47,625 nt of DNA from a virus. Below, in pieces: positions 1 to 47,625 of this stretch. The position numbers and the translations under genes are program-made. The notes beneath the pieces are model-generated. The model did no database searches. It was not told the DNA's origin and saw nothing but the letters and a program-made list of their open reading frames with translations. The first letter of the stretch is position 1. Every line of letters begins with the position of its first letter. The stretch is from positions 1 through 47,625 of IMG/VR virus record IMGVR_UViG_3300042897_000946; one strand, written 5' to 3'.

Positions 1-71
1 TCCATGCTGGGTTCGAACCAGCAACCAACGGGTTATGAGCCCGCTGCTCTAACCAATTGAGCTAATGGAAC
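1..71 (-). tRNA. tRNA-Met (CAT), 3' end cut by window edge
   Basis: Read on the minus strand, the sequence folds as a tRNA. The 5' acceptor strand GTTCCAT (71-65) is followed by TA and the D-stem GCTC. The anticodon loop CTCATAA sits on a CGGG/CCCG stem, giving anticodon CAT. The T-arm is GCTGG-TTCGAAC-CCAGC. The 3' acceptor strand reads ATGGA and then the window ends, two pairs and the discriminator short. CAT could serve Met or, if lysidine-modified, Ile AUA. Joining the right end of the window does not restore the acceptor (it would read ATGGACG, not ATGGAAC), so the ends do not simply close on each other. Confidence 0.9.
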
Positions 72-84
72 TGTACTACTTTAA

Positions 85-831
85 TCAATATTCGGTCGAT
101 TCACCAACAACATTGGCCGCTTCGTCGAACTTAGCGTCAACCGTGAATTGACCGGACTTAATCACATTATATAACTTTTCAGCGGCCTTGTAGACTTCTT
201 CAGACGGGAAACCCAAAGCCGAAATCTTGAAGTTGTAATATTCCTGATTCTGTGCATTGGTGTCCGAGATTGAAGCCAACTTGTACACACGGCTGAACGA
301 ATCACCACCATTCATGCGGATCAATGAGTTCCAATTACGCGAGACTTTCAACTTCGACTTCGACATTGAAATGACTGCTTCTTGGATTTTGTTATCGTGC
401 AACACCAAGACGAAATGTTGAGCCGTTTCAACGATGTCAAAATCGTTGCCCTCTTCAGCTGCTACTTCAGCCAATCGATCTTCGGCTTCGGCTTCGCTTA
501 AGAATGAACCACGGAAGCCACCACCTTTTTGGCGGTCTTTCCAAATCAGGAACTCTTTGCGGAAAAACACGGGGATGACCATCACATCTTTGCCATACAA
601 TTCACGGGTCACGTTATTATAGATGTCGCCCTCTTCACACCCCTCAATATAATTGGGGTCTTTCTTGTTACGGGCTGGGGATAATGATTGTGTAACTTCG
701 ACACGCGGGATGACTAAATCCTCCGCACCTACGTTTTCAGATCCACGACCTTGCCCAGCTTGATTTTTCAAGTAATCAGGTAGTTCACCTTGCACCATTG
801 CCATCACTTCATTTTTTTCGCTCTTAGCCAT
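85..831 (-). CDS. Conserved phage protein, probable DNA-replication accessory protein
   Basis: 248 aa, cytosolic, acidic, with no membrane segment or catalytic motif that I recognise. After a short charged N-terminus comes a block with LVIPRVEVTQSLSP (about residues 39-52), a pattern I associate from memory with conserved phage proteins near replication genes. The rest is a mixed alpha/beta domain ending in an acidic tail (GESTEY). The ATG has GGAG seven bases upstream and lies 49 nt from a strong promoter at 880-908. It is the last protein gene before the tRNA and probably works with the primase and helicase to its right. Function is inferred from context only. Confidence 0.75.
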   Translation of the reverse strand: MAKSEKNEVMAMVQGELPDYLKNQAGQGRGSENVGAEDLVIPRVEVTQSLSPARNKKDPNYIEGCEEGDIYNNVTRELYGKDVMVIPVFFRKEFLIWKDRQKGGGFRGSFLSEAEAEDRLAEVAAEEGNDFDIVETAQHFVLVLHDNKIQEAVISMSKSKLKVSRNWNSLIRMNGGDSFSRVYKLASISDTNAQNQEYYNFKISALGFPSEEVYKAAEKLYNVIKSGQFTVDAKFDEAANVVGESTEY

Positions 832-855
832 TTCAATACTCCAATTTTAAGTTTA

Positions 856-908
856 ATCGACACGATTGTCGATATATGGATTATACCACACTTGATGACG
901 TGTGTCAA
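856..908 (-). promoter_or_regulatory. Sigma-70 promoter with a palindrome at the start site
   Basis: On the minus strand, TTGACA (908-903), a 17-bp spacer and TATAAT (885-880), preceded by TGG (extended -10). It matches the bacterial consensus exactly. Transcription should start near 873. A 7+7 palindrome ATCGACA-N4-TGTCGAT covers 873-856, that is +1 to about +18, so it could be an operator or a 5' RNA hairpin. It drives the 85-831 gene and the tRNA. Confidence 0.85.
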
Positions 909-1393
909 TCAAACAATTTGTCTGTTTTAGATTTCTCGCGGGTGATCGATGCTCGCGTGAATGGAGTCACTTTGATTAAGTCTTCGGGGATCTCTTCGCC
1001 TTTCTTGAACATATCCTTAACCGTGGCCTTTAAGGTCGCAGCGTTGATCGACTCGCTGATGATGTCGCCGCGATTATGATCACGGAAAAATTCGTAAACT
1101 TTAGGCCGATTCTCAGCGAGCACCGATACGTACATGTCGCCCGTCAATTTCACTTGACCAAGGCCACTAACTTTAATATTAGCGATACCCTCTTCATCCA
1201 TTTTGCCTGGGATTGCATTTAGGCGCAACCAATCGAATTCACGACCGACGGCTTTAGCCATTTCATCGATTCGTTCTTTTTCGGCTTGGATTGCCCCCAT
1301 TTGAATCGCCAACTGAACTAGATCGAGCTTACCATATTTGGCTCTCATTTCCAACTCGTACTGACTTAATTCTGGTTTGATATCTTCAGACAT
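905..1393 (-). CDS. Conserved phage protein of unknown function
   Basis: 162 aa. The N-terminal half is alpha-helical and charged (about residues 8-60), with heptad-like spacing that may form a short coiled coil. The C-terminal half contains the motif LIKVTPFTRASITREKS, a pattern I recognise from conserved uncharacterised phage proteins located near replication genes. No catalytic residues are obvious. The ATG is preceded by AAGGA at a suitable distance. Its last codons overlap the -35 box of the next promoter (880-908), so termination and re-initiation are interleaved here. It lies downstream of the 1409-1741 gene, 15 nt away, in the same operon. Confidence 0.75.
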   Translation of the reverse strand: MSEDIKPELSQYELEMRAKYGKLDLVQLAIQMGAIQAEKERIDEMAKAVGREFDWLRLNAIPGKMDEEGIANIKVSGLGQVKLTGDMYVSVLAENRPKVYEFFRDHNRGDIISESINAATLKATVKDMFKKGEEIPEDLIKVTPFTRASITREKSKTDKLFD

Positions 1394-1408
1394 TGCACAT
1401 TTTCCTTT

Positions 1409-1741
1409 TTAACAGCTACTAAAATTGATGGTCATGGTTTGATAAACCCCATCGCGGTTTGACCATTTCAGAATATTGATGTTTTCTGAAAAGCCAAATT
1501 TTTCACCCAGTGCTAAGAAAACCGCAGCGTTGATCACAGGCGAACCCGACAATAACACATAATCAGTTTTAGGGCTAAATTTGTCAATCTGGGCTTTAAT
1601 TGTAGCCAGTATATTTTTATTTATTTGAGAATCTTTGTGCTTCGAAAATTCCAACGAAGTCATGAAAACCAACGCCCCGAAATCTTCGGCGGGTACGTAG
1701 TTGAAATTGGAATTTTCCTGCGTTATGAAAACTTTATTCAT
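1409..1741 (-). CDS. Hypothetical protein, possible Rossmann-like fold
   Basis: 110 aa, not recognised. It alternates hydrophobic strands (ALVFMTSLEF, DYVLLSGSPVINAAVFLAL) with helices. The LLSGSPVINAAVFLALGEKFG segment resembles a phosphate-binding turn followed by a helix, as seen in small Rossmann-like phage proteins of the STIV_B116-like type (weak resemblance). The ATG follows AGGAC and lies only about 20 nt from the predicted start of promoter 1768-1796, so it is the first gene of its own transcription unit. No close functional partner is evident apart from the replication genes next to it. Confidence 0.7.
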   Translation of the reverse strand: MNKVFITQENSNFNYVPAEDFGALVFMTSLEFSKHKDSQINKNILATIKAQIDKFSPKTDYVLLSGSPVINAAVFLALGEKFGFSENINILKWSNRDGVYQTMTINFSSC

Positions 1742-1767
1742 TTTTGAGTCCTATTATCTATACTTCT

Positions 1768-1796
1768 ATTATACAGTACCTGACTAACCGTGTCAA
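1768..1796 (-). promoter_or_regulatory. Sigma-70 promoter, perfect consensus
   Basis: Minus strand TTGACA (1796-1791), 17-bp spacer, TATAAT (1773-1768). The -35 box overlaps the last codons of the SNF2 helicase gene. It drives 1409-1741 and the genes after it. Confidence 0.85.
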
Positions 1797-3535
1797 CTGC
1801 GATTCTTTAGTTCGTTTATTCTCGATTTCACATATTCCGAAACGTTCTGCTTATTGCTGATCGCTTCTAGCACGTCACCGTCTGAAGTTTGCTTTTCACC
1901 ATTGACCATCACTAAATCGATGATAGTGTCGGCTTTAGTTTTAGCACTATTGAAAGTCCTCTCTTCGGATTGCTTGCGATCCTCGTACTTGAACGAACTT
2001 GAGTAGTAGACGGCTGTATCTGCCGCCGACATTTCAAGTCCCATGGAACCCACCGTTGGGTTAGCTACCAAGAACCTGACCTTGCCGAGTTTAAATTGGT
2101 CATTCACACGATGGATTCGTTCATCTTCGTCCACCGACCCATCAATGAAAGTCACCGAATCCGCGCCGTACTTTTCGGACAACGATCGAACGATTTCTCG
2201 GATTTCGTCAGTATAGATCGACCATATCAATATCTGCCGCCCGTATTCGCCACTGTTGATAATATCGCATAATTCGCTGATCTTCGGGTTAACCCCCTCG
2301 ATTCTGAATTTTTCGGCTATTCTGATTTCAGTTTCAACTTCGCAACCTGCCTCTTTACTGAACACTTTCCCCGACTCAAAACGAACTTTAGTATAAAACC
2401 CCCCACACAATTGCTGCTCTCGCATCATAGCTTCGAGGACACTCCGTACACTATAATCCTCGGCGGTGGATGCTCGACGCATAGCTTTTAAGTGGGCTTT
2501 CTGCTCGGCGGTCATTTCAATGTGTCGAATCTCTCGATTCGGTTCGATTGAGTCCTCGAAAGCTTCTTTTTTGGACACTTGAATAGTATAGGGTGCGATT
2601 AACTCCATCAGTTCGTCGGTGTTGGTGTACCCAACGATTTCCTTGTTTTCATACCCACCCATTATGGCATATCGGTTGCGAAATGCATAGAAGTCACCCA
2701 TGCCGATGATGTTGGTGTCGAGAAATTCATACTGGGCATATAGGTCAATTATGCCTTGCGAAATCGGTGTACCTGTTAGTATTATTCGGTATTTAGCTTC
2801 TCTACCAACTTCAATACACGCGTCAGTACGCAAGGCTTTATGGTTTTTAATTTTAGATGATTCGTCTACAATGCACATTGACTCGGGGTTGACCCGCAAG
2901 AAATAGGACAGCATCTTTTTAGCTGAACCCACGCCCAACGATTCCACCGACACCGTTAAGACTTTAATCTTATCCCCAAGATCCGAATCCGCCCACTTTT
3001 TAAACGCTTCAGGCTTCGAGGTGTCCATTTTAACAAAATCGTAATCAATAGAACAATGTTGTTTCAATTGATCAAGCCAATTACCTCTCAAAGTTTTTTG
3101 AACTATCACCACCATGGCCTTGGTTTTGCCCTCGATGAAATAAGCTGACGCCAAATCTATTGTTATTTTCGATTTCCCCACCCTCATGGCCAAGAACATT
3201 GCCGAAGCTGGTAAATCATAAGCGAAATTCAGCACTTCCATTTGCTTCTTGCGCGGTTGGGTTTTGAAATTGAACCAAGCGGGAAATCCGATGGAATTAG
3301 CGTTGGGTCTCGCCTCAATATACCCATCTAAATATTCCCCGCATTCCGCCGTGATTTCAGCATTCCCCTCGGCGACGAATTGCTTGATCATTTTGACGTT
3401 GGGTTTAATGGCGGGGGCAACCCACACCCTGTCACTTTTCCTCCAGCGACGATTGGGCATCGATCTAACTAAATCGTTGTGGCTGAAAGGGCAATTAATT
3501 AGAAATTTACCTTTAACATAATTAACGGACATCAT
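1793..3535 (-). CDS. SNF2-type superfamily 2 DNA helicase/translocase
   Basis: 580 aa. An N-terminal HARP-like strand-rich segment (1-70) comes first. It is followed by a Q-like motif QPRKKQMEVL (about 93-102), motif I AMRVGKS (116-122), motif II DESSKIKN (about 224-231, in place of DEAH), motif III LTGTPISQ (about 253-260), and a C-terminal RecA domain with LIWSIYTDEI, GLEMSAADTAVYYS and a motif VI-like RKQSEERTFNSAK. Such phage SNF2 proteins translocate on dsDNA and are thought to remodel forks or recombination intermediates. Motif VI is QSEER where many relatives have QaegRaHR. The ATG has AAGGAG nine bases upstream. It follows the primase gene by 13 nt and is surely co-transcribed with it. 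Confidence 0.93.
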   Translation of the reverse strand: MMSVNYVKGKFLINCPFSHNDLVRSMPNRRWRKSDRVWVAPAIKPNVKMIKQFVAEGNAEITAECGEYLDGYIEARPNANSIGFPAWFNFKTQPRKKQMEVLNFAYDLPASAMFLAMRVGKSKITIDLASAYFIEGKTKAMVVIVQKTLRGNWLDQLKQHCSIDYDFVKMDTSKPEAFKKWADSDLGDKIKVLTVSVESLGVGSAKKMLSYFLRVNPESMCIVDESSKIKNHKALRTDACIEVGREAKYRIILTGTPISQGIIDLYAQYEFLDTNIIGMGDFYAFRNRYAIMGGYENKEIVGYTNTDELMELIAPYTIQVSKKEAFEDSIEPNREIRHIEMTAEQKAHLKAMRRASTAEDYSVRSVLEAMMREQQLCGGFYTKVRFESGKVFSKEAGCEVETEIRIAEKFRIEGVNPKISELCDIINSGEYGRQILIWSIYTDEIREIVRSLSEKYGADSVTFIDGSVDEDERIHRVNDQFKLGKVRFLVANPTVGSMGLEMSAADTAVYYSSSFKYEDRKQSEERTFNSAKTKADTIIDLVMVNGEKQTSDGDVLEAISNKQNVSEYVKSRINELKNRS

Positions 3536-3548
3536 AATCTATATCTCC

Positions 3549-5108
3549 TTAGAATTCGGGGGCAACATTTATCTCTTGCGGTTTATCGAGTTTGATTTTA
3601 TACAGGGGGATCATCCACACCGACATAACTTCGCCACGGACGCGAACCTTGTCGAATGTCACGCCCATTTGTTTGTTAGCGTTATACCAAATATTTCGGT
3701 TGCGCGGGACATCAGTGCGGGTCTTTTTCAAGTAATCCTCATAATCAACTGATCTGAACATCACCACTAACTCGCCTTGGTGGTCTTGAACCACTGGGAC
3801 GCCGCGCAATAGAGCATCGCGATCCTTAGAATCTTTACCGTTAGAGTCTAAATTGGCTTTTCGCAAGAATTCATGCATTCGGAGCTCCAACACGGACGTT
3901 AACGACACGCCTAGGGGGGCTTCTTCAAATCTAACATTGTTCATCAACTCGGCCAACATCTTGTCAGTCCACACCGTTTGCGAAATTTTGGATGGTAAAA
4001 CCACATGTAACTTTTCCATTGCCATCATTCGAATCGTCTTGTAATCCATAAGCTCGTTAGAACTTAACACCATTGGGATTCCGCCCATTTTTAATTCCCA
4101 CATCACTGGATCGGTGTTTATGTATTTAACTAGGTCGGTGAATTCAGGTAATTTAGATTCAGCGGTCAACGTCTCGAATTCCGACTCGGATATGCCGTAT
4201 CGGGCTTTTCGGCAAGCTTCCTTATCACACCACCCTTTCCATGGCTCTTTTGAGCACATGTAACCGTAAGACTTCTTAGCTGCGCTTTTTATGGTACGAT
4301 CAGCCTCGAAGAACGTTATTGCTTCTTCGAAAACCTCAGGCATCATCTCGTGGGATAATTCCCTAGCTTGTTGAGCGTCCCGCTTCCGATTATAAACAGT
4401 TATGTGAAACAATGCATCGTTTCTTTGACCATTACCTGATTGGATTTTGTTTTGCAGGGCTGCTTTAATGCATGGCGGCGCACCATCATGCTCCTTACTG
4501 AAATAACTCTGCAAAATCTCATTGTTGATTGAACGCTTATTTGCCAACTTGATGAAAGCATCAAAACCCAACTCTACACCGTCCTCGATGGCGTACCTGC
4601 CAGTGGAATCTGTTGAGAAATATGGGAGGTTGATCCAGTTACCTAACGGCCTATTACCGTCCCCATCAAGAACCAGCTTAGATTGCTTTGGAAATACACA
4701 ATCAGACCCCTCAATACCCAATTCCGTCATCCATCGCGTTAGCAAACCTTTAACGGTATCTGCTCGCAGCGGTTCGGATGAAAACATATAAAGATGCGCC
4801 CCGCCACTCTTACTGCGACAGACAATCAAGGGTAAATTAAGCTCTTTGGCCTTAGCTTCGATCGATATTAAATCAAGGTCGTCAGAGCTGCCATGGTTAT
4901 CAATATCGATCGCACCCCACCAACAGTTACCATCATCAAGTATCGGCACAACGCCGATCCCGAGCTCACCAGCGAAGTGCTTATCGAAATCGCCCTCGTC
5001 GTAACTCCTTTTATGTGTTTGCATTTGAGATTTGGCGCTTCGCGGATTGAACTCGCCAAAGCTGCGCTTATTACCCCTGAACAGGTCACTGAACCCTCTT
5101 AAACTCAT
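3549..5108 (-). CDS. Archaeo-eukaryotic-type primase (PrimPol/TOTE-like)
   Basis: 519 aa. Catalytic AEP motifs are visible: motif I AIDIDNH with the metal-binding DxD (68-70), motif II SKSGGAHLYMF (about 99-109), and a strand WINLPYF (158-164) after a basic KQSKLVLDGDGNRP patch. A second domain carries C213 (PPCIKAAL) and a cluster C285, C294, C299, the four-cysteine layout of PriL-like Fe-S or zinc modules in phage primases. It probably makes primers, and perhaps has polymerase activity, at forks copied by the polymerase at 43098-44930. The ATG has GAGGGG upstream. It is the first gene after promoter 5170-5198 and iteron copy A. Confidence 0.88.
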   Translation of the reverse strand: MSLRGFSDLFRGNKRSFGEFNPRSAKSQMQTHKRSYDEGDFDKHFAGELGIGVVPILDDGNCWWGAIDIDNHGSSDDLDLISIEAKAKELNLPLIVCRSKSGGAHLYMFSSEPLRADTVKGLLTRWMTELGIEGSDCVFPKQSKLVLDGDGNRPLGNWINLPYFSTDSTGRYAIEDGVELGFDAFIKLANKRSINNEILQSYFSKEHDGAPPCIKAALQNKIQSGNGQRNDALFHITVYNRKRDAQQARELSHEMMPEVFEEAITFFEADRTIKSAAKKSYGYMCSKEPWKGWCDKEACRKARYGISESEFETLTAESKLPEFTDLVKYINTDPVMWELKMGGIPMVLSSNELMDYKTIRMMAMEKLHVVLPSKISQTVWTDKMLAELMNNVRFEEAPLGVSLTSVLELRMHEFLRKANLDSNGKDSKDRDALLRGVPVVQDHQGELVVMFRSVDYEDYLKKTRTDVPRNRNIWYNANKQMGVTFDKVRVRGEVMSVWMIPLYKIKLDKPQEINVAPEF

Positions 5109-5164
5109 TTTAAACCCCTCTATGCTCTATACATGGTACACGAAATTCAGTACTTCTTGAAACT

Positions 5165-5400
5165 GAATTATTATATCACGGGGGGATTCTGAACGCAATT
5201 ATGTTTTTACGTTACGCCGTTACTCCCGATATTTAAAGCCAAGTAACGTCAATAATGCCGCTCTGACGCGGTTTCTGTGGGCGTCCGTTACGCCGTTACG
5301 CCGTGTCAAGGCTGAAAAGGAACACTTTAATTAAATTGCCTCACGTGCGTACGCGAAAAAGGAACGCCACCCCCAGATATCCCAGCCCGTGTCCGTCTTA
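5165..5400. repeat. Iteron-rich non-coding region, copy A
   Basis: Gene-free. The plus strand carries GTTACGCC at 5211, 5287 and 5295, partial GTTAC at 5219, the inverse GTAACG at 5243, and GTTACG at 5422 just outside. The block 5211-5330 aligns without gaps to 33011-33130 (copy B), about 90 of 120 identical by hand count, and weaker similarity continues on both sides, including the promoter edge (TCACGGGGG) and CAGCCCG near 5392. The spacing between the first and second GTTACGCC is 76 bp in both copies. It is a candidate origin or regulator-binding region. The rest of the gap (5401-5526) shows nothing I can name. Confidence 0.8.
5170..5198 (-). promoter_or_regulatory. Sigma-70-like promoter of the primase operon
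   Basis: Minus strand TTGCGT (5198-5193), 17-bp spacer, TATAAT (5175-5170), with TGA before the -10 (extended -10). The -35 is poorer than at the other promoters. It sits at the left edge of iteron region A, which suggests that a factor bound there controls it. Confidence 0.7.
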
Positions 5401-5526
5401 GCGCTTCGGGGCATCGAGGGTGTTACGTGAGTATAATAGTCGAGTTACATTTAAAGAGAAGTTTTTCCTTGCGCTCTCGATACCATGGCGGTACTTTAAT
5501 GTTGGGAAACATGCTTAAGGCCAGCG

Positions 5527-5547
5527 GGAGGGGTCACCGACCCCTCC
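5527..5547 (-). terminator. Strong hairpin at the end of the structural operon
   Basis: Perfect 9-bp GC-rich inverted repeat GGAGGGGTC-ACC-GACCCCTCC covering the stop codon of the 5534-5743 gene. There is no T-tract on either strand, so it is either a Rho-assisted/weak terminator or an mRNA 3'-end stabiliser. Its place after the last structural gene fits transcription ending there. Confidence 0.6.
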
Positions 5548-5743
5548 TTGGTGCATTTCTAATTAGGACGGTAAATGCCCCCGACTCATAAGTCCATCGT
5601 TTATCGGTATGTAGATCACAATAGTGAGTTGTTTTTATTTTGAACCCCTCAACAGGCTCGCCTAAGCCATACGTGTATTTGCCTGAAACCTCAACGATTT
5701 CAGGTGTCGTCGCTTTTAATATCGTCGGTGATGTTCTCGCCAT
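5534..5743 (-). CDS. Small protein at the end of the tail operon
   Basis: 69 aa, not recognised. Mostly beta-strand (EIVEVSGKYTYGLGEPVEGFKIKTTHYCDL) with a basic C-terminus (RNAPRRGR). It has AGGAG eight bases before its ATG and follows the fibre-like gene 5754-6839 by 10 nt, so it is translated as part of the late operon. A role as a fibre-associated virion protein or fibre chaperone is a guess from position. Its stop codon lies inside the 5527-5547 hairpin. Confidence 0.65.
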   Translation of the reverse strand: MARTSPTILKATTPEIVEVSGKYTYGLGEPVEGFKIKTTHYCDLHTDKRWTYESGAFTVLIRNAPRRGR

Positions 5744-5753
5744 TTCTTTTCTC

Positions 5754-6839
5754 CTACGGTAAGAGGTTTGTGTTGAAGTTACTGAACACAGTTGTGGCAG
5801 TCAACTTGTTACGAATGTAGAGGCGCAAATCGGATTGCGTCGCGCTCGTGGGACTTGACTGGGTCAGAAATAATGATGGAGATGCTGTCGCGATCACGCC
5901 TGTCGCGCCAGTGACGGTCATTTCCAGAAATTCCAATTTCATCGGAACCGAGCTGCCTCGCGTTAGATAAGAATCATCGTCATCGAAATCAATGTTCCCA
6001 TACGACATCACAACGCTTTGGGCGGCGTATGGGCTGTTGCTTAACATCCCTATGTAAGCACCGATGTTAAGCCCAGCGAGGCGAGGCGCAGGTTTGTAGT
6101 TAATGGCAGAGCTAATTAATACTGCGTTATCTGCCAGAATCAGCCCATTTGCGTTGTAAAACCCCTCGGGGTCGGGCACGCCGCTCGGGCACATGATCGT
6201 GGAGGCAAGGGCTTTGCCTGCTTGGGAACTCCAGTCGTAATCGCCGATAACGGGGGGCAGGTTATCAACGTTAGCGCCATATGGGTAGATGCGCAATTCG
6301 CCGCCACGCAGCGTGGCGGGATTTGACGCGTCAACTATGTGCGTTTGCAACTCTTTCAGCCAAATGGTTCGATTAACGCCTGCGCTACCACGTGCAAGTG
6401 CGGCTCGTATCGTTCGCATTGGCGAGGCGCGAGTGCCAGTCGCACTATCATCACCCGCCGCCGAGTCTATGAAAAGGTTTAAAATGCTGTCTTCAGCGAT
6501 AACCCCGTAATATGGCAGGCACGAACCATCGGGCTGTGCATCAAGCACAATCAAGTTACCCTCACGGGGGGATTTCCAACTGCATTTGTATTTAGCGTTT
6601 TGGATTTGTGAATCAGTGTACGTTTTACTTTCGTCCTCGGCTTTCTTCGCCGCAAACATCGCCCGCAAAAACAAGAAATTTACGTGTTCTAGCTTTAATG
6701 TGCCGCACGTAAGGCCTTGTTTAATTTGAGCGGGGGTCATTTCCTCAATCAGCGAAGTTTCATTGCTCGCGTAATTGTCTAACGCCCCTAGGTTGATAGC
6801 GTCGTAAACGGCTTGCCGTTGTGCTGCTGTAAGTGCCAT
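5754..6839 (-). CDS. Putative tail fibre/spike protein
   Basis: 361 aa. An N-terminal helical region (about 1-90) contains MTPAQIKQGLTCGTLKLEHV and probably attaches to the baseplate. A strand then leads to FIDSAAGDDSATGTRASPMRTIRAAL (about 128-155), the pattern that begins parallel beta-helix (pectate-lyase-like) domains of phage spikes and fibres. The rest is strand-rich without an obvious catalytic triad. It lies directly after the 6841-7548 baseplate gene, the usual place for a host-contact protein. AAAGGAGC precedes the ATG. It may be a second receptor-binding protein beside the large esterase spike at 24590-27700. Confidence 0.75.
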   Translation of the reverse strand: MALTAAQRQAVYDAINLGALDNYASNETSLIEEMTPAQIKQGLTCGTLKLEHVNFLFLRAMFAAKKAEDESKTYTDSQIQNAKYKCSWKSPREGNLIVLDAQPDGSCLPYYGVIAEDSILNLFIDSAAGDDSATGTRASPMRTIRAALARGSAGVNRTIWLKELQTHIVDASNPATLRGGELRIYPYGANVDNLPPVIGDYDWSSQAGKALASTIMCPSGVPDPEGFYNANGLILADNAVLISSAINYKPAPRLAGLNIGAYIGMLSNSPYAAQSVVMSYGNIDFDDDDSYLTRGSSVPMKLEFLEMTVTGATGVIATASPSLFLTQSSPTSATQSDLRLYIRNKLTATTVFSNFNTNLLP

Positions 6840-6840
6840 A

Positions 6841-7548
6841 TCATAGCTCCTTTGTGAAAATTAAATCGATACCGTCTTGTATTGGTATCATTGAATATAC
6901 GAATGGCATGATGGCCAGTTCGCCCTCAGTCGGGGGTCTCCCTAACGACCAATAAATATTGGGGAAGTGGGCATCAACCACATGGGCTTCCACCCCGAAC
7001 CAGTCTTGTAGCGAGTCAACTATATTTTTGCGGGTTGGCGGTGAGTTGAACCACGTGGCTCTGAATTTAACTATTTTTTTATACAGTGTGAAATCGTTTG
7101 GGTCTGCACACGGGTCAAGCTTATGAACATTACATACTTGGCAAAGTTGGTGGCAATACGCAAAAACTTTCTTCTTACATGCCCCGTCAGCGCAACAGAT
7201 ATCAACCTCTTGCTCGTACCCGAAGTTAATACAATTAGTTGAATCTATAGTGACGTATGACAATTCTGCCCCCACACTCTTACCGTATCTGATCAAACAG
7301 TCACAATCATCGGTGTCATAGGTGAAACAAGACCCGCAAATCTCGTTCATCAAAGAATCATCTAATTCTAAAAAAGACCTAGCCAACACTTCTATCGCCG
7401 AGTTTTGCTTGTCGGTGGGAATCACGATTCTAGGTAAATATGAGCTTATCTGCCGACAGGGTTCACATATGGATAGGACTGGCGCATCGAAGCAAGCGTT
7501 GACGGCCTCGCTGATCACGGCCATAGGTTTGTTATGTAAATTTAGCAC
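6841..7548 (-). CDS. Cysteine-rich baseplate protein (gpI/DUF2612-like position)
   Basis: 235 aa with about 15 cysteines in the first 150 residues, including CEPC, CGSC, CDC, ICC and CHQLCQVC, so one or more metal sites or disulfides are likely. The C-terminal half (VKFRATWFNSPPTRKNIVDSL, then WSLGRPPTEGELAIMP) looks like the part of gpI/gp48-type wedge proteins that meets the fibre. It follows the baseplate J gene, overlapping it by 7 nt with a GTG start (GTGCTAA), which suggests translational coupling. An in-frame ATG at 7524 lacks an SD. Assignment rests on gene order; the cysteine content is unusual for this family. Confidence 0.7.
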   Translation of the reverse strand: MLNLHNKPMAVISEAVNACFDAPVLSICEPCRQISSYLPRIVIPTDKQNSAIEVLARSFLELDDSLMNEICGSCFTYDTDDCDCLIRYGKSVGAELSYVTIDSTNCINFGYEQEVDICCADGACKKKVFAYCHQLCQVCNVHKLDPCADPNDFTLYKKIVKFRATWFNSPPTRKNIVDSLQDWFGVEAHVVDAHFPNIYWSLGRPPTEGELAIMPFVYSMIPIQDGIDLIFTKEL

Positions 7549-8594
7549 GGCGACGGTTCTTCGATAAATTCAAAAAAAGACGGATGGAAAGTGGCATATT
7601 CCCATGGTTTAAGCACCACACAATTTGCAAAATCTTCACACCAAGCCTCACCTTGCGCATACCCACAAACCACATCGCTAGCCCACTGCTCTGTTGAAAC
7701 CAACCCCGAGCAACTAGTGAAATCAAGCATCATGGCCTCATCTAAGCATTCTGTAGGCACCAACACTTTAGGTCGGCGCTGGATTTCGATCTTATTGATG
7801 TTGACGTCGGGGGTGATGCCGATCAGTTGCAGTAACGCCTGCCCGTCTAATGTTGCACCATAATCGAATTGGAGTGAGCAGTTGGCTTTGCTGATCATCG
7901 TATTAGCTACGTCAGCCCAGCCAGAGCCAGCGCAGTCTTTCAAGTTGCCATATATCTTGACAGCTATAATAACCCGATCGGCCAGTTGATATCGATATGG
8001 ATAACACTTACCTTTATATTCATAAACATCTTGCGTATCACCCACCCAGTTGAAAAACCCGTCCCCGATGTTCTCGAACAACTTTTGAGCAATCGAGCCG
8101 GCCACGATCGGAGCAGTTGGGTTTTCAGTGACAACCAGCATGGTTTCACCGACGTTAAGATAAGGAACTGGCGAGTGGTTTTTTGAATAAAAAGTCTTGG
8201 CGAATTCGACAGACGTCAACTGCATCACAGCGGTTTCGGGCGAGGTGATCTTAACACCGTTTAATTGTAATTGTCTAACTAACGCCCGCGCCTCGGCTGT
8301 ACCTAGATTCGGCTTATTAATGCCGTATCTAGATAAATGAATCTCGCTTAAGAACCTGCCCGTAGCCATCGCTGGGTCTAACTGATTTTGTAGGAACTCT
8401 AAAGCTAGCCAACAATCAGAGTCCGAAGATGTTAAAGCCACAGCTAGCTGCACAAATGGGTCAGCAGCATACTTATCGGGCGCGTCTAACACAGTAGCAG
8501 ACCCGAATGCTCCACTATTCCGAATTTTCTCGGCCAAATCATAGAACAATTCAGGTTGTTTACTGACTATTACACCTTGCTCATTAACAGGCAT
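7542..8594 (-). CDS. Baseplate J-like wedge protein
   Basis: 350 aa. It has the features of Mu gp47/P2 gpJ-type proteins: an N-terminal helical region with FLQNQLDPAMATGRFLSEIHLSRYG (residues about 85-110, the 'one giant leap' sequence where the polypeptide crosses the wedge), then TAEARALVRQLQLNGVKI, strands with PTAPIVAGSIAQKLFENI, and a C-terminal strand domain rich in cysteines. It links adjacent wedges around the hub. GGAG precedes the ATG, and its start overlaps the end of the gp25-like gene by 11 nt. C-terminal cysteines recur here as in the next gene. Confidence 0.85.
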   Translation of the reverse strand: MPVNEQGVIVSKQPELFYDLAEKIRNSGAFGSATVLDAPDKYAADPFVQLAVALTSSDSDCWLALEFLQNQLDPAMATGRFLSEIHLSRYGINKPNLGTAEARALVRQLQLNGVKITSPETAVMQLTSVEFAKTFYSKNHSPVPYLNVGETMLVVTENPTAPIVAGSIAQKLFENIGDGFFNWVGDTQDVYEYKGKCYPYRYQLADRVIIAVKIYGNLKDCAGSGWADVANTMISKANCSLQFDYGATLDGQALLQLIGITPDVNINKIEIQRRPKVLVPTECLDEAMMLDFTSCSGLVSTEQWASDVVCGYAQGEAWCEDFANCVVLKPWEYATFHPSFFEFIEEPSPC

Positions 8595-8985
8595 TCAGTT
8601 CTCCAATCGTGATTCTTTGAGTGCTTGATCCACAGTCAAGAATAATGCACGGGGCTAAAATTGATAAAGTTCTACCGTCTCGAATGAAGTTGGGTTCACC
8701 CTCTAAGCCAGTAACGTATTCAAATGACTGCAGGAATTCCCGTACCGCGATAGTCCTAAGTGGAGTTAAAAAGGCGTCGTTTTCATTTGTGTTAAAAAAT
8801 AAGTTCTGCTTGTCCACCCCATACGACAGGTTGTACCAAATGTCACCCTTTCCAACCGACAAACCAACTTTGACGGATTGTACCACAAGTTCTGCGCCGC
8901 TACAAATAGCAAAAGTTGATAAACCGTCAGGATATGACCCAGTTAAAAAATCCCCAGTCTCGTCAAGAGCAATGCTTGTTCTCAT
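8584..8985 (-). CDS. gp25/gpW-like baseplate protein
   Basis: 133 aa from the ATG at 8985, which overlaps the upstream stop as ATGA and has GAGGGG upstream. A longer reading from a TTG at 9024 has no SD. The sequence DIWYNLSYGVDKQNLFF (about 46-62) and TIAVREFLQSFEYVTGL match the gp25/gp46-like fold, in which a conserved glycine-aspartate strand is followed by a helix. These proteins nucleate sheath contact at the wedge. Position between spike and J protein agrees. Confidence 0.8.
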   Translation of the reverse strand: MRTSIALDETGDFLTGSYPDGLSTFAICSGAELVVQSVKVGLSVGKGDIWYNLSYGVDKQNLFFNTNENDAFLTPLRTIAVREFLQSFEYVTGLEGEPNFIRDGRTLSILAPCIILDCGSSTQRITIGELNAC

Positions 8986-9587
8986 TTCATCAACCCCTCT
9001 GCCGATGGTGAACCCGAACCGCAACAGGCTTTAACTATGGTGTTCAACTCCCTAATGCTATCGACCACTGAAGTGGCACAAATCAAATCGCCCCCGCTAG
9101 CTGTTAGCACCAACTTGCCCACACTACCCGCTGAACCGACTGCGACTGCGCCATTCTTGTCCAACGTTAACTTACCGCCGTCTTCAAATTGTAATTCGAT
9201 ATTATCTAAATATTCAGCCTCAAGAATTGGTATAAAATACCCACTAGAACGCCCACGGATGCGGTCTTGAGATACCTTACCTGCGTCGATATCCGCCACA
9301 TCGTAGTCCGTTACGAACATCAAGCCCCGCATGCCCACTTTTGGCTTAACAAAAATTGAAACATTCTGCCCGCCGATAGCCCCATACTTAACATCTTCAT
9401 AATCCAGCGGATCAACATCCACACGCTTACCACCTACGTCATAAGTTATAGCGTCGATTATTTGCTTAACATTCACAGTCTTGTCGTTAACTTTAGTTAT
9501 CTCGGCTGGTACACAAGAAGCCTCGCGTCTTGACGCCCCCCGTTCACGCTGCCGAAGCATAGTATCTAAATCCTCTTCACCCATCAT
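8982..9587 (-). CDS. Baseplate central spike (gp138/gpV-like)
   Basis: 201 aa. A short helical start is followed by an OB-fold-like domain (about 25-130: VPAEITKVNDKTVNVKQII, VSIFVKPKVGMRGLMFV) and a strand-rich region (NIELQFEDGGKLTLDKNGAVAV) typical of the triple beta-helix of membrane-piercing spikes. GSGSPSAEGLMK closes the chain. There is no visible iron-binding HxH tip. ATGA-type overlaps on both sides couple it to the hub gene and the gp25-like gene. The SD is weak (GGTGGT), so it depends on translational coupling. Confidence 0.82.
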   Translation of the reverse strand: MMGEEDLDTMLRQRERGASRREASCVPAEITKVNDKTVNVKQIIDAITYDVGGKRVDVDPLDYEDVKYGAIGGQNVSIFVKPKVGMRGLMFVTDYDVADIDAGKVSQDRIRGRSSGYFIPILEAEYLDNIELQFEDGGKLTLDKNGAVAVGSAGSVGKLVLTASGGDLICATSVVDSIRELNTIVKACCGSGSPSAEGLMK

Positions 9588-10495
9588 GTTACACCACCGA
9601 TCTTGCGTTGTTTTTTACGTTTAACTTTACCATCTGCCCCTATTTCCTTTAGTTTAATGGCACACCCATGCTGACCATTAGACGTACTGGCTGAAAAGGC
9701 GACTTCCTCGATTTTATAACCACCGTTAATCCTCGGATTCCCCTCGGCGTTCGATCTAACACCTATTTTCATGCTGGGACGTAGGTCATGAATCAATAGA
9801 GTCCTGATATCGACACCGTCATCATTAAATACTGGGCTTCCAATCAATCCATTCTCGGGGGTCAAAATATATTTAGAGTCCTCTAAATGTTCGTCGCGTT
9901 TATGGAAATGTAGCTTTCCGTCGGTGATCATCCAAACTGAATCAGTAGAGTAGGCTACATCATTTAAAATTTCACGCGCCGATTCGCCATTAAACGTCAA
10001 AGTCCTGCCGACTTGTTTGTCATCAACTTTGATAGTACCCTTTTTGACACCTCGCTCGACCATTGCATCAGCTGCGGCGTCCACTTGACCTTTATAAGAA
10101 CCTTTGGGCACTTTCTTCTTAACAGTGGCGTGAGTGTGTGCCTCATCACCGTCACCGATGTTGATAACAGTCTTTCTATTCGCACCTTCTCGATTGGTGA
10201 TGGCTTGTCGAATTTTACCCTTAAACACAAGCCCTTTAAAGTGCTCACGACCCTCGGGCGCATACCCAGCCCATATTTCTATTTCTTCATTTTCAACTAA
10301 GACTTGCCGCGCTGTTTGCGCACTTAGATTCAAAATAACGATTTCTGCGTCGTTGGGGGCAGACCCACTTTTCATTGAACAGTTAATGTCAATCCTAAGC
10401 GGTTTGTCGATAGAATAGCCATTGAAAGTATTGCAGCCCCCAATTCTGACCCCCGATTTAACAAAGACGAGTTCTAAAAATCGATTATATAACAT
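9584..10495 (-). CDS. Baseplate hub protein (gpD/gp44-like)
   Basis: 303 aa. Strand-rich N-terminus with DAEIVILNLSAQTARQV (about 50-66), followed by VLVENEEIEIWAGYAP and FKGLVFKGKI, the barrel pattern of phage hub proteins. Later segments GRTLTFNGESAREILNDVAYSTDSVWMITDGKLHF match the second barrel of the gpD/XkdQ family. The trimeric hub joins tube to spike. The basic C-terminus (KRKKQRKIGG) is notable. Its start overlaps the 10485-10784 gene by 11 nt, and no strong SD is seen. Confidence 0.82.
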   Translation of the reverse strand: MLYNRFLELVFVKSGVRIGGCNTFNGYSIDKPLRIDINCSMKSGSAPNDAEIVILNLSAQTARQVLVENEEIEIWAGYAPEGREHFKGLVFKGKIRQAITNREGANRKTVINIGDGDEAHTHATVKKKVPKGSYKGQVDAAADAMVERGVKKGTIKVDDKQVGRTLTFNGESAREILNDVAYSTDSVWMITDGKLHFHKRDEHLEDSKYILTPENGLIGSPVFNDDGVDIRTLLIHDLRPSMKIGVRSNAEGNPRINGGYKIEEVAFSASTSNGQHGCAIKLKEIGADGKVKRKKQRKIGGVT

Positions 10496-10784
10496 ATACT
10501 AGTACCGTTTGGGGTATACCATCAGCATAATTAACAACTAGCCTGTTGTACCAATTAGGTTGGGGGCAGGGAACTGAATTAGTGACCAATAACGTACCTC
10601 CAACTGACTCCAACAGATTCACACCAGCTTCTAAGAATTTCCCAGCCACAATAGCAGTTACGCCCTCAGAATCGAATAGCGTGAAAGACCACGCATTGCT
10701 AAGGTGGTTATAATTCAATCTAACTCTATAGTCAGACACCCCGAATTCTTGGCTGGGCGATTGTTCAAGTTGAATTAAGTTCAT
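10485..10784 (-). CDS. Baseplate plug/gp18-like small protein
   Basis: 99 aa, nearly all beta: QEFGVSDYRVRLNYNHLSNAWSFTLFDSEG, then AGKFLEAGVNLL and NWYNRLVVNY. This layout (Q-F-L, a Y-N-W strand pair, then a glycine-rich 'AGKFL..G.NLL') is that of the small baseplate plug proteins found between Dit-like and hub genes in myoviruses of this type. It probably plugs the tube-hub interface. It overlaps the upstream gene by 4 nt (ATGA). Confidence 0.75.
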   Translation of the reverse strand: MNLIQLEQSPSQEFGVSDYRVRLNYNHLSNAWSFTLFDSEGVTAIVAGKFLEAGVNLLESVGGTLLVTNSVPCPQPNWYNRLVVNYADGIPQTVLVYVI

Positions 10785-11440
10785 AGTCCAGTTGCCCCCC
10801 TAAGGAACCCGATAGCTTGACCAGCATAGGACACGATTTGAGCCTGCCGCGCCTGTCTAGTGGCCTCTAGAAGCGCTCGATCTGCTTCTGAATTCACTCG
10901 TTGATTAGCACTGTCAACAGAGCCTGATGAAGCCTTAAGCGGCGTTTTGGTTGTTGGCATTTTCGGAGCTTGGGCGAATCTAAACTCCATCAGCTCTAAG
11001 TCAATGATAAGAACGTTCGGGCGTTCAGCGTCACGCGAAGACCCTATGCGAATGATCGCCATATTGCGGAAAAAATGTGATCCTGTGTAAACATCAATAA
11101 GCGCATCCGGTTTAGTGGTCTGGCGACGCTTTAAAACAAGCAAAGCATCATAACAAGCATTGAGTTTAGCTAGTTGAGCCGCGGTTCCTATGACCCCCAA
11201 TGCACTGCCAACAAAGTTGCTCGCTGTCCCACATGAATTAGCCGAAACTTCAATGGTTAGGTTCAGCTTGGCAGCCGTGTCTTGGTTAAAATCAATCAAA
11301 TACGATCGATTCGGATCTTCTATCGGCTCTTGAGAAATGTCGGAGGATATTTCATCGTCCTGCCTCGTGGTAATATCCCACACTAAACCCTCAAATAAAA
11401 CACCAAGGGCTGGGATCATCGCTACGGTTTGAACTGCCAT
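10781..11440 (-). CDS. Dit-like/baseplate tail protein
   Basis: 219 aa. It begins with LGVLFEGLVWDITTRQDDEISSDISQEP (about 12-40), resembling the N-terminus of Dit-like tail proteins of myoviruses. Strands then lead to DVYTGSHFFRNMAIIRI and NVLIIDLELMEFRFA (about 150-165). An alanine/arginine-rich helix (LLEATRQARQAQIVSYAGQAIGFLRG) closes the chain. It probably forms the ring between tube end and hub. AGGGA precedes the ATG, which overlaps the tape-measure stop by one base. Gene order supports the call more than sequence does. Confidence 0.72.
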   Translation of the reverse strand: MAVQTVAMIPALGVLFEGLVWDITTRQDDEISSDISQEPIEDPNRSYLIDFNQDTAAKLNLTIEVSANSCGTASNFVGSALGVIGTAAQLAKLNACYDALLVLKRRQTTKPDALIDVYTGSHFFRNMAIIRIGSSRDAERPNVLIIDLELMEFRFAQAPKMPTTKTPLKASSGSVDSANQRVNSEADRALLEATRQARQAQIVSYAGQAIGFLRGATGL

Positions 11441-12966
11441 TATGCCGTCCCTGACATAGCTGCACCCCTGAATTGGCGATCAACCATGCTTGCCACTTGA
11501 CGGGGGTTTGAATTGTTGGGCGCGTTAACGGCAACATTGTATCTTTGATTATTATTAACCACGCCGCCTCCGCCGCCCCGCCAAGGCGTTGGGGAAGTTG
11601 AAGCAACGGGACTCGCACTGCCTGCCGGTGAACTGCCACCGAAGAAACCGCCCGTACCAAAAGATGGCATTTTCCACCCTGTGATCTTGTTCAGGCTGCT
11701 AATGATGGTATCTATGGTCATCATTAGTGGTCTAAAGGGGGCTGCCCAATCTATCCCTGACAAAACCCCGATGAAATTACTGAAGGCTGCTTTTAATGCT
11801 TCAATTTTCGATACCACCCACGATCTCAACTCTTCCCATTTAGCTTTCATGGCGTCAATCACCGACACGATTTTAGCTCTCATAGTTTCATAGGCGTTTA
11901 TGAATATCTGCTTATTCTGTATAATCCAATGTATCAGGGCGACAATACCAGCAATTAAGGCCACAACAGCTAGGGCTATCCAAGTTATGGGGTTCAACAG
12001 CAACGCCGCAGTCCAAGCTATCGTAGCCGCCACAACACCCCACAACGGGGCAAGGAGAAGCCCCAACGCCGCCACCATCGCGACGATAGCAGTGCCACCC
12101 AAAACTTTGATCACGGGCAACAAAAGGTCGTTTTCTTGAAGCCAACCAGCAGTTTTCTCAGTGACATCAGCTAACTTAGTACCTAATTCAGTCATCGCGG
12201 GCATCAAAGCAGTTGCTACCGAATTTTTAACCCCCTGAATTCGAGCGTTGGCCTTGCTCATCATGTCAGCATACGCCCCAGCAGCCGCCGCTTGTTCATT
12301 GGTCACCGCTCCGTTTTTAGCGGCTTCAGCGGTCAGGGCTGCGATGCCTTCTTTACCTTTCAACAACAACGGGATTAAGGATGTATTTATGCCCAATTTA
12401 CTGGCCATGGCAATCGCCTCTTGGTTGCTTAGACCCTGCATTTTACCAGCAATCTCTCCGAGTATTACTGAAGTGTCTTTAACCTTGCCTTGAGCATCCT
12501 TAACGTCAATGCCGAATTTAGCGAACATCTTACCGCCACGGCCAACCCCAAGTGCGGCTTCACCGATCTTGGAATTTAAACCACTAATGGATGATTTAAC
12601 CGCATTCATATTGGAACCGCTCATTTGAGCAGCATAACCCCATTGTGAGACCGCAGCGGCGGTAGTGCCGTTAGCCTCAGCAAAATCACCTAAGTCATCA
12701 AGAGTACCCGCAGTCTCGTCGACAAAGGATCGAATATCGCCTAAACTACCGACAAGCTTGGTGGCTAAGAAAGCTACGCCAGCGCCCGCCAGCATAGCCC
12801 CAGCCTTAACTTTATCCATGCCACCTGCGAACCTACCAGCACCTGCAGTAGTTCCATCAAGCGATGCCGTTGTACTAGACGCCGCTTTATCAACATCTTT
12901 TAACGCACTGGATACTTTTTCTTCACCTTTGACGTCCATGTTAATAAAAAAGTCCATCAAATTCAT
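11440..12966 (-). CDS. Tail tape measure protein
   Basis: 508 aa. Helical N-terminus (about 1-120) with KVSSALKDVDKAASSTTASL, then a TMP core with Ala/Gly-rich helices. A strongly hydrophobic segment (about 285-350, AIVAMVAALGLLLAPLWGVV and WIALAVVALIAGIVALIHWII) probably inserts into the inner membrane during DNA ejection. The C-terminus is Gly/Ser/Pro-rich with GGGGGVVNNN and NPRQVASMV. 508 aa implies a short tail. AAGGT precedes the ATG. It follows the frameshifted chaperone gene immediately (ATG overlaps its TGA), the canonical arrangement. Confidence 0.93.
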   Translation of the reverse strand: MNLMDFFINMDVKGEEKVSSALKDVDKAASSTTASLDGTTAGAGRFAGGMDKVKAGAMLAGAGVAFLATKLVGSLGDIRSFVDETAGTLDDLGDFAEANGTTAAAVSQWGYAAQMSGSNMNAVKSSISGLNSKIGEAALGVGRGGKMFAKFGIDVKDAQGKVKDTSVILGEIAGKMQGLSNQEAIAMASKLGINTSLIPLLLKGKEGIAALTAEAAKNGAVTNEQAAAAGAYADMMSKANARIQGVKNSVATALMPAMTELGTKLADVTEKTAGWLQENDLLLPVIKVLGGTAIVAMVAALGLLLAPLWGVVAATIAWTAALLLNPITWIALAVVALIAGIVALIHWIIQNKQIFINAYETMRAKIVSVIDAMKAKWEELRSWVVSKIEALKAAFSNFIGVLSGIDWAAPFRPLMMTIDTIISSLNKITGWKMPSFGTGGFFGGSSPAGSASPVASTSPTPWRGGGGGVVNNNQRYNVAVNAPNNSNPRQVASMVDRQFRGAAMSGTA

Positions 12967-13762
12967 GTCGATTTACCTTTCTTATTAGCCCTTTTGGATT
13001 CTTGATCGGATTCCCAATTTTGAACGGCTTGATCGTAGTCAAGCCTATCACAATATTCATGCATTTCGAAGATGTCATAGAAATCAAATACATCCTCGAT
13101 AAAAATCTCTTTATATGTGCATAGACCCTTGTTGATCAGTCTCCAAAAAAGCCATTTATCAGATATGTTTAACCCGTGACGGGTTCTAACTTCGGTTGTT
13201 CTTTTGTCAGCCCTTGGGAAGAGGTATTTATTGACACGTCCGTCTGTTTTAGACGTGATTGGATGATACCTCCCATTTGCTTCAAAAAATCTTGCGCATT
13301 CACCTCCAAATAGCAGAGGCCAAGGGCAATTAGATTTGATGTCATATCCTCAACCGCTTCATTGAGGGTGTCCTCATCGTTAAGCGGGACGAATTCTTTG
13401 GGGGTCTTTAAGAAAGAATTTTTAGCACACTCGATAATCAAAGCCTCGAATTGCTCATTACATAAAGCTGCCACGATTTTCGGTGCGACTTTGGTGAATT
13501 CAACAACGGCTTCGGCTTCCAAATTTTTAGCCTTCATCGCCGCACCCTTGGTGACCATCAGCATTAAATCGTCAATCTCACCGAACATGGAACCCAACCG
13601 ACGAATGAAGTTCAACCGTGTAGTGACGTTCAACTTATTCAGTCGGAACGTGTTTTCACCGATCGTCACCGAAAACGCTTTTTTCGAACCCACGATCGAC
13701 TCAATTTCGCCAATGTTCGGCGACATCAGTCGAGCCGCTTGATAAAACATACCTGAACTCAT
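12963..13762 (-). CDS. Tail assembly chaperone, -1 frameshift product (G-T type)
   Basis: Translation starts at 13762, shares 160 codons with the shorter product, slips -1 at TTTTTTG (13289-13283) and continues in an open -1 frame to a TGA at 12963, giving 266 aa. The -1 frame has no stop from just after about 13365 to 12963. Its C-terminus (SDKWLFWRLINKGL, then EIFIEDVFDFYDIFEMHEYCDRLDYDQ) looks like real protein, acidic and aromatic, unlike random read-through. In phages, G and GT proteins load on the tape measure to guide tube assembly. The TGA overlaps the tape-measure ATG. There is no start codon with an SD that could make the second part alone. Confidence 0.8.
13169..13762 (-). CDS. Tail assembly chaperone, unshifted product (G type)
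   Basis: 197 aa, mostly alpha-helical, with INLEAEAVVEFTKVAPKIVAA-like amphipathic helices and no membrane segment. Its position between tube and tape measure, together with the slippery sequence near its 3' end, identifies it as the G-type chaperone. The start ATG overlaps the tube gene's stop (TAATG) and has GGTGGA upstream. The last 37 codons after the slip site end in KLEPVTG. Confidence 0.85.
   Translation of the reverse strand: MSSGMFYQAARLMSPNIGEIESIVGSKKAFSVTIGENTFRLNKLNVTTRLNFIRRLGSMFGEIDDLMLMVTKGAAMKAKNLEAEAVVEFTKVAPKIVAALCNEQFEALIIECAKNSFLKTPKEFVPLNDEDTLNEAVEDMTSNLIALGLCYLEVNAQDFLKQMGGIIQSRLKQTDVSINTSSQGLTKEQPKLEPVTG
13283..13289 (-). other. Programmed -1 ribosomal frameshift site
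   Basis: T TTT TTG, in frame with the chaperone codons TTT TTG, fits the X XXY YYZ rule for -1 slippage. It is the only perfect heptamer I found in the zone where the -1 frame is open. Confidence 0.75.
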
Positions 13763-14211
13763 TATTCCACCGTTTGTAAGTTAGTAGCAGCGACATAACC
13801 GTCTACCGCTGCAAAGTTAAAGATAAATTCCGATGTGCCATCAGCATTGTTACCCCAAATTTTACCAGCGCGGTTCTTAAAACCAGCGCACGACACAGTG
13901 AACACTTCACCATTTAACAAATCACGGATTTCGAAATCTTCACGACGACCGAAATTACTAAATTGCAATTCGCGTAATTTGGCCGCCATCGGTGATCCAT
14001 CATTCATGAGTAGCGTTAACTCGCCCATGGTGTTGTTGTTGGTGTACACAATACTATATTTACCAGTGCCTGACGTTTTAATCTCAACGTCATCACCAGT
14101 GAACTCCAATTGAACAGCGGATGAATCATCCGCCAGTCCATCCTGCAGTAAAAGCCCACCCCAGTCAAGTTCAAGGTTAGCTAAGTTTACTGTTACCGTT
14201 TGACAAGCCAT
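13762..14211 (-). CDS. Tail tube protein (DUF3277-like)
   Basis: 149 aa, almost all beta. It has FTGDDVEIKTSGTGKYSIVYTNNN (about 38-62) and ELTLLMNDGSPMAAKLRELQ, as in tube proteins that follow DUF3383 sheaths. It forms the inner channel beneath the sheath. It is encoded 12 nt after the sheath gene. Length and fold pattern match the family as I remember it. Confidence 0.82.
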   Translation of the reverse strand: MACQTVTVNLANLELDWGGLLLQDGLADDSSAVQLEFTGDDVEIKTSGTGKYSIVYTNNNTMGELTLLMNDGSPMAAKLRELQFSNFGRREDFEIRDLLNGEVFTVSCAGFKNRAGKIWGNNADGTSEFIFNFAAVDGYVAATNLQTVE

Positions 14212-14223
14212 TTTTATTACTCC

Positions 14224-15564
14224 TTATGCGCCAGTGGTTTGGGTTGACAAGCGCACGCAAATAGTTAGTGGGACAAAGTGTACACCACCTGCGGGCACGT
14301 AGCAAGTTTCAAAGATTGGTGCAACGCGTTGGTTTTGGCGATCAGCCGCTTGCAAAATGAAATCCTCAGCCGCTACGATCCACGCCAAACCCTTACGAAC
14401 GACTTTTCGATTCCAATTTTGTTCGTCTGCGCTAAATAAACCATTTTTTTGTGCCGCCCCCAATTCACGCGCATAGGCACTGGCAATGCGAGACTTACCG
14501 CGAGCATCGTCGTAGGGTAAAACTTTGGATTGGCTCATCAATAAAGCAGTGGCATATTGCAATCGACGCTTGATATATAGCTTGATGTGGAGATGATCAA
14601 TCCATTCCCCCGTGCAAGTTTTGCCCGCGCTATAGCCAGAGAAGCCCAGCGCTTTAATGAACACGTTACCGTAGCCATTATTATTTTGACTGGTAGTACC
14701 ATCAGGGTTTTCACCGGTGATGGCTGCGACAGTTGAAGATGTGAACGAATCTACCTTAACGCCAACCCAACCAACGTTGTTCTTAGGTTTGAATTTCAGG
14801 GTGTAGGCTGCGTTCGGTTGCCCTAAATCTTGACCTGAAATATAGCCTGCAACTAAGGCATTGTGATATTTGACATAATTGGCCGTGACGATTTCGGTTG
14901 TGAATGTTGGATCGCCATTGTCATCTAACACGGGGTCACCATTGATATCGACAACTGGGACTTGTTGGGTTTGAACTGCCCCCGTGATCGGGTCACGGAC
15001 GGGTTCACACTGACCCTTAGTGTAAATCATAATACTGTTTGAATAGTTCAACGCCGCGTGTTGGCCTTTAGGGCTGTTAGCGTTGGCGGGGTTTTCGTTG
15101 GTAACATCGACCGATACCCACGTGTATAATTTATCGTTTGCGGTTGCCCAATAACCCATGTCAATGTCAGCAGCTGGAGTCAGCTGAACGTCGTGCGTAG
15201 AAGTCAAAACAAGCCAGCAATTATCACAAGCCGCAATCGCATCTAACGCTTGGATAATAGTCTCGTTAGTTGAGTCCCAATACCCGATTTTGAAATATTT
15301 TTTGATTTCACGGTTGGTGTTAGGGAAATAGTCATTGGCTGCTCTGACAATTTCACTGGATGCCGCGAAGTATCGTTTCACCTCGGGGGCACTGGTAACT
15401 GTAACCACGCGTTTAGTGGTGGATAACAGGCCACCGCCATCATCTTTGACCAAAATCATGAAATCCGTGCAGTCGGGACTGGCTACGTTAGTAGTATCAT
15501 CGATCGTAATGATTGATGAGTTAGACCGCCCGATGTCAGGATTACAAGTGTCTATGCAAGTCAT
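14224..15564 (-). CDS. Tail sheath protein (DUF3383-like)
   Basis: 446 aa. The pattern FMILVKDDGGGLLSTTKRVVTV, VKRYFAASSEIVRAANDYFPNTN and the central Gly/Asn-rich region with YVKYHNALVAGYISGQDLGQPNAAYTLKFK match the DUF3383 family of contractile sheath proteins. The C-terminal part (WIDHLHIKLYIKRRLQYATALL) is the subunit-contact region. It shows that the tail is contractile. GAGGAG precedes the ATG. An acidic insertion (DINGDPVLDDNGDPTF) looks like a surface loop. Confidence 0.9.
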   Translation of the reverse strand: MTCIDTCNPDIGRSNSSIITIDDTTNVASPDCTDFMILVKDDGGGLLSTTKRVVTVTSAPEVKRYFAASSEIVRAANDYFPNTNREIKKYFKIGYWDSTNETIIQALDAIAACDNCWLVLTSTHDVQLTPAADIDMGYWATANDKLYTWVSVDVTNENPANANSPKGQHAALNYSNSIMIYTKGQCEPVRDPITGAVQTQQVPVVDINGDPVLDDNGDPTFTTEIVTANYVKYHNALVAGYISGQDLGQPNAAYTLKFKPKNNVGWVGVKVDSFTSSTVAAITGENPDGTTSQNNNGYGNVFIKALGFSGYSAGKTCTGEWIDHLHIKLYIKRRLQYATALLMSQSKVLPYDDARGKSRIASAYARELGAAQKNGLFSADEQNWNRKVVRKGLAWIVAAEDFILQAADRQNQRVAPIFETCYVPAGGVHFVPLTICVRLSTQTTGA

Positions 15565-15569
15565 TTTTA

Positions 15570-16250
15570 TTACTCCTCAGGGTTTAAATCGTTACAAAAC
15601 TCAACCACAATGGCATCTATAACAGCCGAACTGATCGAACTTTGGGGGTTACACACTACCTCCAAATAAGCCGTGGCTCTAGCTTCATTGGTGGAGTGTC
15701 TTAATTCGGCGGGTAAATTTCTAACTCCTCGAATGAACCCGCCTCTACCAGCATAAATACAATATTCACTTAGGGCTTGGGCGAATATATGGTGCTTTGA
15801 TCGTATCTTAAGTCGCTGCAACACGTCAAAGGCTGAATTAATTGGCGCTGGGTTAACAGCATTGGTCTGTTGACTTTCGGCTATGCCGTTGTCTTTATAA
15901 ACATCTAATTGGAATCTGAACATGGTAGGTTCAGATAAAACGGTGCACATTTTCTTAGGGTCTACGGCCGCATCAAAAAAATCGACGCTTGATACGTTGC
16001 CCTCGGGCACAGCTTCCAACAATTGAATAGTACAATACTGGAGTTCTTCTCTTTCGCCATGCTCAAAAGCTCTGCGCCAAACAGTACCAGTTATAGCATT
16101 CAACCACGCCAATAATATATTAGTTAAACCATCTTCATAACTAACCTCAGAAGATTGTTTACAAGGGTTAGATAAAACTTTGGCTAATTCTTCGTCAGTT
16201 AGACCCCTAGCATTTTTTAGCGTTTGGAAAGCTTTAAAAGTGACAGTCAT
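15570..16250 (-). CDS. Neck/tail terminator protein
   Basis: 226 aa. Sits directly before the sheath gene, the usual place of the tail terminator. It contains a strand-helix pattern (MFRFQLDVYKDNGIAESQQTNAV, about 115-137, then INSAFDVLQRLKIRS) resembling the gp12-like neck terminator domain. It probably caps the tube and sheath and joins them to the head connector. It overlaps the 16247-16840 gene by 4 nt (ATGA). Confidence 0.7.
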   Translation of the reverse strand: MTVTFKAFQTLKNARGLTDEELAKVLSNPCKQSSEVSYEDGLTNILLAWLNAITGTVWRRAFEHGEREELQYCTIQLLEAVPEGNVSSVDFFDAAVDPKKMCTVLSEPTMFRFQLDVYKDNGIAESQQTNAVNPAPINSAFDVLQRLKIRSKHHIFAQALSEYCIYAGRGGFIRGVRNLPAELRHSTNEARATAYLEVVCNPQSSISSAVIDAIVVEFCNDLNPEE

Positions 16251-16840
16251 GGCGCGATAACCTCGCCACTTAAGTCGGCCTGCATTTCCTGTTGAACGTC
16301 AGTAAACAAAGTGCAACGCCCCCTATGAACAGCCGAAACCAAAGCCACTTCTTCGTCGCCCGCATTCTCATATACGTCAACGTCTTGGATTCTCCAGCGC
16401 AGGTTACGGAATTGAACGATCATCCCGAATCCGCGAGTATCGAAGAAAGCATTCTGACCGACCCCCGCTAGGAAAACTCCATCAGGGAACAAGTCTGGAT
16501 TAGCGAGGGCTATTTCGATGTTTTCAGGTTGGTGTGAATCAACATGAATTATCAATTGACCCTCAAATGATTCGCCCTCGGGGGGATTTTCACGAATCTT
16601 ATTCATACCGCTGTTAGGTTGGATAGAACCCCATATTTCAACAATTCTAGCTTGACCGCGATCATACCTGCCGTCTTCTTTACGCCACGAGCCAGCTGGG
16701 TACATTTCAACGGCAAACTTTCGGCTAAAATGCCACACAGCCATTCGAGCATTATTGGCGCGTTGCCCCCGTGGGGGGTTGTTTACTAATGGTTGACGGT
16801 AATTCCCATTGCGCCAATACAGAGGGTTGTTAGCAGTCAT
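16247..16840 (-). CDS. Head-tail connector/stopper-type protein
   Basis: 197 aa, not firmly recognised. The basic, Asn-rich N-terminus (NNPPRGQRANNARM) is followed by strands VEIWGSIQPNSGMNKIRENP and FEGQLIIHVDS. Beta content and position between the HK97 gp10-like gene and the terminator suggest a stopper or adaptor in the neck. GAGGAG precedes the ATG. What is solid is the ORF and its coupling to neighbours. Confidence 0.65.
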   Translation of the reverse strand: MTANNPLYWRNGNYRQPLVNNPPRGQRANNARMAVWHFSRKFAVEMYPAGSWRKEDGRYDRGQARIVEIWGSIQPNSGMNKIRENPPEGESFEGQLIIHVDSHQPENIEIALANPDLFPDGVFLAGVGQNAFFDTRGFGMIVQFRNLRWRIQDVDVYENAGDEEVALVSAVHRGRCTLFTDVQQEMQADLSGEVIAP

Positions 16841-16841
16841 C

Positions 16842-17285
16842 CTAATTCTCCTCGTAAGTAATTGAACCGATCAGCAAGCCAGTATCTATCAACGGTTTAC
16901 TTGAACCTTTTCGGACTATTGTTGACTTAGCTAAAGCCGCGTAATTTCCGCTGCGAATAGCTTCTCGAATTTTTTGAGCGAAAAACGCCCCAACCCGTTG
17001 GTTAGCTATACTGGCGTCACGGGCTTCGATCGCAGCGGTGAACATTTTCGCCACTTGGCTCTCTGATGCGGCGAACAATTTCGCACCCTCATCCATGAAC
17101 GGGCGAGCGGGGGTGGTCTTAGTGCCGAAGTTATGGATCGCGGCGTTGGCTGCGACAGTCAGTCCATTGGGGTAAGAACCCCCGCCTAAGATGCCGACTT
17201 TGCCACCTTTGAAGCGCATGAAAGTCCTAGCGATCTCCAAAGAACCCTTATTGTTCATTTTAACTTTTACGGAAATTTTAGCCAT
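16842..17285 (-). CDS. HK97 gp10-like/virion morphogenesis protein (tail completion)
   Basis: 147 aa. The diagnostic segment AAIHNFGTKTTPARPFMDEG (about 47-66) and the C-terminal SKPLIDTGLLIGSITYEE are the conserved motifs of the HK97 gp10/phage virion morphogenesis family. These small proteins are needed for tail completion and joining. The start ATG overlaps the end of the preceding gene by 8 nt. Confidence 0.85.
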   Translation of the reverse strand: MAKISVKVKMNNKGSLEIARTFMRFKGGKVGILGGGSYPNGLTVAANAAIHNFGTKTTPARPFMDEGAKLFAASESQVAKMFTAAIEARDASIANQRVGAFFAQKIREAIRSGNYAALAKSTIVRKGSSKPLIDTGLLIGSITYEEN

Positions 17286-17754
17286 CGCTCATATCCCCAA
17301 CTGCAAATCTGTCTCTCCCACCAGTACTGCACGTGTCGCAACCCACCCGCGCCCTGACCAGACGCATACCCGTCGTGATGCTTCTACACTGTTCGAATAT
17401 TCTAGTTAGGATGTTGCTTGGAAGTGCGCCCGATACCTCTTTCGGGGCGTCAACGAGGGTGTAGCTTCGTTGAGTGTCATAAACTTTATCAGACGTGACG
17501 TAAGCCACTTTATCAGTAGCGGATGGATCTACTACTGGGGCGGTGTCAGAACCGCCTTGAGTCAGTATCATCGAAATGTACATGCTCAAGGCAGTGGGGT
17601 GAACATCAGGGCAATTATTCTCAACGTCTATCATTCGTTGATCTGTTGATGCGATTATATACGCGTTCTCATACACAATCGCATCAAGACCCAACCACGC
17701 TTTTCCATAGGCTGTAGATAGAAACCAGTCAATGTCAAACATGGTTGGGTTCAT
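17278..17754 (-). CDS. Head-tail connector, DUF4054-like position
   Basis: 158 aa. Helical N-terminal part with CPDVHPTALSMYISMILTQGG (about 48-68), then a strand region and GMRLVRARVGCDTCSTGGRDRF near the end. A four-helix adaptor fold is plausible (inference). Gene order after capsid-associated genes is that of the gp6/DUF4054 adaptor. GAGGGC lies upstream of the ATG; an in-frame ATG also exists at codon 5. Confidence 0.65.
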   Translation of the reverse strand: MNPTMFDIDWFLSTAYGKAWLGLDAIVYENAYIIASTDQRMIDVENNCPDVHPTALSMYISMILTQGGSDTAPVVDPSATDKVAYVTSDKVYDTQRSYTLVDAPKEVSGALPSNILTRIFEQCRSITTGMRLVRARVGCDTCSTGGRDRFAVGDMSDG

Positions 17755-17756
17755 GA

Positions 17757-18170
17757 TTATTTGCCCTCGCTGGACTCGATTTGAGCTGCGCCTTTTTCGC
17801 GCTCTTCTTCAGCGGTTTTAAGTCGGAGGTAGTCAGTCTCTAATGCTTGAATTCGCGCCAACAAGTCACCCGAAGTTTCGGCGGTTTTTTTGGGGGTTTT
17901 GGACTCAGTGATTGACGGTAAATCTTTTTTGAACAAACCCTCAAAAAATTTATCACCGATGATCTCTAACCGACCAGACCGAACCAAAGAGGTTAAATAG
18001 CACGAATCGCCCCATTTACCGTCTTTGGTTTTGTAAGCGTTCAGCAAGACTTCATCTGCTTTACTGAATTCACCACCCTTTGCGTCCAATTTAATTTCTT
18101 GGCCACGGGCAAACAGGAGGGTGATCCCCCCCATAGGCGCGACGATTGTAGCATAGATTTTATACTTCAT
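17757..18170 (-). CDS. Capsid-associated hypothetical protein
   Basis: 137 aa from the ATG at 18170, which has AAGG nine bases upstream and begins just after the capsid stop; a start at 18188 would overlap the capsid gene. The first 85 residues are strand-rich, and the last 55 are a charged helix (LLARIQALETDYLRLKTAEEERE), a likely coiled coil. It may be a head fibre or head-closure protein. I do not recognise the family. Confidence 0.65.
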   Translation of the reverse strand: MKYKIYATIVAPMGGITLLFARGQEIKLDAKGGEFSKADEVLLNAYKTKDGKWGDSCYLTSLVRSGRLEIIGDKFFEGLFKKDLPSITESKTPKKTAETSGDLLARIQALETDYLRLKTAEEEREKGAAQIESSEGK

Positions 18171-18172
18171 GA

Positions 18173-19294
18173 TTACATACCTTCCCATTTAGTTAAATAT
18201 TCAGGGCGTTTAATGTGAACACCCGAAATCGCAGAAACGATCGGAACGTGGAAGTGAAGCCCGTGGTTCTGCGTCGGTAACACTTCGGGGGCTGCGAAGA
18301 ACATCTCCAAAACGTCAGTACTGAAATCACCAGCCATGCCCATGTTACTGACGCCATCGGAAGCTGCGCCGTTGAAAGCTAACGTTGGAGTGATGATCAT
18401 CGGTGCGGCTGTTGTATCTAGTGCTTGCGACGCATTCCAAGCGTTGATGACAAACTGGCCTGACTGGTTCGGCATTTGGGTCAGCGTCAAAACGTCATAG
18501 GCTGCCTTAGCCACCAAGAATTGATCGGGGTAACGGATTTGATCAGATTCAGAAAAACCCTTGGATTTAATGTAGGCTAAATCAGCGATGATTTCGGTTT
18601 GAGATTTACTTGCCCATTGTGTGAATGGTGCGTTGACCGCTGATGGGGGCACGCTATAGGTATGGCTACTTAATGTCGGGTTGTTCAACAACCCGAACAT
18701 ACTTTTAAGTGGAGCACCAGTAGCGATCATGTCGTTAGCAAAAGCCAAAATAGATTCAAACTGTTGTGCAATACCCATGGCGATCAAGTCTTCACCGTTG
18801 CGCAGAGCGTCACGTAATTCAAACAGGCCAACCCGAACAGAATTACCGATTGGCTCGATGCGAACGCCAGTGATGGAGTCAGAATGACCAGCTTGGGTCG
18901 GTAAATCATCCGTCATATCACTAAGGAATTGGACGTCGCCATATTTCCAGTCTTCCATTTTCAAGGCACGGATAGTGCTAGTGATTTCGGTGGGGCGAAT
19001 CAAGCCATTGGCGACGAACATATCATAGAAAAACAATGGGCGTTTCGGCTTCTGAAGTTTTTCAATAGTGACACGGGTCTGAACGTCAAGGGTGCGGGAA
19101 ATCAGGTTGATTTCAGCGACAGAAATAAACATACCTTGGTTTCGAATTTTGTCACCAACGTAGCTTAGGACGGCTTCATTTTCAAGAACCATTCGAGCTG
19201 AATCAGAGCGAATCTTCGGATCATCGCTTTGTAAGCCCTTTTCAGCGTAGTTCAAAATCTCGATTGGAGATTTTCGGTATTGATTATATGGCAT
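18173..19294 (-). CDS. Major capsid protein (DUF2184-like)
   Basis: 373 aa. A helical N-arm (about 1-60) is followed by LDVQTRVTIEKLQKPKRPLFFYDMF, RVEPIG-like strands (GVRIEPIGNSVRVGLFELRDA) and a C-terminal domain (HFHVPIVSAISGVHIKRPEYL), consistent with an HK97-fold shell protein of the DUF2184 type. Length and position after the protease/scaffold and cement genes agree. AAGGA precedes the ATG. It should assemble on the scaffold encoded at 19980-20522. Confidence 0.87.
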   Translation of the reverse strand: MPYNQYRKSPIEILNYAEKGLQSDDPKIRSDSARMVLENEAVLSYVGDKIRNQGMFISVAEINLISRTLDVQTRVTIEKLQKPKRPLFFYDMFVANGLIRPTEITSTIRALKMEDWKYGDVQFLSDMTDDLPTQAGHSDSITGVRIEPIGNSVRVGLFELRDALRNGEDLIAMGIAQQFESILAFANDMIATGAPLKSMFGLLNNPTLSSHTYSVPPSAVNAPFTQWASKSQTEIIADLAYIKSKGFSESDQIRYPDQFLVAKAAYDVLTLTQMPNQSGQFVINAWNASQALDTTAAPMIITPTLAFNGAASDGVSNMGMAGDFSTDVLEMFFAAPEVLPTQNHGLHFHVPIVSAISGVHIKRPEYLTKWEGM

Positions 19295-19305
19295 TTTTAT
19301 TTTCC

Positions 19306-19977
19306 TTAGAAATCGATTTCAATAACTGCTAAACCACCCGCTTTAGACGGTTTAACGACACGGAAGCCTTTGGGAGCTGCAACGAATTGCGAGCCCTTAG
19401 CGACATCATCCAAATCACCGAAGCCGCCACGGCATTGGAACTCATCAAGCGGGTCAGTTAACGTGACGCGGTAACCGACACGGGAGTCAACGTTCATGTC
19501 AGTTTCAGCATAAACAAAAATCCGACCCTCACGGGCGACTGTGATCGAATCGTAATTTTTTTGGCCATAATTTAAGTTACCATCGTGACCTAAACCCAAA
19601 CCTTGAATAGGCTGAAGCTGGTGGTAGCGGCAACTATGGACACCCACCCCCGCCACGGCTGGCAAACTTGTTACAGGGTCAAGTTGGAATTCAGCGTAGG
19701 TGTATGGCGTCCCGTCTTGGTGAGTGACCTTAACATCACCATCTGCGAACGGCAGCATCACCGAAATCTGTTTGCCTCGATAGAAACTAGACTTTTCTAA
19801 TGCCCCAGTTGATTGAGCTTTGGTTACTTCGGAACCGTACCACAGCATGAAACCAAAAGGAATATCAGTGCCCACAACGATGGCACTTAAACCCTCCAAA
19901 TCCGATAGATCCGCACCCGTGCCGGGTAAGTAATTTCGACCAATATCAGTGGCCGCGCCTTTCATTTGAAACGTCAT
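19306..19977 (-). CDS. Capsid decoration/cement protein
   Basis: 223 aa, nearly all beta, with short Gly/Asp-rich loops (GLGLGHDGNLNYGQ). The pattern IFVYAETDMNVDSRVGYRVTLTDPLDEFQC near the end resembles structural cement proteins encoded between scaffold and capsid genes. It probably stabilises the expanded shell, which may matter for packing DNA with stiffer Z:T pairs (inference). AAAGGGGC precedes the ATG. Confidence 0.72.
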   Translation of the reverse strand: MTFQMKGAATDIGRNYLPGTGADLSDLEGLSAIVVGTDIPFGFMLWYGSEVTKAQSTGALEKSSFYRGKQISVMLPFADGDVKVTHQDGTPYTYAEFQLDPVTSLPAVAGVGVHSCRYHQLQPIQGLGLGHDGNLNYGQKNYDSITVAREGRIFVYAETDMNVDSRVGYRVTLTDPLDEFQCRGGFGDLDDVAKGSQFVAAPKGFRVVKPSKAGGLAVIEIDF

Positions 19978-19979
19978 GG

Positions 19980-20522
19980 TTATGCCCCTTTATTGAAAAA
20001 ATAATTTTTAGACGCCGCGTTACTACCCTGAACATCGGATTGCACCCCGTAAGAAGTCGCTCCGATTTCAGTTTTCGGCAAACCGAAAGTCGCAACTGCG
20101 CTAGTCTCAATTTTGCTGTGCTGGGATTTAACTACGTTAAACATCGCTTTAATATAGATCGGGTTATCATCATCAGCACTGATTGAATAACCCGCCTTAG
20201 TTAAAACTTCTTTCATGACCACGTGGGCATCATAATCGCCGATCCCCTTATCGAAATCGACGCCCAACTTTTTCAAATCAGCGGCGAACTCGGCGTGAGC
20301 TTTGGCCATTTTAATGGCTTCAGCTTTAGAGTCATCTTTTTCTTTGTTTTGATTGAGCGCGTCGAATTCAGCTTTTAACGTAGTGTGTTTAGTTTTCAAT
20401 TCTTCGTATTCAGCTTTATCAACTTTATTGCCACCTTTATCAACTACAGTTTGTGCGTTGATATGGGCAGCGACTTCGTTTGGCACGTCATAATCCTTGC
20501 CATCTATAGTTACCTTAGCCAT
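19980..20522 (-). CDS. Nested scaffold protein, internal in-frame start
   Basis: A GAGGAG lies six bases before an in-frame ATG at 20522 inside the protease-scaffold gene. It would start a 180-aa product (MAKVTIDGKDYDV) consisting of the coiled-coil scaffold part only. This mirrors lambda C/Nu3, where a separate scaffold is made in excess of the protease. The SD at this site is stronger than at the start of the full gene. Confidence 0.65.
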   Translation of the reverse strand: MAKVTIDGKDYDVPNEVAAHINAQTVVDKGGNKVDKAEYEELKTKHTTLKAEFDALNQNKEKDDSKAEAIKMAKAHAEFAADLKKLGVDFDKGIGDYDAHVVMKEVLTKAGYSISADDDNPIYIKAMFNVVKSQHSKIETSAVATFGLPKTEIGATSYGVQSDVQGSNAASKNYFFNKGA

Positions 20523-21122
20523 AATTAACTCCTCATGTCTGGCATGGTTATACAATCGTGCTTCTTTACCAGCACGCCCTTTGATGACCAAAGCTAAGTG
20601 GTTCAATTCTATATCTTTGATCAAAAAATCTACTCCATCGACCTTGTTGCGTACGTCAACTAACGTGTACGTGAAGCCGATCGACAATTCGTTATATTCA
20701 CCTGTTTCAACTTTAGTGATAGCAGTGGGGTCAGTGACCACAATCCTAGTCATCGCCAAATCACCCTCAAGAACAGCATTGTTGATGACCGTCCCCACCC
20801 CAAAATCTTTGCGGCCCTGCAGCGAGTCGATCCACTTGTGTTGTTGGGTAAGCGTCAGACCTTCGAATTTATCGAGGACTTTCTTGGCCTCATCTAATTC
20901 AAGCCTGCCAACTAACGGATCGTCATACTCGACCCCGCTTAACGGAACTTCAAAACCCCAGTGATCGTAATTACCGACTTTGAAAGCACCCGCGTTCAAA
21001 ATGATGCTGCCGTCGCTTTGGCGTTTCACTTTGTTTAGATCAATCGTCGTCGTCTGCGCGAATTGCATCTTGGCTCTAGATTGGCTGGAATCGTACTGCA
21101 ATCCATTTTGTTTATTCATCAT
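19980..21122 (-). CDS. Prohead protease-scaffold fusion (DUF2213-like)
   Basis: 380 aa. The N-terminal half has the DUF2213 pattern: GNYDHWGFEVPLSGVEYDDPLVG (about 51-73), then YNELSIGFTYTLVDV and IELNHLALVIKGRAG (about 172-186), where S and H are candidate catalytic residues. The C-terminal half (from about 201) is helical and charged (KAEYEELKTKHTTLKAEFDALNQNKEKDD), as in internal scaffolds. The protease cleaves scaffold and itself during maturation. The start ATG (MM) overlaps the MuF gene by 11 nt without a clear SD. Confidence 0.83.
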   Translation of the reverse strand: MMNKQNGLQYDSSQSRAKMQFAQTTTIDLNKVKRQSDGSIILNAGAFKVGNYDHWGFEVPLSGVEYDDPLVGRLELDEAKKVLDKFEGLTLTQQHKWIDSLQGRKDFGVGTVINNAVLEGDLAMTRIVVTDPTAITKVETGEYNELSIGFTYTLVDVRNKVDGVDFLIKDIELNHLALVIKGRAGKEARLYNHARHEELIMAKVTIDGKDYDVPNEVAAHINAQTVVDKGGNKVDKAEYEELKTKHTTLKAEFDALNQNKEKDDSKAEAIKMAKAHAEFAADLKKLGVDFDKGIGDYDAHVVMKEVLTKAGYSISADDDNPIYIKAMFNVVKSQHSKIETSAVATFGLPKTEIGATSYGVQSDVQGSNAASKNYFFNKGA

Positions 21123-21816
21123 TTAATCCGTCAAAAATTGGTTCGGCTAAACATCTGCAGTTAATGGGCTGTCCGGGCTGGAGTCCGTCCCGCTCATCGG
21201 TCGGTTCATCATACTTGTAAACATTGCCACCCAAATCCACGTGTTCTTCCCTAACTCGCTCGTCACCTGATGTAGCCCACTGATACTTAGTGAACCCAGC
21301 GGCTTTGTGCCTCATAGCACTTAACTCAGAGTTAAGTTTTGATGTTTGATCCCTAGCTATTAACTTCACTCTAGCATTCGAGAATCCAGTCACATCTTTT
21401 ATTCTCTGTTCCAGTGACGGCAACCCAGTCGGGTCTTTGCGAATCTCGTCGAAAATTTTAAGTTGAACTTCGCCCGACACGTTCCTTATCAAAACCGTAT
21501 TATAACCTACAAAGGCATTTAAACGCAATTTGTCATCGACGCTCAAAGCCCTATCAGTTAAAGTTTTAATGACCGAGTTCGAAACTTCATTCCTCAAACC
21601 CTCTTTCAAATTCTTTTTGATTTCACGTATTACGTGCGCACTAACACCTTTTCCCACCCGCTCAGCTTTTTTGATCGCCGCCCTAGTGGCGTTCTCTATG
21701 CCCCTGTTGTTACCTTTCGATGCGAAATCTATGACCCTGCCTATGTATCCTATCAGGTAATTCCTGTAGTCTACTTCAGTGGCTTTTGGGTTTTTAGGTG
21801 GTTTAATCTTGGTCAT
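21112..21816 (-). CDS. Head morphogenesis protein (Mu F/SPP1 gp7-like)
   Basis: 234 aa. The C-terminal signature YQWATSGDERVREEHVDLGG (about 178-197) and PGQPINCRC (about 217-225) is the hallmark of the phage_Mu_F/SPP1 gp7 family. N-terminal two-thirds are basic helices. These minor head proteins bind near the portal and enter with DNA in some phages. It overlaps the portal gene by 14 nt and the protease gene by 11 nt. Confidence 0.9.
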   Translation of the reverse strand: MTKIKPPKNPKATEVDYRNYLIGYIGRVIDFASKGNNRGIENATRAAIKKAERVGKGVSAHVIREIKKNLKEGLRNEVSNSVIKTLTDRALSVDDKLRLNAFVGYNTVLIRNVSGEVQLKIFDEIRKDPTGLPSLEQRIKDVTGFSNARVKLIARDQTSKLNSELSAMRHKAAGFTKYQWATSGDERVREEHVDLGGNVYKYDEPTDERDGLQPGQPINCRCLAEPIFDGLNDE

Positions 21817-23068
21817 TTAAGTCACCGAAGTCAGAAACTTTCATATTGTACGTTTTTGATTTAGATAATGCATCAATCACAGCTTCCAAGAACACCCCAT
21901 CACCCAGAATGTTGTTATACTTAACATCTCGGTCTGCAACTTTGTTTTGATAATCGATCTCTTCTATGGCAGTCATTTGCCATAAGTTACCAAATTCCCA
22001 GTCTGGGAATTTAATACCCTCACTTAACTCAATTAGGCCGTCCATCCACATCAATAGGTCATACAATTTGTGAGTTCGGTATTGTTCAACCTTGTCATAA
22101 TAGTACCGCAAATCAGCCGCGCCGTTATTGTTTAGCCCTTGGGTTTGTTCACCTAGAATTTTGGTTCGGGGGTATCCCGAAGAGGCCACGAAAAGCCCTT
22201 GGTAACGATCCGAGATGACGGCTAGACCACCAATACCACTAGCTACGCTCAACCGTTCCACGGCCTCGTCATCCATATCGCAGACTAGGCCTTGGTGGTT
22301 CGACGCTAACGCGGCGGCCTCCATAAGGTATGATTGCTTAGCCTCGTTTTGGGCTCTCAGGATTGGACTCCTCGATGCCCTAACAGCGTCGTCCATTAAT
22401 CCGCGCTGCTTCCGAACGTCCACCACGGCTTTAGCCATCAAATGACTTAATTGCTGGTCAGACGTGGTCATGTTGATGAAAGAGTCGCAAACTAAATCAA
22501 CTTCTGACTGACCCAGCTGCAGGTGTGACGAGTTGGTGTAATTGGTGAAATTGTGAGTATAATCGTAGCGGCGTTTACCATAGAGCAACCTCACGCGGCT
22601 CTTGTGTATCAGTTTAGCGCCTTGAGCAAAGTTGAACGAATAAAGATCCGGGTCAGTGTTCTGATAGATCAGATGTTGCGGAATAATTTTGAACCCCAAA
22701 ATCTTTTCAGAGTTACTGGAGGGGGAGCGCAACAATTGTTCATCGCCCACGTAAATCGGTAAAACAGCACACCCACCATACATCTTAGCCATGCACAAAG
22801 CTTCGTGGACTTTATCGGTAAGGTCATACTTACGTTCGACATCGAAGTATTTTTTATCATCAGCGTCATTGAAAGTGCGCCAAGCCCTAACAATATCATC
22901 AGGCACGCACTCTATGACATTGCGAATCAGCGGAACCCGCATCAGTTGCTCAATCTCACGACACCCTAATTCTTCTCGAACGCAAAAACCCGTAGCGCCC
23001 GACATGTCGATTGCGGAACCTTGACCCGAGAAGGTGTTTTTAATCATAGCCCCGATGCGCTTGAACAT
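21803..23068 (-). CDS. Portal protein (DUF1073-like)
   Basis: 421 aa. It contains VIECVPDDIVRAWRTF (about 49-64), AKMYGGCAVLPIYVGD (about 93-108) and the conserved SGYPRTKILGEQTQGLNNNGAADLR (about 297-321), all typical of DUF1073 portals. The dodecamer forms the DNA entry ring. AAGGGG precedes the ATG. In most relatives the portal gene follows the terminase directly; here about 6 kb of fibre and lysis genes separate them. Confidence 0.9.
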   Translation of the reverse strand: MFKRIGAMIKNTFSGQGSAIDMSGATGFCVREELGCREIEQLMRVPLIRNVIECVPDDIVRAWRTFNDADDKKYFDVERKYDLTDKVHEALCMAKMYGGCAVLPIYVGDEQLLRSPSSNSEKILGFKIIPQHLIYQNTDPDLYSFNFAQGAKLIHKSRVRLLYGKRRYDYTHNFTNYTNSSHLQLGQSEVDLVCDSFINMTTSDQQLSHLMAKAVVDVRKQRGLMDDAVRASRSPILRAQNEAKQSYLMEAAALASNHQGLVCDMDDEAVERLSVASGIGGLAVISDRYQGLFVASSGYPRTKILGEQTQGLNNNGAADLRYYYDKVEQYRTHKLYDLLMWMDGLIELSEGIKFPDWEFGNLWQMTAIEEIDYQNKVADRDVKYNNILGDGVFLEAVIDALSKSKTYNMKVSDFGDLNDQD

Positions 23069-23069
23069 T

Positions 23070-23609
23070 TCAATTACCCCTTGAATCGTGTTGAATCAGA
23101 ACAGTTGCCAATTCTCTAGCAATCTCGCTCACCACATTGTCGTATTTTTTCATGTCTGAAGCATTGCTGATAAAGCACACCTCAAGCAAACAAACAGCAC
23201 CGTGCTCGCGCATAACGCCAAGCCGCTTGCGGGGTGTTTGTGATTCTTTTTTAACGCCGCGTGACTTCAAGCCTGTGTACTTAATCATCACGTCCAGCAC
23301 ATCCATCGCCAGCGCCAAGTCATTACCCTGCGCATCATCACCGACAAGAACCTCAACCCCTGTGGCCGCCACATTGCTTGACGCGTTGAAGTGAATATCA
23401 AGCACTACAGAGCCGCTGCCGGTGTTGCACTTGTTTAGAACCGCTGCCAACCCGTCACGGTCGTCGTCTGTCTTGAACGTCGCGCCACGGTCTTGCAAGT
23501 GTGCTTTGATTTTGTCGCGGAGTTTGATTGTCTCAGATGATTCGGTTCGCCCGTTTACGCCAACCGCGCCGCTGTCGCCACCCCCGTGTCCTGCAATTAA
23601 GAAAATCAT
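23070..23609 (-). CDS. Endolysin: N-acetylmuramoyl-L-alanine amidase
   Basis: 179 aa, a single Amidase_3 (AmiC-like) domain. Zinc ligands H8 (AGHGG), E23 and H73 (DIHFNAS), and catalytic E143 (LLEVCFISN) are all present. There is no signal peptide and no wall-binding domain, so it needs a holin to reach the periplasm. It cuts the amide bond between N-acetylmuramic acid and L-Ala. It overlaps the adjacent holin-like gene by one base. AAAGGCGG lies upstream of the ATG. Confidence 0.92.
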   Translation of the reverse strand: MIFLIAGHGGGDSGAVGVNGRTESSETIKLRDKIKAHLQDRGATFKTDDDRDGLAAVLNKCNTGSGSVVLDIHFNASSNVAATGVEVLVGDDAQGNDLALAMDVLDVMIKYTGLKSRGVKKESQTPRKRLGVMREHGAVCLLEVCFISNASDMKKYDNVVSEIARELATVLIQHDSRGN

Positions 23610-23872
23610 TATTTGCCGCCTTTCTTGCGTTCTTTGAAAAATTCATACAGAGTTTTAAGAACCGCCAATGTTGAAGCTACGCACCCCATAACAACCGCGT
23701 ACTCCTGCCAAGTAATCAGGTCTAGTCCCAAAACTTGATTTTGGCTAGGCGAAGCGCTGGCCGCGTTTACCAGAGAAGCAAAGCTCGTTGGGTAAAGAAT
23801 CTTGCTAGATAGCGGGCTACTTTTTATCACGTTTAAAAAGTCCTGCACAGCGCTTATTTTTTCGTTTTGCAT
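23609..23872 (-). CDS. Holin-like or lysis-accessory membrane protein
   Basis: 87 aa with one membrane segment (about 55-75, EYAVVMGCVASTLAVLKTLY) and a strongly basic tail (FFKERKKGGK), the topology of many small holins or antiholins. It lies directly before the endolysin gene and overlaps the 23854-24300 gene by 19 nt. AAAAGGG precedes the ATG. With the two-TM protein 24301-24567 also present, which one is the holin and which the antiholin cannot be told. Confidence 0.72.
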   Translation of the reverse strand: MQNEKISAVQDFLNVIKSSPLSSKILYPTSFASLVNAASASPSQNQVLGLDLITWQEYAVVMGCVASTLAVLKTLYEFFKERKKGGK

Positions 23873-24300
23873 ATATCAACCCTTTTAATACCAACAAAAT
23901 GAGGTTTGCAAAAACCAAGAATTTTGTCATGAATGTTAGAAAATCCCACACCGCCGCCCCCTTTATTTAAGCGCACTAAGTAAACAAACTGGATAATCGT
24001 CGCGGCATAGAAATGATAAAAGTTACCTGTTTCTTTTGCTATAGAGCCGAATAAAAATTGAACCGCGTTTAAGACCGCGTAAATCGCGAGCGGAGTTGCA
24101 ACTTTTGGCAGGCAGAAAATCAGCGCAATGTCCAATATTGCCGCCGCCAAAAAGTACCAATCATCCGAAGCGCTCGACATTGAATAATCGAATGAAATGC
24201 TGGCAACCATTATCAATGCGCAGTATTTTACCGCATCTTTGTTTAAAAGTGCGGCAAATACTGGCAAAATACTGCAAAGATAAAAAACTTGGTCAGTCAC
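23854..24300 (-). CDS. Polytopic membrane protein of the lysis cassette
   Basis: 148 aa with about four hydrophobic segments (near 5-20, 27-42, 50-70 and 72-90) and a weaker one at about 95-108. A glycine run (KGGGGVGF) and a basic C-terminus follow. GTG start directly after the previous stop (TAAGTG) with GGGAT upstream. It resembles neither a known spanin nor a standard holin. Perhaps it is an inner-membrane lysis regulator or superinfection protein; function unknown. Confidence 0.7.
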   Translation of the reverse strand: MTDQVFYLCSILPVFAALLNKDAVKYCALIMVASISFDYSMSSASDDWYFLAAAILDIALIFCLPKVATPLAIYAVLNAVQFLFGSIAKETGNFYHFYAATIIQFVYLVRLNKGGGGVGFSNIHDKILGFCKPHFVGIKRVDICKTKK

Positions 24301-24567
24301 TTACATCCCGTTTCGCATGTTTACTTTGTTTCGCTTGCTCAAGTAAACGCTGATGCCGAAGCTAAGTGCCGCGCCAATGCCGCCGATAACCGAGTTCGCC
24401 GTGTCAGCATCAACACCCTTGCTTGCTGCGAATGTCAAAAGAACCCCCGCAACAACGCTCCAAAAACTGCGAAACATAGAGCCAGCCATCGATTCCGTCG
24501 CGCCGCCGCCGTCAAATAAACGCCGACCACCTGAACCCATGTGACTATCGTTTGGTTTATAAGCCAT
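24301..24567 (-). CDS. Two-TM holin-like protein
   Basis: 88 aa. Soluble N-terminus (about 1-28), TM1 (about 33-48, FWSVVAGVLLTFAASKG), a short turn DADTANSV, TM2 (about 61-76, IGGIGAALSFGISVYLS), and a basic tail (KRNKVNMRNGM). This hairpin layout is common in phage holins. AAGGAG precedes the ATG. First gene of the lysis cassette, 22 nt after the spike gene. Confidence 0.77.
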   Translation of the reverse strand: MAYKPNDSHMGSGGRRLFDGGGATESMAGSMFRSFWSVVAGVLLTFAASKGVDADTANSVIGGIGAALSFGISVYLSKRNKVNMRNGM

Positions 24568-24589
24568 TTTACTTCTCCTTTTTTAAAAA

Positions 24590-27500
24590 TCAAGTTGTCG
24601 TTGTTACGTCAAATCCGAATTTATAATTAACCCCCGAACCAGCAAGAGCAAATGCTGTTGAACCAACCCAAGCTGCTGTAACGGCAGGGCTTGATACAAT
24701 TACAGCAACCCTGAATTGTGTCGCGCTAAATGGCACAATTACGGCTAGGGTTGCGTGCGCCGCCGCTTGGTTTGCTAAATAAAGCTCATTGACGTACAAA
24801 GTCCCAAACCTTGATAAGGTGGTAACGTCAACAACACCCGGATTTACATTGTAGACTGGGTGCGCCGTAACATCAAATGATAATCCGTTCGGCAGCGTGA
24901 ACAAGTAAGCACCAGAGCCAGCCGTACCAACAGTCGCTCCTTGTCCATACGCAATCTGGATTTGGTGGTACTTATCATACAATCTACGAGACCGCATGTA
25001 GTCAGTTTGTATGCTGGCGATAGCTGGCTTAGCTGGCGCTGTTGTAGTAGCTCCAATAATAGTCGTTTGCTTGGCAGTCCAAGGGTTTGATGTTAACACG
25101 ACTTTGTCATTTACCGTCTTAACCGCCAAAGAGCTTGCGCCGACGTTGGTTGCACTATTATTCACCGAACTATCGAGCACGAAAGGTGTCGGCACAACCG
25201 CAACTGGGATGTTTTCCGGTCTGCGCTCAAAGTGTACCTGAACAGAATCTACAACATTGTTGATGATTAGATTTTGCGAAGAATAATGCAAGATTTTGAT
25301 GTCGAAACCTTGCAAATAAAACGGGTCAGTGAGCCCAGATGCCCAAGTCGAACCCTCGAAGAATCTATCGTTCGGTTTAATGGCATTGTCATCAACTTTT
25401 ACTAGAGACAACGCGCCTAACGACGTACCATCAGCGCGTGTAAGCTGTAAACTCATCTCCTTATCATCGCCAAGGTTGCCACCAAAAGTAATATTCAAGC
25501 GCACTCGAATCTTAATTATCTCTTTGGTGTTGCCACTTATTGGCAGAATTCTGAAAGCGCCGCCACTAACTGAAACACGGTTGCTGTCGCTTAGCAAAGA
25601 CTTCCAGTCCGCATCTGTTACCACAGAAGCTAAAGATACACTTGACGGTGAAGTGATAGTTTGGCTTACCTGCTTACCAAAGGTTGTAGCGTACCATTGC
25701 GTACCAAGTCCCGGCGGGCTTAAAGATGCAACTGTACTGTTCGTCGTACTCAAAGCAGTTGAAGTAGAGGTGCTTAATGAGGCAACAGAGCTGTCAACAG
25801 TACTCAAGCCAGTTGAAGTAGAAGTACTCAATGAGGCAACTGAACTATTGGTTGTACTCAAAGCAGTCGAAGTTGATGTTGTCAATGACGCAACTTCTGG
25901 GCTTACGACATTGACCCACGTACCTGCGCCCTTGACTGGGTCTGCAACGGTGCAATTCTGAACCTGCAAGCCAGTGCCGACTTTTATGGTGCGAATGTCG
26001 CCCACGGTGTCAGCCGTCATTGATGCAGCGTAGTTGTATGTCGCGGTCGGGGTAAGCTGAAACTTAGAACCCGCAAATTCAACAATGCCAGATTGACGTG
26101 CAGCAATAACGTTACTTCTGTTTGCGCTTGTCGTACCGTTGCCGTGCTGGAATATGACTTTATCAGCCTGTGACGTTGTGTAAATTGGGAACAATCCCGC
26201 ATACAACACACCGTCATCAGCCGAAGTGATACCCCTGCCAAAAACTGCACCATATCGGCCATTTACCACATTTTGAAAGCCTCCCGCAATAGAGTAATCA
26301 CCGTTTGCACCAAACGATATAGTGTCGCCCCATCCCATTGAGTATAAACACGCGCTATCTGTTGTTACCCGTGCGCCGCCTGCAAGTGTGTAGCTACCAT
26401 TTGCAGCGCAGTTCAGCCCCCACATAATCGAGCCGTTAGACAACGGCGAGTTGAATGGAAAGCGCGCGTTTGCTGATTCTAGCGAAACCAAGGTGTTGAA
26501 GTTGGATATGGCAACGTTGCCGCCGTCATAAAGCCCCGTGCCACGGCTAAAGAATAACGGCGCATTGTACGTTTGGCGCGCGCCAGTCAACGCATTAAAC
26601 GCGCGGTAGTAACCATGCTCCCAAAGTGACTCACCAATAAAGTGGGTATCATCGCCCTCGGTGTCAGCTGGGCTTGTGCGCGTGAGTAAGCCATCTGATT
26701 TTACATAAATGCAGTTCGGGTTCTCGTTAGAACAGTAATACTCCTGCGCAATCACAACTTCATATCGCTCATGGAGCTTAGCCAAACCGAACACAAGCAT
26801 AGGTGTAACCTTGCTCATCCACGCTTCGGCACGAAACTGAACATCAAGCGTGGTGAACTTGGCTAAGTACTGGCCGAAAGTGTCGGTAAGTGCATTCTCT
26901 TCGCCTTGCGTCCAAAGCAAGTAGTCAATCTTGGTCACGCCGGCCAATTCTGTTGTCGCAAGCGCATTCACAACCTTTGTCGCAAGCGCGGCGTACCGAA
27001 CAGAAGCCGTGCCTGCCCCCATCCATTCCTCGATAGCCTTGCCGCCTACCGCATCGTGAATCAAGTAAACGGGGCGCTTGGTTTCTTCGCTCATGCGGTG
27101 CGCGAACGCCAAACCAATGCTATTTTTGGAAAGGTTGCCGTCGGGCTGTGAGCGAGAAAAAGGCGTTTCTGTAAAGTCGCTTGACCCCCACGCGTTTGTC
27201 ACACCGTCCCACACTTTGACGTTAGGGTCTGCTGGGTTCGGGCCATCATTGCGTTGTCCAACCGCGTTGCTTTGCCCAGTTGTTACAATGACGATTGGGC
27301 GCGTGTCTTTTGTATTCAACACGGCAATGGCGCTCGAAACAACGCTCAAGCCAGTTGAGGTTGAGGTACTCAATGAAGCCACTGAACTGTCAACATTGCT
27401 CAAACCAGTCGAGCTTGACGTACTCAATGAAGCAACCGAGCTGTTTACCGAACTAGAAACTGTATCAAACGCTGCAATCGCACTGTTTGTACCACTCAAT

Positions 27501-27700
27501 GCAGTTGACGTTGATGTGCTCAGCGAGGCCACCGCACTATTTACGGGCGATAGGTCTGTTGAGCCACCCTCGCCAACCAACGTACTCAACGATGCAACCG
27601 CACTATTGGTGTTGCTTAATACTGTTGACGTTGACGTCCTTAATGAAAAGTCTTGACCGTCAACGTAAGGCTTTGCGACTGTTGATTTTATCATCCCCAT
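24590..27700 (-). CDS. Receptor-binding spike with SGNH/SASA acetylesterase domain
   Basis: 1036 aa from the ATG at 27700, which overlaps the previous stop as TGATG; an ATG at 27718 lacks an SD. After a short N-terminus, 18-residue repeats (xVASLSTSTSTxLSxxxS, about 25-125) probably form a trimeric coiled-coil stalk. An SGNH hydrolase follows: nucleophile Ser in TTGQSNAVG (about 139-147), block III WTQGEENA, and the Asp/His pair in DDTHFIGES. A YadA-like GYSIAGGFQN region, a second repeat stalk (about 605-660) and strand-rich C-terminal domains follow. It should deacetylate capsular or O-antigen sugar during adsorption. Confidence 0.87.
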   Translation of the reverse strand: MGMIKSTVAKPYVDGQDFSLRTSTSTVLSNTNSAVASLSTLVGEGGSTDLSPVNSAVASLSTSTSTALSGTNSAIAAFDTVSSSVNSSVASLSTSSSTGLSNVDSSVASLSTSTSTGLSVVSSAIAVLNTKDTRPIVIVTTGQSNAVGQRNDGPNPADPNVKVWDGVTNAWGSSDFTETPFSRSQPDGNLSKNSIGLAFAHRMSEETKRPVYLIHDAVGGKAIEEWMGAGTASVRYAALATKVVNALATTELAGVTKIDYLLWTQGEENALTDTFGQYLAKFTTLDVQFRAEAWMSKVTPMLVFGLAKLHERYEVVIAQEYYCSNENPNCIYVKSDGLLTRTSPADTEGDDTHFIGESLWEHGYYRAFNALTGARQTYNAPLFFSRGTGLYDGGNVAISNFNTLVSLESANARFPFNSPLSNGSIMWGLNCAANGSYTLAGGARVTTDSACLYSMGWGDTISFGANGDYSIAGGFQNVVNGRYGAVFGRGITSADDGVLYAGLFPIYTTSQADKVIFQHGNGTTSANRSNVIAARQSGIVEFAGSKFQLTPTATYNYAASMTADTVGDIRTIKVGTGLQVQNCTVADPVKGAGTWVNVVSPEVASLTTSTSTALSTTNSSVASLSTSTSTGLSTVDSSVASLSTSTSTALSTTNSTVASLSPPGLGTQWYATTFGKQVSQTITSPSSVSLASVVTDADWKSLLSDSNRVSVSGGAFRILPISGNTKEIIKIRVRLNITFGGNLGDDKEMSLQLTRADGTSLGALSLVKVDDNAIKPNDRFFEGSTWASGLTDPFYLQGFDIKILHYSSQNLIINNVVDSVQVHFERRPENIPVAVVPTPFVLDSSVNNSATNVGASSLAVKTVNDKVVLTSNPWTAKQTTIIGATTTAPAKPAIASIQTDYMRSRRLYDKYHQIQIAYGQGATVGTAGSGAYLFTLPNGLSFDVTAHPVYNVNPGVVDVTTLSRFGTLYVNELYLANQAAAHATLAVIVPFSATQFRVAVIVSSPAVTAAWVGSTAFALAGSGVNYKFGFDVTTTT
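25710..25892 (-). repeat. 54-bp tandem repeats, C-terminal array of the spike gene
   Basis: About three units of 54 bp, each encoding an 18-residue VASLSTSTSTxLSxxxS motif. The units are close at DNA level, so recombination with the 27338-27640 array is possible. Confidence 0.85.
27338..27640 (-). repeat. 54-bp repeats, N-terminal array of the spike gene
   Basis: About five units related to those at 25710-25892, more degenerate, including one interrupted by a glycine-rich insertion (VGEGGSTDLSP). They encode the N-terminal stalk before the esterase domain. Confidence 0.8.
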
Positions 27701-28962
27701 CAAACCACCCCGTTCCATGTGTAAGTGCTGCCTGGCGTTGCGCTAACATATATCTTGTTGGTTACATAAAAACCGCTATGAGCGCCGTACTCAACGCCTG
27801 CAACTGCGCCGTTGTCACTTTGCAGAGGGTAGCTGATTGTTGTCGTGCCGTCACTTACATCTACAGTCCCGGACAAAACGTAAATGCTCAAAGACTTGTA
27901 ACCCTCAAACACTTTAGTTGATAAATCGTTCTCAACAAAACCGTGCCGAAAAACCGCTGGAATTTCTGCGATAAAAGGGCAGGCTAAAAGAACCGCGCCC
28001 TGTTTCAAGTACGGAGTTACTCCGTCAATTGCAAAGTCGGTTGTAACTCCACCAACGATTTTACGCAAAAAGTCAGTGCATGATTTTTCTGAAACTGATG
28101 GGAGGGTCGTCAATGAAAATTGATTAATTAAGTCACCCGGCGCGTTTGGCTCGAATAGATAGCCGACTTCGATTAAAGAACCATCCCCTAAAACTTCAAT
28201 GTCATCATATGCAGCCTGAACCATGTCAATGGTTTGCCCGCCAAAAATGTATTTTGTACGCGGCGAGGATACGGATATTGAGCTGTTTAAATTGTAGCGT
28301 TGCCCTGCAACTGTCTGCAATTGACCGACCAATTTCCAAGAAGTTAGAGAGTCTGTTGCGCCGCATGATTGGGGCGGTATCCACGGTGGCGTTGCGCCCG
28401 AAATTGAAACGGGCGCGAGGTCATTCAAAGTCAGAACTGTAACGCCCGATGTGCCGATAACTTGACCGCCCTCGACGTAGTCAACGACTTGCAAAAACTC
28501 AACATCAAGCGGCATTGCCTCAATCGCTTCTTTAATTTCAGCAAGACCAATTTGTGTCTGGTCACTTTCGGTCTGAAGCGTAGATTGCAACGATTGTAAC
28601 AATGATTCGAGCTGGTCTGTGTTTGCGCTGGTTGCCTGCGCCTGCGTGAGAATGCTTGAAACCGCAGTCAGAATCTGTGAGCTTGTCGCGTTGCCAGTCG
28701 TACCGATTGCCTCGAGCGTGTCAACTGCCAAAAGGATTGGCGCAAGTGCGTTTGTGTCTGCGTCAATGCCCGCAACGCTGCTTTTAATCGCTGTGATTAA
28801 AGCGGTGTAATCAATGCTTGAACCGCCCCCACCGCCACCACCGCCGCCGCCGCCGTGAATAATGTCCACTTGGGTGTGTGGATTGCGAGCACCCACGTTG
28901 AGGGGTTGACCGTCGGGGGTAGTAAACGATAAATCAGGTGTATTTACGTCTTCGATTGTCAT
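27700..28962 (-). CDS. Virion structural/fibre-associated protein with polyglycine linker
   Basis: 420 aa. A short N-terminal segment is joined by an 11-glycine run (about 37-47) to a helical region (48-150) with coiled-coil character (TDQLESLLQSLQSTLQTESDQTQIG). Strand-rich domains then end in YVSATPGSTYTWNGVV. It is not a recognised enzyme. Its place before the esterase spike suggests a fibre shaft, adaptor or head/whisker protein. AAGGT precedes the ATG. The N-terminus NVGARNPHTQVDII may be an anchor. Confidence 0.72.
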   Translation of the reverse strand: MTIEDVNTPDLSFTTPDGQPLNVGARNPHTQVDIIHGGGGGGGGGGGSSIDYTALITAIKSSVAGIDADTNALAPILLAVDTLEAIGTTGNATSSQILTAVSSILTQAQATSANTDQLESLLQSLQSTLQTESDQTQIGLAEIKEAIEAMPLDVEFLQVVDYVEGGQVIGTSGVTVLTLNDLAPVSISGATPPWIPPQSCGATDSLTSWKLVGQLQTVAGQRYNLNSSISVSSPRTKYIFGGQTIDMVQAAYDDIEVLGDGSLIEVGYLFEPNAPGDLINQFSLTTLPSVSEKSCTDFLRKIVGGVTTDFAIDGVTPYLKQGAVLLACPFIAEIPAVFRHGFVENDLSTKVFEGYKSLSIYVLSGTVDVSDGTTTISYPLQSDNGAVAGVEYGAHSGFYVTNKIYVSATPGSTYTWNGVV

Positions 28963-28973
28963 CTTAATGACCT

Positions 28974-29273
28974 TTATGTTCCGCAGCGCGAGCAGCCGCC
29001 AGTTATGAAATTTTTAATTGAACCCATGATTGCGGTTGGAGGTGAGGGAGTGGTGCGAGTGGCCTCCCATTCCAACGCCGATGCCTCAACGTCCATATTG
29101 CCCAGATTTGTGGCAACGGTAAAATAGGCCAACCCGCCTTTCCACGTCGCGGTTGTGTATTTGGACGCGTCAACCTTCTCGGTGTGGAGCTTGCTGCCGA
29201 TGGTAAGATGCATTAAGCCGTTTTTTACTTCTATACGAGATAAATTCTCTATTGTGGTTTCTAGGATTTTCAT
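28974..29273 (-). CDS. Small hypothetical protein with C-terminal CxxC
   Basis: 99 aa. Strand-rich (IEVKNGLMHLTIGSKLHTEKV, GLAYFTVATNLGNMDVEASALEWEAT) with a flexible tail ending CSRCGT, so a metal or disulfide pair is possible. It precedes the 27700-28962 structural gene by 11 nt and may be its partner. SD weak (GGTAG). The family is not recognised. Confidence 0.65.
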   Translation of the reverse strand: MKILETTIENLSRIEVKNGLMHLTIGSKLHTEKVDASKYTTATWKGGLAYFTVATNLGNMDVEASALEWEATRTTPSPPTAIMGSIKNFITGGCSRCGT

Positions 29274-29451
29274 TTGTGTCTACCAATTTCAACAATAAGA
29301 TCGATACCAATAACAAAATCACTGGTACAACGGGATAAAAACTCATCAACTTATAGGATAACGATCCGACTATGAAGAACACACAATACCGCGCCCAAAC
29401 GCATAAAACGCATGAATTGTCGTACAGGAAAGATTTTATCAATTTTGTCAT
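29170..29451 (-). CDS. Possible small membrane protein overlapping the next gene
   Basis: 93 aa, with two hydrophobic stretches (VWARYCVFFIVGSLSYKL and VVPVILLLVSILLLKLV, about 18-57) then a basic soluble tail. The membrane part lies in otherwise empty sequence after the terminase gene, but the last third overlaps 28974-29273 by 104 nt in another frame, and no good SD is seen. Either a real two-TM protein or a chance ORF. Confidence 0.35.
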   Translation of the reverse strand: MTKLIKSFLYDNSCVLCVWARYCVFFIVGSLSYKLMSFYPVVPVILLLVSILLLKLVDTNENPRNHNREFISYRSKKRLNASYHRQQAPHREG

Positions 29452-29508
29452 TTAAGGCAAATTTTAACATTCAAAGCCTCAAATGCGCAATATAGGACAT
29501 TTTGATGA

Positions 29509-31497
29509 TCAGCGCCACTTGGTTCGGGGGGCTTCACCGAATTTCGATACAATCTCCCAAATCACAGTATTGATTATGCCATCACTGGCTTGGGTTCCGT
29601 CTTCATTGAATGTGGAGAATTCAGACCTGAATTGGCTAAGGTCAGTATATTCGCACGAATAGCGGTTGATGTCGGCTGGGATTTCGAGTTTACCTTGCTG
29701 CAAATGCAAGAAAGCCTCATTAGCCCGTTGCGTCTCGTCTTTATACTTAGGTGTGACCCCGATGCTGAACCCACCCCAATCGTTGAGTTTCTTGTGCTCA
29801 CGCATAGACTCCACTAACGCGATGTTAGAATCGCCGTTTATGATTACCCCCCCGAAAGTCTCCCGCGGCATCATATTGTGGCCTAAGTTAGTTATTATCT
29901 TGACTATATTATCAGCCAAATCCGAGAACGAACACACGAACATACCAGCATCTAGCAGATAAGCTGTATCGTGGTCATAACAATACCCGATCAATGAATA
30001 AGAATGGTTTCCGTTTGAGTTCTCGGCCAGTTGGACACGCAAGAAATGGGTATATAGGGTGATTGGCACTGCGTCATAAACTGGTAAGTCAAAATCAAAC
30101 AGACCATTCAAATAGCGCGATGTTATGTAATTAAATACTCGGCTAGACGCATCCACCTGATCATCATATGAACTTTGTGGGAAATGTCGCAATTCCTCGA
30201 TATAGTCATCATTCCAATCGCCTTTCAGCATCACCACGTTGCTAACGTTAACTTGGGCGGCGAATGGTTCAGCCCTGCTCGACTTGTCACCCGATTCGGT
30301 ACTAGAGTGGACAGAAAACCCAGCCAGTAATTTAGTCATAGTCAATACTTGAGATTTACCAGCTTGGCCAGGGTCTTGAGGAATTGAGATTGGCACTGGT
30401 ACGCCGTCCAATTGTGCGATAGATTTCAACTGTTTGTCTCGTTCATCCGCCAGTTTGCGTTCACGCGTGACATGTGCTAGTAAGAAGCGACCATCAGGCA
30501 TCACACCCATTTTAACCGATGAGGTGTAATCGCCGTCAGTGGTGGAGGCGAAATCCCAGCCACGGGCAAATTTAGTGCCATGCGGTATGGCGTCCACGAT
30601 TGTGATGTTGTCGGGCTTGAATAGTTCACCGCCCTCGAGCGTTGGGCGTTGTTGATACAGCGAAGCCCATGAACTTTCAACCATTGAATTCTTACGGCCA
30701 AGCAAAAATTGTAATGATTTGAACTCGGGGAATAGAGCTTCGCCGATCTTGCGCCATTTGCTCTTGGTCTCGGCTATCGCCTCATATGACACGACTTTAA
30801 CGGTCTTGTCTTTTTTAACCAATCGACCCACTGGGTCATCTATATGCCAACGGGTGAGGACAATCAGTAAAGCGGCGTACTCACTGAACCGAGTACCAAA
30901 ATCGTCCTGCATCCAAGACCACGCGGCGTCACGCACTGTGCGCGAACTCGCATCAATACGGCCTTTGATCGGATCATCAATAACGCCCAAGTCCAGTGAT
31001 TCACCAGTGACCGCCCCTCGAACGGTCGTATTACGAAAGAAGCCTTTTTGGTTGACGTACTCAATTACGTTACGGTTGCGCAGGAACTGGCCATCAGCAG
31101 CTACAGCATTGGATCTATTGATGTGGGTGTTGGGAAAGACTTTTTGGAATTTGCGGGTTTCGTAGATTCGTTGCAGTTTCAGATTAGCACGGACACCCAA
31201 AAATTCCGAGAATGAGCCGTAAATCGTACGTAAATCAGGGTCTTTACCCGCCACCCAACTGACGAAATCAACAACCGCCTCGGATTTACCATGCTGTGGC
31301 GGGGCTTGTAATACTAATTTGGGGCGTTTGCCTGCGATGAAGTCCTCGTAAAACTTCTGTAAGTGTTCAGATAAATCCTGATAAAACCAACCTACTCTAT
31401 GGGCAGGATTCATATAAAGGCGGTAGTGGTAAAATGACTCTCTAGCCATCGCCACCATGTAATCTTCAATCAGGTCGATGTCAGACTTTTTTACCAT
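29509..31497 (-). CDS. Terminase large subunit with long C-terminal extension
   Basis: 662 aa. ATPase domain: Walker A APPQHGKS (65-72), Walker B with D175/D176 (LGVIDDP). Nuclease domain with D316 in GWDFASTTDGDYTSS and the later acidic DDQVDASSR (about 450-460). These complete a normal TerL. About 200 more residues follow, including SLIGYCYDHDTAYLLDAGM and DGIINTVIWEI, not usual for the family; they may be a second, degenerate RNase-H-like fold. TerL pumps DNA into proheads and cuts it. It overlaps the small-subunit gene by 17 nt. Confidence 0.92.
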   Translation of the reverse strand: MVKKSDIDLIEDYMVAMARESFYHYRLYMNPAHRVGWFYQDLSEHLQKFYEDFIAGKRPKLVLQAPPQHGKSEAVVDFVSWVAGKDPDLRTIYGSFSEFLGVRANLKLQRIYETRKFQKVFPNTHINRSNAVAADGQFLRNRNVIEYVNQKGFFRNTTVRGAVTGESLDLGVIDDPIKGRIDASSRTVRDAAWSWMQDDFGTRFSEYAALLIVLTRWHIDDPVGRLVKKDKTVKVVSYEAIAETKSKWRKIGEALFPEFKSLQFLLGRKNSMVESSWASLYQQRPTLEGGELFKPDNITIVDAIPHGTKFARGWDFASTTDGDYTSSVKMGVMPDGRFLLAHVTRERKLADERDKQLKSIAQLDGVPVPISIPQDPGQAGKSQVLTMTKLLAGFSVHSSTESGDKSSRAEPFAAQVNVSNVVMLKGDWNDDYIEELRHFPQSSYDDQVDASSRVFNYITSRYLNGLFDFDLPVYDAVPITLYTHFLRVQLAENSNGNHSYSLIGYCYDHDTAYLLDAGMFVCSFSDLADNIVKIITNLGHNMMPRETFGGVIINGDSNIALVESMREHKKLNDWGGFSIGVTPKYKDETQRANEAFLHLQQGKLEIPADINRYSCEYTDLSQFRSEFSTFNEDGTQASDGIINTVIWEIVSKFGEAPRTKWR

Positions 31498-32197
31498 CTT
31501 TTAATTCTTGAAATAAGTCGGTCGGTAGGCCACGGGCAAGCAATTCGGCCTTGAGTTCCTCGGGTGTGAGGTCGGCAGTCGAAGCTTTGTTCAGCGATTC
31601 GCCATCTTTGCCAACCAATGATTGGGTAATGCGCTCACCGTAAACGTCAGGGCGTCGAGCCTTGAGCAGGTTGGTGAGTAGTGAATCTGAATAAACCGTC
31701 TTAGTGCCGACTAATTCGCCCTTGAAGATGATATCCTCATCTACACCGTACATGGCGCGACGTACAGCCTCGGCTTCAAGCGAATCGGTGATCTTGTCAT
31801 AAATACCTTGCCAACGGCGGTCAAACGCCTTGCAGATGGAACGCAAACGATATACGTACTCGCGAGATACGGCTGCGTCTTTACATGCCTTAGTCACATC
31901 GGCTGTCTCTGACGCCTCAAGGTTCATGATGAAAGCATTTAACCGAGATACGGCCTCGAGGCGCATCAAGTTCTCATTCTCAATAGCCCTAACGGGGGAT
32001 GGGTCAAAGGAAGTACTCAGGAGCGTTTCCGCTGCGCTTTCAAGTGCTTGCTGGTATTCTAGGGTGGTTGAACAATCGAGGCCAAGGAAACCACCAAGGG
32101 CGTACACGGTTAGATATCCGTCATCAGTCAGTGGACATTCGGCCAAATGTGCATCCAATTGAGCGCGATAAGAGGGGTGTTTTTTTAGTATTTCCAT
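31481..32197 (-). CDS. Terminase small subunit-like DNA-binding protein
   Basis: 238 aa from the ATG at 32197 (MEILKK); a TTG at 32233 has no SD. A helical N-terminal part contains VTKACKDAAVSREYVYRLRS (about 100-120 in this reading), a helix-turn-helix, followed by ADAVRRAMYG-type helices and FKGELVGTKTVYSDSLLTNLLKARRPDVYGE, the conserved C-terminal block of this TerS type. It recognises the packaging site and recruits TerL. The N-terminal 70 residues are extra compared with shorter TerS proteins. Confidence 0.82.
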   Translation of the reverse strand: MEILKKHPSYRAQLDAHLAECPLTDDGYLTVYALGGFLGLDCSTTLEYQQALESAAETLLSTSFDPSPVRAIENENLMRLEAVSRLNAFIMNLEASETADVTKACKDAAVSREYVYRLRSICKAFDRRWQGIYDKITDSLEAEAVRRAMYGVDEDIIFKGELVGTKTVYSDSLLTNLLKARRPDVYGERITQSLVGKDGESLNKASTADLTPEELKAELLARGLPTDLFQELKDGKKV

Positions 32198-32229
32198 GGG
32201 GCGAATTGTACCACCCCACGGGGGTTTTG

Positions 32230-32547
32230 TCAAGGCTTAGACATTAATGAGAATTTGTTTTCCTGCCAATAACCACCTGCTGACCACTTATTGATTACGT
32301 CGACCTTTTCGACCTTTATAACAAAACCCGATTCGTTGGCTTTGTTAACAATTTGGATAAAATTAATATAAACATCCCAAGAAGCATCATAACCATTTGA
32401 AGACCTCCCGCCTACGTTTATTTGACCTCGGCGCAGCAGGTTATCAAATAAATCTCTCAACTGATGGTCAGTATGTCCTTTATTCTTGGCCGAAAGTCGC
32501 TTGTCCCTCGTAAAGATGAACCTTTCTAAAGATGAATTAACTCGCAT
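32230..32547 (-). CDS. Small hypothetical protein before the terminase
   Basis: 105 aa from the ATG at 32547, with AAGGGG eight bases upstream; a TTG at 32565 is less likely. It is basic and contains HTDHQLRDLFDNLLRRGQI and DVYINFIQIVNKANESGFVIKVEK, an alpha/beta pattern of unknown family. It overlaps the 32537-32704 gene by 11 nt. Confidence 0.7.
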   Translation of the reverse strand: MRVNSSLERFIFTRDKRLSAKNKGHTDHQLRDLFDNLLRRGQINVGGRSSNGYDASWDVYINFIQIVNKANESGFVIKVEKVDVINKWSAGGYWQENKFSLMSKP

Positions 32548-32704
32548 GGTCTGCCCCTTGCTCAATTAGCATGTCTTCCATCGCCTGATCATAACCTTGC
32601 TGCCATTCTTGGCCAAGCTGTGACGAGTCCAGATATCGATTAACATTTGGCTCATAATTGCGGGCAGCGCTGTAGCCCTCGACATAATAAACTGACTTGG
32701 CCAT
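32537..32704 (-). CDS. Small hypothetical protein (55 aa)
   Basis: 55 aa (MAKSVYYVEGYSAARNYEPN...). GAGGGG lies upstream of the ATG. Acidic and glutamine-rich; the GYSAARN and QLGQEWQQGYDQ pieces suggest two short helices, perhaps a tight dimer. It overlaps the next gene by 11 nt and is separated from the 29-aa gene by 2 nt, so it is an operon member. Function unknown. Confidence 0.72.
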   Translation of the reverse strand: MAKSVYYVEGYSAARNYEPNVNRYLDSSQLGQEWQQGYDQAMEDMLIEQGADHAS

Positions 32705-32706
32705 GA

Positions 32707-32796
32707 TTAAAGCCCCTCACCATAAAAGAACATTAATGCAAATATAGCACCTATCACAGCGCCACCCAAAAAGTCTAAGAAATCTTTCATTTTCAT
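32707..32796 (-). CDS. 29-aa single-TM protein
   Basis: MKMKDFLDFLGGAVIGAIFA and then LMFFYGEGL: a short charged start and one membrane helix (about 10-24). GAGGAG sits at ideal distance from the ATG, and it is the first gene after promoter 32843-32871. Its strong expression signals make it likely real despite its size. It may alter the host membrane early in infection (inference). Confidence 0.75.
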   Translation of the reverse strand: MKMKDFLDFLGGAVIGAIFALMFFYGEGL

Positions 32797-32820
32797 ATTG
32801 TTGCTCCTCTATTCACTATT

Positions 32821-32871
32821 GGTCAAAATTAACCATACCATTATTATACCACAACTAATAGCGTGTGTCAA
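32821..32871 (-). promoter_or_regulatory. Sigma-70 promoter with quasi-palindromic operator
   Basis: Minus strand TTGACA (32871-32866), 17-bp spacer, TGG-TATAAT (32848-32843). Just downstream, GGTCAAAATTAACC (plus strand, 32821-32834) is a quasi-palindrome at about +3 to +16. The whole region is nearly identical to that at 38264-38314. Confidence 0.88.
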
Positions 32872-32954
32872 GTGTTTGTTGTTAATTTTGTTGTTCAGAC
32901 ACAACACCTCGCCCTAAACATGTATGGGAAAGTCTAAAACCAGCCTCTTAAAAT

Positions 32955-33200
32955 AAAATAACTCACGGGGGAATTCTGACTTTATCATCCGTTGTGTCCA
33001 AATTAGGTCTGTTACGCCGTTACTTCTGATATTGATAGTCAAGTAACGTTAAAGATGCCGTTTTGACGCGGTTTTTGTTAAAGTTTGTTACGCCGTTACG
33101 CCGTTACGTCTTCGAAAAGGAACGTTGAATTAAAATAAGCTTCCGCCCGTACGTGAAAGAACGGGGTCACGGATAATATTTCAGCCCGCGTCGGACGGGC
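32955..33200. repeat. Iteron-rich non-coding region, copy B
   Basis: Carries GTTACGCC at 33011, 33087 and 33095, GTTACG at 33103, and GTAACG at 33043, at exactly the offsets of copy A (plus 27,800). Further GTTACG/CGTAAC elements continue to about 33246, forming inverted pairs. The promoter-edge homology is kept, but its -10 has decayed (TTATTT). The stretch 32880-33437 holds no ORF above about 15 codons. Confidence 0.8.
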
Positions 33201-33437
33201 AATTCGGGCGTTACGTCATACGTTACGTGGCAACGTAACCGCGTAACAAACGAGGGCTTTAGATAACGGGGAGGGGGAAGTCGATTTCGAGAAATGACAG
33301 GTGACTAGCTTGAATATAAAAGTGGTCGATCAAAGGCGGTTTTGGCTCAGCGTCCCCACTTTAGTTGTACAATCAAAAAGGCTTTCATTGATTGTTAGAA
33401 CGATTTGTATGGATGACCGTAATCACCCATAGGCACA

Positions 33438-33466
33438 ATTATACCAGCCTTCAACCTGTCTGTCAA
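33438..33466 (-). promoter_or_regulatory. Sigma-70 promoter reading into a gene-free leader
   Basis: Minus strand TTGACA (33466-33461), 17-bp spacer, TGG-TATAAT (33443-33438). Perfect consensus. The -35 overlaps the end of the alarmone hydrolase gene. No gene lies downstream for about 640 nt, until 32796, so it makes either a long leader or a non-coding RNA through iteron copy B. Confidence 0.82.
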
Positions 33467-33909
33467 TCACTGGTCAAAAATCTCAATGCTTCGGCATACT
33501 TTTTTTGCCTCTTCCCTACTTTCGCAACTTCAACCATCGTTGGCGTAAAAATCCCAGTGTATCGACTTAGATCCATGTTGTCCCTTAGGTCTGCAATTTT
33601 GACGGCTGTTGCAGTTTTACTCTTTTTAATTCTCCCTAAATAGGTGAAGTAATCTTCACCTTGTATTTTTGTTAATTTAATCACGTCGTCCACCACAAAT
33701 CGATCGACTGAATGTTTGATTAGCAGGTCGTCAGCTGTGACCCCACAATCTTCAATCACATCATGCAAGATTGCCACGATTTTCTGATGTTCAGTTTCAA
33801 CAGCAGCCATTACCCTTAAGCAGTGTTCAATATAGGGCTTCCCGGCTTTGTCGAGTTGGCCAGCGTGTTTTTTAGTGGCTAAATTTATCGCGTTGCTAAG
33901 TTTACACAT
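33463..33909 (-). CDS. MESH1-like HD hydrolase, probable (p)ppGpp hydrolase
   Basis: 148 aa, a stand-alone HD_4 domain: HAGQLDKAGKPYIEH (15-29), HDVIEDCG (49-56, the HD and ED metal/catalytic motif) and KIADLRDNMDL (about 103-113), the order and spacing of SpoT/MESH1 hydrolase domains. No synthetase or regulatory domain follows. It should remove 3'-pyrophosphate from (p)ppGpp in the host cytosol. The ATG overlaps the upstream stop by 8 nt. It is the last gene of the 38-33.5 kb operon. A different nucleoside polyphosphate substrate cannot be excluded. Confidence 0.85.
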   Translation of the reverse strand: MCKLSNAINLATKKHAGQLDKAGKPYIEHCLRVMAAVETEHQKIVAILHDVIEDCGVTADDLLIKHSVDRFVVDDVIKLTKIQGEDYFTYLGRIKKSKTATAVKIADLRDNMDLSRYTGIFTPTMVEVAKVGKRQKKYAEALRFLTSD

Positions 33910-34603
33910 CGGCGTCCCCCGGTTCGTCGATTAAGTTTTCAATGTCTTTTACAACCTGCTTCATTTCCTCCTCAGAATTGACCACAATTTCCAAGTCAGG
34001 CTGTTTTTCAATCCAAGCGCTTAATTCGTCGACACCGCCCCAATACTTGTTCACCTCAAAATTCAGTCTGCCCTTCCGGGTTACATCGAAAGCACGCAAC
34101 TCTTCAATTAAATCAATCCATTCCCCGAGCTGCCCTCGAGAATATCCGAGAAAGAATACGTCTGTCATTGGATCTAGTTTAATAATCTCATCCCAAGTCA
34201 ATGGCATTGGGTCAACAGATTGAACCAATGCGTCTAGCGCTTTTTCGCCGCATTGCTCAGGTTTAATTTGTTGCGGTAAATACTGCCAGCAGACTGGGAA
34301 AGTTTTTTTGCTAGAATTAAGTGCCGTTTCCATGACCCAGTGCATGCCAGTTCCATTTGATTTTGGCACTCGTCTAATGCTCCCGATGAAATCCCCGCTG
34401 TCGCCCCTTAACCAAACGTCCACGCCGTCAGGTATGCTCTCAATCGGCTGCCACTTACGCGCTTCGTGGGCTTCGATTACTGCTTGCGCAGCTTCATCAA
34501 ATCGCTCTCTCATCACATCTGTGGTTTCATGCCACGAGGAAGGCACACAAGCCTGATTCTCTAAAGATTCCAAATAAATCTGCCCCAGTGTTTTTTCATT
34601 CAT
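33902..34603 (-). CDS. Hypothetical protein with DUF551-like segment
   Basis: 233 aa. An internal WQPIESIPDGVDVWLR (about 51-66) followed by HWVMETALNSSKKTFPVCWQYLP resembles the DUF551 family found in phages and prophages. The remainder is acidic with helices (EEEMKQVVKDIENLIDEP). No catalytic motif is visible. Start ATG overlaps the stop of the zinc-ribbon gene (ATGA). Role unknown. Confidence 0.75.
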   Translation of the reverse strand: MNEKTLGQIYLESLENQACVPSSWHETTDVMRERFDEAAQAVIEAHEARKWQPIESIPDGVDVWLRGDSGDFIGSIRRVPKSNGTGMHWVMETALNSSKKTFPVCWQYLPQQIKPEQCGEKALDALVQSVDPMPLTWDEIIKLDPMTDVFFLGYSRGQLGEWIDLIEELRAFDVTRKGRLNFEVNKYWGGVDELSAWIEKQPDLEIVVNSEEEMKQVVKDIENLIDEPGDADV

Positions 34604-34734
34604 TTTTTACCCCTTTTCGTTTTATTAATACAAGCCTTGCACTCGCGCGGCTTTCCAGTTGCCATGCCCATAAACTTAGTGCATGTGTGGCACGCTTGTC
34701 CGTTTCGCTGCATGTGTTCGTTATTTAAAGTCAT
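34600..34734 (-). CDS. 44-aa zinc-ribbon protein
   Basis: MTLNNEHMQRNGQACHTCTK continues to a second pair CKAC and a basic tail (KTKRGKK). Two CxxC pairs about 16 residues apart form a likely zinc ribbon that could bind nucleic acid or a host protein. Its stop overlaps the next start as ATGA and its start overlaps the previous gene by 14 nt, both signs of a genuine operon gene. Confidence 0.72.
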   Translation of the reverse strand: MTLNNEHMQRNGQACHTCTKFMGMATGKPRECKACINKTKRGKK

Positions 34735-34921
34735 TTAAATCCAGATCCTTTATTTTCTCAAACTTAGCGCCGACACCCGCGTATTCTGTATTGTTTTTTG
34801 TGTCAACAATAGATAACCCTCCGTTTTTTTCGTATGCACGCAATGCGATTTTTAATCTATTTGTTCCTGAAATTTTCAGAAGTGCAAAGTCAACAATCAA
34901 GTATCTGTGCTCGTTAGTCAT
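34721..34921 (-). CDS. Small hypothetical protein (66 aa)
   Basis: 66 aa from the ATG at 34921, overlapping the previous stop as ATGA (a TTG two codons earlier is unlikely). Basic, with EHRYLIVDFALLKISGTNRLKIALRAYEK forming strand-helix elements. Not recognised. Operon member between two small genes. Confidence 0.65.
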   Translation of the reverse strand: MTNEHRYLIVDFALLKISGTNRLKIALRAYEKNGGLSIVDTKNNTEYAGVGAKFEKIKDLDLNDFK

Positions 34922-35190
34922 GACCAAAACCCCAAACCACGCGCGAACCCTAATTCAGGCGTTGGGTATTCTTCTGAATCTTCTAAAAGAAAAATTTCAA
35001 TAATATTTCCTGTTCTAAGTGTCTCATAACCTTCGGCAATTTCAGCAGGGGTATAATGTTTAGTAGTGTCTTCGTAACTAATCCATAGCCGCATCGGTTT
35101 TCCGACCCAACAGCTACCACGCATTGATTCGCCCGTCGTTGAATCGGTCATTTTCAATATTCTTACTTTGTTTTTGTGAATTTTTCTCAT
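34918..35190 (-). CDS. Small hypothetical protein (90 aa)
   Basis: 90 aa from the ATG at 35190 (MRKIHKN), with a GGTGGGA SD-like stretch; a GTG at 35199 is the alternative. Strand-rich: KVRILKMTDSTTGESMRGSCW and RTGNIIEIFLLEDSEEY. The family is unknown. Confidence 0.65.
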   Translation of the reverse strand: MRKIHKNKVRILKMTDSTTGESMRGSCWVGKPMRLWISYEDTTKHYTPAEIAEGYETLRTGNIIEIFLLEDSEEYPTPELGFARGLGFWS

Positions 35191-35205
35191 TATTCCCACC
35201 CGTTC

Positions 35206-35400
35206 TCATTCATTTTTTTCCTCAAACTGCGCTAAGATTAAATTTAACCGCTTGCGAATAGATTCGCGCGAATCAGGGCTGCTAAAACATGCGTTGTTGC
35301 CAATATCAACCTGCCGAATACGGTATTCAAGGTCTGCAAGAGCGTACTTAACATCATTCTCAAGATGCTTTAAAAAAATGGAGTGTTCTTTGTCATTCAT
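35206..35400 (-). CDS. Small helical hypothetical protein (64 aa)
   Basis: 64 aa, almost entirely helical (FLKHLENDVKYALADLEYRIRQVDIG, ESIRKRLNLILAQFEEKNE), a likely two-helix coiled-coil dimer. AAAGGAGC gives a strong SD. It overlaps the 43-aa gene by 8 nt. Unknown role. Confidence 0.7.
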   Translation of the reverse strand: MNDKEHSIFLKHLENDVKYALADLEYRIRQVDIGNNACFSSPDSRESIRKRLNLILAQFEEKNE

Positions 35401-35524
35401 TACAGCTCCTTTGGTGGTTGCGGCATGTGTTGAAAATGGATATAATCAGACCCACGATGATCATATCCATTTGCATAAAACCTATCGTCGTTACTTGTTG
35501 CCCTAGTTTTAAATCAGCCGTCAT
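35393..35524 (-). CDS. Possible 43-aa membrane peptide
   Basis: Begins MTADLKLGQQVTTIGF, then one hydrophobic segment (MDMIIVGLIISIF, about 19-31) and a tail ending RNHQRSCNE. The SD is weak (AGTGG), but it fits snugly between neighbours, overlapping the next gene by 8 nt. Plausible small membrane protein. Confidence 0.5.
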   Translation of the reverse strand: MTADLKLGQQVTTIGFMQMDMIIVGLIISIFNTCRNHQRSCNE

Positions 35525-35534
35525 TTACCACTTT

Positions 35535-35746
35535 TCATTTGACCCAAGGCTTAAATAACATTCGCGCTATCCTAATCGTAAGTATTAGCCAAAACAAATC
35601 CCAGAATTCGAGGCTGATACTAAGGCTAGGCCAGTAGACGGGTAGTGAATGCCGCAAGGCTAACTGTGAAACCCAAGTGACAAATAGGTACGTTAATGCT
35701 GTTCGTAAAACACCAGCTTAGCTAATTCAGTATTGTCATTTTTCAT
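35535..35746 (-). pseudogene. Frameshifted 70-aa membrane protein gene
   Basis: An ATG at 35746 with GGAG upstream opens MKNDNTELAKLVFYEQH then stops. One extra T in the T-run at 35710-35707 would restore a 70-codon frame to a TGA at 35535, giving MKNDNTELAKLVFLRTALTY continuing through LFVTWVSQLALRHSLPVYWP and WDLFWLILTIRIARMLFKPWVK: a convincing basic, aromatic membrane protein. Without it, the second part has no good start. Cause is either a homopolymer sequencing error, a natural mutation or programmed slippage. Confidence 0.6.
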
Positions 35747-35793
35747 CTTCACTCCATAATAAAATTCAATTGTGCGCAGTGGCCGCGTTTAAT

Positions 35794-36255
35794 TCACGCG
35801 GGTGCGTCGTGGTTAAGACATTGGAACACCCCCGAACGTATCGACTGTTTTTGCTCAGCGAGCCAACGCTTAACTACCGCTATGCTGGTGTCCGAGAACA
35901 TGTTTTCTGTTTGCGCTAACACATCCTTGATCGTCTGGTACGTCCCGCCGTCGAGCCCTGCGGGTTTGCCCGCTTCTACGCGGTCTACTGCGCCACGTAT
36001 ACCACGGGCGGATGTGACGACCCCCGCCACTGCGCTATCGACATCTGTGTAGCGCCCGCTTTTTAGAGCGATGTACATGAGTTCGCACACTTTGAGCAGC
36101 GTGTACAAGTCGTTCTCCCCGCCGCGCCCCGCCATAAGGTTATCTAACGCTACGTAGTAGTGCGTCAAGATGCGGCGCACCTCTGTTGGGCGCAGCACCG
36201 ACAACAGGGCTATTGGGTTAAGCACTGGCCGTGGTTTTCGTTTTTTCTGTTGCAT
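35794..36255 (-). CDS. Hypothetical helical protein (153 aa)
   Basis: 153 aa from the ATG at 36255 (MQQKKRKPRP), chosen because a perfect AGGAGG lies eight bases upstream; a start at 36300 would overlap the previous gene by 83 nt. Basic N-terminus, then helices (PTEVRRILTHYYVALDNLMAG, LLKVCELMYIALKSGRY). It resembles small helical phage proteins of unknown role. GC content is higher than the neighbours, a possible sign of recent transfer. Confidence 0.75.
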   Translation of the reverse strand: MQQKKRKPRPVLNPIALLSVLRPTEVRRILTHYYVALDNLMAGRGGENDLYTLLKVCELMYIALKSGRYTDVDSAVAGVVTSARGIRGAVDRVEAGKPAGLDGGTYQTIKDVLAQTENMFSDTSIAVVKRWLAEQKQSIRSGVFQCLNHDAPA

Positions 36256-36454
36256 TTTCACTACCTCCTGAACGTGCGGGGCGTTGTTCAAGTGGCTCAT
36301 ATTCAGCGATGACTAACCCGCTCTCAAGAGCCACTTGATAAGCAATCGCGGCGATTTGAGTTTCGAATTTCTTTTTGATTATTCGCGTACCCCAAAGCAC
36401 TTGCCACTTGCCGTCCACCAATTGAGGTGGCGTATTTTTAACCATTTCAATCAT
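36218..36454 (-). CDS. Hypothetical protein (78 aa)
   Basis: 78 aa from the ATG at 36454, just after GGTGAG and overlapping the previous stop; an upstream ATG at 36496 would overlap by 50 nt. Alpha/beta: KWQVLWGTRIIKKKFETQIAA and YQVALESGLVIAEYEP, then a disordered tail (SGGSENATEKTKTTASA). Unknown. Confidence 0.68.
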   Translation of the reverse strand: MIEMVKNTPPQLVDGKWQVLWGTRIIKKKFETQIAAIAYQVALESGLVIAEYEPLEQRPARSGGSENATEKTKTTASA

Positions 36455-36653
36455 CTTTCTCACCCCCCTTAAAATGAATCTTTCTTGGGGCTTCATTCAC
36501 ATCGAAGTTTGGTTTTGGCGAGGGGTTTGTTATCGGTTGCAGCCAATTATCCGTGCCATACGTTCTACGATTTGAGCGTAAAAAAATGTGTGTTATGACA
36601 AACGTGATCAAAGGTACAATTGCCATCAACGCTATAATTACGATTTCTTTCAT
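36447..36653 (-). CDS. Single-TM membrane protein (68 aa)
   Basis: 68 aa. N-terminal membrane helix (about 4-25, IVIIALMAIVPLITFVITHIFL), then a basic RSNRR stop-transfer and a soluble tail. AAGGGG precedes the ATG. It may alter the host envelope or inhibit a membrane-bound host function (inference). Confidence 0.75.
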   Translation of the reverse strand: MKEIVIIALMAIVPLITFVITHIFLRSNRRTYGTDNWLQPITNPSPKPNFDVNEAPRKIHFKGGEKDD

Positions 36654-36655
36654 GA

Positions 36656-37159
36656 TTATCCCCTTAACGCTGAAGTGGCCAGCGGTTGATTTCTACCTAA
36701 CACATAATCAGGTCGGCGTTGGTTAGGTTGCGGTTGGATCGCTAAAATCCGCCAGCCATCAGCGATGTGGCTTTGCAAGTGGTCGGTGCAAGCATCCTCA
36801 AGTAATAGGGTTTGATTGATACTAAGTAAATTGTTACTGGGTTGTTCTTGCTGACATTTCTGGTTAAAAAATCGGTCATCGGTAACGCTCTTAATAGTTT
36901 TTTCAATGACTGACCCAATTAATTCTTTAACATCAAATTGGTCAGGGATATCAATCAATATCCTGAATCGATCTTCAACATTAAAGTATTCGCCACAGTA
37001 CCCCGAATCTATCAACCCCATCGCTTGTTCGGCAGTACATATGACACGGCCATCGATTTCCTCGACACCAATTTTCTGTAGGGCTTCCGCTTGTTTAGCT
37101 TTTTTCTCCACTAATTCGTCGCCGTAGCACCACTCAGGTTTAAGTTCATATAATAACAT
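36656..37159 (-). CDS. Hypothetical protein (167 aa)
   Basis: 167 aa from the ATG at 37159, which overlaps the previous stop (TGATG) and has GGGAG at good distance; a TTG at 37180 is less likely. Alpha/beta with YNVEDRFRILIDIPDQFDVKEL-like strands and a C-terminal LLLEDACTDHLQSHIADGWRILAIQPQPNQRRPDYVL. The GWRILAIQPQP...PDYVLG end resembles short DUF1737-like domains seen in phages. No catalytic site found. Confidence 0.68.
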   Translation of the reverse strand: MLLYELKPEWCYGDELVEKKAKQAEALQKIGVEEIDGRVICTAEQAMGLIDSGYCGEYFNVEDRFRILIDIPDQFDVKELIGSVIEKTIKSVTDDRFFNQKCQQEQPSNNLLSINQTLLLEDACTDHLQSHIADGWRILAIQPQPNQRRPDYVLGRNQPLATSALRG

Positions 37160-37479
37160 CACTTCTCCCAAATTTTGCAATTATACGTTGAGATCATGCC
37201 CGACTCTTTATGTAACCATACCGAAATCAGTGCTTCTAAATCGGTACCATTAGCCCCCCAGATTGGCACATGTCCTTGGTGAATATAGTCATTGGGGTCT
37301 TCAACTCCATCGAGACCGCAAAACAGTTGATGGATCTCCCGCCCCAACACCAACGGATCAACTCCGCTGGTCTGCGCTAATTGCACCAGATCTCTCTTAT
37401 GATCCACTACAAAAATCCCAGTGTTATCGATCTCGCCGGTGTAGGAGTCCCAAACAGCGATGTTTATATTAATTAACAT
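37159..37479 (-). CDS. Hypothetical protein (106 aa)
   Basis: 106 aa. Begins with strands ININIAVWDSYTGEIDNTGIFVVDH and continues with helices. GGAGTTACC precedes the ATG. It overlaps the next gene by one base and the previous gene by 11 nt. No family recognised. Confidence 0.68.
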   Translation of the reverse strand: MLININIAVWDSYTGEIDNTGIFVVDHKRDLVQLAQTSGVDPLVLGREIHQLFCGLDGVEDPNDYIHQGHVPIWGANGTDLEALISVWLHKESGMISTYNCKIWEK

Positions 37480-38239
37480 GTGGTAACTCCATTTGCTTAT
37501 CTTTCATAGCTTTACGTAAACGGTTGCCAAGGTTCATGCGCTGCATTCCGACGTTCAAGTGTTCATATTTAGCGATTAACGAGTCTCTAGATACCTTTAG
37601 TTTCTCAGCAGTCATTGTGTAGATTTCTTCCAGTGTCTCACCGCGCAATAAGTTAGCTACTTCGTCGTCGATATCCACGTATGGTCGGCCTGATGCTGTT
37701 TTGGCTTCATGAATTACATACTTGTCGAAATTGAACTCGTTACCACAAATACGCGGCTTGCCGTCGCCCTTAACTCGGGTTTCGCGCGGTGGTTCGACTT
37801 TGGTGATTGTTATTTCCGTGTATTGCTCGGGGTTCCGTGGCCGTCCGTTAGCGGCGTCGCCCCAGCCGATGTTGTAGGCATCTAGCTGCTCCCGCACCCA
37901 ACCATTTACGAGGCGCGTTGTTTTCCTGTCGCCATTCTCGCATTCGTTGTAGCCGATGGTATATGACATCTGCAGCGTGCGATAATCAACCTTAGACTCC
38001 ATCGGTTTATCAGCTTCTCTTGTCTTCTCGATTTCACCGTGATCAGGGTTGTATTTTTTAAGTGTTTCTTCGCTGACAGTGCGACATTGGCCGTTACGTA
38101 CTTTAAACAGGCCTCCCTCATCGGTTTCATAAGTAGTCCAGCTTCCACTGCGGCTAATTTCTTTAACTATCTTGCCGTTAATTTGAATTAACTTTTTGCG
38201 GATTTCCACGTCATTTGTATTGAATTTGGTGATTGCCAT
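37469..38239 (-). CDS. Hypothetical protein with C-terminal HTH-like region
   Basis: 256 aa, basic. A central alpha/beta part includes NGWVREQLDAYNIGWGDAANGRP. The C-terminus TAEKLKVSRDSLIAKYEHLNVGMQRMNLGNRLRKAM (about 210-245) looks like a small helix-turn-helix, so it may bind DNA. First gene after promoter 38286-38314; GAGGAA is at the SD. If it binds DNA, the quasi-palindrome at the start of its own transcript is a natural candidate site (inference). Confidence 0.7.
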   Translation of the reverse strand: MAITKFNTNDVEIRKKLIQINGKIVKEISRSGSWTTYETDEGGLFKVRNGQCRTVSEETLKKYNPDHGEIEKTREADKPMESKVDYRTLQMSYTIGYNECENGDRKTTRLVNGWVREQLDAYNIGWGDAANGRPRNPEQYTEITITKVEPPRETRVKGDGKPRICGNEFNFDKYVIHEAKTASGRPYVDIDDEVANLLRGETLEEIYTMTAEKLKVSRDSLIAKYEHLNVGMQRMNLGNRLRKAMKDKQMELPHVN

Positions 38240-38263
38240 TTTATTTTTCCTCTATTCACTATT

Positions 38264-38314
38264 GGTCAAAATTAACCATACCGTTATTATACCATAACCA
38301 ATAGCGTGTGTCAA
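38264..38314 (-). promoter_or_regulatory. Sigma-70 promoter with quasi-palindromic operator
   Basis: Minus strand TTGACA (38314-38309), 17-bp spacer, TGG-TATAAT (38291-38286). GGTCAAAATTAACC (plus strand) lies at 38264-38277. About 64 of 68 bases match the promoter region at 32821-32871, by eye. Confidence 0.88.
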
Positions 38315-38340
38315 GTATTTCGTCGACAAATATTGCATCA

Positions 38341-38865
38341 TTACAACAAATTGAATTCAGTTACTCCCGTCTTATTATTGTTGAACACGAACCACACATG
38401 ATTAAAGTGTGAAGTTACCAGTTCCCCGCCAGACTCGATCACTAACCTTTCGGGTATCACATACATCTTTGTACACAACTCATTCATCGCTTTTACTCTG
38501 GACTTAGCAGCTGCGAAACCCAAAGGCAACAACAGTATCACATCATGCTCAGTCAAACTCGTCAACTTTTCCACAAATTTCACAGCATTCTTATATGGTG
38601 GGTTGCTCACAATAACTGAATTAAACAGTTCAGTCCTAATTAAAACGTCATCACCCGTGGTAATATCAGTTGATATAACTGAATGGCCTTTTTTATTTAA
38701 GTAGTTGCTGATATGGTTCATACCGCACATCGGCTCGTATATTGTATTTGGCAATGTTGACCCTATCCGATCATACAATAAATCCAACGCTCTAATTGGC
38801 GTGGGGTAGTAATCGTTAGGTTGCCTATTTTTATTGACCTTATGGTGACTATGGTTATACTTCAT
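38341..38865 (-). CDS. Adenine-type DNA methyltransferase (NPPY)
   Basis: 174 aa. N-terminal NDYYPTPIRALDLL (about 17-30), SAM-binding motif I YEPMCGMNHI (43-52), acidic TDITTGDD (66-73) and the catalytic NPPY (88-91), as in small amino-methyltransferases of phages. It should transfer methyl from SAM to an exocyclic N6 amino group. Target-recognition region is very short. AAGGA precedes the ATG. It ends the PurZ operon. In a phage predicted to lack adenine, its substrate may be 2-aminoadenine or host DNA. Confidence 0.82.
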   Translation of the reverse strand: MKYNHSHHKVNKNRQPNDYYPTPIRALDLLYDRIGSTLPNTIYEPMCGMNHISNYLNKKGHSVISTDITTGDDVLIRTELFNSVIVSNPPYKNAVKFVEKLTSLTEHDVILLLPLGFAAAKSRVKAMNELCTKMYVIPERLVIESGGELVTSHFNHVWFVFNNNKTGVTEFNLL

Positions 38866-39289
38866 TTGTTAGTTCCTTAATTAATAGTATGATATTTAAT
38901 TCATCGAATGAATGATGACAAGACAACTGCACCATTTCTTCCCAAGACAAACCACCCACCGTGTCAGTTTTGTTGTGTGGGATTAACGCATATAAAGTAG
39001 ACCACGATCGCCCGCCCGTTACCTCAACAAACAAAAAGCAATGGCCGCCGCGTCTGCCGTGACGCTTTAACCATTGCCTTTGTTCGGCGGTGAAATGGGG
39101 TATATTCACTTTACCCAATTTATTGATTTCCACAGTCTTTAGTTCAATCCACCCATTAACACCATTCATCGAATAAGACACGTCAGGGATGCCCTTAGTG
39201 TGTTTATCCTCATGGCGTTGAGCCGCCCAATAGGGCGACATTTTACTTTGGATTAATGACCAAAAAGCCGTTTCAGTTCTTTTCGCCAT
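38855..39289 (-). CDS. PD-(D/E)XK nuclease, VRR-NUC/resolvase-like
   Basis: 144 aa. Catalytic motif GIPDVSYSMNGVNGWIELKT: D36, then E49-x-K51, preceded by the helix with E7 and followed by HFTAEQRQWLKRHGRRGG, the layout of VRR-NUC-type nucleases that act as junction resolvases. It may cut branched replication intermediates before packaging. It overlaps the methyltransferase gene by 11 nt and the DUF1599 gene by 17 nt. Weak SD, so coupled translation is likely. Confidence 0.82.
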   Translation of the reverse strand: MAKRTETAFWSLIQSKMSPYWAAQRHEDKHTKGIPDVSYSMNGVNGWIELKTVEINKLGKVNIPHFTAEQRQWLKRHGRRGGHCFLFVEVTGGRSWSTLYALIPHNKTDTVGGLSWEEMVQLSCHHSFDELNIILLIKELTNEV

Positions 39290-39800
39290 CTTGCTTTTTC
39301 AGGAAGTTGGGGATGTCATCGGCACTCATCACACTTACTTTAATTGAAGTCCCTGCGAACATTTTCTGCAGCGCACACGACGGGCAATCGCACTCTTCAT
39401 CGCTGCCAGCGTTTGCCTGTAGCCCGCTGAAAAATTCCGCCACCAAATCATCAATGGGCTTTTTGATGTCGTCTTCTTTCACAACGGGGCTGATTGCCCG
39501 CTTTTCGGTGATGATCGATTTCAGTAAGATTAGATATAAAATCGCGTCATCGATTCGACCGAAAATTGGCTCGGATTCTGATTGACCCCCGCTGCGGACA
39601 AAATTTTTAATCGAATCGATGTGTTTTGTTAAAAAGACCAAATTCACCGCTTCGGGTGATAAGTCTAATTCTTCCGACAGCCGTTTAAAATTAGCTAACT
39701 GGTCATCGGAATTGGCATATTCAACGCCCTTAGATTCAGTTAATTTGTGCATCGTTTCAAATGTTTGATCGATGACGCTCTTGAAGTTTTGGTGGTTCAT
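39273..39800 (-). CDS. DUF1599-like nucleotide-modification-associated protein
   Basis: 175 aa. The first 100 residues (KGVEYANSDDQLANFKRLSEEL, VFLTKHIDSIKNFV, EPIFGRIDDAILYLILLKSII) match DUF1599, called 'nucleotide modification associated domain 1'. All-helical, with acidic residues that could bind magnesium like MazG. A C-terminal CDCPSCALQKMF suggests a metal site. Its place in the PurZ operon suggests a nucleotide-pool job, such as hydrolysis of an unwanted dNTP. AAAGGC precedes the ATG. Confidence 0.78.
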   Translation of the reverse strand: MNHQNFKSVIDQTFETMHKLTESKGVEYANSDDQLANFKRLSEELDLSPEAVNLVFLTKHIDSIKNFVRSGGQSESEPIFGRIDDAILYLILLKSIITEKRAISPVVKEDDIKKPIDDLVAEFFSGLQANAGSDEECDCPSCALQKMFAGTSIKVSVMSADDIPNFLKKQDGEKN

Positions 39801-40075
39801 TTTGAAGCCTTTCTGTGTAATGCCGATTTCTCGGCGGAAGTTAATGGCGGCGGTTTGGGCTTATCTGAATTGTTTTGGGCTACGCTATTTTTTCTATACA
39901 CAGCTACGTTAACTGTGCCTCGGCGAACCCAATCACTGACGTGGATTTTTCTTAAAAGTTTCAATATCATGATGTGGTATTGCGCCGATCTCTTGGTCAC
40001 CTTTAATTTGTTGGATACTTCCAACGCAGTCAAACCCGAACCCAAGCATGCTAGAATTTTGTCTTGAATATCCAT
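39797..40075 (-). CDS. Winged-helix DNA-binding protein
   Basis: 92 aa. Residues 1-60 (IQDKILACLGSGLTALEVSNKL, KVTKRSAQYHIMILKLLRKIHVSDW) form a classic wHTH with a recognition helix at about 25-40. The basic tail is disordered (DKPKPPPLTSAEKSALHRKASK). Start ATG at 40075 overlaps the DatZ stop (TGATG). It may regulate the phage early-to-late switch or the operon itself. Confidence 0.82.
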   Translation of the reverse strand: MDIQDKILACLGSGLTALEVSNKLKVTKRSAQYHIMILKLLRKIHVSDWVRRGTVNVAVYRKNSVAQNNSDKPKPPPLTSAEKSALHRKASK

Positions 40076-40635
40076 CACAAGCCCCCCTCGATATTACTAT
40101 CGAGCAGCGACTCAACCTCACCCCAATTAATGTTAGGGTGACGCTCCTTGTAAAATTCGAACTTGGTTTTCAATTCCGAACGAAGAGAAACACAAATCTT
40201 GTTGGCATTAGAACCTAAGCCATTCATGTGCAAGAAATCAATCGATTCGGCCAAATCCGCAATTTTAACGATGGCGGCGGCCACTGGTGCCTCAACTTCA
40301 GCCATGAAGCGCAGGGTATCGACCGATTTAGAAATACCGCTGTCGATGCATTTCTCGTTGCCTCGAGACGCCATCAACGCCTTGGTGGGGGTTGGAATAT
40401 CACCTACTATTACTTCGGGCAGGTCGTGAAGTAGTGACCACCCTCCAATAACGGCTCTAGCTATTGGATCGTCCCAGCCATCTTTCTCAAGAACCCCCAC
40501 GATCGCTAAGCAGATAGTATATGTGCGATACATGTGTTCAGCAATCGATTGACGAACAGCGACGTTAACTATCTGCCAGCGATCAACATGGGACGCTCTC
40601 AACATCTCTTGTAAACTAAGCTCCTGCTGCGTCAT
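40075..40635 (-). CDS. datZ: HD-domain dATP triphosphohydrolase (DatZ-type)
   Basis: 186 aa from the ATG at 40635 (AAGGG SD); an ATG five codons earlier lacks one. YfbR-like HD fold: AEH (H34), HD in LLHDLPEVIVGD (H70, D71) and KIADLAESIDFL (about 130-141). Close relatives in Z phages (DatZ) strip triphosphate from dATP and so remove adenine from the pool. W20 and I22 stand in the base-recognition region; I recall similar residues in S-2L DatZ from memory only. It overlaps the MazZ gene by 20 nt, in the PurZ operon. A YfbR-type 5'-nucleotidase is the alternative. Confidence 0.85.
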   Translation of the reverse strand: MTQQELSLQEMLRASHVDRWQIVNVAVRQSIAEHMYRTYTICLAIVGVLEKDGWDDPIARAVIGGWSLLHDLPEVIVGDIPTPTKALMASRGNEKCIDSGISKSVDTLRFMAEVEAPVAAAIVKIADLAESIDFLHMNGLGSNANKICVSLRSELKTKFEFYKERHPNINWGEVESLLDSNIEGGL

Positions 40636-41110
40636 GGTAACCCTTTTCATAAGTGGTGATCAGATTTTGATCGCCCGATGTGCCGAATTCATAGCCCATG
40701 GGTTGACAAAGACACCCATTATTTGAATCCTTCACGCCGCACTCATACGCGAAGACTTCTTCATCCGATAAATGCTGCATCGTCCCCGTTTCGGTTTCGC
40801 GCCATGTTCGGTGTTCGTTGACGTACATTTTATGTTCGATAGCCTGTGCAATGTTGACGCCGTTCATTGATGCTAAATCAAACAACATGATACAAATGTC
40901 AGCATATTCATCAGGTTTTTTTGGGTCTTTCACTAGCTCGCCAATCTCTTCGTACATCTTCAATAAAGCTGATTGTTGTGTGCGCTGCGGGAAAGTGCGG
41001 TCAGCCCAGCCGACGATACGGTCGGTTAGTTGTTGAATGCTTGGTTCTTCACCAATGGGGGAAACGTGGGTAAATTGTCCCAAGTCTGGGAATAAGCTAT
41101 TTTGGATCAT
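40616..41110 (-). CDS. mazZ: DUF550/MazZ-type purine dNTP pyrophosphohydrolase
   Basis: 164 aa from the ATG at 41110, overlapping the PurZ stop (ATGA); a GTG at 41167 lies inside purZ. Helical MazG-like site YEEIGELV (53-60, EExxE) and EYADICIMLFDLA (68-80, ExxD) bind magnesium. In Z phages such enzymes turn dGTP (and dATP) into monophosphates, supplying dGMP to PurZ. The C-terminal part (about 100-164) holds CGVKDSNNGCLCQPMGYEFG, an extra cysteine-rich segment. Gene order PurZ-MazZ-DatZ is the strongest argument for its role. Confidence 0.87.
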   Translation of the reverse strand: MIQNSLFPDLGQFTHVSPIGEEPSIQQLTDRIVGWADRTFPQRTQQSALLKMYEEIGELVKDPKKPDEYADICIMLFDLASMNGVNIAQAIEHKMYVNEHRTWRETETGTMQHLSDEEVFAYECGVKDSNNGCLCQPMGYEFGTSGDQNLITTYEKGYHDAAGA

Positions 41111-42300
41111 TGTGACGCCCCCCCGTTGACGCAACTCAATGGTCGGCCTGCTCGTGAATCCCCCCACATTTGGGTCACTTCAGCTTCAATGACACGGAAG
41201 TCTCGATCAGTGTTAATGCTAACCACATCGTTAACCGTGGCTCCAAACCCCAATATCAATTCGGGAGCTCCGATAGACTCATAAGATTTAGTTAAAATCT
41301 CGCGCATCTCTTCCTCGGTTCTGCAGTAATTAATGAAATTCATAAACAGTACATCAACGCCACACATGAACGCCGCTTCTTGGATCTGGGCGGCGCTGAA
41401 AGTGAAGATTCGACGAGGTAGTTTAGTTACTGTGGTGAATTCGGTTGATTGACCCAAATCCTCAAAAGTGATTTCTTCTTGATCAGAATAGCAGTCACCT
41501 GAATAGCCCACCTGCTTGCCGTTTTCGTCGTAACGATTAGCCACTCGAATCGGGAAAGTTCGAGCAGTTCCATACACCTTAACAAGTTTAATTAGGGTAT
41601 GAGGGATGCCACAGTCGGCAAGCACTTGAGCGGTTGTGACGTCGCGGCTGGTGGTGTATGGGTACATGCCGTGATACATCGACAAACTGTAGCCCTGTGC
41701 GCCTTCAATTTGGACAACCTCAGCTTGGTTCAGGGCTTGCAACCAAGCATCAGTGTCAACAATCTTAATTAAATTCGGATGTGAGTTACATAACTTCAGA
41801 ACAGCAATACTGGTCTCAGCGTCGTAATGATAGCCGAACGTATTGAGGTCACGGGGGTCGCGGCGGATTCGCTGGATTTGTGCCGCACCACACCCCTTTT
41901 TAGTTGATCCAATTCGAGTATTTGCGCCAAGGTGTTCATTTTCCTCGTCGCGGTGTCGCTGCTCAATGACAGCTGCGTTTTTGTGGATGTAGATTTTAAC
42001 GTCGTCACCCAATAAATCAATGCAGGCGTTGATTTCGTTCAACAGACTCACTGGGTCGATAAGGGAACCCGCGCCGATCATGACTTGCTTTAAATTCGGT
42101 GATACAACACCATTAGCCAGCATAGTGTGCACGAACTTGCGCCCATCGGCGTTGATGTAGGTGTGGCCAGCATTGGCCGCCCAAGCGGTGATCACCGTGT
42201 CGGGTTTAGTGGTCTCGGCTAAGTAACCTGCAAGCAACCCCTTGCCCGTTGAACCGAATTGTAAGTCCACAATAACATTAATTTGCTTCATTTGCTTCAT
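41107..42300 (-). CDS. purZ: PurZ: 2-aminoadenylosuccinate (succino-dZMP) synthase
   Basis: 397 aa, a full PurA-like fold. The P-loop is QFGSTGKG (14-21) in place of PurA's GDEGKG, so the catalytic Asp of PurA is replaced by Ser17, as known for PurZ. Other PurA landmarks remain: NAGHTY (H46), GSTKKGCGAAQ, EGAQGYSLSMYHGMYPYTTS (the IMP/dGMP site region) and KLPRRIFTF near the aspartate site. It condenses dGMP with L-aspartate, using ATP or GTP, to the succino-adduct that host PurB converts to dZMP. GAGGAT precedes the ATG. Own perfect promoter at 42360-42388; first gene of the operon. Confidence 0.93.
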   Translation of the reverse strand: MKQMKQINVIVDLQFGSTGKGLLAGYLAETTKPDTVITAWAANAGHTYINADGRKFVHTMLANGVVSPNLKQVMIGAGSLIDPVSLLNEINACIDLLGDDVKIYIHKNAAVIEQRHRDEENEHLGANTRIGSTKKGCGAAQIQRIRRDPRDLNTFGYHYDAETSIAVLKLCNSHPNLIKIVDTDAWLQALNQAEVVQIEGAQGYSLSMYHGMYPYTTSRDVTTAQVLADCGIPHTLIKLVKVYGTARTFPIRVANRYDENGKQVGYSGDCYSDQEEITFEDLGQSTEFTTVTKLPRRIFTFSAAQIQEAAFMCGVDVLFMNFINYCRTEEEMREILTKSYESIGAPELILGFGATVNDVVSINTDRDFRVIEAEVTQMWGDSRAGRPLSCVNGGASQ

Positions 42301-42359
42301 TTTCTCTATCCTCTACTATTATTAAAAACTAACCAAAATGGCGCTGTTGCCAAGTTTTA

Positions 42360-42388
42360 ATTATACCCCAACCAATAGCGCGTGTCAA
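42360..42388 (-). promoter_or_regulatory. Sigma-70 promoter of the PurZ operon
   Basis: Minus strand TTGACA (42388-42383), 17-bp spacer, TATAAT (42365-42360). Start near 42353, leader about 53 nt with GGTTAGTTTT, similar to the operators at 32821 and 38264. Confidence 0.87.
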
Positions 42389-42393
42389 TTAGG

Positions 42394-43101
42394 CTACTTT
42401 GAAATCAACAAATACTCAAACATTTCCTTTGCGGGATTCATCGCGTTGGTATTACCAAACTCATGGACAACACTGAATTTTTCTTTGAACATTTCAGGTT
42501 TATTGTGTGTGATGAACACTGTATTGTTTGATGTCAGTTCATTGGAAAATTCTACGAACCCCCGCGTGTTGAACCCCTCGCAATCAACCAAATAAGGCGT
42601 TGTGTCCACATCATGGTATGGTGGATCTAAATACACCACAGAATCTTTGACACTGGAAAAAACTGAAAAATCAAGGTTAGTGAAGACTGGGTCAATTAAC
42701 TTTCGCAATTTTCTAGTAGTGCTATTTATAAACTCGTTAGTGTAGTTCCCGCGACCGTCCTTATACGTCTTTCCGTATAACCCGATCCCCCTCCCATAAC
42801 ATCCGCCCCACTGTAGGCCTATTGTGAACATGGCATGCAGTGGGTGATTGGGATTTGCGACGGCTTCCACCCTGATTTCTTCACTGTGGCTTACCTCATA
42901 GCCGCTGTCTATTATGAATTCATACATTCTGATCAACGGTTCGTTAAGGTCATTTAAGGTTTGGCTTTTCGCCCCGATTATTCTGCTGCTCACCCCGAGC
43001 CCGCCACAGAACAAATCGTAGTAATCTAAGCCCTTTACTCTATCGTTTATGTGTTCTGCAACAACTTTACCTTGTCGGGTCTTCCCGCCATAATATCTCA
43101 T
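42394..43101 (-). CDS. D12-class adenine methyltransferase (Dam-like)
   Basis: 235 aa from the ATG at 43101, overlapping the polymerase stop (ATGA), with GGGAGG upstream. Motifs: YYGGKTRQGK (3-12), DLFCGGLGVSS (29-39, SAM motif I) and VVYLDPPYHD (about 160-169, catalytic DPPY). The FNTRGFVEFSNEL region follows as in D12 enzymes. It should methylate N6 of adenine in a short site, Dam-like. Encoded between DpoZ and PurZ, though the phage's own DNA is predicted to contain Z instead of A. Function in that setting is a question, not a known fact. Confidence 0.88.
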   Translation of the reverse strand: MRYYGGKTRQGKVVAEHINDRVKGLDYYDLFCGGLGVSSRIIGAKSQTLNDLNEPLIRMYEFIIDSGYEVSHSEEIRVEAVANPNHPLHAMFTIGLQWGGCYGRGIGLYGKTYKDGRGNYTNEFINSTTRKLRKLIDPVFTNLDFSVFSSVKDSVVYLDPPYHDVDTTPYLVDCEGFNTRGFVEFSNELTSNNTVFITHNKPEMFKEKFSVVHEFGNTNAMNPAKEMFEYLLISK

Positions 43102-44930
43102 TTCGATGCCTCCCACCAATTATCGCCGATTCCCTGATCAGTTCTAATTGGAACACGGAAGTTGATACGGTCGGATTCCCCGAACGCAGTGACAATTCTC
43201 GATATGTCGGCACGGGTTTTAGTGTCGCCCTTGGGAACTGAACAGTCGAACTCATCATGCACGTTCAACATCAAGCGAGAACCATTGTTTTGCTCCTTAA
43301 AGTATAACCATAACTCAATCAGTTTTACTTTCAGTGCATCAGCTGCTGTGCCTTGGAAAATCAAACCACCGGCCTTATGTGTAAATTGACCACGTGGGAA
43401 TCGGATATTTCGACCTAAAATCGTCTTAACAAATCCTCGAGATTTGGCCACCGCCGACGCTTTACCAAGAAGTGACTGGACTCCTGGTATCGAACTATGG
43501 TATTTTTCAAACACGGCCATCGCTTCCGCCCCCGGCTTAACGTAAGTTTTCCCGCCATAACCCGCAACTATCTCACATGGCAAACCCATTTCTTGAGCCA
43601 GTTTCCCTTGACCCATACCAAACACCAACCCTAGATTGATTTGCTTAGCATTGGGGTCACCTGAAAACCGCCCTGATCGAGGCAGCCCAGTCATGTCGCT
43701 AGTTAACTGATGGAAGTCGGTGTCGGGGTTGTCAGTGTACATTTGAATGATGCGGGGGTCATTAACATAATGAGAAAAAACTCGAAAATCCATTTGTGCC
43801 CAGTCGTTACATACCCAATCATGTTCAAAAGAGTCTGGTAAAAATAAAGCCCTGACTACCGAGGCAATATCCGCATCACGCTTATGGATTTGCTGTAAGG
43901 CTGGTGAATTCACCGACAGTCGGCCAGTGATTGTGCCAAGGTCGTTGTCGCTACGGGTTTGGTTGAAATTCGCATGAACCCGACCATTGTTGGCGTGTGC
44001 AAGGATGTGGCCTTTCAAGAATGTGTCGCGAGTTTTCAGCATTTTGCGTAGGGATAAAATCAAAGCCGCTGCTGGATGCTTCATGATTCGCAGGGTGTTA
44101 GCATCGATTGACGCTTTCCCGGCACCAGTGGCCGTGGCCATCGTTCCATCGCATAAAGTCCACTGACCATCGATTAATTCAGGCTTAAATAGTTGATGGA
44201 TCGAACCTGATGGGTTCGGGTTGACTTCAAAGCCAGCCAATTGGTTCAACTCTCGTTGCTTTTGGTCAGCGATTGTGGTGATAGTCTTCACTGCTTTTCT
44301 TGCTTCATCTTCATCAACTCGCACACCCTCAAATTCGATATCTACGAGAACTGGGATCAATTGGCGCTCCAGTTCACACACCTCCTGCAATTCCTGTTTT
44401 TCAATCAAACCTTGCTGGAAATCATATAAATCTAAGCACGTTCGAGTGTCTTGCTTGGCATATCGCTCAACGATTGATGACGGCGCACGGCTAATATTCT
44501 TCATTTGGACGCCTTTAGTCGCTGCTCCCCCAAAAATATCGGCTAATTCCCGGTACATATCGGTGTCTTTACCGACACCGAGGTATTTCTTGCCAACCGA
44601 ATCCAAGTCATAAGACAGCAAATGCTCATCGATTATGGCAGCCCTCACCATCGTGTCATCACATCGATCCCATGGCAGGATTATCCCTAGTTCGCGTGAA
44701 AAATGCCAATCAAATTTAATATTATGTCCCACAATTAATTTGCAGTGAGGTAAAGTGTCTCGCAACCACTCCACCACTCGGGGGGTGTTCCTGATGTCCC
44801 AATAATAATCCCGCCCGTCGGGGGTTGAGATCGATACACCGAAGATTTTATCTTTCCACCAATGTAAACCTGTGGTCTCGGTATCATACGCAATTCGATC
44901 GAATTGCAATAAATCTGGGAATTGGCTCAT
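43098..44930 (-). CDS. dpoZ: Family A DNA polymerase with 3'-5' exonuclease (DpoZ-type)
   Basis: 610 aa. Exonuclease: ExoI DTETTG (D16, E18), ExoII GHNIKFD (D74), ExoIII YAKQD (D161). Polymerase: motif A NDWAQMDFR (about 375-383), motif B AKQINLGLVFGMG (about 428-440), motif C NVHDEFD (about 556-562). No 5'-3' nuclease domain. Polymerases of this layout found next to purZ (DpoZ) favour dZTP over dATP, and the exonuclease helps remove adenine. It is probably the phage replicase. AAGGG precedes the ATG. Exclusive use of Z cannot be told from sequence. Confidence 0.93.
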   Translation of the reverse strand: MSQFPDLLQFDRIAYDTETTGLHWWKDKIFGVSISTPDGRDYYWDIRNTPRVVEWLRDTLPHCKLIVGHNIKFDWHFSRELGIILPWDRCDDTMVRAAIIDEHLLSYDLDSVGKKYLGVGKDTDMYRELADIFGGAATKGVQMKNISRAPSSIVERYAKQDTRTCLDLYDFQQGLIEKQELQEVCELERQLIPVLVDIEFEGVRVDEDEARKAVKTITTIADQKQRELNQLAGFEVNPNPSGSIHQLFKPELIDGQWTLCDGTMATATGAGKASIDANTLRIMKHPAAALILSLRKMLKTRDTFLKGHILAHANNGRVHANFNQTRSDNDLGTITGRLSVNSPALQQIHKRDADIASVVRALFLPDSFEHDWVCNDWAQMDFRVFSHYVNDPRIIQMYTDNPDTDFHQLTSDMTGLPRSGRFSGDPNAKQINLGLVFGMGQGKLAQEMGLPCEIVAGYGGKTYVKPGAEAMAVFEKYHSSIPGVQSLLGKASAVAKSRGFVKTILGRNIRFPRGQFTHKAGGLIFQGTAADALKVKLIELWLYFKEQNNGSRLMLNVHDEFDCSVPKGDTKTRADISRIVTAFGESDRINFRVPIRTDQGIGDNWWEASK

Positions 44931-45022
44931 GAAGTACCCTTAATTGTGTTATTAGCCACCATACGTCGCTCAATGCTATTAACACCGATGGCGGATGTTA
45001 ATATTCGGTATTCAATTGTCAT
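44927..45022 (-). CDS. 31-aa peptide upstream of the polymerase
   Basis: Starts MTIEYRILTSAIGVNSIERR and ends NNTIKGTS. GAGGAG lies 9 bases before the ATG, and its stop overlaps the polymerase start (ATGA), so it may couple polymerase translation like a leader peptide. Unknown function. Confidence 0.65.
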   Translation of the reverse strand: MTIEYRILTSAIGVNSIERRMVANNTIKGTS

Positions 45023-45028
45023 CTCTCA

Positions 45029-45241
45029 CTACTCCTCTATTAGGTCACACGGTCTAAAATATCGTATGAAGCTCCACGTAAAATCTTCTTTCCTGTCACT
45101 GTGCTGAACCTTAGCGACCGAATAAGTGTGGGGGTTCTCTTTTTCTTTCGGTCTGATGATTTCCAACACTTTAACGTAACCGTAATTCGGTGACGTCCGC
45201 AGTCTATACACCTTTCCGATCTTTAAATCTTGCGGTCTCAC
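45029..45241 (-). CDS. Small beta-rich hypothetical protein (70 aa)
   Basis: 70 aa, GTG start with GAGGAA upstream. KIGKVYRLRTSPNYGYVKVLEII and HTYSVAKVQHS suggest an SH3- or Tudor-like small barrel. It lies between the SSB-like gene and DpoZ, so a replication accessory role is possible (inference). Confidence 0.68.
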   Translation of the reverse strand: MRPQDLKIGKVYRLRTSPNYGYVKVLEIIRPKEKENPHTYSVAKVQHSDRKEDFTWSFIRYFRPCDLIEE

Positions 45242-45253
45242 ATCGGTTCCTCT

Positions 45254-45535
45254 TTAAAATGGGATGTCACCATCCGAAAGGCCTGCGGAGGCTGGTCGAG
45301 ATGTCTTTGTGTCGTCCCAACTTTTCGAACCAGCATTTTTGCTATTGGGTTGTTGCCCATCCTTGAGCGTGAAAGCAAGTGAATAATAAGCGCCCTTGGT
45401 GCTGGTTTTATCCCACCCTGCCACCCAATATTCAACCCCATCAACTGTGGCCGACCCACGGATGTCGGGATGGTTTTCTTGGGTCTTTCGGTCGTTCTTG
45501 CTAATGATACCATTGTTGTTGTATTGTGCAGCCAT
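45254..45535 (-). CDS. SSB-like small replication protein
   Basis: 93 aa. Residues 1-60 carry GIISKNDRKTQENHPDIRGSATVDGVEYWVAGWDKTSTKG-type strands seen in short phage proteins related to DUF736 or OB folds. The C-terminus is disordered and ends in LSDGDIPF, matching the acidic, phenylalanine-ended tip by which bacterial SSB recruits partners. It probably coats ssDNA or docks replication enzymes. GAGGAA precedes the ATG; it is the first gene after promoter 45579-45607. Confidence 0.75.
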   Translation of the reverse strand: MAAQYNNNGIISKNDRKTQENHPDIRGSATVDGVEYWVAGWDKTSTKGAYYSLAFTLKDGQQPNSKNAGSKSWDDTKTSRPASAGLSDGDIPF

Positions 45536-45578
45536 TTTGATTTCCTCTATTATCTAATTGGGCTTTCGCCAAGATTAT

Positions 45579-45607
45579 ATTATAACACACGCTGTTGGTT
45601 TCGTCAA
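45579..45607 (-). promoter_or_regulatory. Sigma-70 promoter of the DpoZ operon
   Basis: Minus strand TTGACG (45607-45602), 17-bp spacer, TGT-TATAAT (45584-45579). The leader holds a GGC-GAAA-GCC mini-hairpin. It overlaps the end of the UvrD-like gene. Confidence 0.82.
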
Positions 45608-47019
45608 TTTAACTCAAACCCATTGTCGCCCTCGTAAATCAACAAATCATGCTTCACTCGGGTCAGCCCCACATACCACACGCGGATTTCAGCATCTCGA
45701 TCGGTCAGCATACTATCGATCGTTTTTTGCGTCAGGCCTGTGTGTAAAACCACTTTACTTGCCTCACCGCCCTTGGCTCCATGGATGGTCGATATTCTAA
45801 CCGTCGGCGGTTTAGACAGATCCACCGATTTGTAAAGTTGAATGTGCTCTAGCGGGACGTTAATCGCACCCTCCCAGCCCAACTTAACCAAACCTTTCAA
45901 ATTCCCCCCCTCAAATATGTCCTTGCCTCGGGGCGTCAACACTTTCTTTAACTGCCCTAACTCGCGACTGGACAGCCCATCACCATTTTTCAAAACTCCC
46001 AGCAGTTTGATACCTTTAGCCACTGAATTTTCAAACGGGTTCTTGTAGGGGTCAGGCGATATAAACGGCACGGCGTTGTTGATAAGTTCTATTTCCATTT
46101 CTTTTCGGGTGATGAAGTTTCGGCACAACACCAACACGTCATCGCCATTGAACGAATCTTTGGTGATTAATTGAGTGCGTTGGATTGACCCCTTGTGACC
46201 AGCCGAACTATAAATTTTATCAACCCGTTTGGAAGTAGTTTTGATTAACCGTTCAGCCATGTCGTGGACAGTTTTGGGGATACGATGGGACTGACTTAGT
46301 ACAATTCGTTCAGAGTTATACTTCAATTCGAATTCTTGCATGCCATGGGGGTTCGCGCCCGACCACTCAAAAATCGCCTGATCGTCATCCCCCGCCACAA
46401 TAACTAAATCCACTGGGTTGGCTCTAATAATTGACTCTATTACTGACCACTGTAAATTAGATAAATCTTGAGCCTCGTCAACGATAAGACATCTACAACC
46501 GAAATCCACTGGGCTATCGCGATACATACGGAGCATATCCGAGAAGTCGAAGAAGCCATTCAGACGCTTCCATCGGGTGTAAGTATTACAGAAAAATTCG
46601 AAATCCGAGAAAGACCCCACACGTTGGCTTGTGTAAAATGCTTCTTCGGGTGTCACTTGCATAGCTTCGGCTCTGCCTAACATGAAAATGTAGTAATCAC
46701 CCAGTTCAAGTTCCTCGAACTCTACGTTGACAGTCCCTCTGAATTTAAAGCCCGATATTTGGCCGAAATCCTTTAAAGTTTGAGAACTAACCACACCAGC
46801 CGATGATAATTCCATCTTATTGAAACAAAGCGAATGGATAGTTGACACATTAGATTTTTTGAGGTTGGAACGATGTGTGGCTTCAAGTGCGGCTGTCTTG
46901 GTGAATGAGACATAATAGACCGAGTCGCTCCCATATTTGCTTACAGCTTCATCAGACAATTCAACCAGCGTGTGGGTCTTGCCAGTACCTGGACTTCCGT
47001 ATATGACTTTGCTTTTCAT
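45604..47019 (-). CDS. UvrD/Rep-type superfamily 1 helicase
   Basis: 471 aa, shorter than cellular UvrD. Walker A IYGSPGTGKTHT (6-17), motif II LIVDEAQDLS (about 174-183), motif III VAGDDDQAIFEWSGA, motif IV ILSQSHRIPKTVHDMAE, motifs V-VI RISTIHGAKGGEASKVV and VWYVGLTRVKHDLL. It should move 3'-5' on ssDNA and unwind forks or recombination intermediates for DpoZ. The subdomain 1B/2B insertions are reduced, as in Dda-like phage helicases. SD weak (AGAG). Confidence 0.93.
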   Translation of the reverse strand: MKSKVIYGSPGTGKTHTLVELSDEAVSKYGSDSVYYVSFTKTAALEATHRSNLKKSNVSTIHSLCFNKMELSSAGVVSSQTLKDFGQISGFKFRGTVNVEFEELELGDYYIFMLGRAEAMQVTPEEAFYTSQRVGSFSDFEFFCNTYTRWKRLNGFFDFSDMLRMYRDSPVDFGCRCLIVDEAQDLSNLQWSVIESIIRANPVDLVIVAGDDDQAIFEWSGANPHGMQEFELKYNSERIVLSQSHRIPKTVHDMAERLIKTTSKRVDKIYSSAGHKGSIQRTQLITKDSFNGDDVLVLCRNFITRKEMEIELINNAVPFISPDPYKNPFENSVAKGIKLLGVLKNGDGLSSRELGQLKKVLTPRGKDIFEGGNLKGLVKLGWEGAINVPLEHIQLYKSVDLSKPPTVRISTIHGAKGGEASKVVLHTGLTQKTIDSMLTDRDAEIRVWYVGLTRVKHDLLIYEGDNGFELN

Positions 47020-47077
47020 GGTTCTCTATGCTCTATTTAAATGATTTGGATGTGGAGGCTGGGGTTTTGAGTGCCAG

Positions 47078-47221
47078 CTAGCATTTCTTCCTAATTACCT
47101 CATGCGGGTACACAGTTGCGACCTGTTGAATGCGTGTCCATCCACGCCGCTCCACATCTAAATCATCTAACGATATTGTCGGAATCCCGCCGACCGTGGC
47201 ATTGTTTATTTTCACTTGCAT
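47078..47221 (-). CDS. 47-aa hypothetical protein
   Basis: Begins MQVKINNATVGGIPTISLDD, continues VERRGWTRIQQVATVYPHEV and ends IRKKC. Strand-turn-strand with a basic end; no match known. No strong SD is seen, but its frame is clean and it lies just before the helicase gene. A 6-bp hairpin (47223-47238) covers the ribosome-binding zone and might restrict translation. Confidence 0.55.
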   Translation of the reverse strand: MQVKINNATVGGIPTISLDDLDVERRGWTRIQQVATVYPHEVIRKKC

Positions 47222-47222
47222 C

Positions 47223-47493
47223 CGCACTTATCAGTGCGAACCGTTGCTCAAAAAACGCCTAAAAATTCACGCCCGTTTACCGCAAATGCATTTTTTGCTG
47301 AAAGCTCGCTTTACTAATTGATGATAAATGAAGGCCGTGCACAACCATTTATTTACCATCAACATGTCGGATTACCCGTTGAAAAATGTCTTAAGCCATG
47401 TTATCAAAGTGCGCTAAATTCCCATCAAGCGCAAGCCCAGCAAAAAACACACTCGCATTTTAAAACATCGACCCGACGGTGTTTTAAAATGCG
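47223..47493. repeat. Array of inverted repeats in a gene-free stretch
   Basis: Four hairpins in 270 bp: CGCACT-TATC-AGTGCG (47223-47238); TTGATGATAAAT with ATTTACCATCAA (47318-47362, 11 of 12 pairs); TGCGCT with AGCGCA (47410-47433); and a perfect 14-bp CGCATTTTAAAACA with TGTTTTAAAATGCG around a 12-nt loop (47454-47493). No convincing gene lies in 47222-47625. It could be a structured RNA, an origin or the packaging start. Confidence 0.6.
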
Positions 47494-47505
47494 CCCCACA
47501 GAACG

Positions 47506-47540
47506 GTATGGGTCTTCCCAGTACTTGGGCTCCCGTGTAT
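47506..47540 (-). pseudogene. Out-of-context copy of the helicase Walker A sequence
   Basis: 35 nt match the helicase P-loop coding sequence (46970-47004) at 29 of 35 positions. Read in that frame it gives IHGSPSTGKTHT, with four of six differences at third codon positions, so it descends from a coding P-loop. The frame is closed by TGA upstream and TAA just downstream and has no start codon. It is probably a remnant of a second helicase gene. Confidence 0.35.
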
Positions 47541-47625
47541 CGTTAGACCGATTTGGGCGGGCGGTCAGCTTCACAACCTCTAACTTCACTGTGACAGCCC
47601 TTGGGTTGCATTCTATCATGCCTCG

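Follow-up and report, generated by a model that had tools for sequence, protein, structure and literature searches.

Does this locus equip a phage to replace adenine (A) in its DNA by 2-aminoadenine (Z), and what would an adenine methyltransferase encoded among the replacement genes do there? We propose that the locus is a phage Z-genome operon with an embedded, Z-phage-associated D12 methyltransferase that would be co-translated with the polymerase DpoZ, a reading to which we give a probability of about 0.9. Z modules of this kind are known; the version with the embedded methyltransferase is new. The window, by which we mean the whole stretch of DNA analysed, is an IMG/VR virus record of 47,625 bases for which a megablast comparison with phage records gave no match, and every gene discussed here lies on its minus strand.

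Layout of the Z gene set

An earlier note had described a Z-genome biosynthesis and replication module made of four adjacent genes. The module was borne out by all computational tests (HMMs, residues and the PurZ tree), and dpoZ, purZ, mazZ and datZ are all intact open reading frames on the minus strand, just where the note had placed them. The claim of adjacency did not stand, given that a D12 methyltransferase gene separates dpoZ from purZ; its omission from the earlier listing of the interval is of consequence, as this gene bears on the identity of the final base. The features of the locus are as follows.

38855..39289, minus strand: VRR-NUC-like phrog_2165 protein, a conserved neighbour of Z clusters (phrog_2165; synteny)
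39273..39800, minus strand: phrog_6802 family protein (4e-20), recurrent downstream of datZ and D12-fused in the PurZ record L018
39797..40078, minus strand: small HTH-like protein over the datZ stop codon (PF12840 0.005, below the cut-off; homologues behind DatZ in L013 and L015)
40075..40650 (start 40650 or 40635), minus strand: datZ, predicted dATP triphosphohydrolase (phrog_7076; S-2L residues)
40616..41110, minus strand: mazZ, MazZ-1/DUF550 type without the DUF5664 fusion, predicted to convert dGTP to dGMP (PF04447; residues)
41107..42300, minus strand: purZ, predicted succino-2-aminodeoxyadenylate synthase (NF038379 362 bits; FGSTGKG; tree; PDB 7odx)
42360..42388, minus strand: sigma-70 promoter of perfect consensus (TTGACA-N17-TATAAT), immediately before purZ
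42394..43101, minus strand: predicted D12 (Dam-type) adenine-N6 DNA methyltransferase (PF02086; motifs; T4 Dam profile match)
43098..44930, minus strand: dpoZ, predicted Z-preferring family A polymerase with 3'-5' exonuclease (NF038380; 7pbk; residues)
45254..45535, minus strand: SSB-like single-strand DNA binding protein (phrog_7364 1e-16; its PMBT28/SH-Ab 15497 homologue lies between dpoZ and purZ)
45604..47019, minus strand: UvrD/Rep-like helicase, the gene next upstream in most of the related Z phages (PF00580, phrog_1967; synteny)

Below the end of datZ at 40075 the HTH-like, phrog_6802 and VRR-NUC-like genes and a second methyltransferase-like gene follow contiguously. The idea that the phrog_6802 protein is a MazG-like enzyme is unsupported, the protein being all-helical, with no significant PDB match and nothing in Pfam. 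The promoter upstream of purZ is one of six perfect sigma-70 promoters on the minus strand of the window, where 0.04 would be expected.

The gene order matches that of many environmental PurZ phages and of Salmonella phage PMBT28 and Acinetobacter phage SH-Ab 15497, which share with the window the succession of helicase, DpoZ, PurZ, MazZ, DatZ and VRR-NUC-like protein and whose PurZ and DpoZ are 48-49% and 47% identical to those of the window. They differ from it in the SSB gene, which they carry between dpoZ and purZ, whereas the window has D12 there and its SSB upstream of dpoZ; in MazZ, which is fused to DUF5664 in both and unfused in the window; and in the virion genes, which in the window are of the contractile-tail type. 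The likeness to cyanophage S-2L lies in the order purZ-mazZ-datZ, the unfused MazZ-1 and the identical key residues, but S-2L replicates with a PrimPol and without DpoZ (PMC8342488), and it carries no D12.

In the pathway that we envisage, MazZ would convert dGTP to dGMP, which PurZ would join to aspartate, with ATP, to give succino-aminodeoxyadenylate; host PurB and nucleotide kinases would complete dZTP, DatZ would destroy dATP, and DpoZ, preferring dZTP, would place Z opposite T in genome copying. Lastly, the D12 enzyme, co-translated with DpoZ, would methylate N6 of Z at certain sequences. The MazZ, PurZ, DatZ and DpoZ steps have been shown for homologues in the literature; for the window we predict them from phylogeny, gene order and the residues kept. 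The earlier remark that no purB is present agrees with the search for the PurB-type or adenylosuccinate lyase family (PF00206), which found no member on the window record, a linear record that may be incomplete; host PurB would therefore have to act, as for known Z phages.

The D12 methyltransferase and its tie to Z phages

The gene between dpoZ and purZ encodes a protein of 235 aa that scores 42.4 bits against PF02086 (cut-off 22) and has intact GGK, FCGGLG (motif I) and DPPY motifs. The first PDB match of a profile of its group is T4 Dam (1yfj, E 3.5e-11), which is the closest solved relative of the group and has motif I and DPPY in common with it. T4 Dam works in A-containing DNA, whereas the window enzyme belongs to a PurZ-linked subclade and would be co-translated with DpoZ: its start codon and the dpoZ stop codon share the sequence ATGA, which points to coupled translation. 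A structure model built from four sequences reached a mean pLDDT of 52 and was too poor to use.

We hypothesise that the enzyme methylates N6 of Z, thereby shielding sites where Z alone fails against nucleases, a proposal whose odds we put slightly below even. The broader proposition, that some Z phages including this one make N6-methyl-2-aminoadenine, an adenine modified twice over, through a Z-associated D12 lineage co-expressed with DpoZ, as a second layer of protection, is a shade more tentative still. It has to be weighed against the view, likewise not quite an even bet, that a solitary and unrelated methyltransferase, a mobile extra that targets leftover or host adenine or is useless, occupies its operon position by accident. 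Orphan methyltransferases are common in phages, and whole-record scans of 139 PurZ records found D12 in just 7, one of them the window, both of which favour an accidental presence. The lack of D12 in most PurZ records, tested isolates among them, also counts against our proposal, as do the long branch of the window enzyme (1.99) and its identity of only ~30% to its kin.

The position of the gene in the other PurZ records speaks against accident. Window aside, D12 lies inside the Z cluster in five of six such records, namely after DatZ and fused to a phrog_6802 domain in L018, between MazZ and DatZ in L078 and L080, and between DpoZ and PurZ in L227 and L257, while in L334 it lies outside. With roughly one eighth of the DNA belonging to the cluster, the binomial P ranges from 1.7e-4 to 7e-4 with the cluster length assumed, values which are optimistic because the cluster span was fixed after the first cases and some records are possibly near relatives. 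Position statistics drawn from loci of +/-10 kb only were weak (P 0.02), the whole-record survey being the stronger. The contigs with related non-Z polymerases (mostly one lineage) held D12 in 0 of 44 cases, and the other adenine-methyltransferase families PF01555 and PF05869 were absent from 50 PurZ records. That several distinct D12 lineages, those of L227 and L257, use the slot between DpoZ and PurZ is again what an accidental insertion would lead one to expect.

The link to Z was also approached from the opposite direction, through 66 viral loci fetched by the methyltransferase alone, three query contigs included. Beyond these three, L109, L124 and L158 turned out to encode PurZ-like proteins in which Ser replaces the Asp. 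In the D12 tree, the window, L018, L078, L080, L109, L124 and L158 form one clade with L122 (support 99/97), so that seven of its eight rows are PurZ-linked; outside it stand 47 rows without PurZ, E. coli Dam, and L227 with a Dam-like enzyme of its own. Monophyly of the seven PurZ-linked enzymes was not rejected (p 0.72), and among rows outside the query set PurZ accompanies three of the four clade members vs 0 of 47 outside (Fisher P 2e-4). The exception, L122, which counts against our proposal, is a 40-kb contig from which PurZ is absent and which may be a fragment. The PurZ proteins of the phages in this subclade are scattered over the PurZ tree, hence whole-phage common descent does not account for it. 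Taken as sequence evidence, this suggests a small D12 lineage found almost only in Z-type phages. An accidental methyltransferase is difficult to reconcile with a subclade that spans divergent PurZ lineages and with the coupling to DpoZ, and A-free DNA would in any case leave Z as the substrate.

The methyltransferases of E. coli act on Z-containing DNA at an efficiency reduced tenfold or more (cited in PMC8342488), and 6-methyl-2-aminoadenine gives resistance to endonucleases, an effect judged small for Z phages (cited and discussed in PMC8342488). On phage-encoded methylation of Z, or N6-methyl-Z in phage DNA, this discussion remark was all that a literature search returned, subscription papers such as the 2021 Science pathway papers being outside its scope. 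A phage-encoded methyltransferase in a Z operon would alter the judgement of a small effect, and the embedded gene raises a testable question: is Z methylated in nature, closing gaps in nuclease protection? If the D12 enzyme did evolve on Z-DNA, it could serve as a tool to mark such DNA.

Identity of the four enzymes and probable extent of A replacement

The DUF550 (MazZ) and HD (DatZ-type) hydrolases of the earlier note are confirmed by PF04447, phrog_7076 and the key residues kept. MazZ scores 38.5 bits against PF04447 (cut-off 23) and keeps the metal ligands E35, E38, E50 and D53 together with I56 and D60, the MazZ-1 guanine residues (residue roles and MazZ types from PMC8342488). Its ATG at 41110 overlaps the PurZ stop codon as ATGA and is most likely the start, rather than the GTG of the longest ORF. 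DatZ matches phrog_7076 "dATP triphosphohydrolase" (2e-26), with S-2L DatZ (6zpa) as its best PDB match, and all 15 of the 15 positions checked are identical to S-2L DatZ, including the HD metal ligands, I22, W20 and P79; I22 is attributed to the exclusion of the 2-amino group (DatZ residue roles from PMC8065100). Its ATG at 40635, right behind AAGGG, may be a likelier start than 40650.

The predicted polymerase, correctly anticipated as an exonuclease-bearing member of family A, scores 826 bits against NF038380 (cut-off 500), has phiVC8 DpoZ (7pbk) as its best PDB match and retains the exonuclease triad D16/E18/D74. It carries Phe at the steric-gate Tyr (F437), and L433 and G522 as equivalents of Leu455 and Gly548, the signature of the phiVC8 group (signature residues from PMC8599892). 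With the curated cut-offs passed where such exist and the key residues known from characterised enzymes of Z phages kept, chance is excluded as an explanation of the four predicted Z-gene assignments.

We are strongly inclined to regard the replacement of A by Z as complete or near-complete. Partial replacement, or a conditional use of the pathway that would make the DNA an A/Z mixture, seems to us highly improbable: the level of replacement cannot be read from sequence, and the PrimPol of S-2L shows that replacement can rest on more than the polymerase (PMC8065100), but the window encodes both an entire DatZ and a DpoZ that bears the selective signatures, which in known phages are companions of complete replacement.

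The synthase scores 362 bits against NF038379 (cut-off 300) and matches phrog_1211 (8e-88), and its best PDB match is S-2L PurZ (7odx, 4e-83). E. coli PurA reads WGDEGKG and the window protein FGSTGKG, the catalytic Asp being exchanged for Ser in common with other PurZ. The phylogeny that had been recommended as a check places the window in a tree of 50 rows with S-2L, phiVC8, SH-Ab 15497 and PMBT28 (support 99/93), phages whose Z content is taken from the literature, away from three PurA, which form one outside group, and three PurZ0, which form another. A synthase inside PurA with the Asp restored, the outcome named beforehand as damaging to the Z reading, was looked for and did not occur. 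Both PurA and PurZ0 identities are ruled out by the Ser and the tree position, as far as sequence allows, and the synthase is a predicted PurZ. That it is instead a PurA-like enzyme of ordinary purine supply among general nucleotide-pool enzymes, as its homology to PurA and membership of PF00709 might allow, has a negligible chance against the Ser, the NF038379 score, the tree and the DatZ, MazZ and DpoZ alongside.

Palindrome content and virion genes

With maximal-order Markov expectations for six-base palindromes, the window holds 15 G/C-only palindromes against 46.5 expected, with ratios of 0.90 for A-containing palindromes and 1.06 for G/C-only non-palindromes. In pooled PurZ loci the ratio for G/C-only palindromes was 0.18, 0.43 and 0.58 from the lowest to the highest G+C class, compared with 0.55-0.80 in D12-bearing controls and 0.83-0.87 in polymerase-matched non-Z contigs, control sets that are few or of one lineage. 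Sites of G and C only contain no A and thus lie beyond protection by Z; their avoidance fits restriction pressure on such sites and is offered as supporting evidence only. The idea that Z relieves the avoidance of A-containing sites was not borne out, since A-containing palindromes showed no relief in PurZ phages relative to the same few or single-lineage controls, a result that counts against our proposal. If upheld by better controls, the avoidance of G/C-only palindromes would flag Z genomes in metagenomes by sequence alone and would testify to restriction selection on natural Z phages.

The virion genes encode a sheath of the DUF3383/phrog_205 type, a search for the PF04984 sheath having given no match, together with an E217-type baseplate hub and wedge proteins. 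A contractile virion is therefore expected. The Z phages listed in PMC8342488 and PMC8599892 are siphoviruses and podoviruses only; the window module adds to the Z-DNA phages a divergent lineage with a probable contractile tail. DUF3383 was found on 7 of 50 PurZ records, including that of an isolate, Burkholderia phage Bm1.

Contractile-tail genes and palindrome avoidance

The window, which carries the Z module (Z, 2-aminoadenine), also encodes a set of contractile-tail genes at 7542-15564, and a DUF3383 sheath is found in six other PurZ records, among them Burkholderia phage Bm1, in a scan of 50 such records. Two papers name sipho- and podoviruses only among the Z phages (PMC8342488; PMC8599892).

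Contractile-tail genes in the window
8584-9024, wedge
9584-10495, baseplate hub
14224-15564, sheath (DUF3383)

Six-base palindromes composed only of G and C are strongly avoided in the PurZ phages (whole window; 126-158 PurZ loci), the avoidance being weaker in non-Z controls, and CCGG occurs in the window at 0.18 of expectation.

Promoters in the window

Six perfect sigma-70 promoters of the form TTGACA-N17-TATAAT are present, against 0.04 expected. The spacer is nearly identical in three of them, two of which (32843 and 38286) also have long leaders that are alike.

Perfect TTGACA-N17-TATAAT promoters
880-908, minus strand
1768-1796, minus strand
32843-32871, minus strand
33438-33466, minus strand
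38286-38314, minus strand
42360-42388, minus strand

Further genes near the Z module

Many PurZ loci encode, downstream of datZ, a phrog_6802 protein, which in the window lies at 39273-39800; in one comparison locus (L018:12548-13675) it is fused to a D12 methyltransferase, of the Dam-type adenine-N6 family. It is predicted to be all-helical, a fold for which comparison with known folds gave no match. We propose that it is possibly another Z-related gene. At a different locus, L158:8921-9964, the D12 gene of the Z cluster is broken into, or adjoined, in its 5' part by a transposase-like gene. Just downstream of the Z operon in the window lies a second methyltransferase-like gene (38341-38865; phrog_799, NPPY motif), near which it has a perfect promoter of its own; no homologues were seen in the other PurZ loci compared.

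Relatives of PurZ and DpoZ in other records

Two very divergent PurZ-like synthases, at L109:18921-20366 and L180:1480-2568, have Ser at the Asp position and form long branches close to the base of the PurZ tree. Within 10 kb of the L109 gene, neither a DatZ nor a DpoZ homologue was found. Among the nearest non-Z relatives of DpoZ is the polymerase of Stenotrophomonas phage vB_SM_ytsc_ply2008005c (L339), whose gene adjoins a 7-deazaguanine pathway; this is one more phage with modified bases, and it lies beside the DpoZ branch. PurZ clusters also occur in four contigs binned into bacterial metagenome-assembled genomes (L173, L174, L175 and L176), which are probably phage contigs or prophages.
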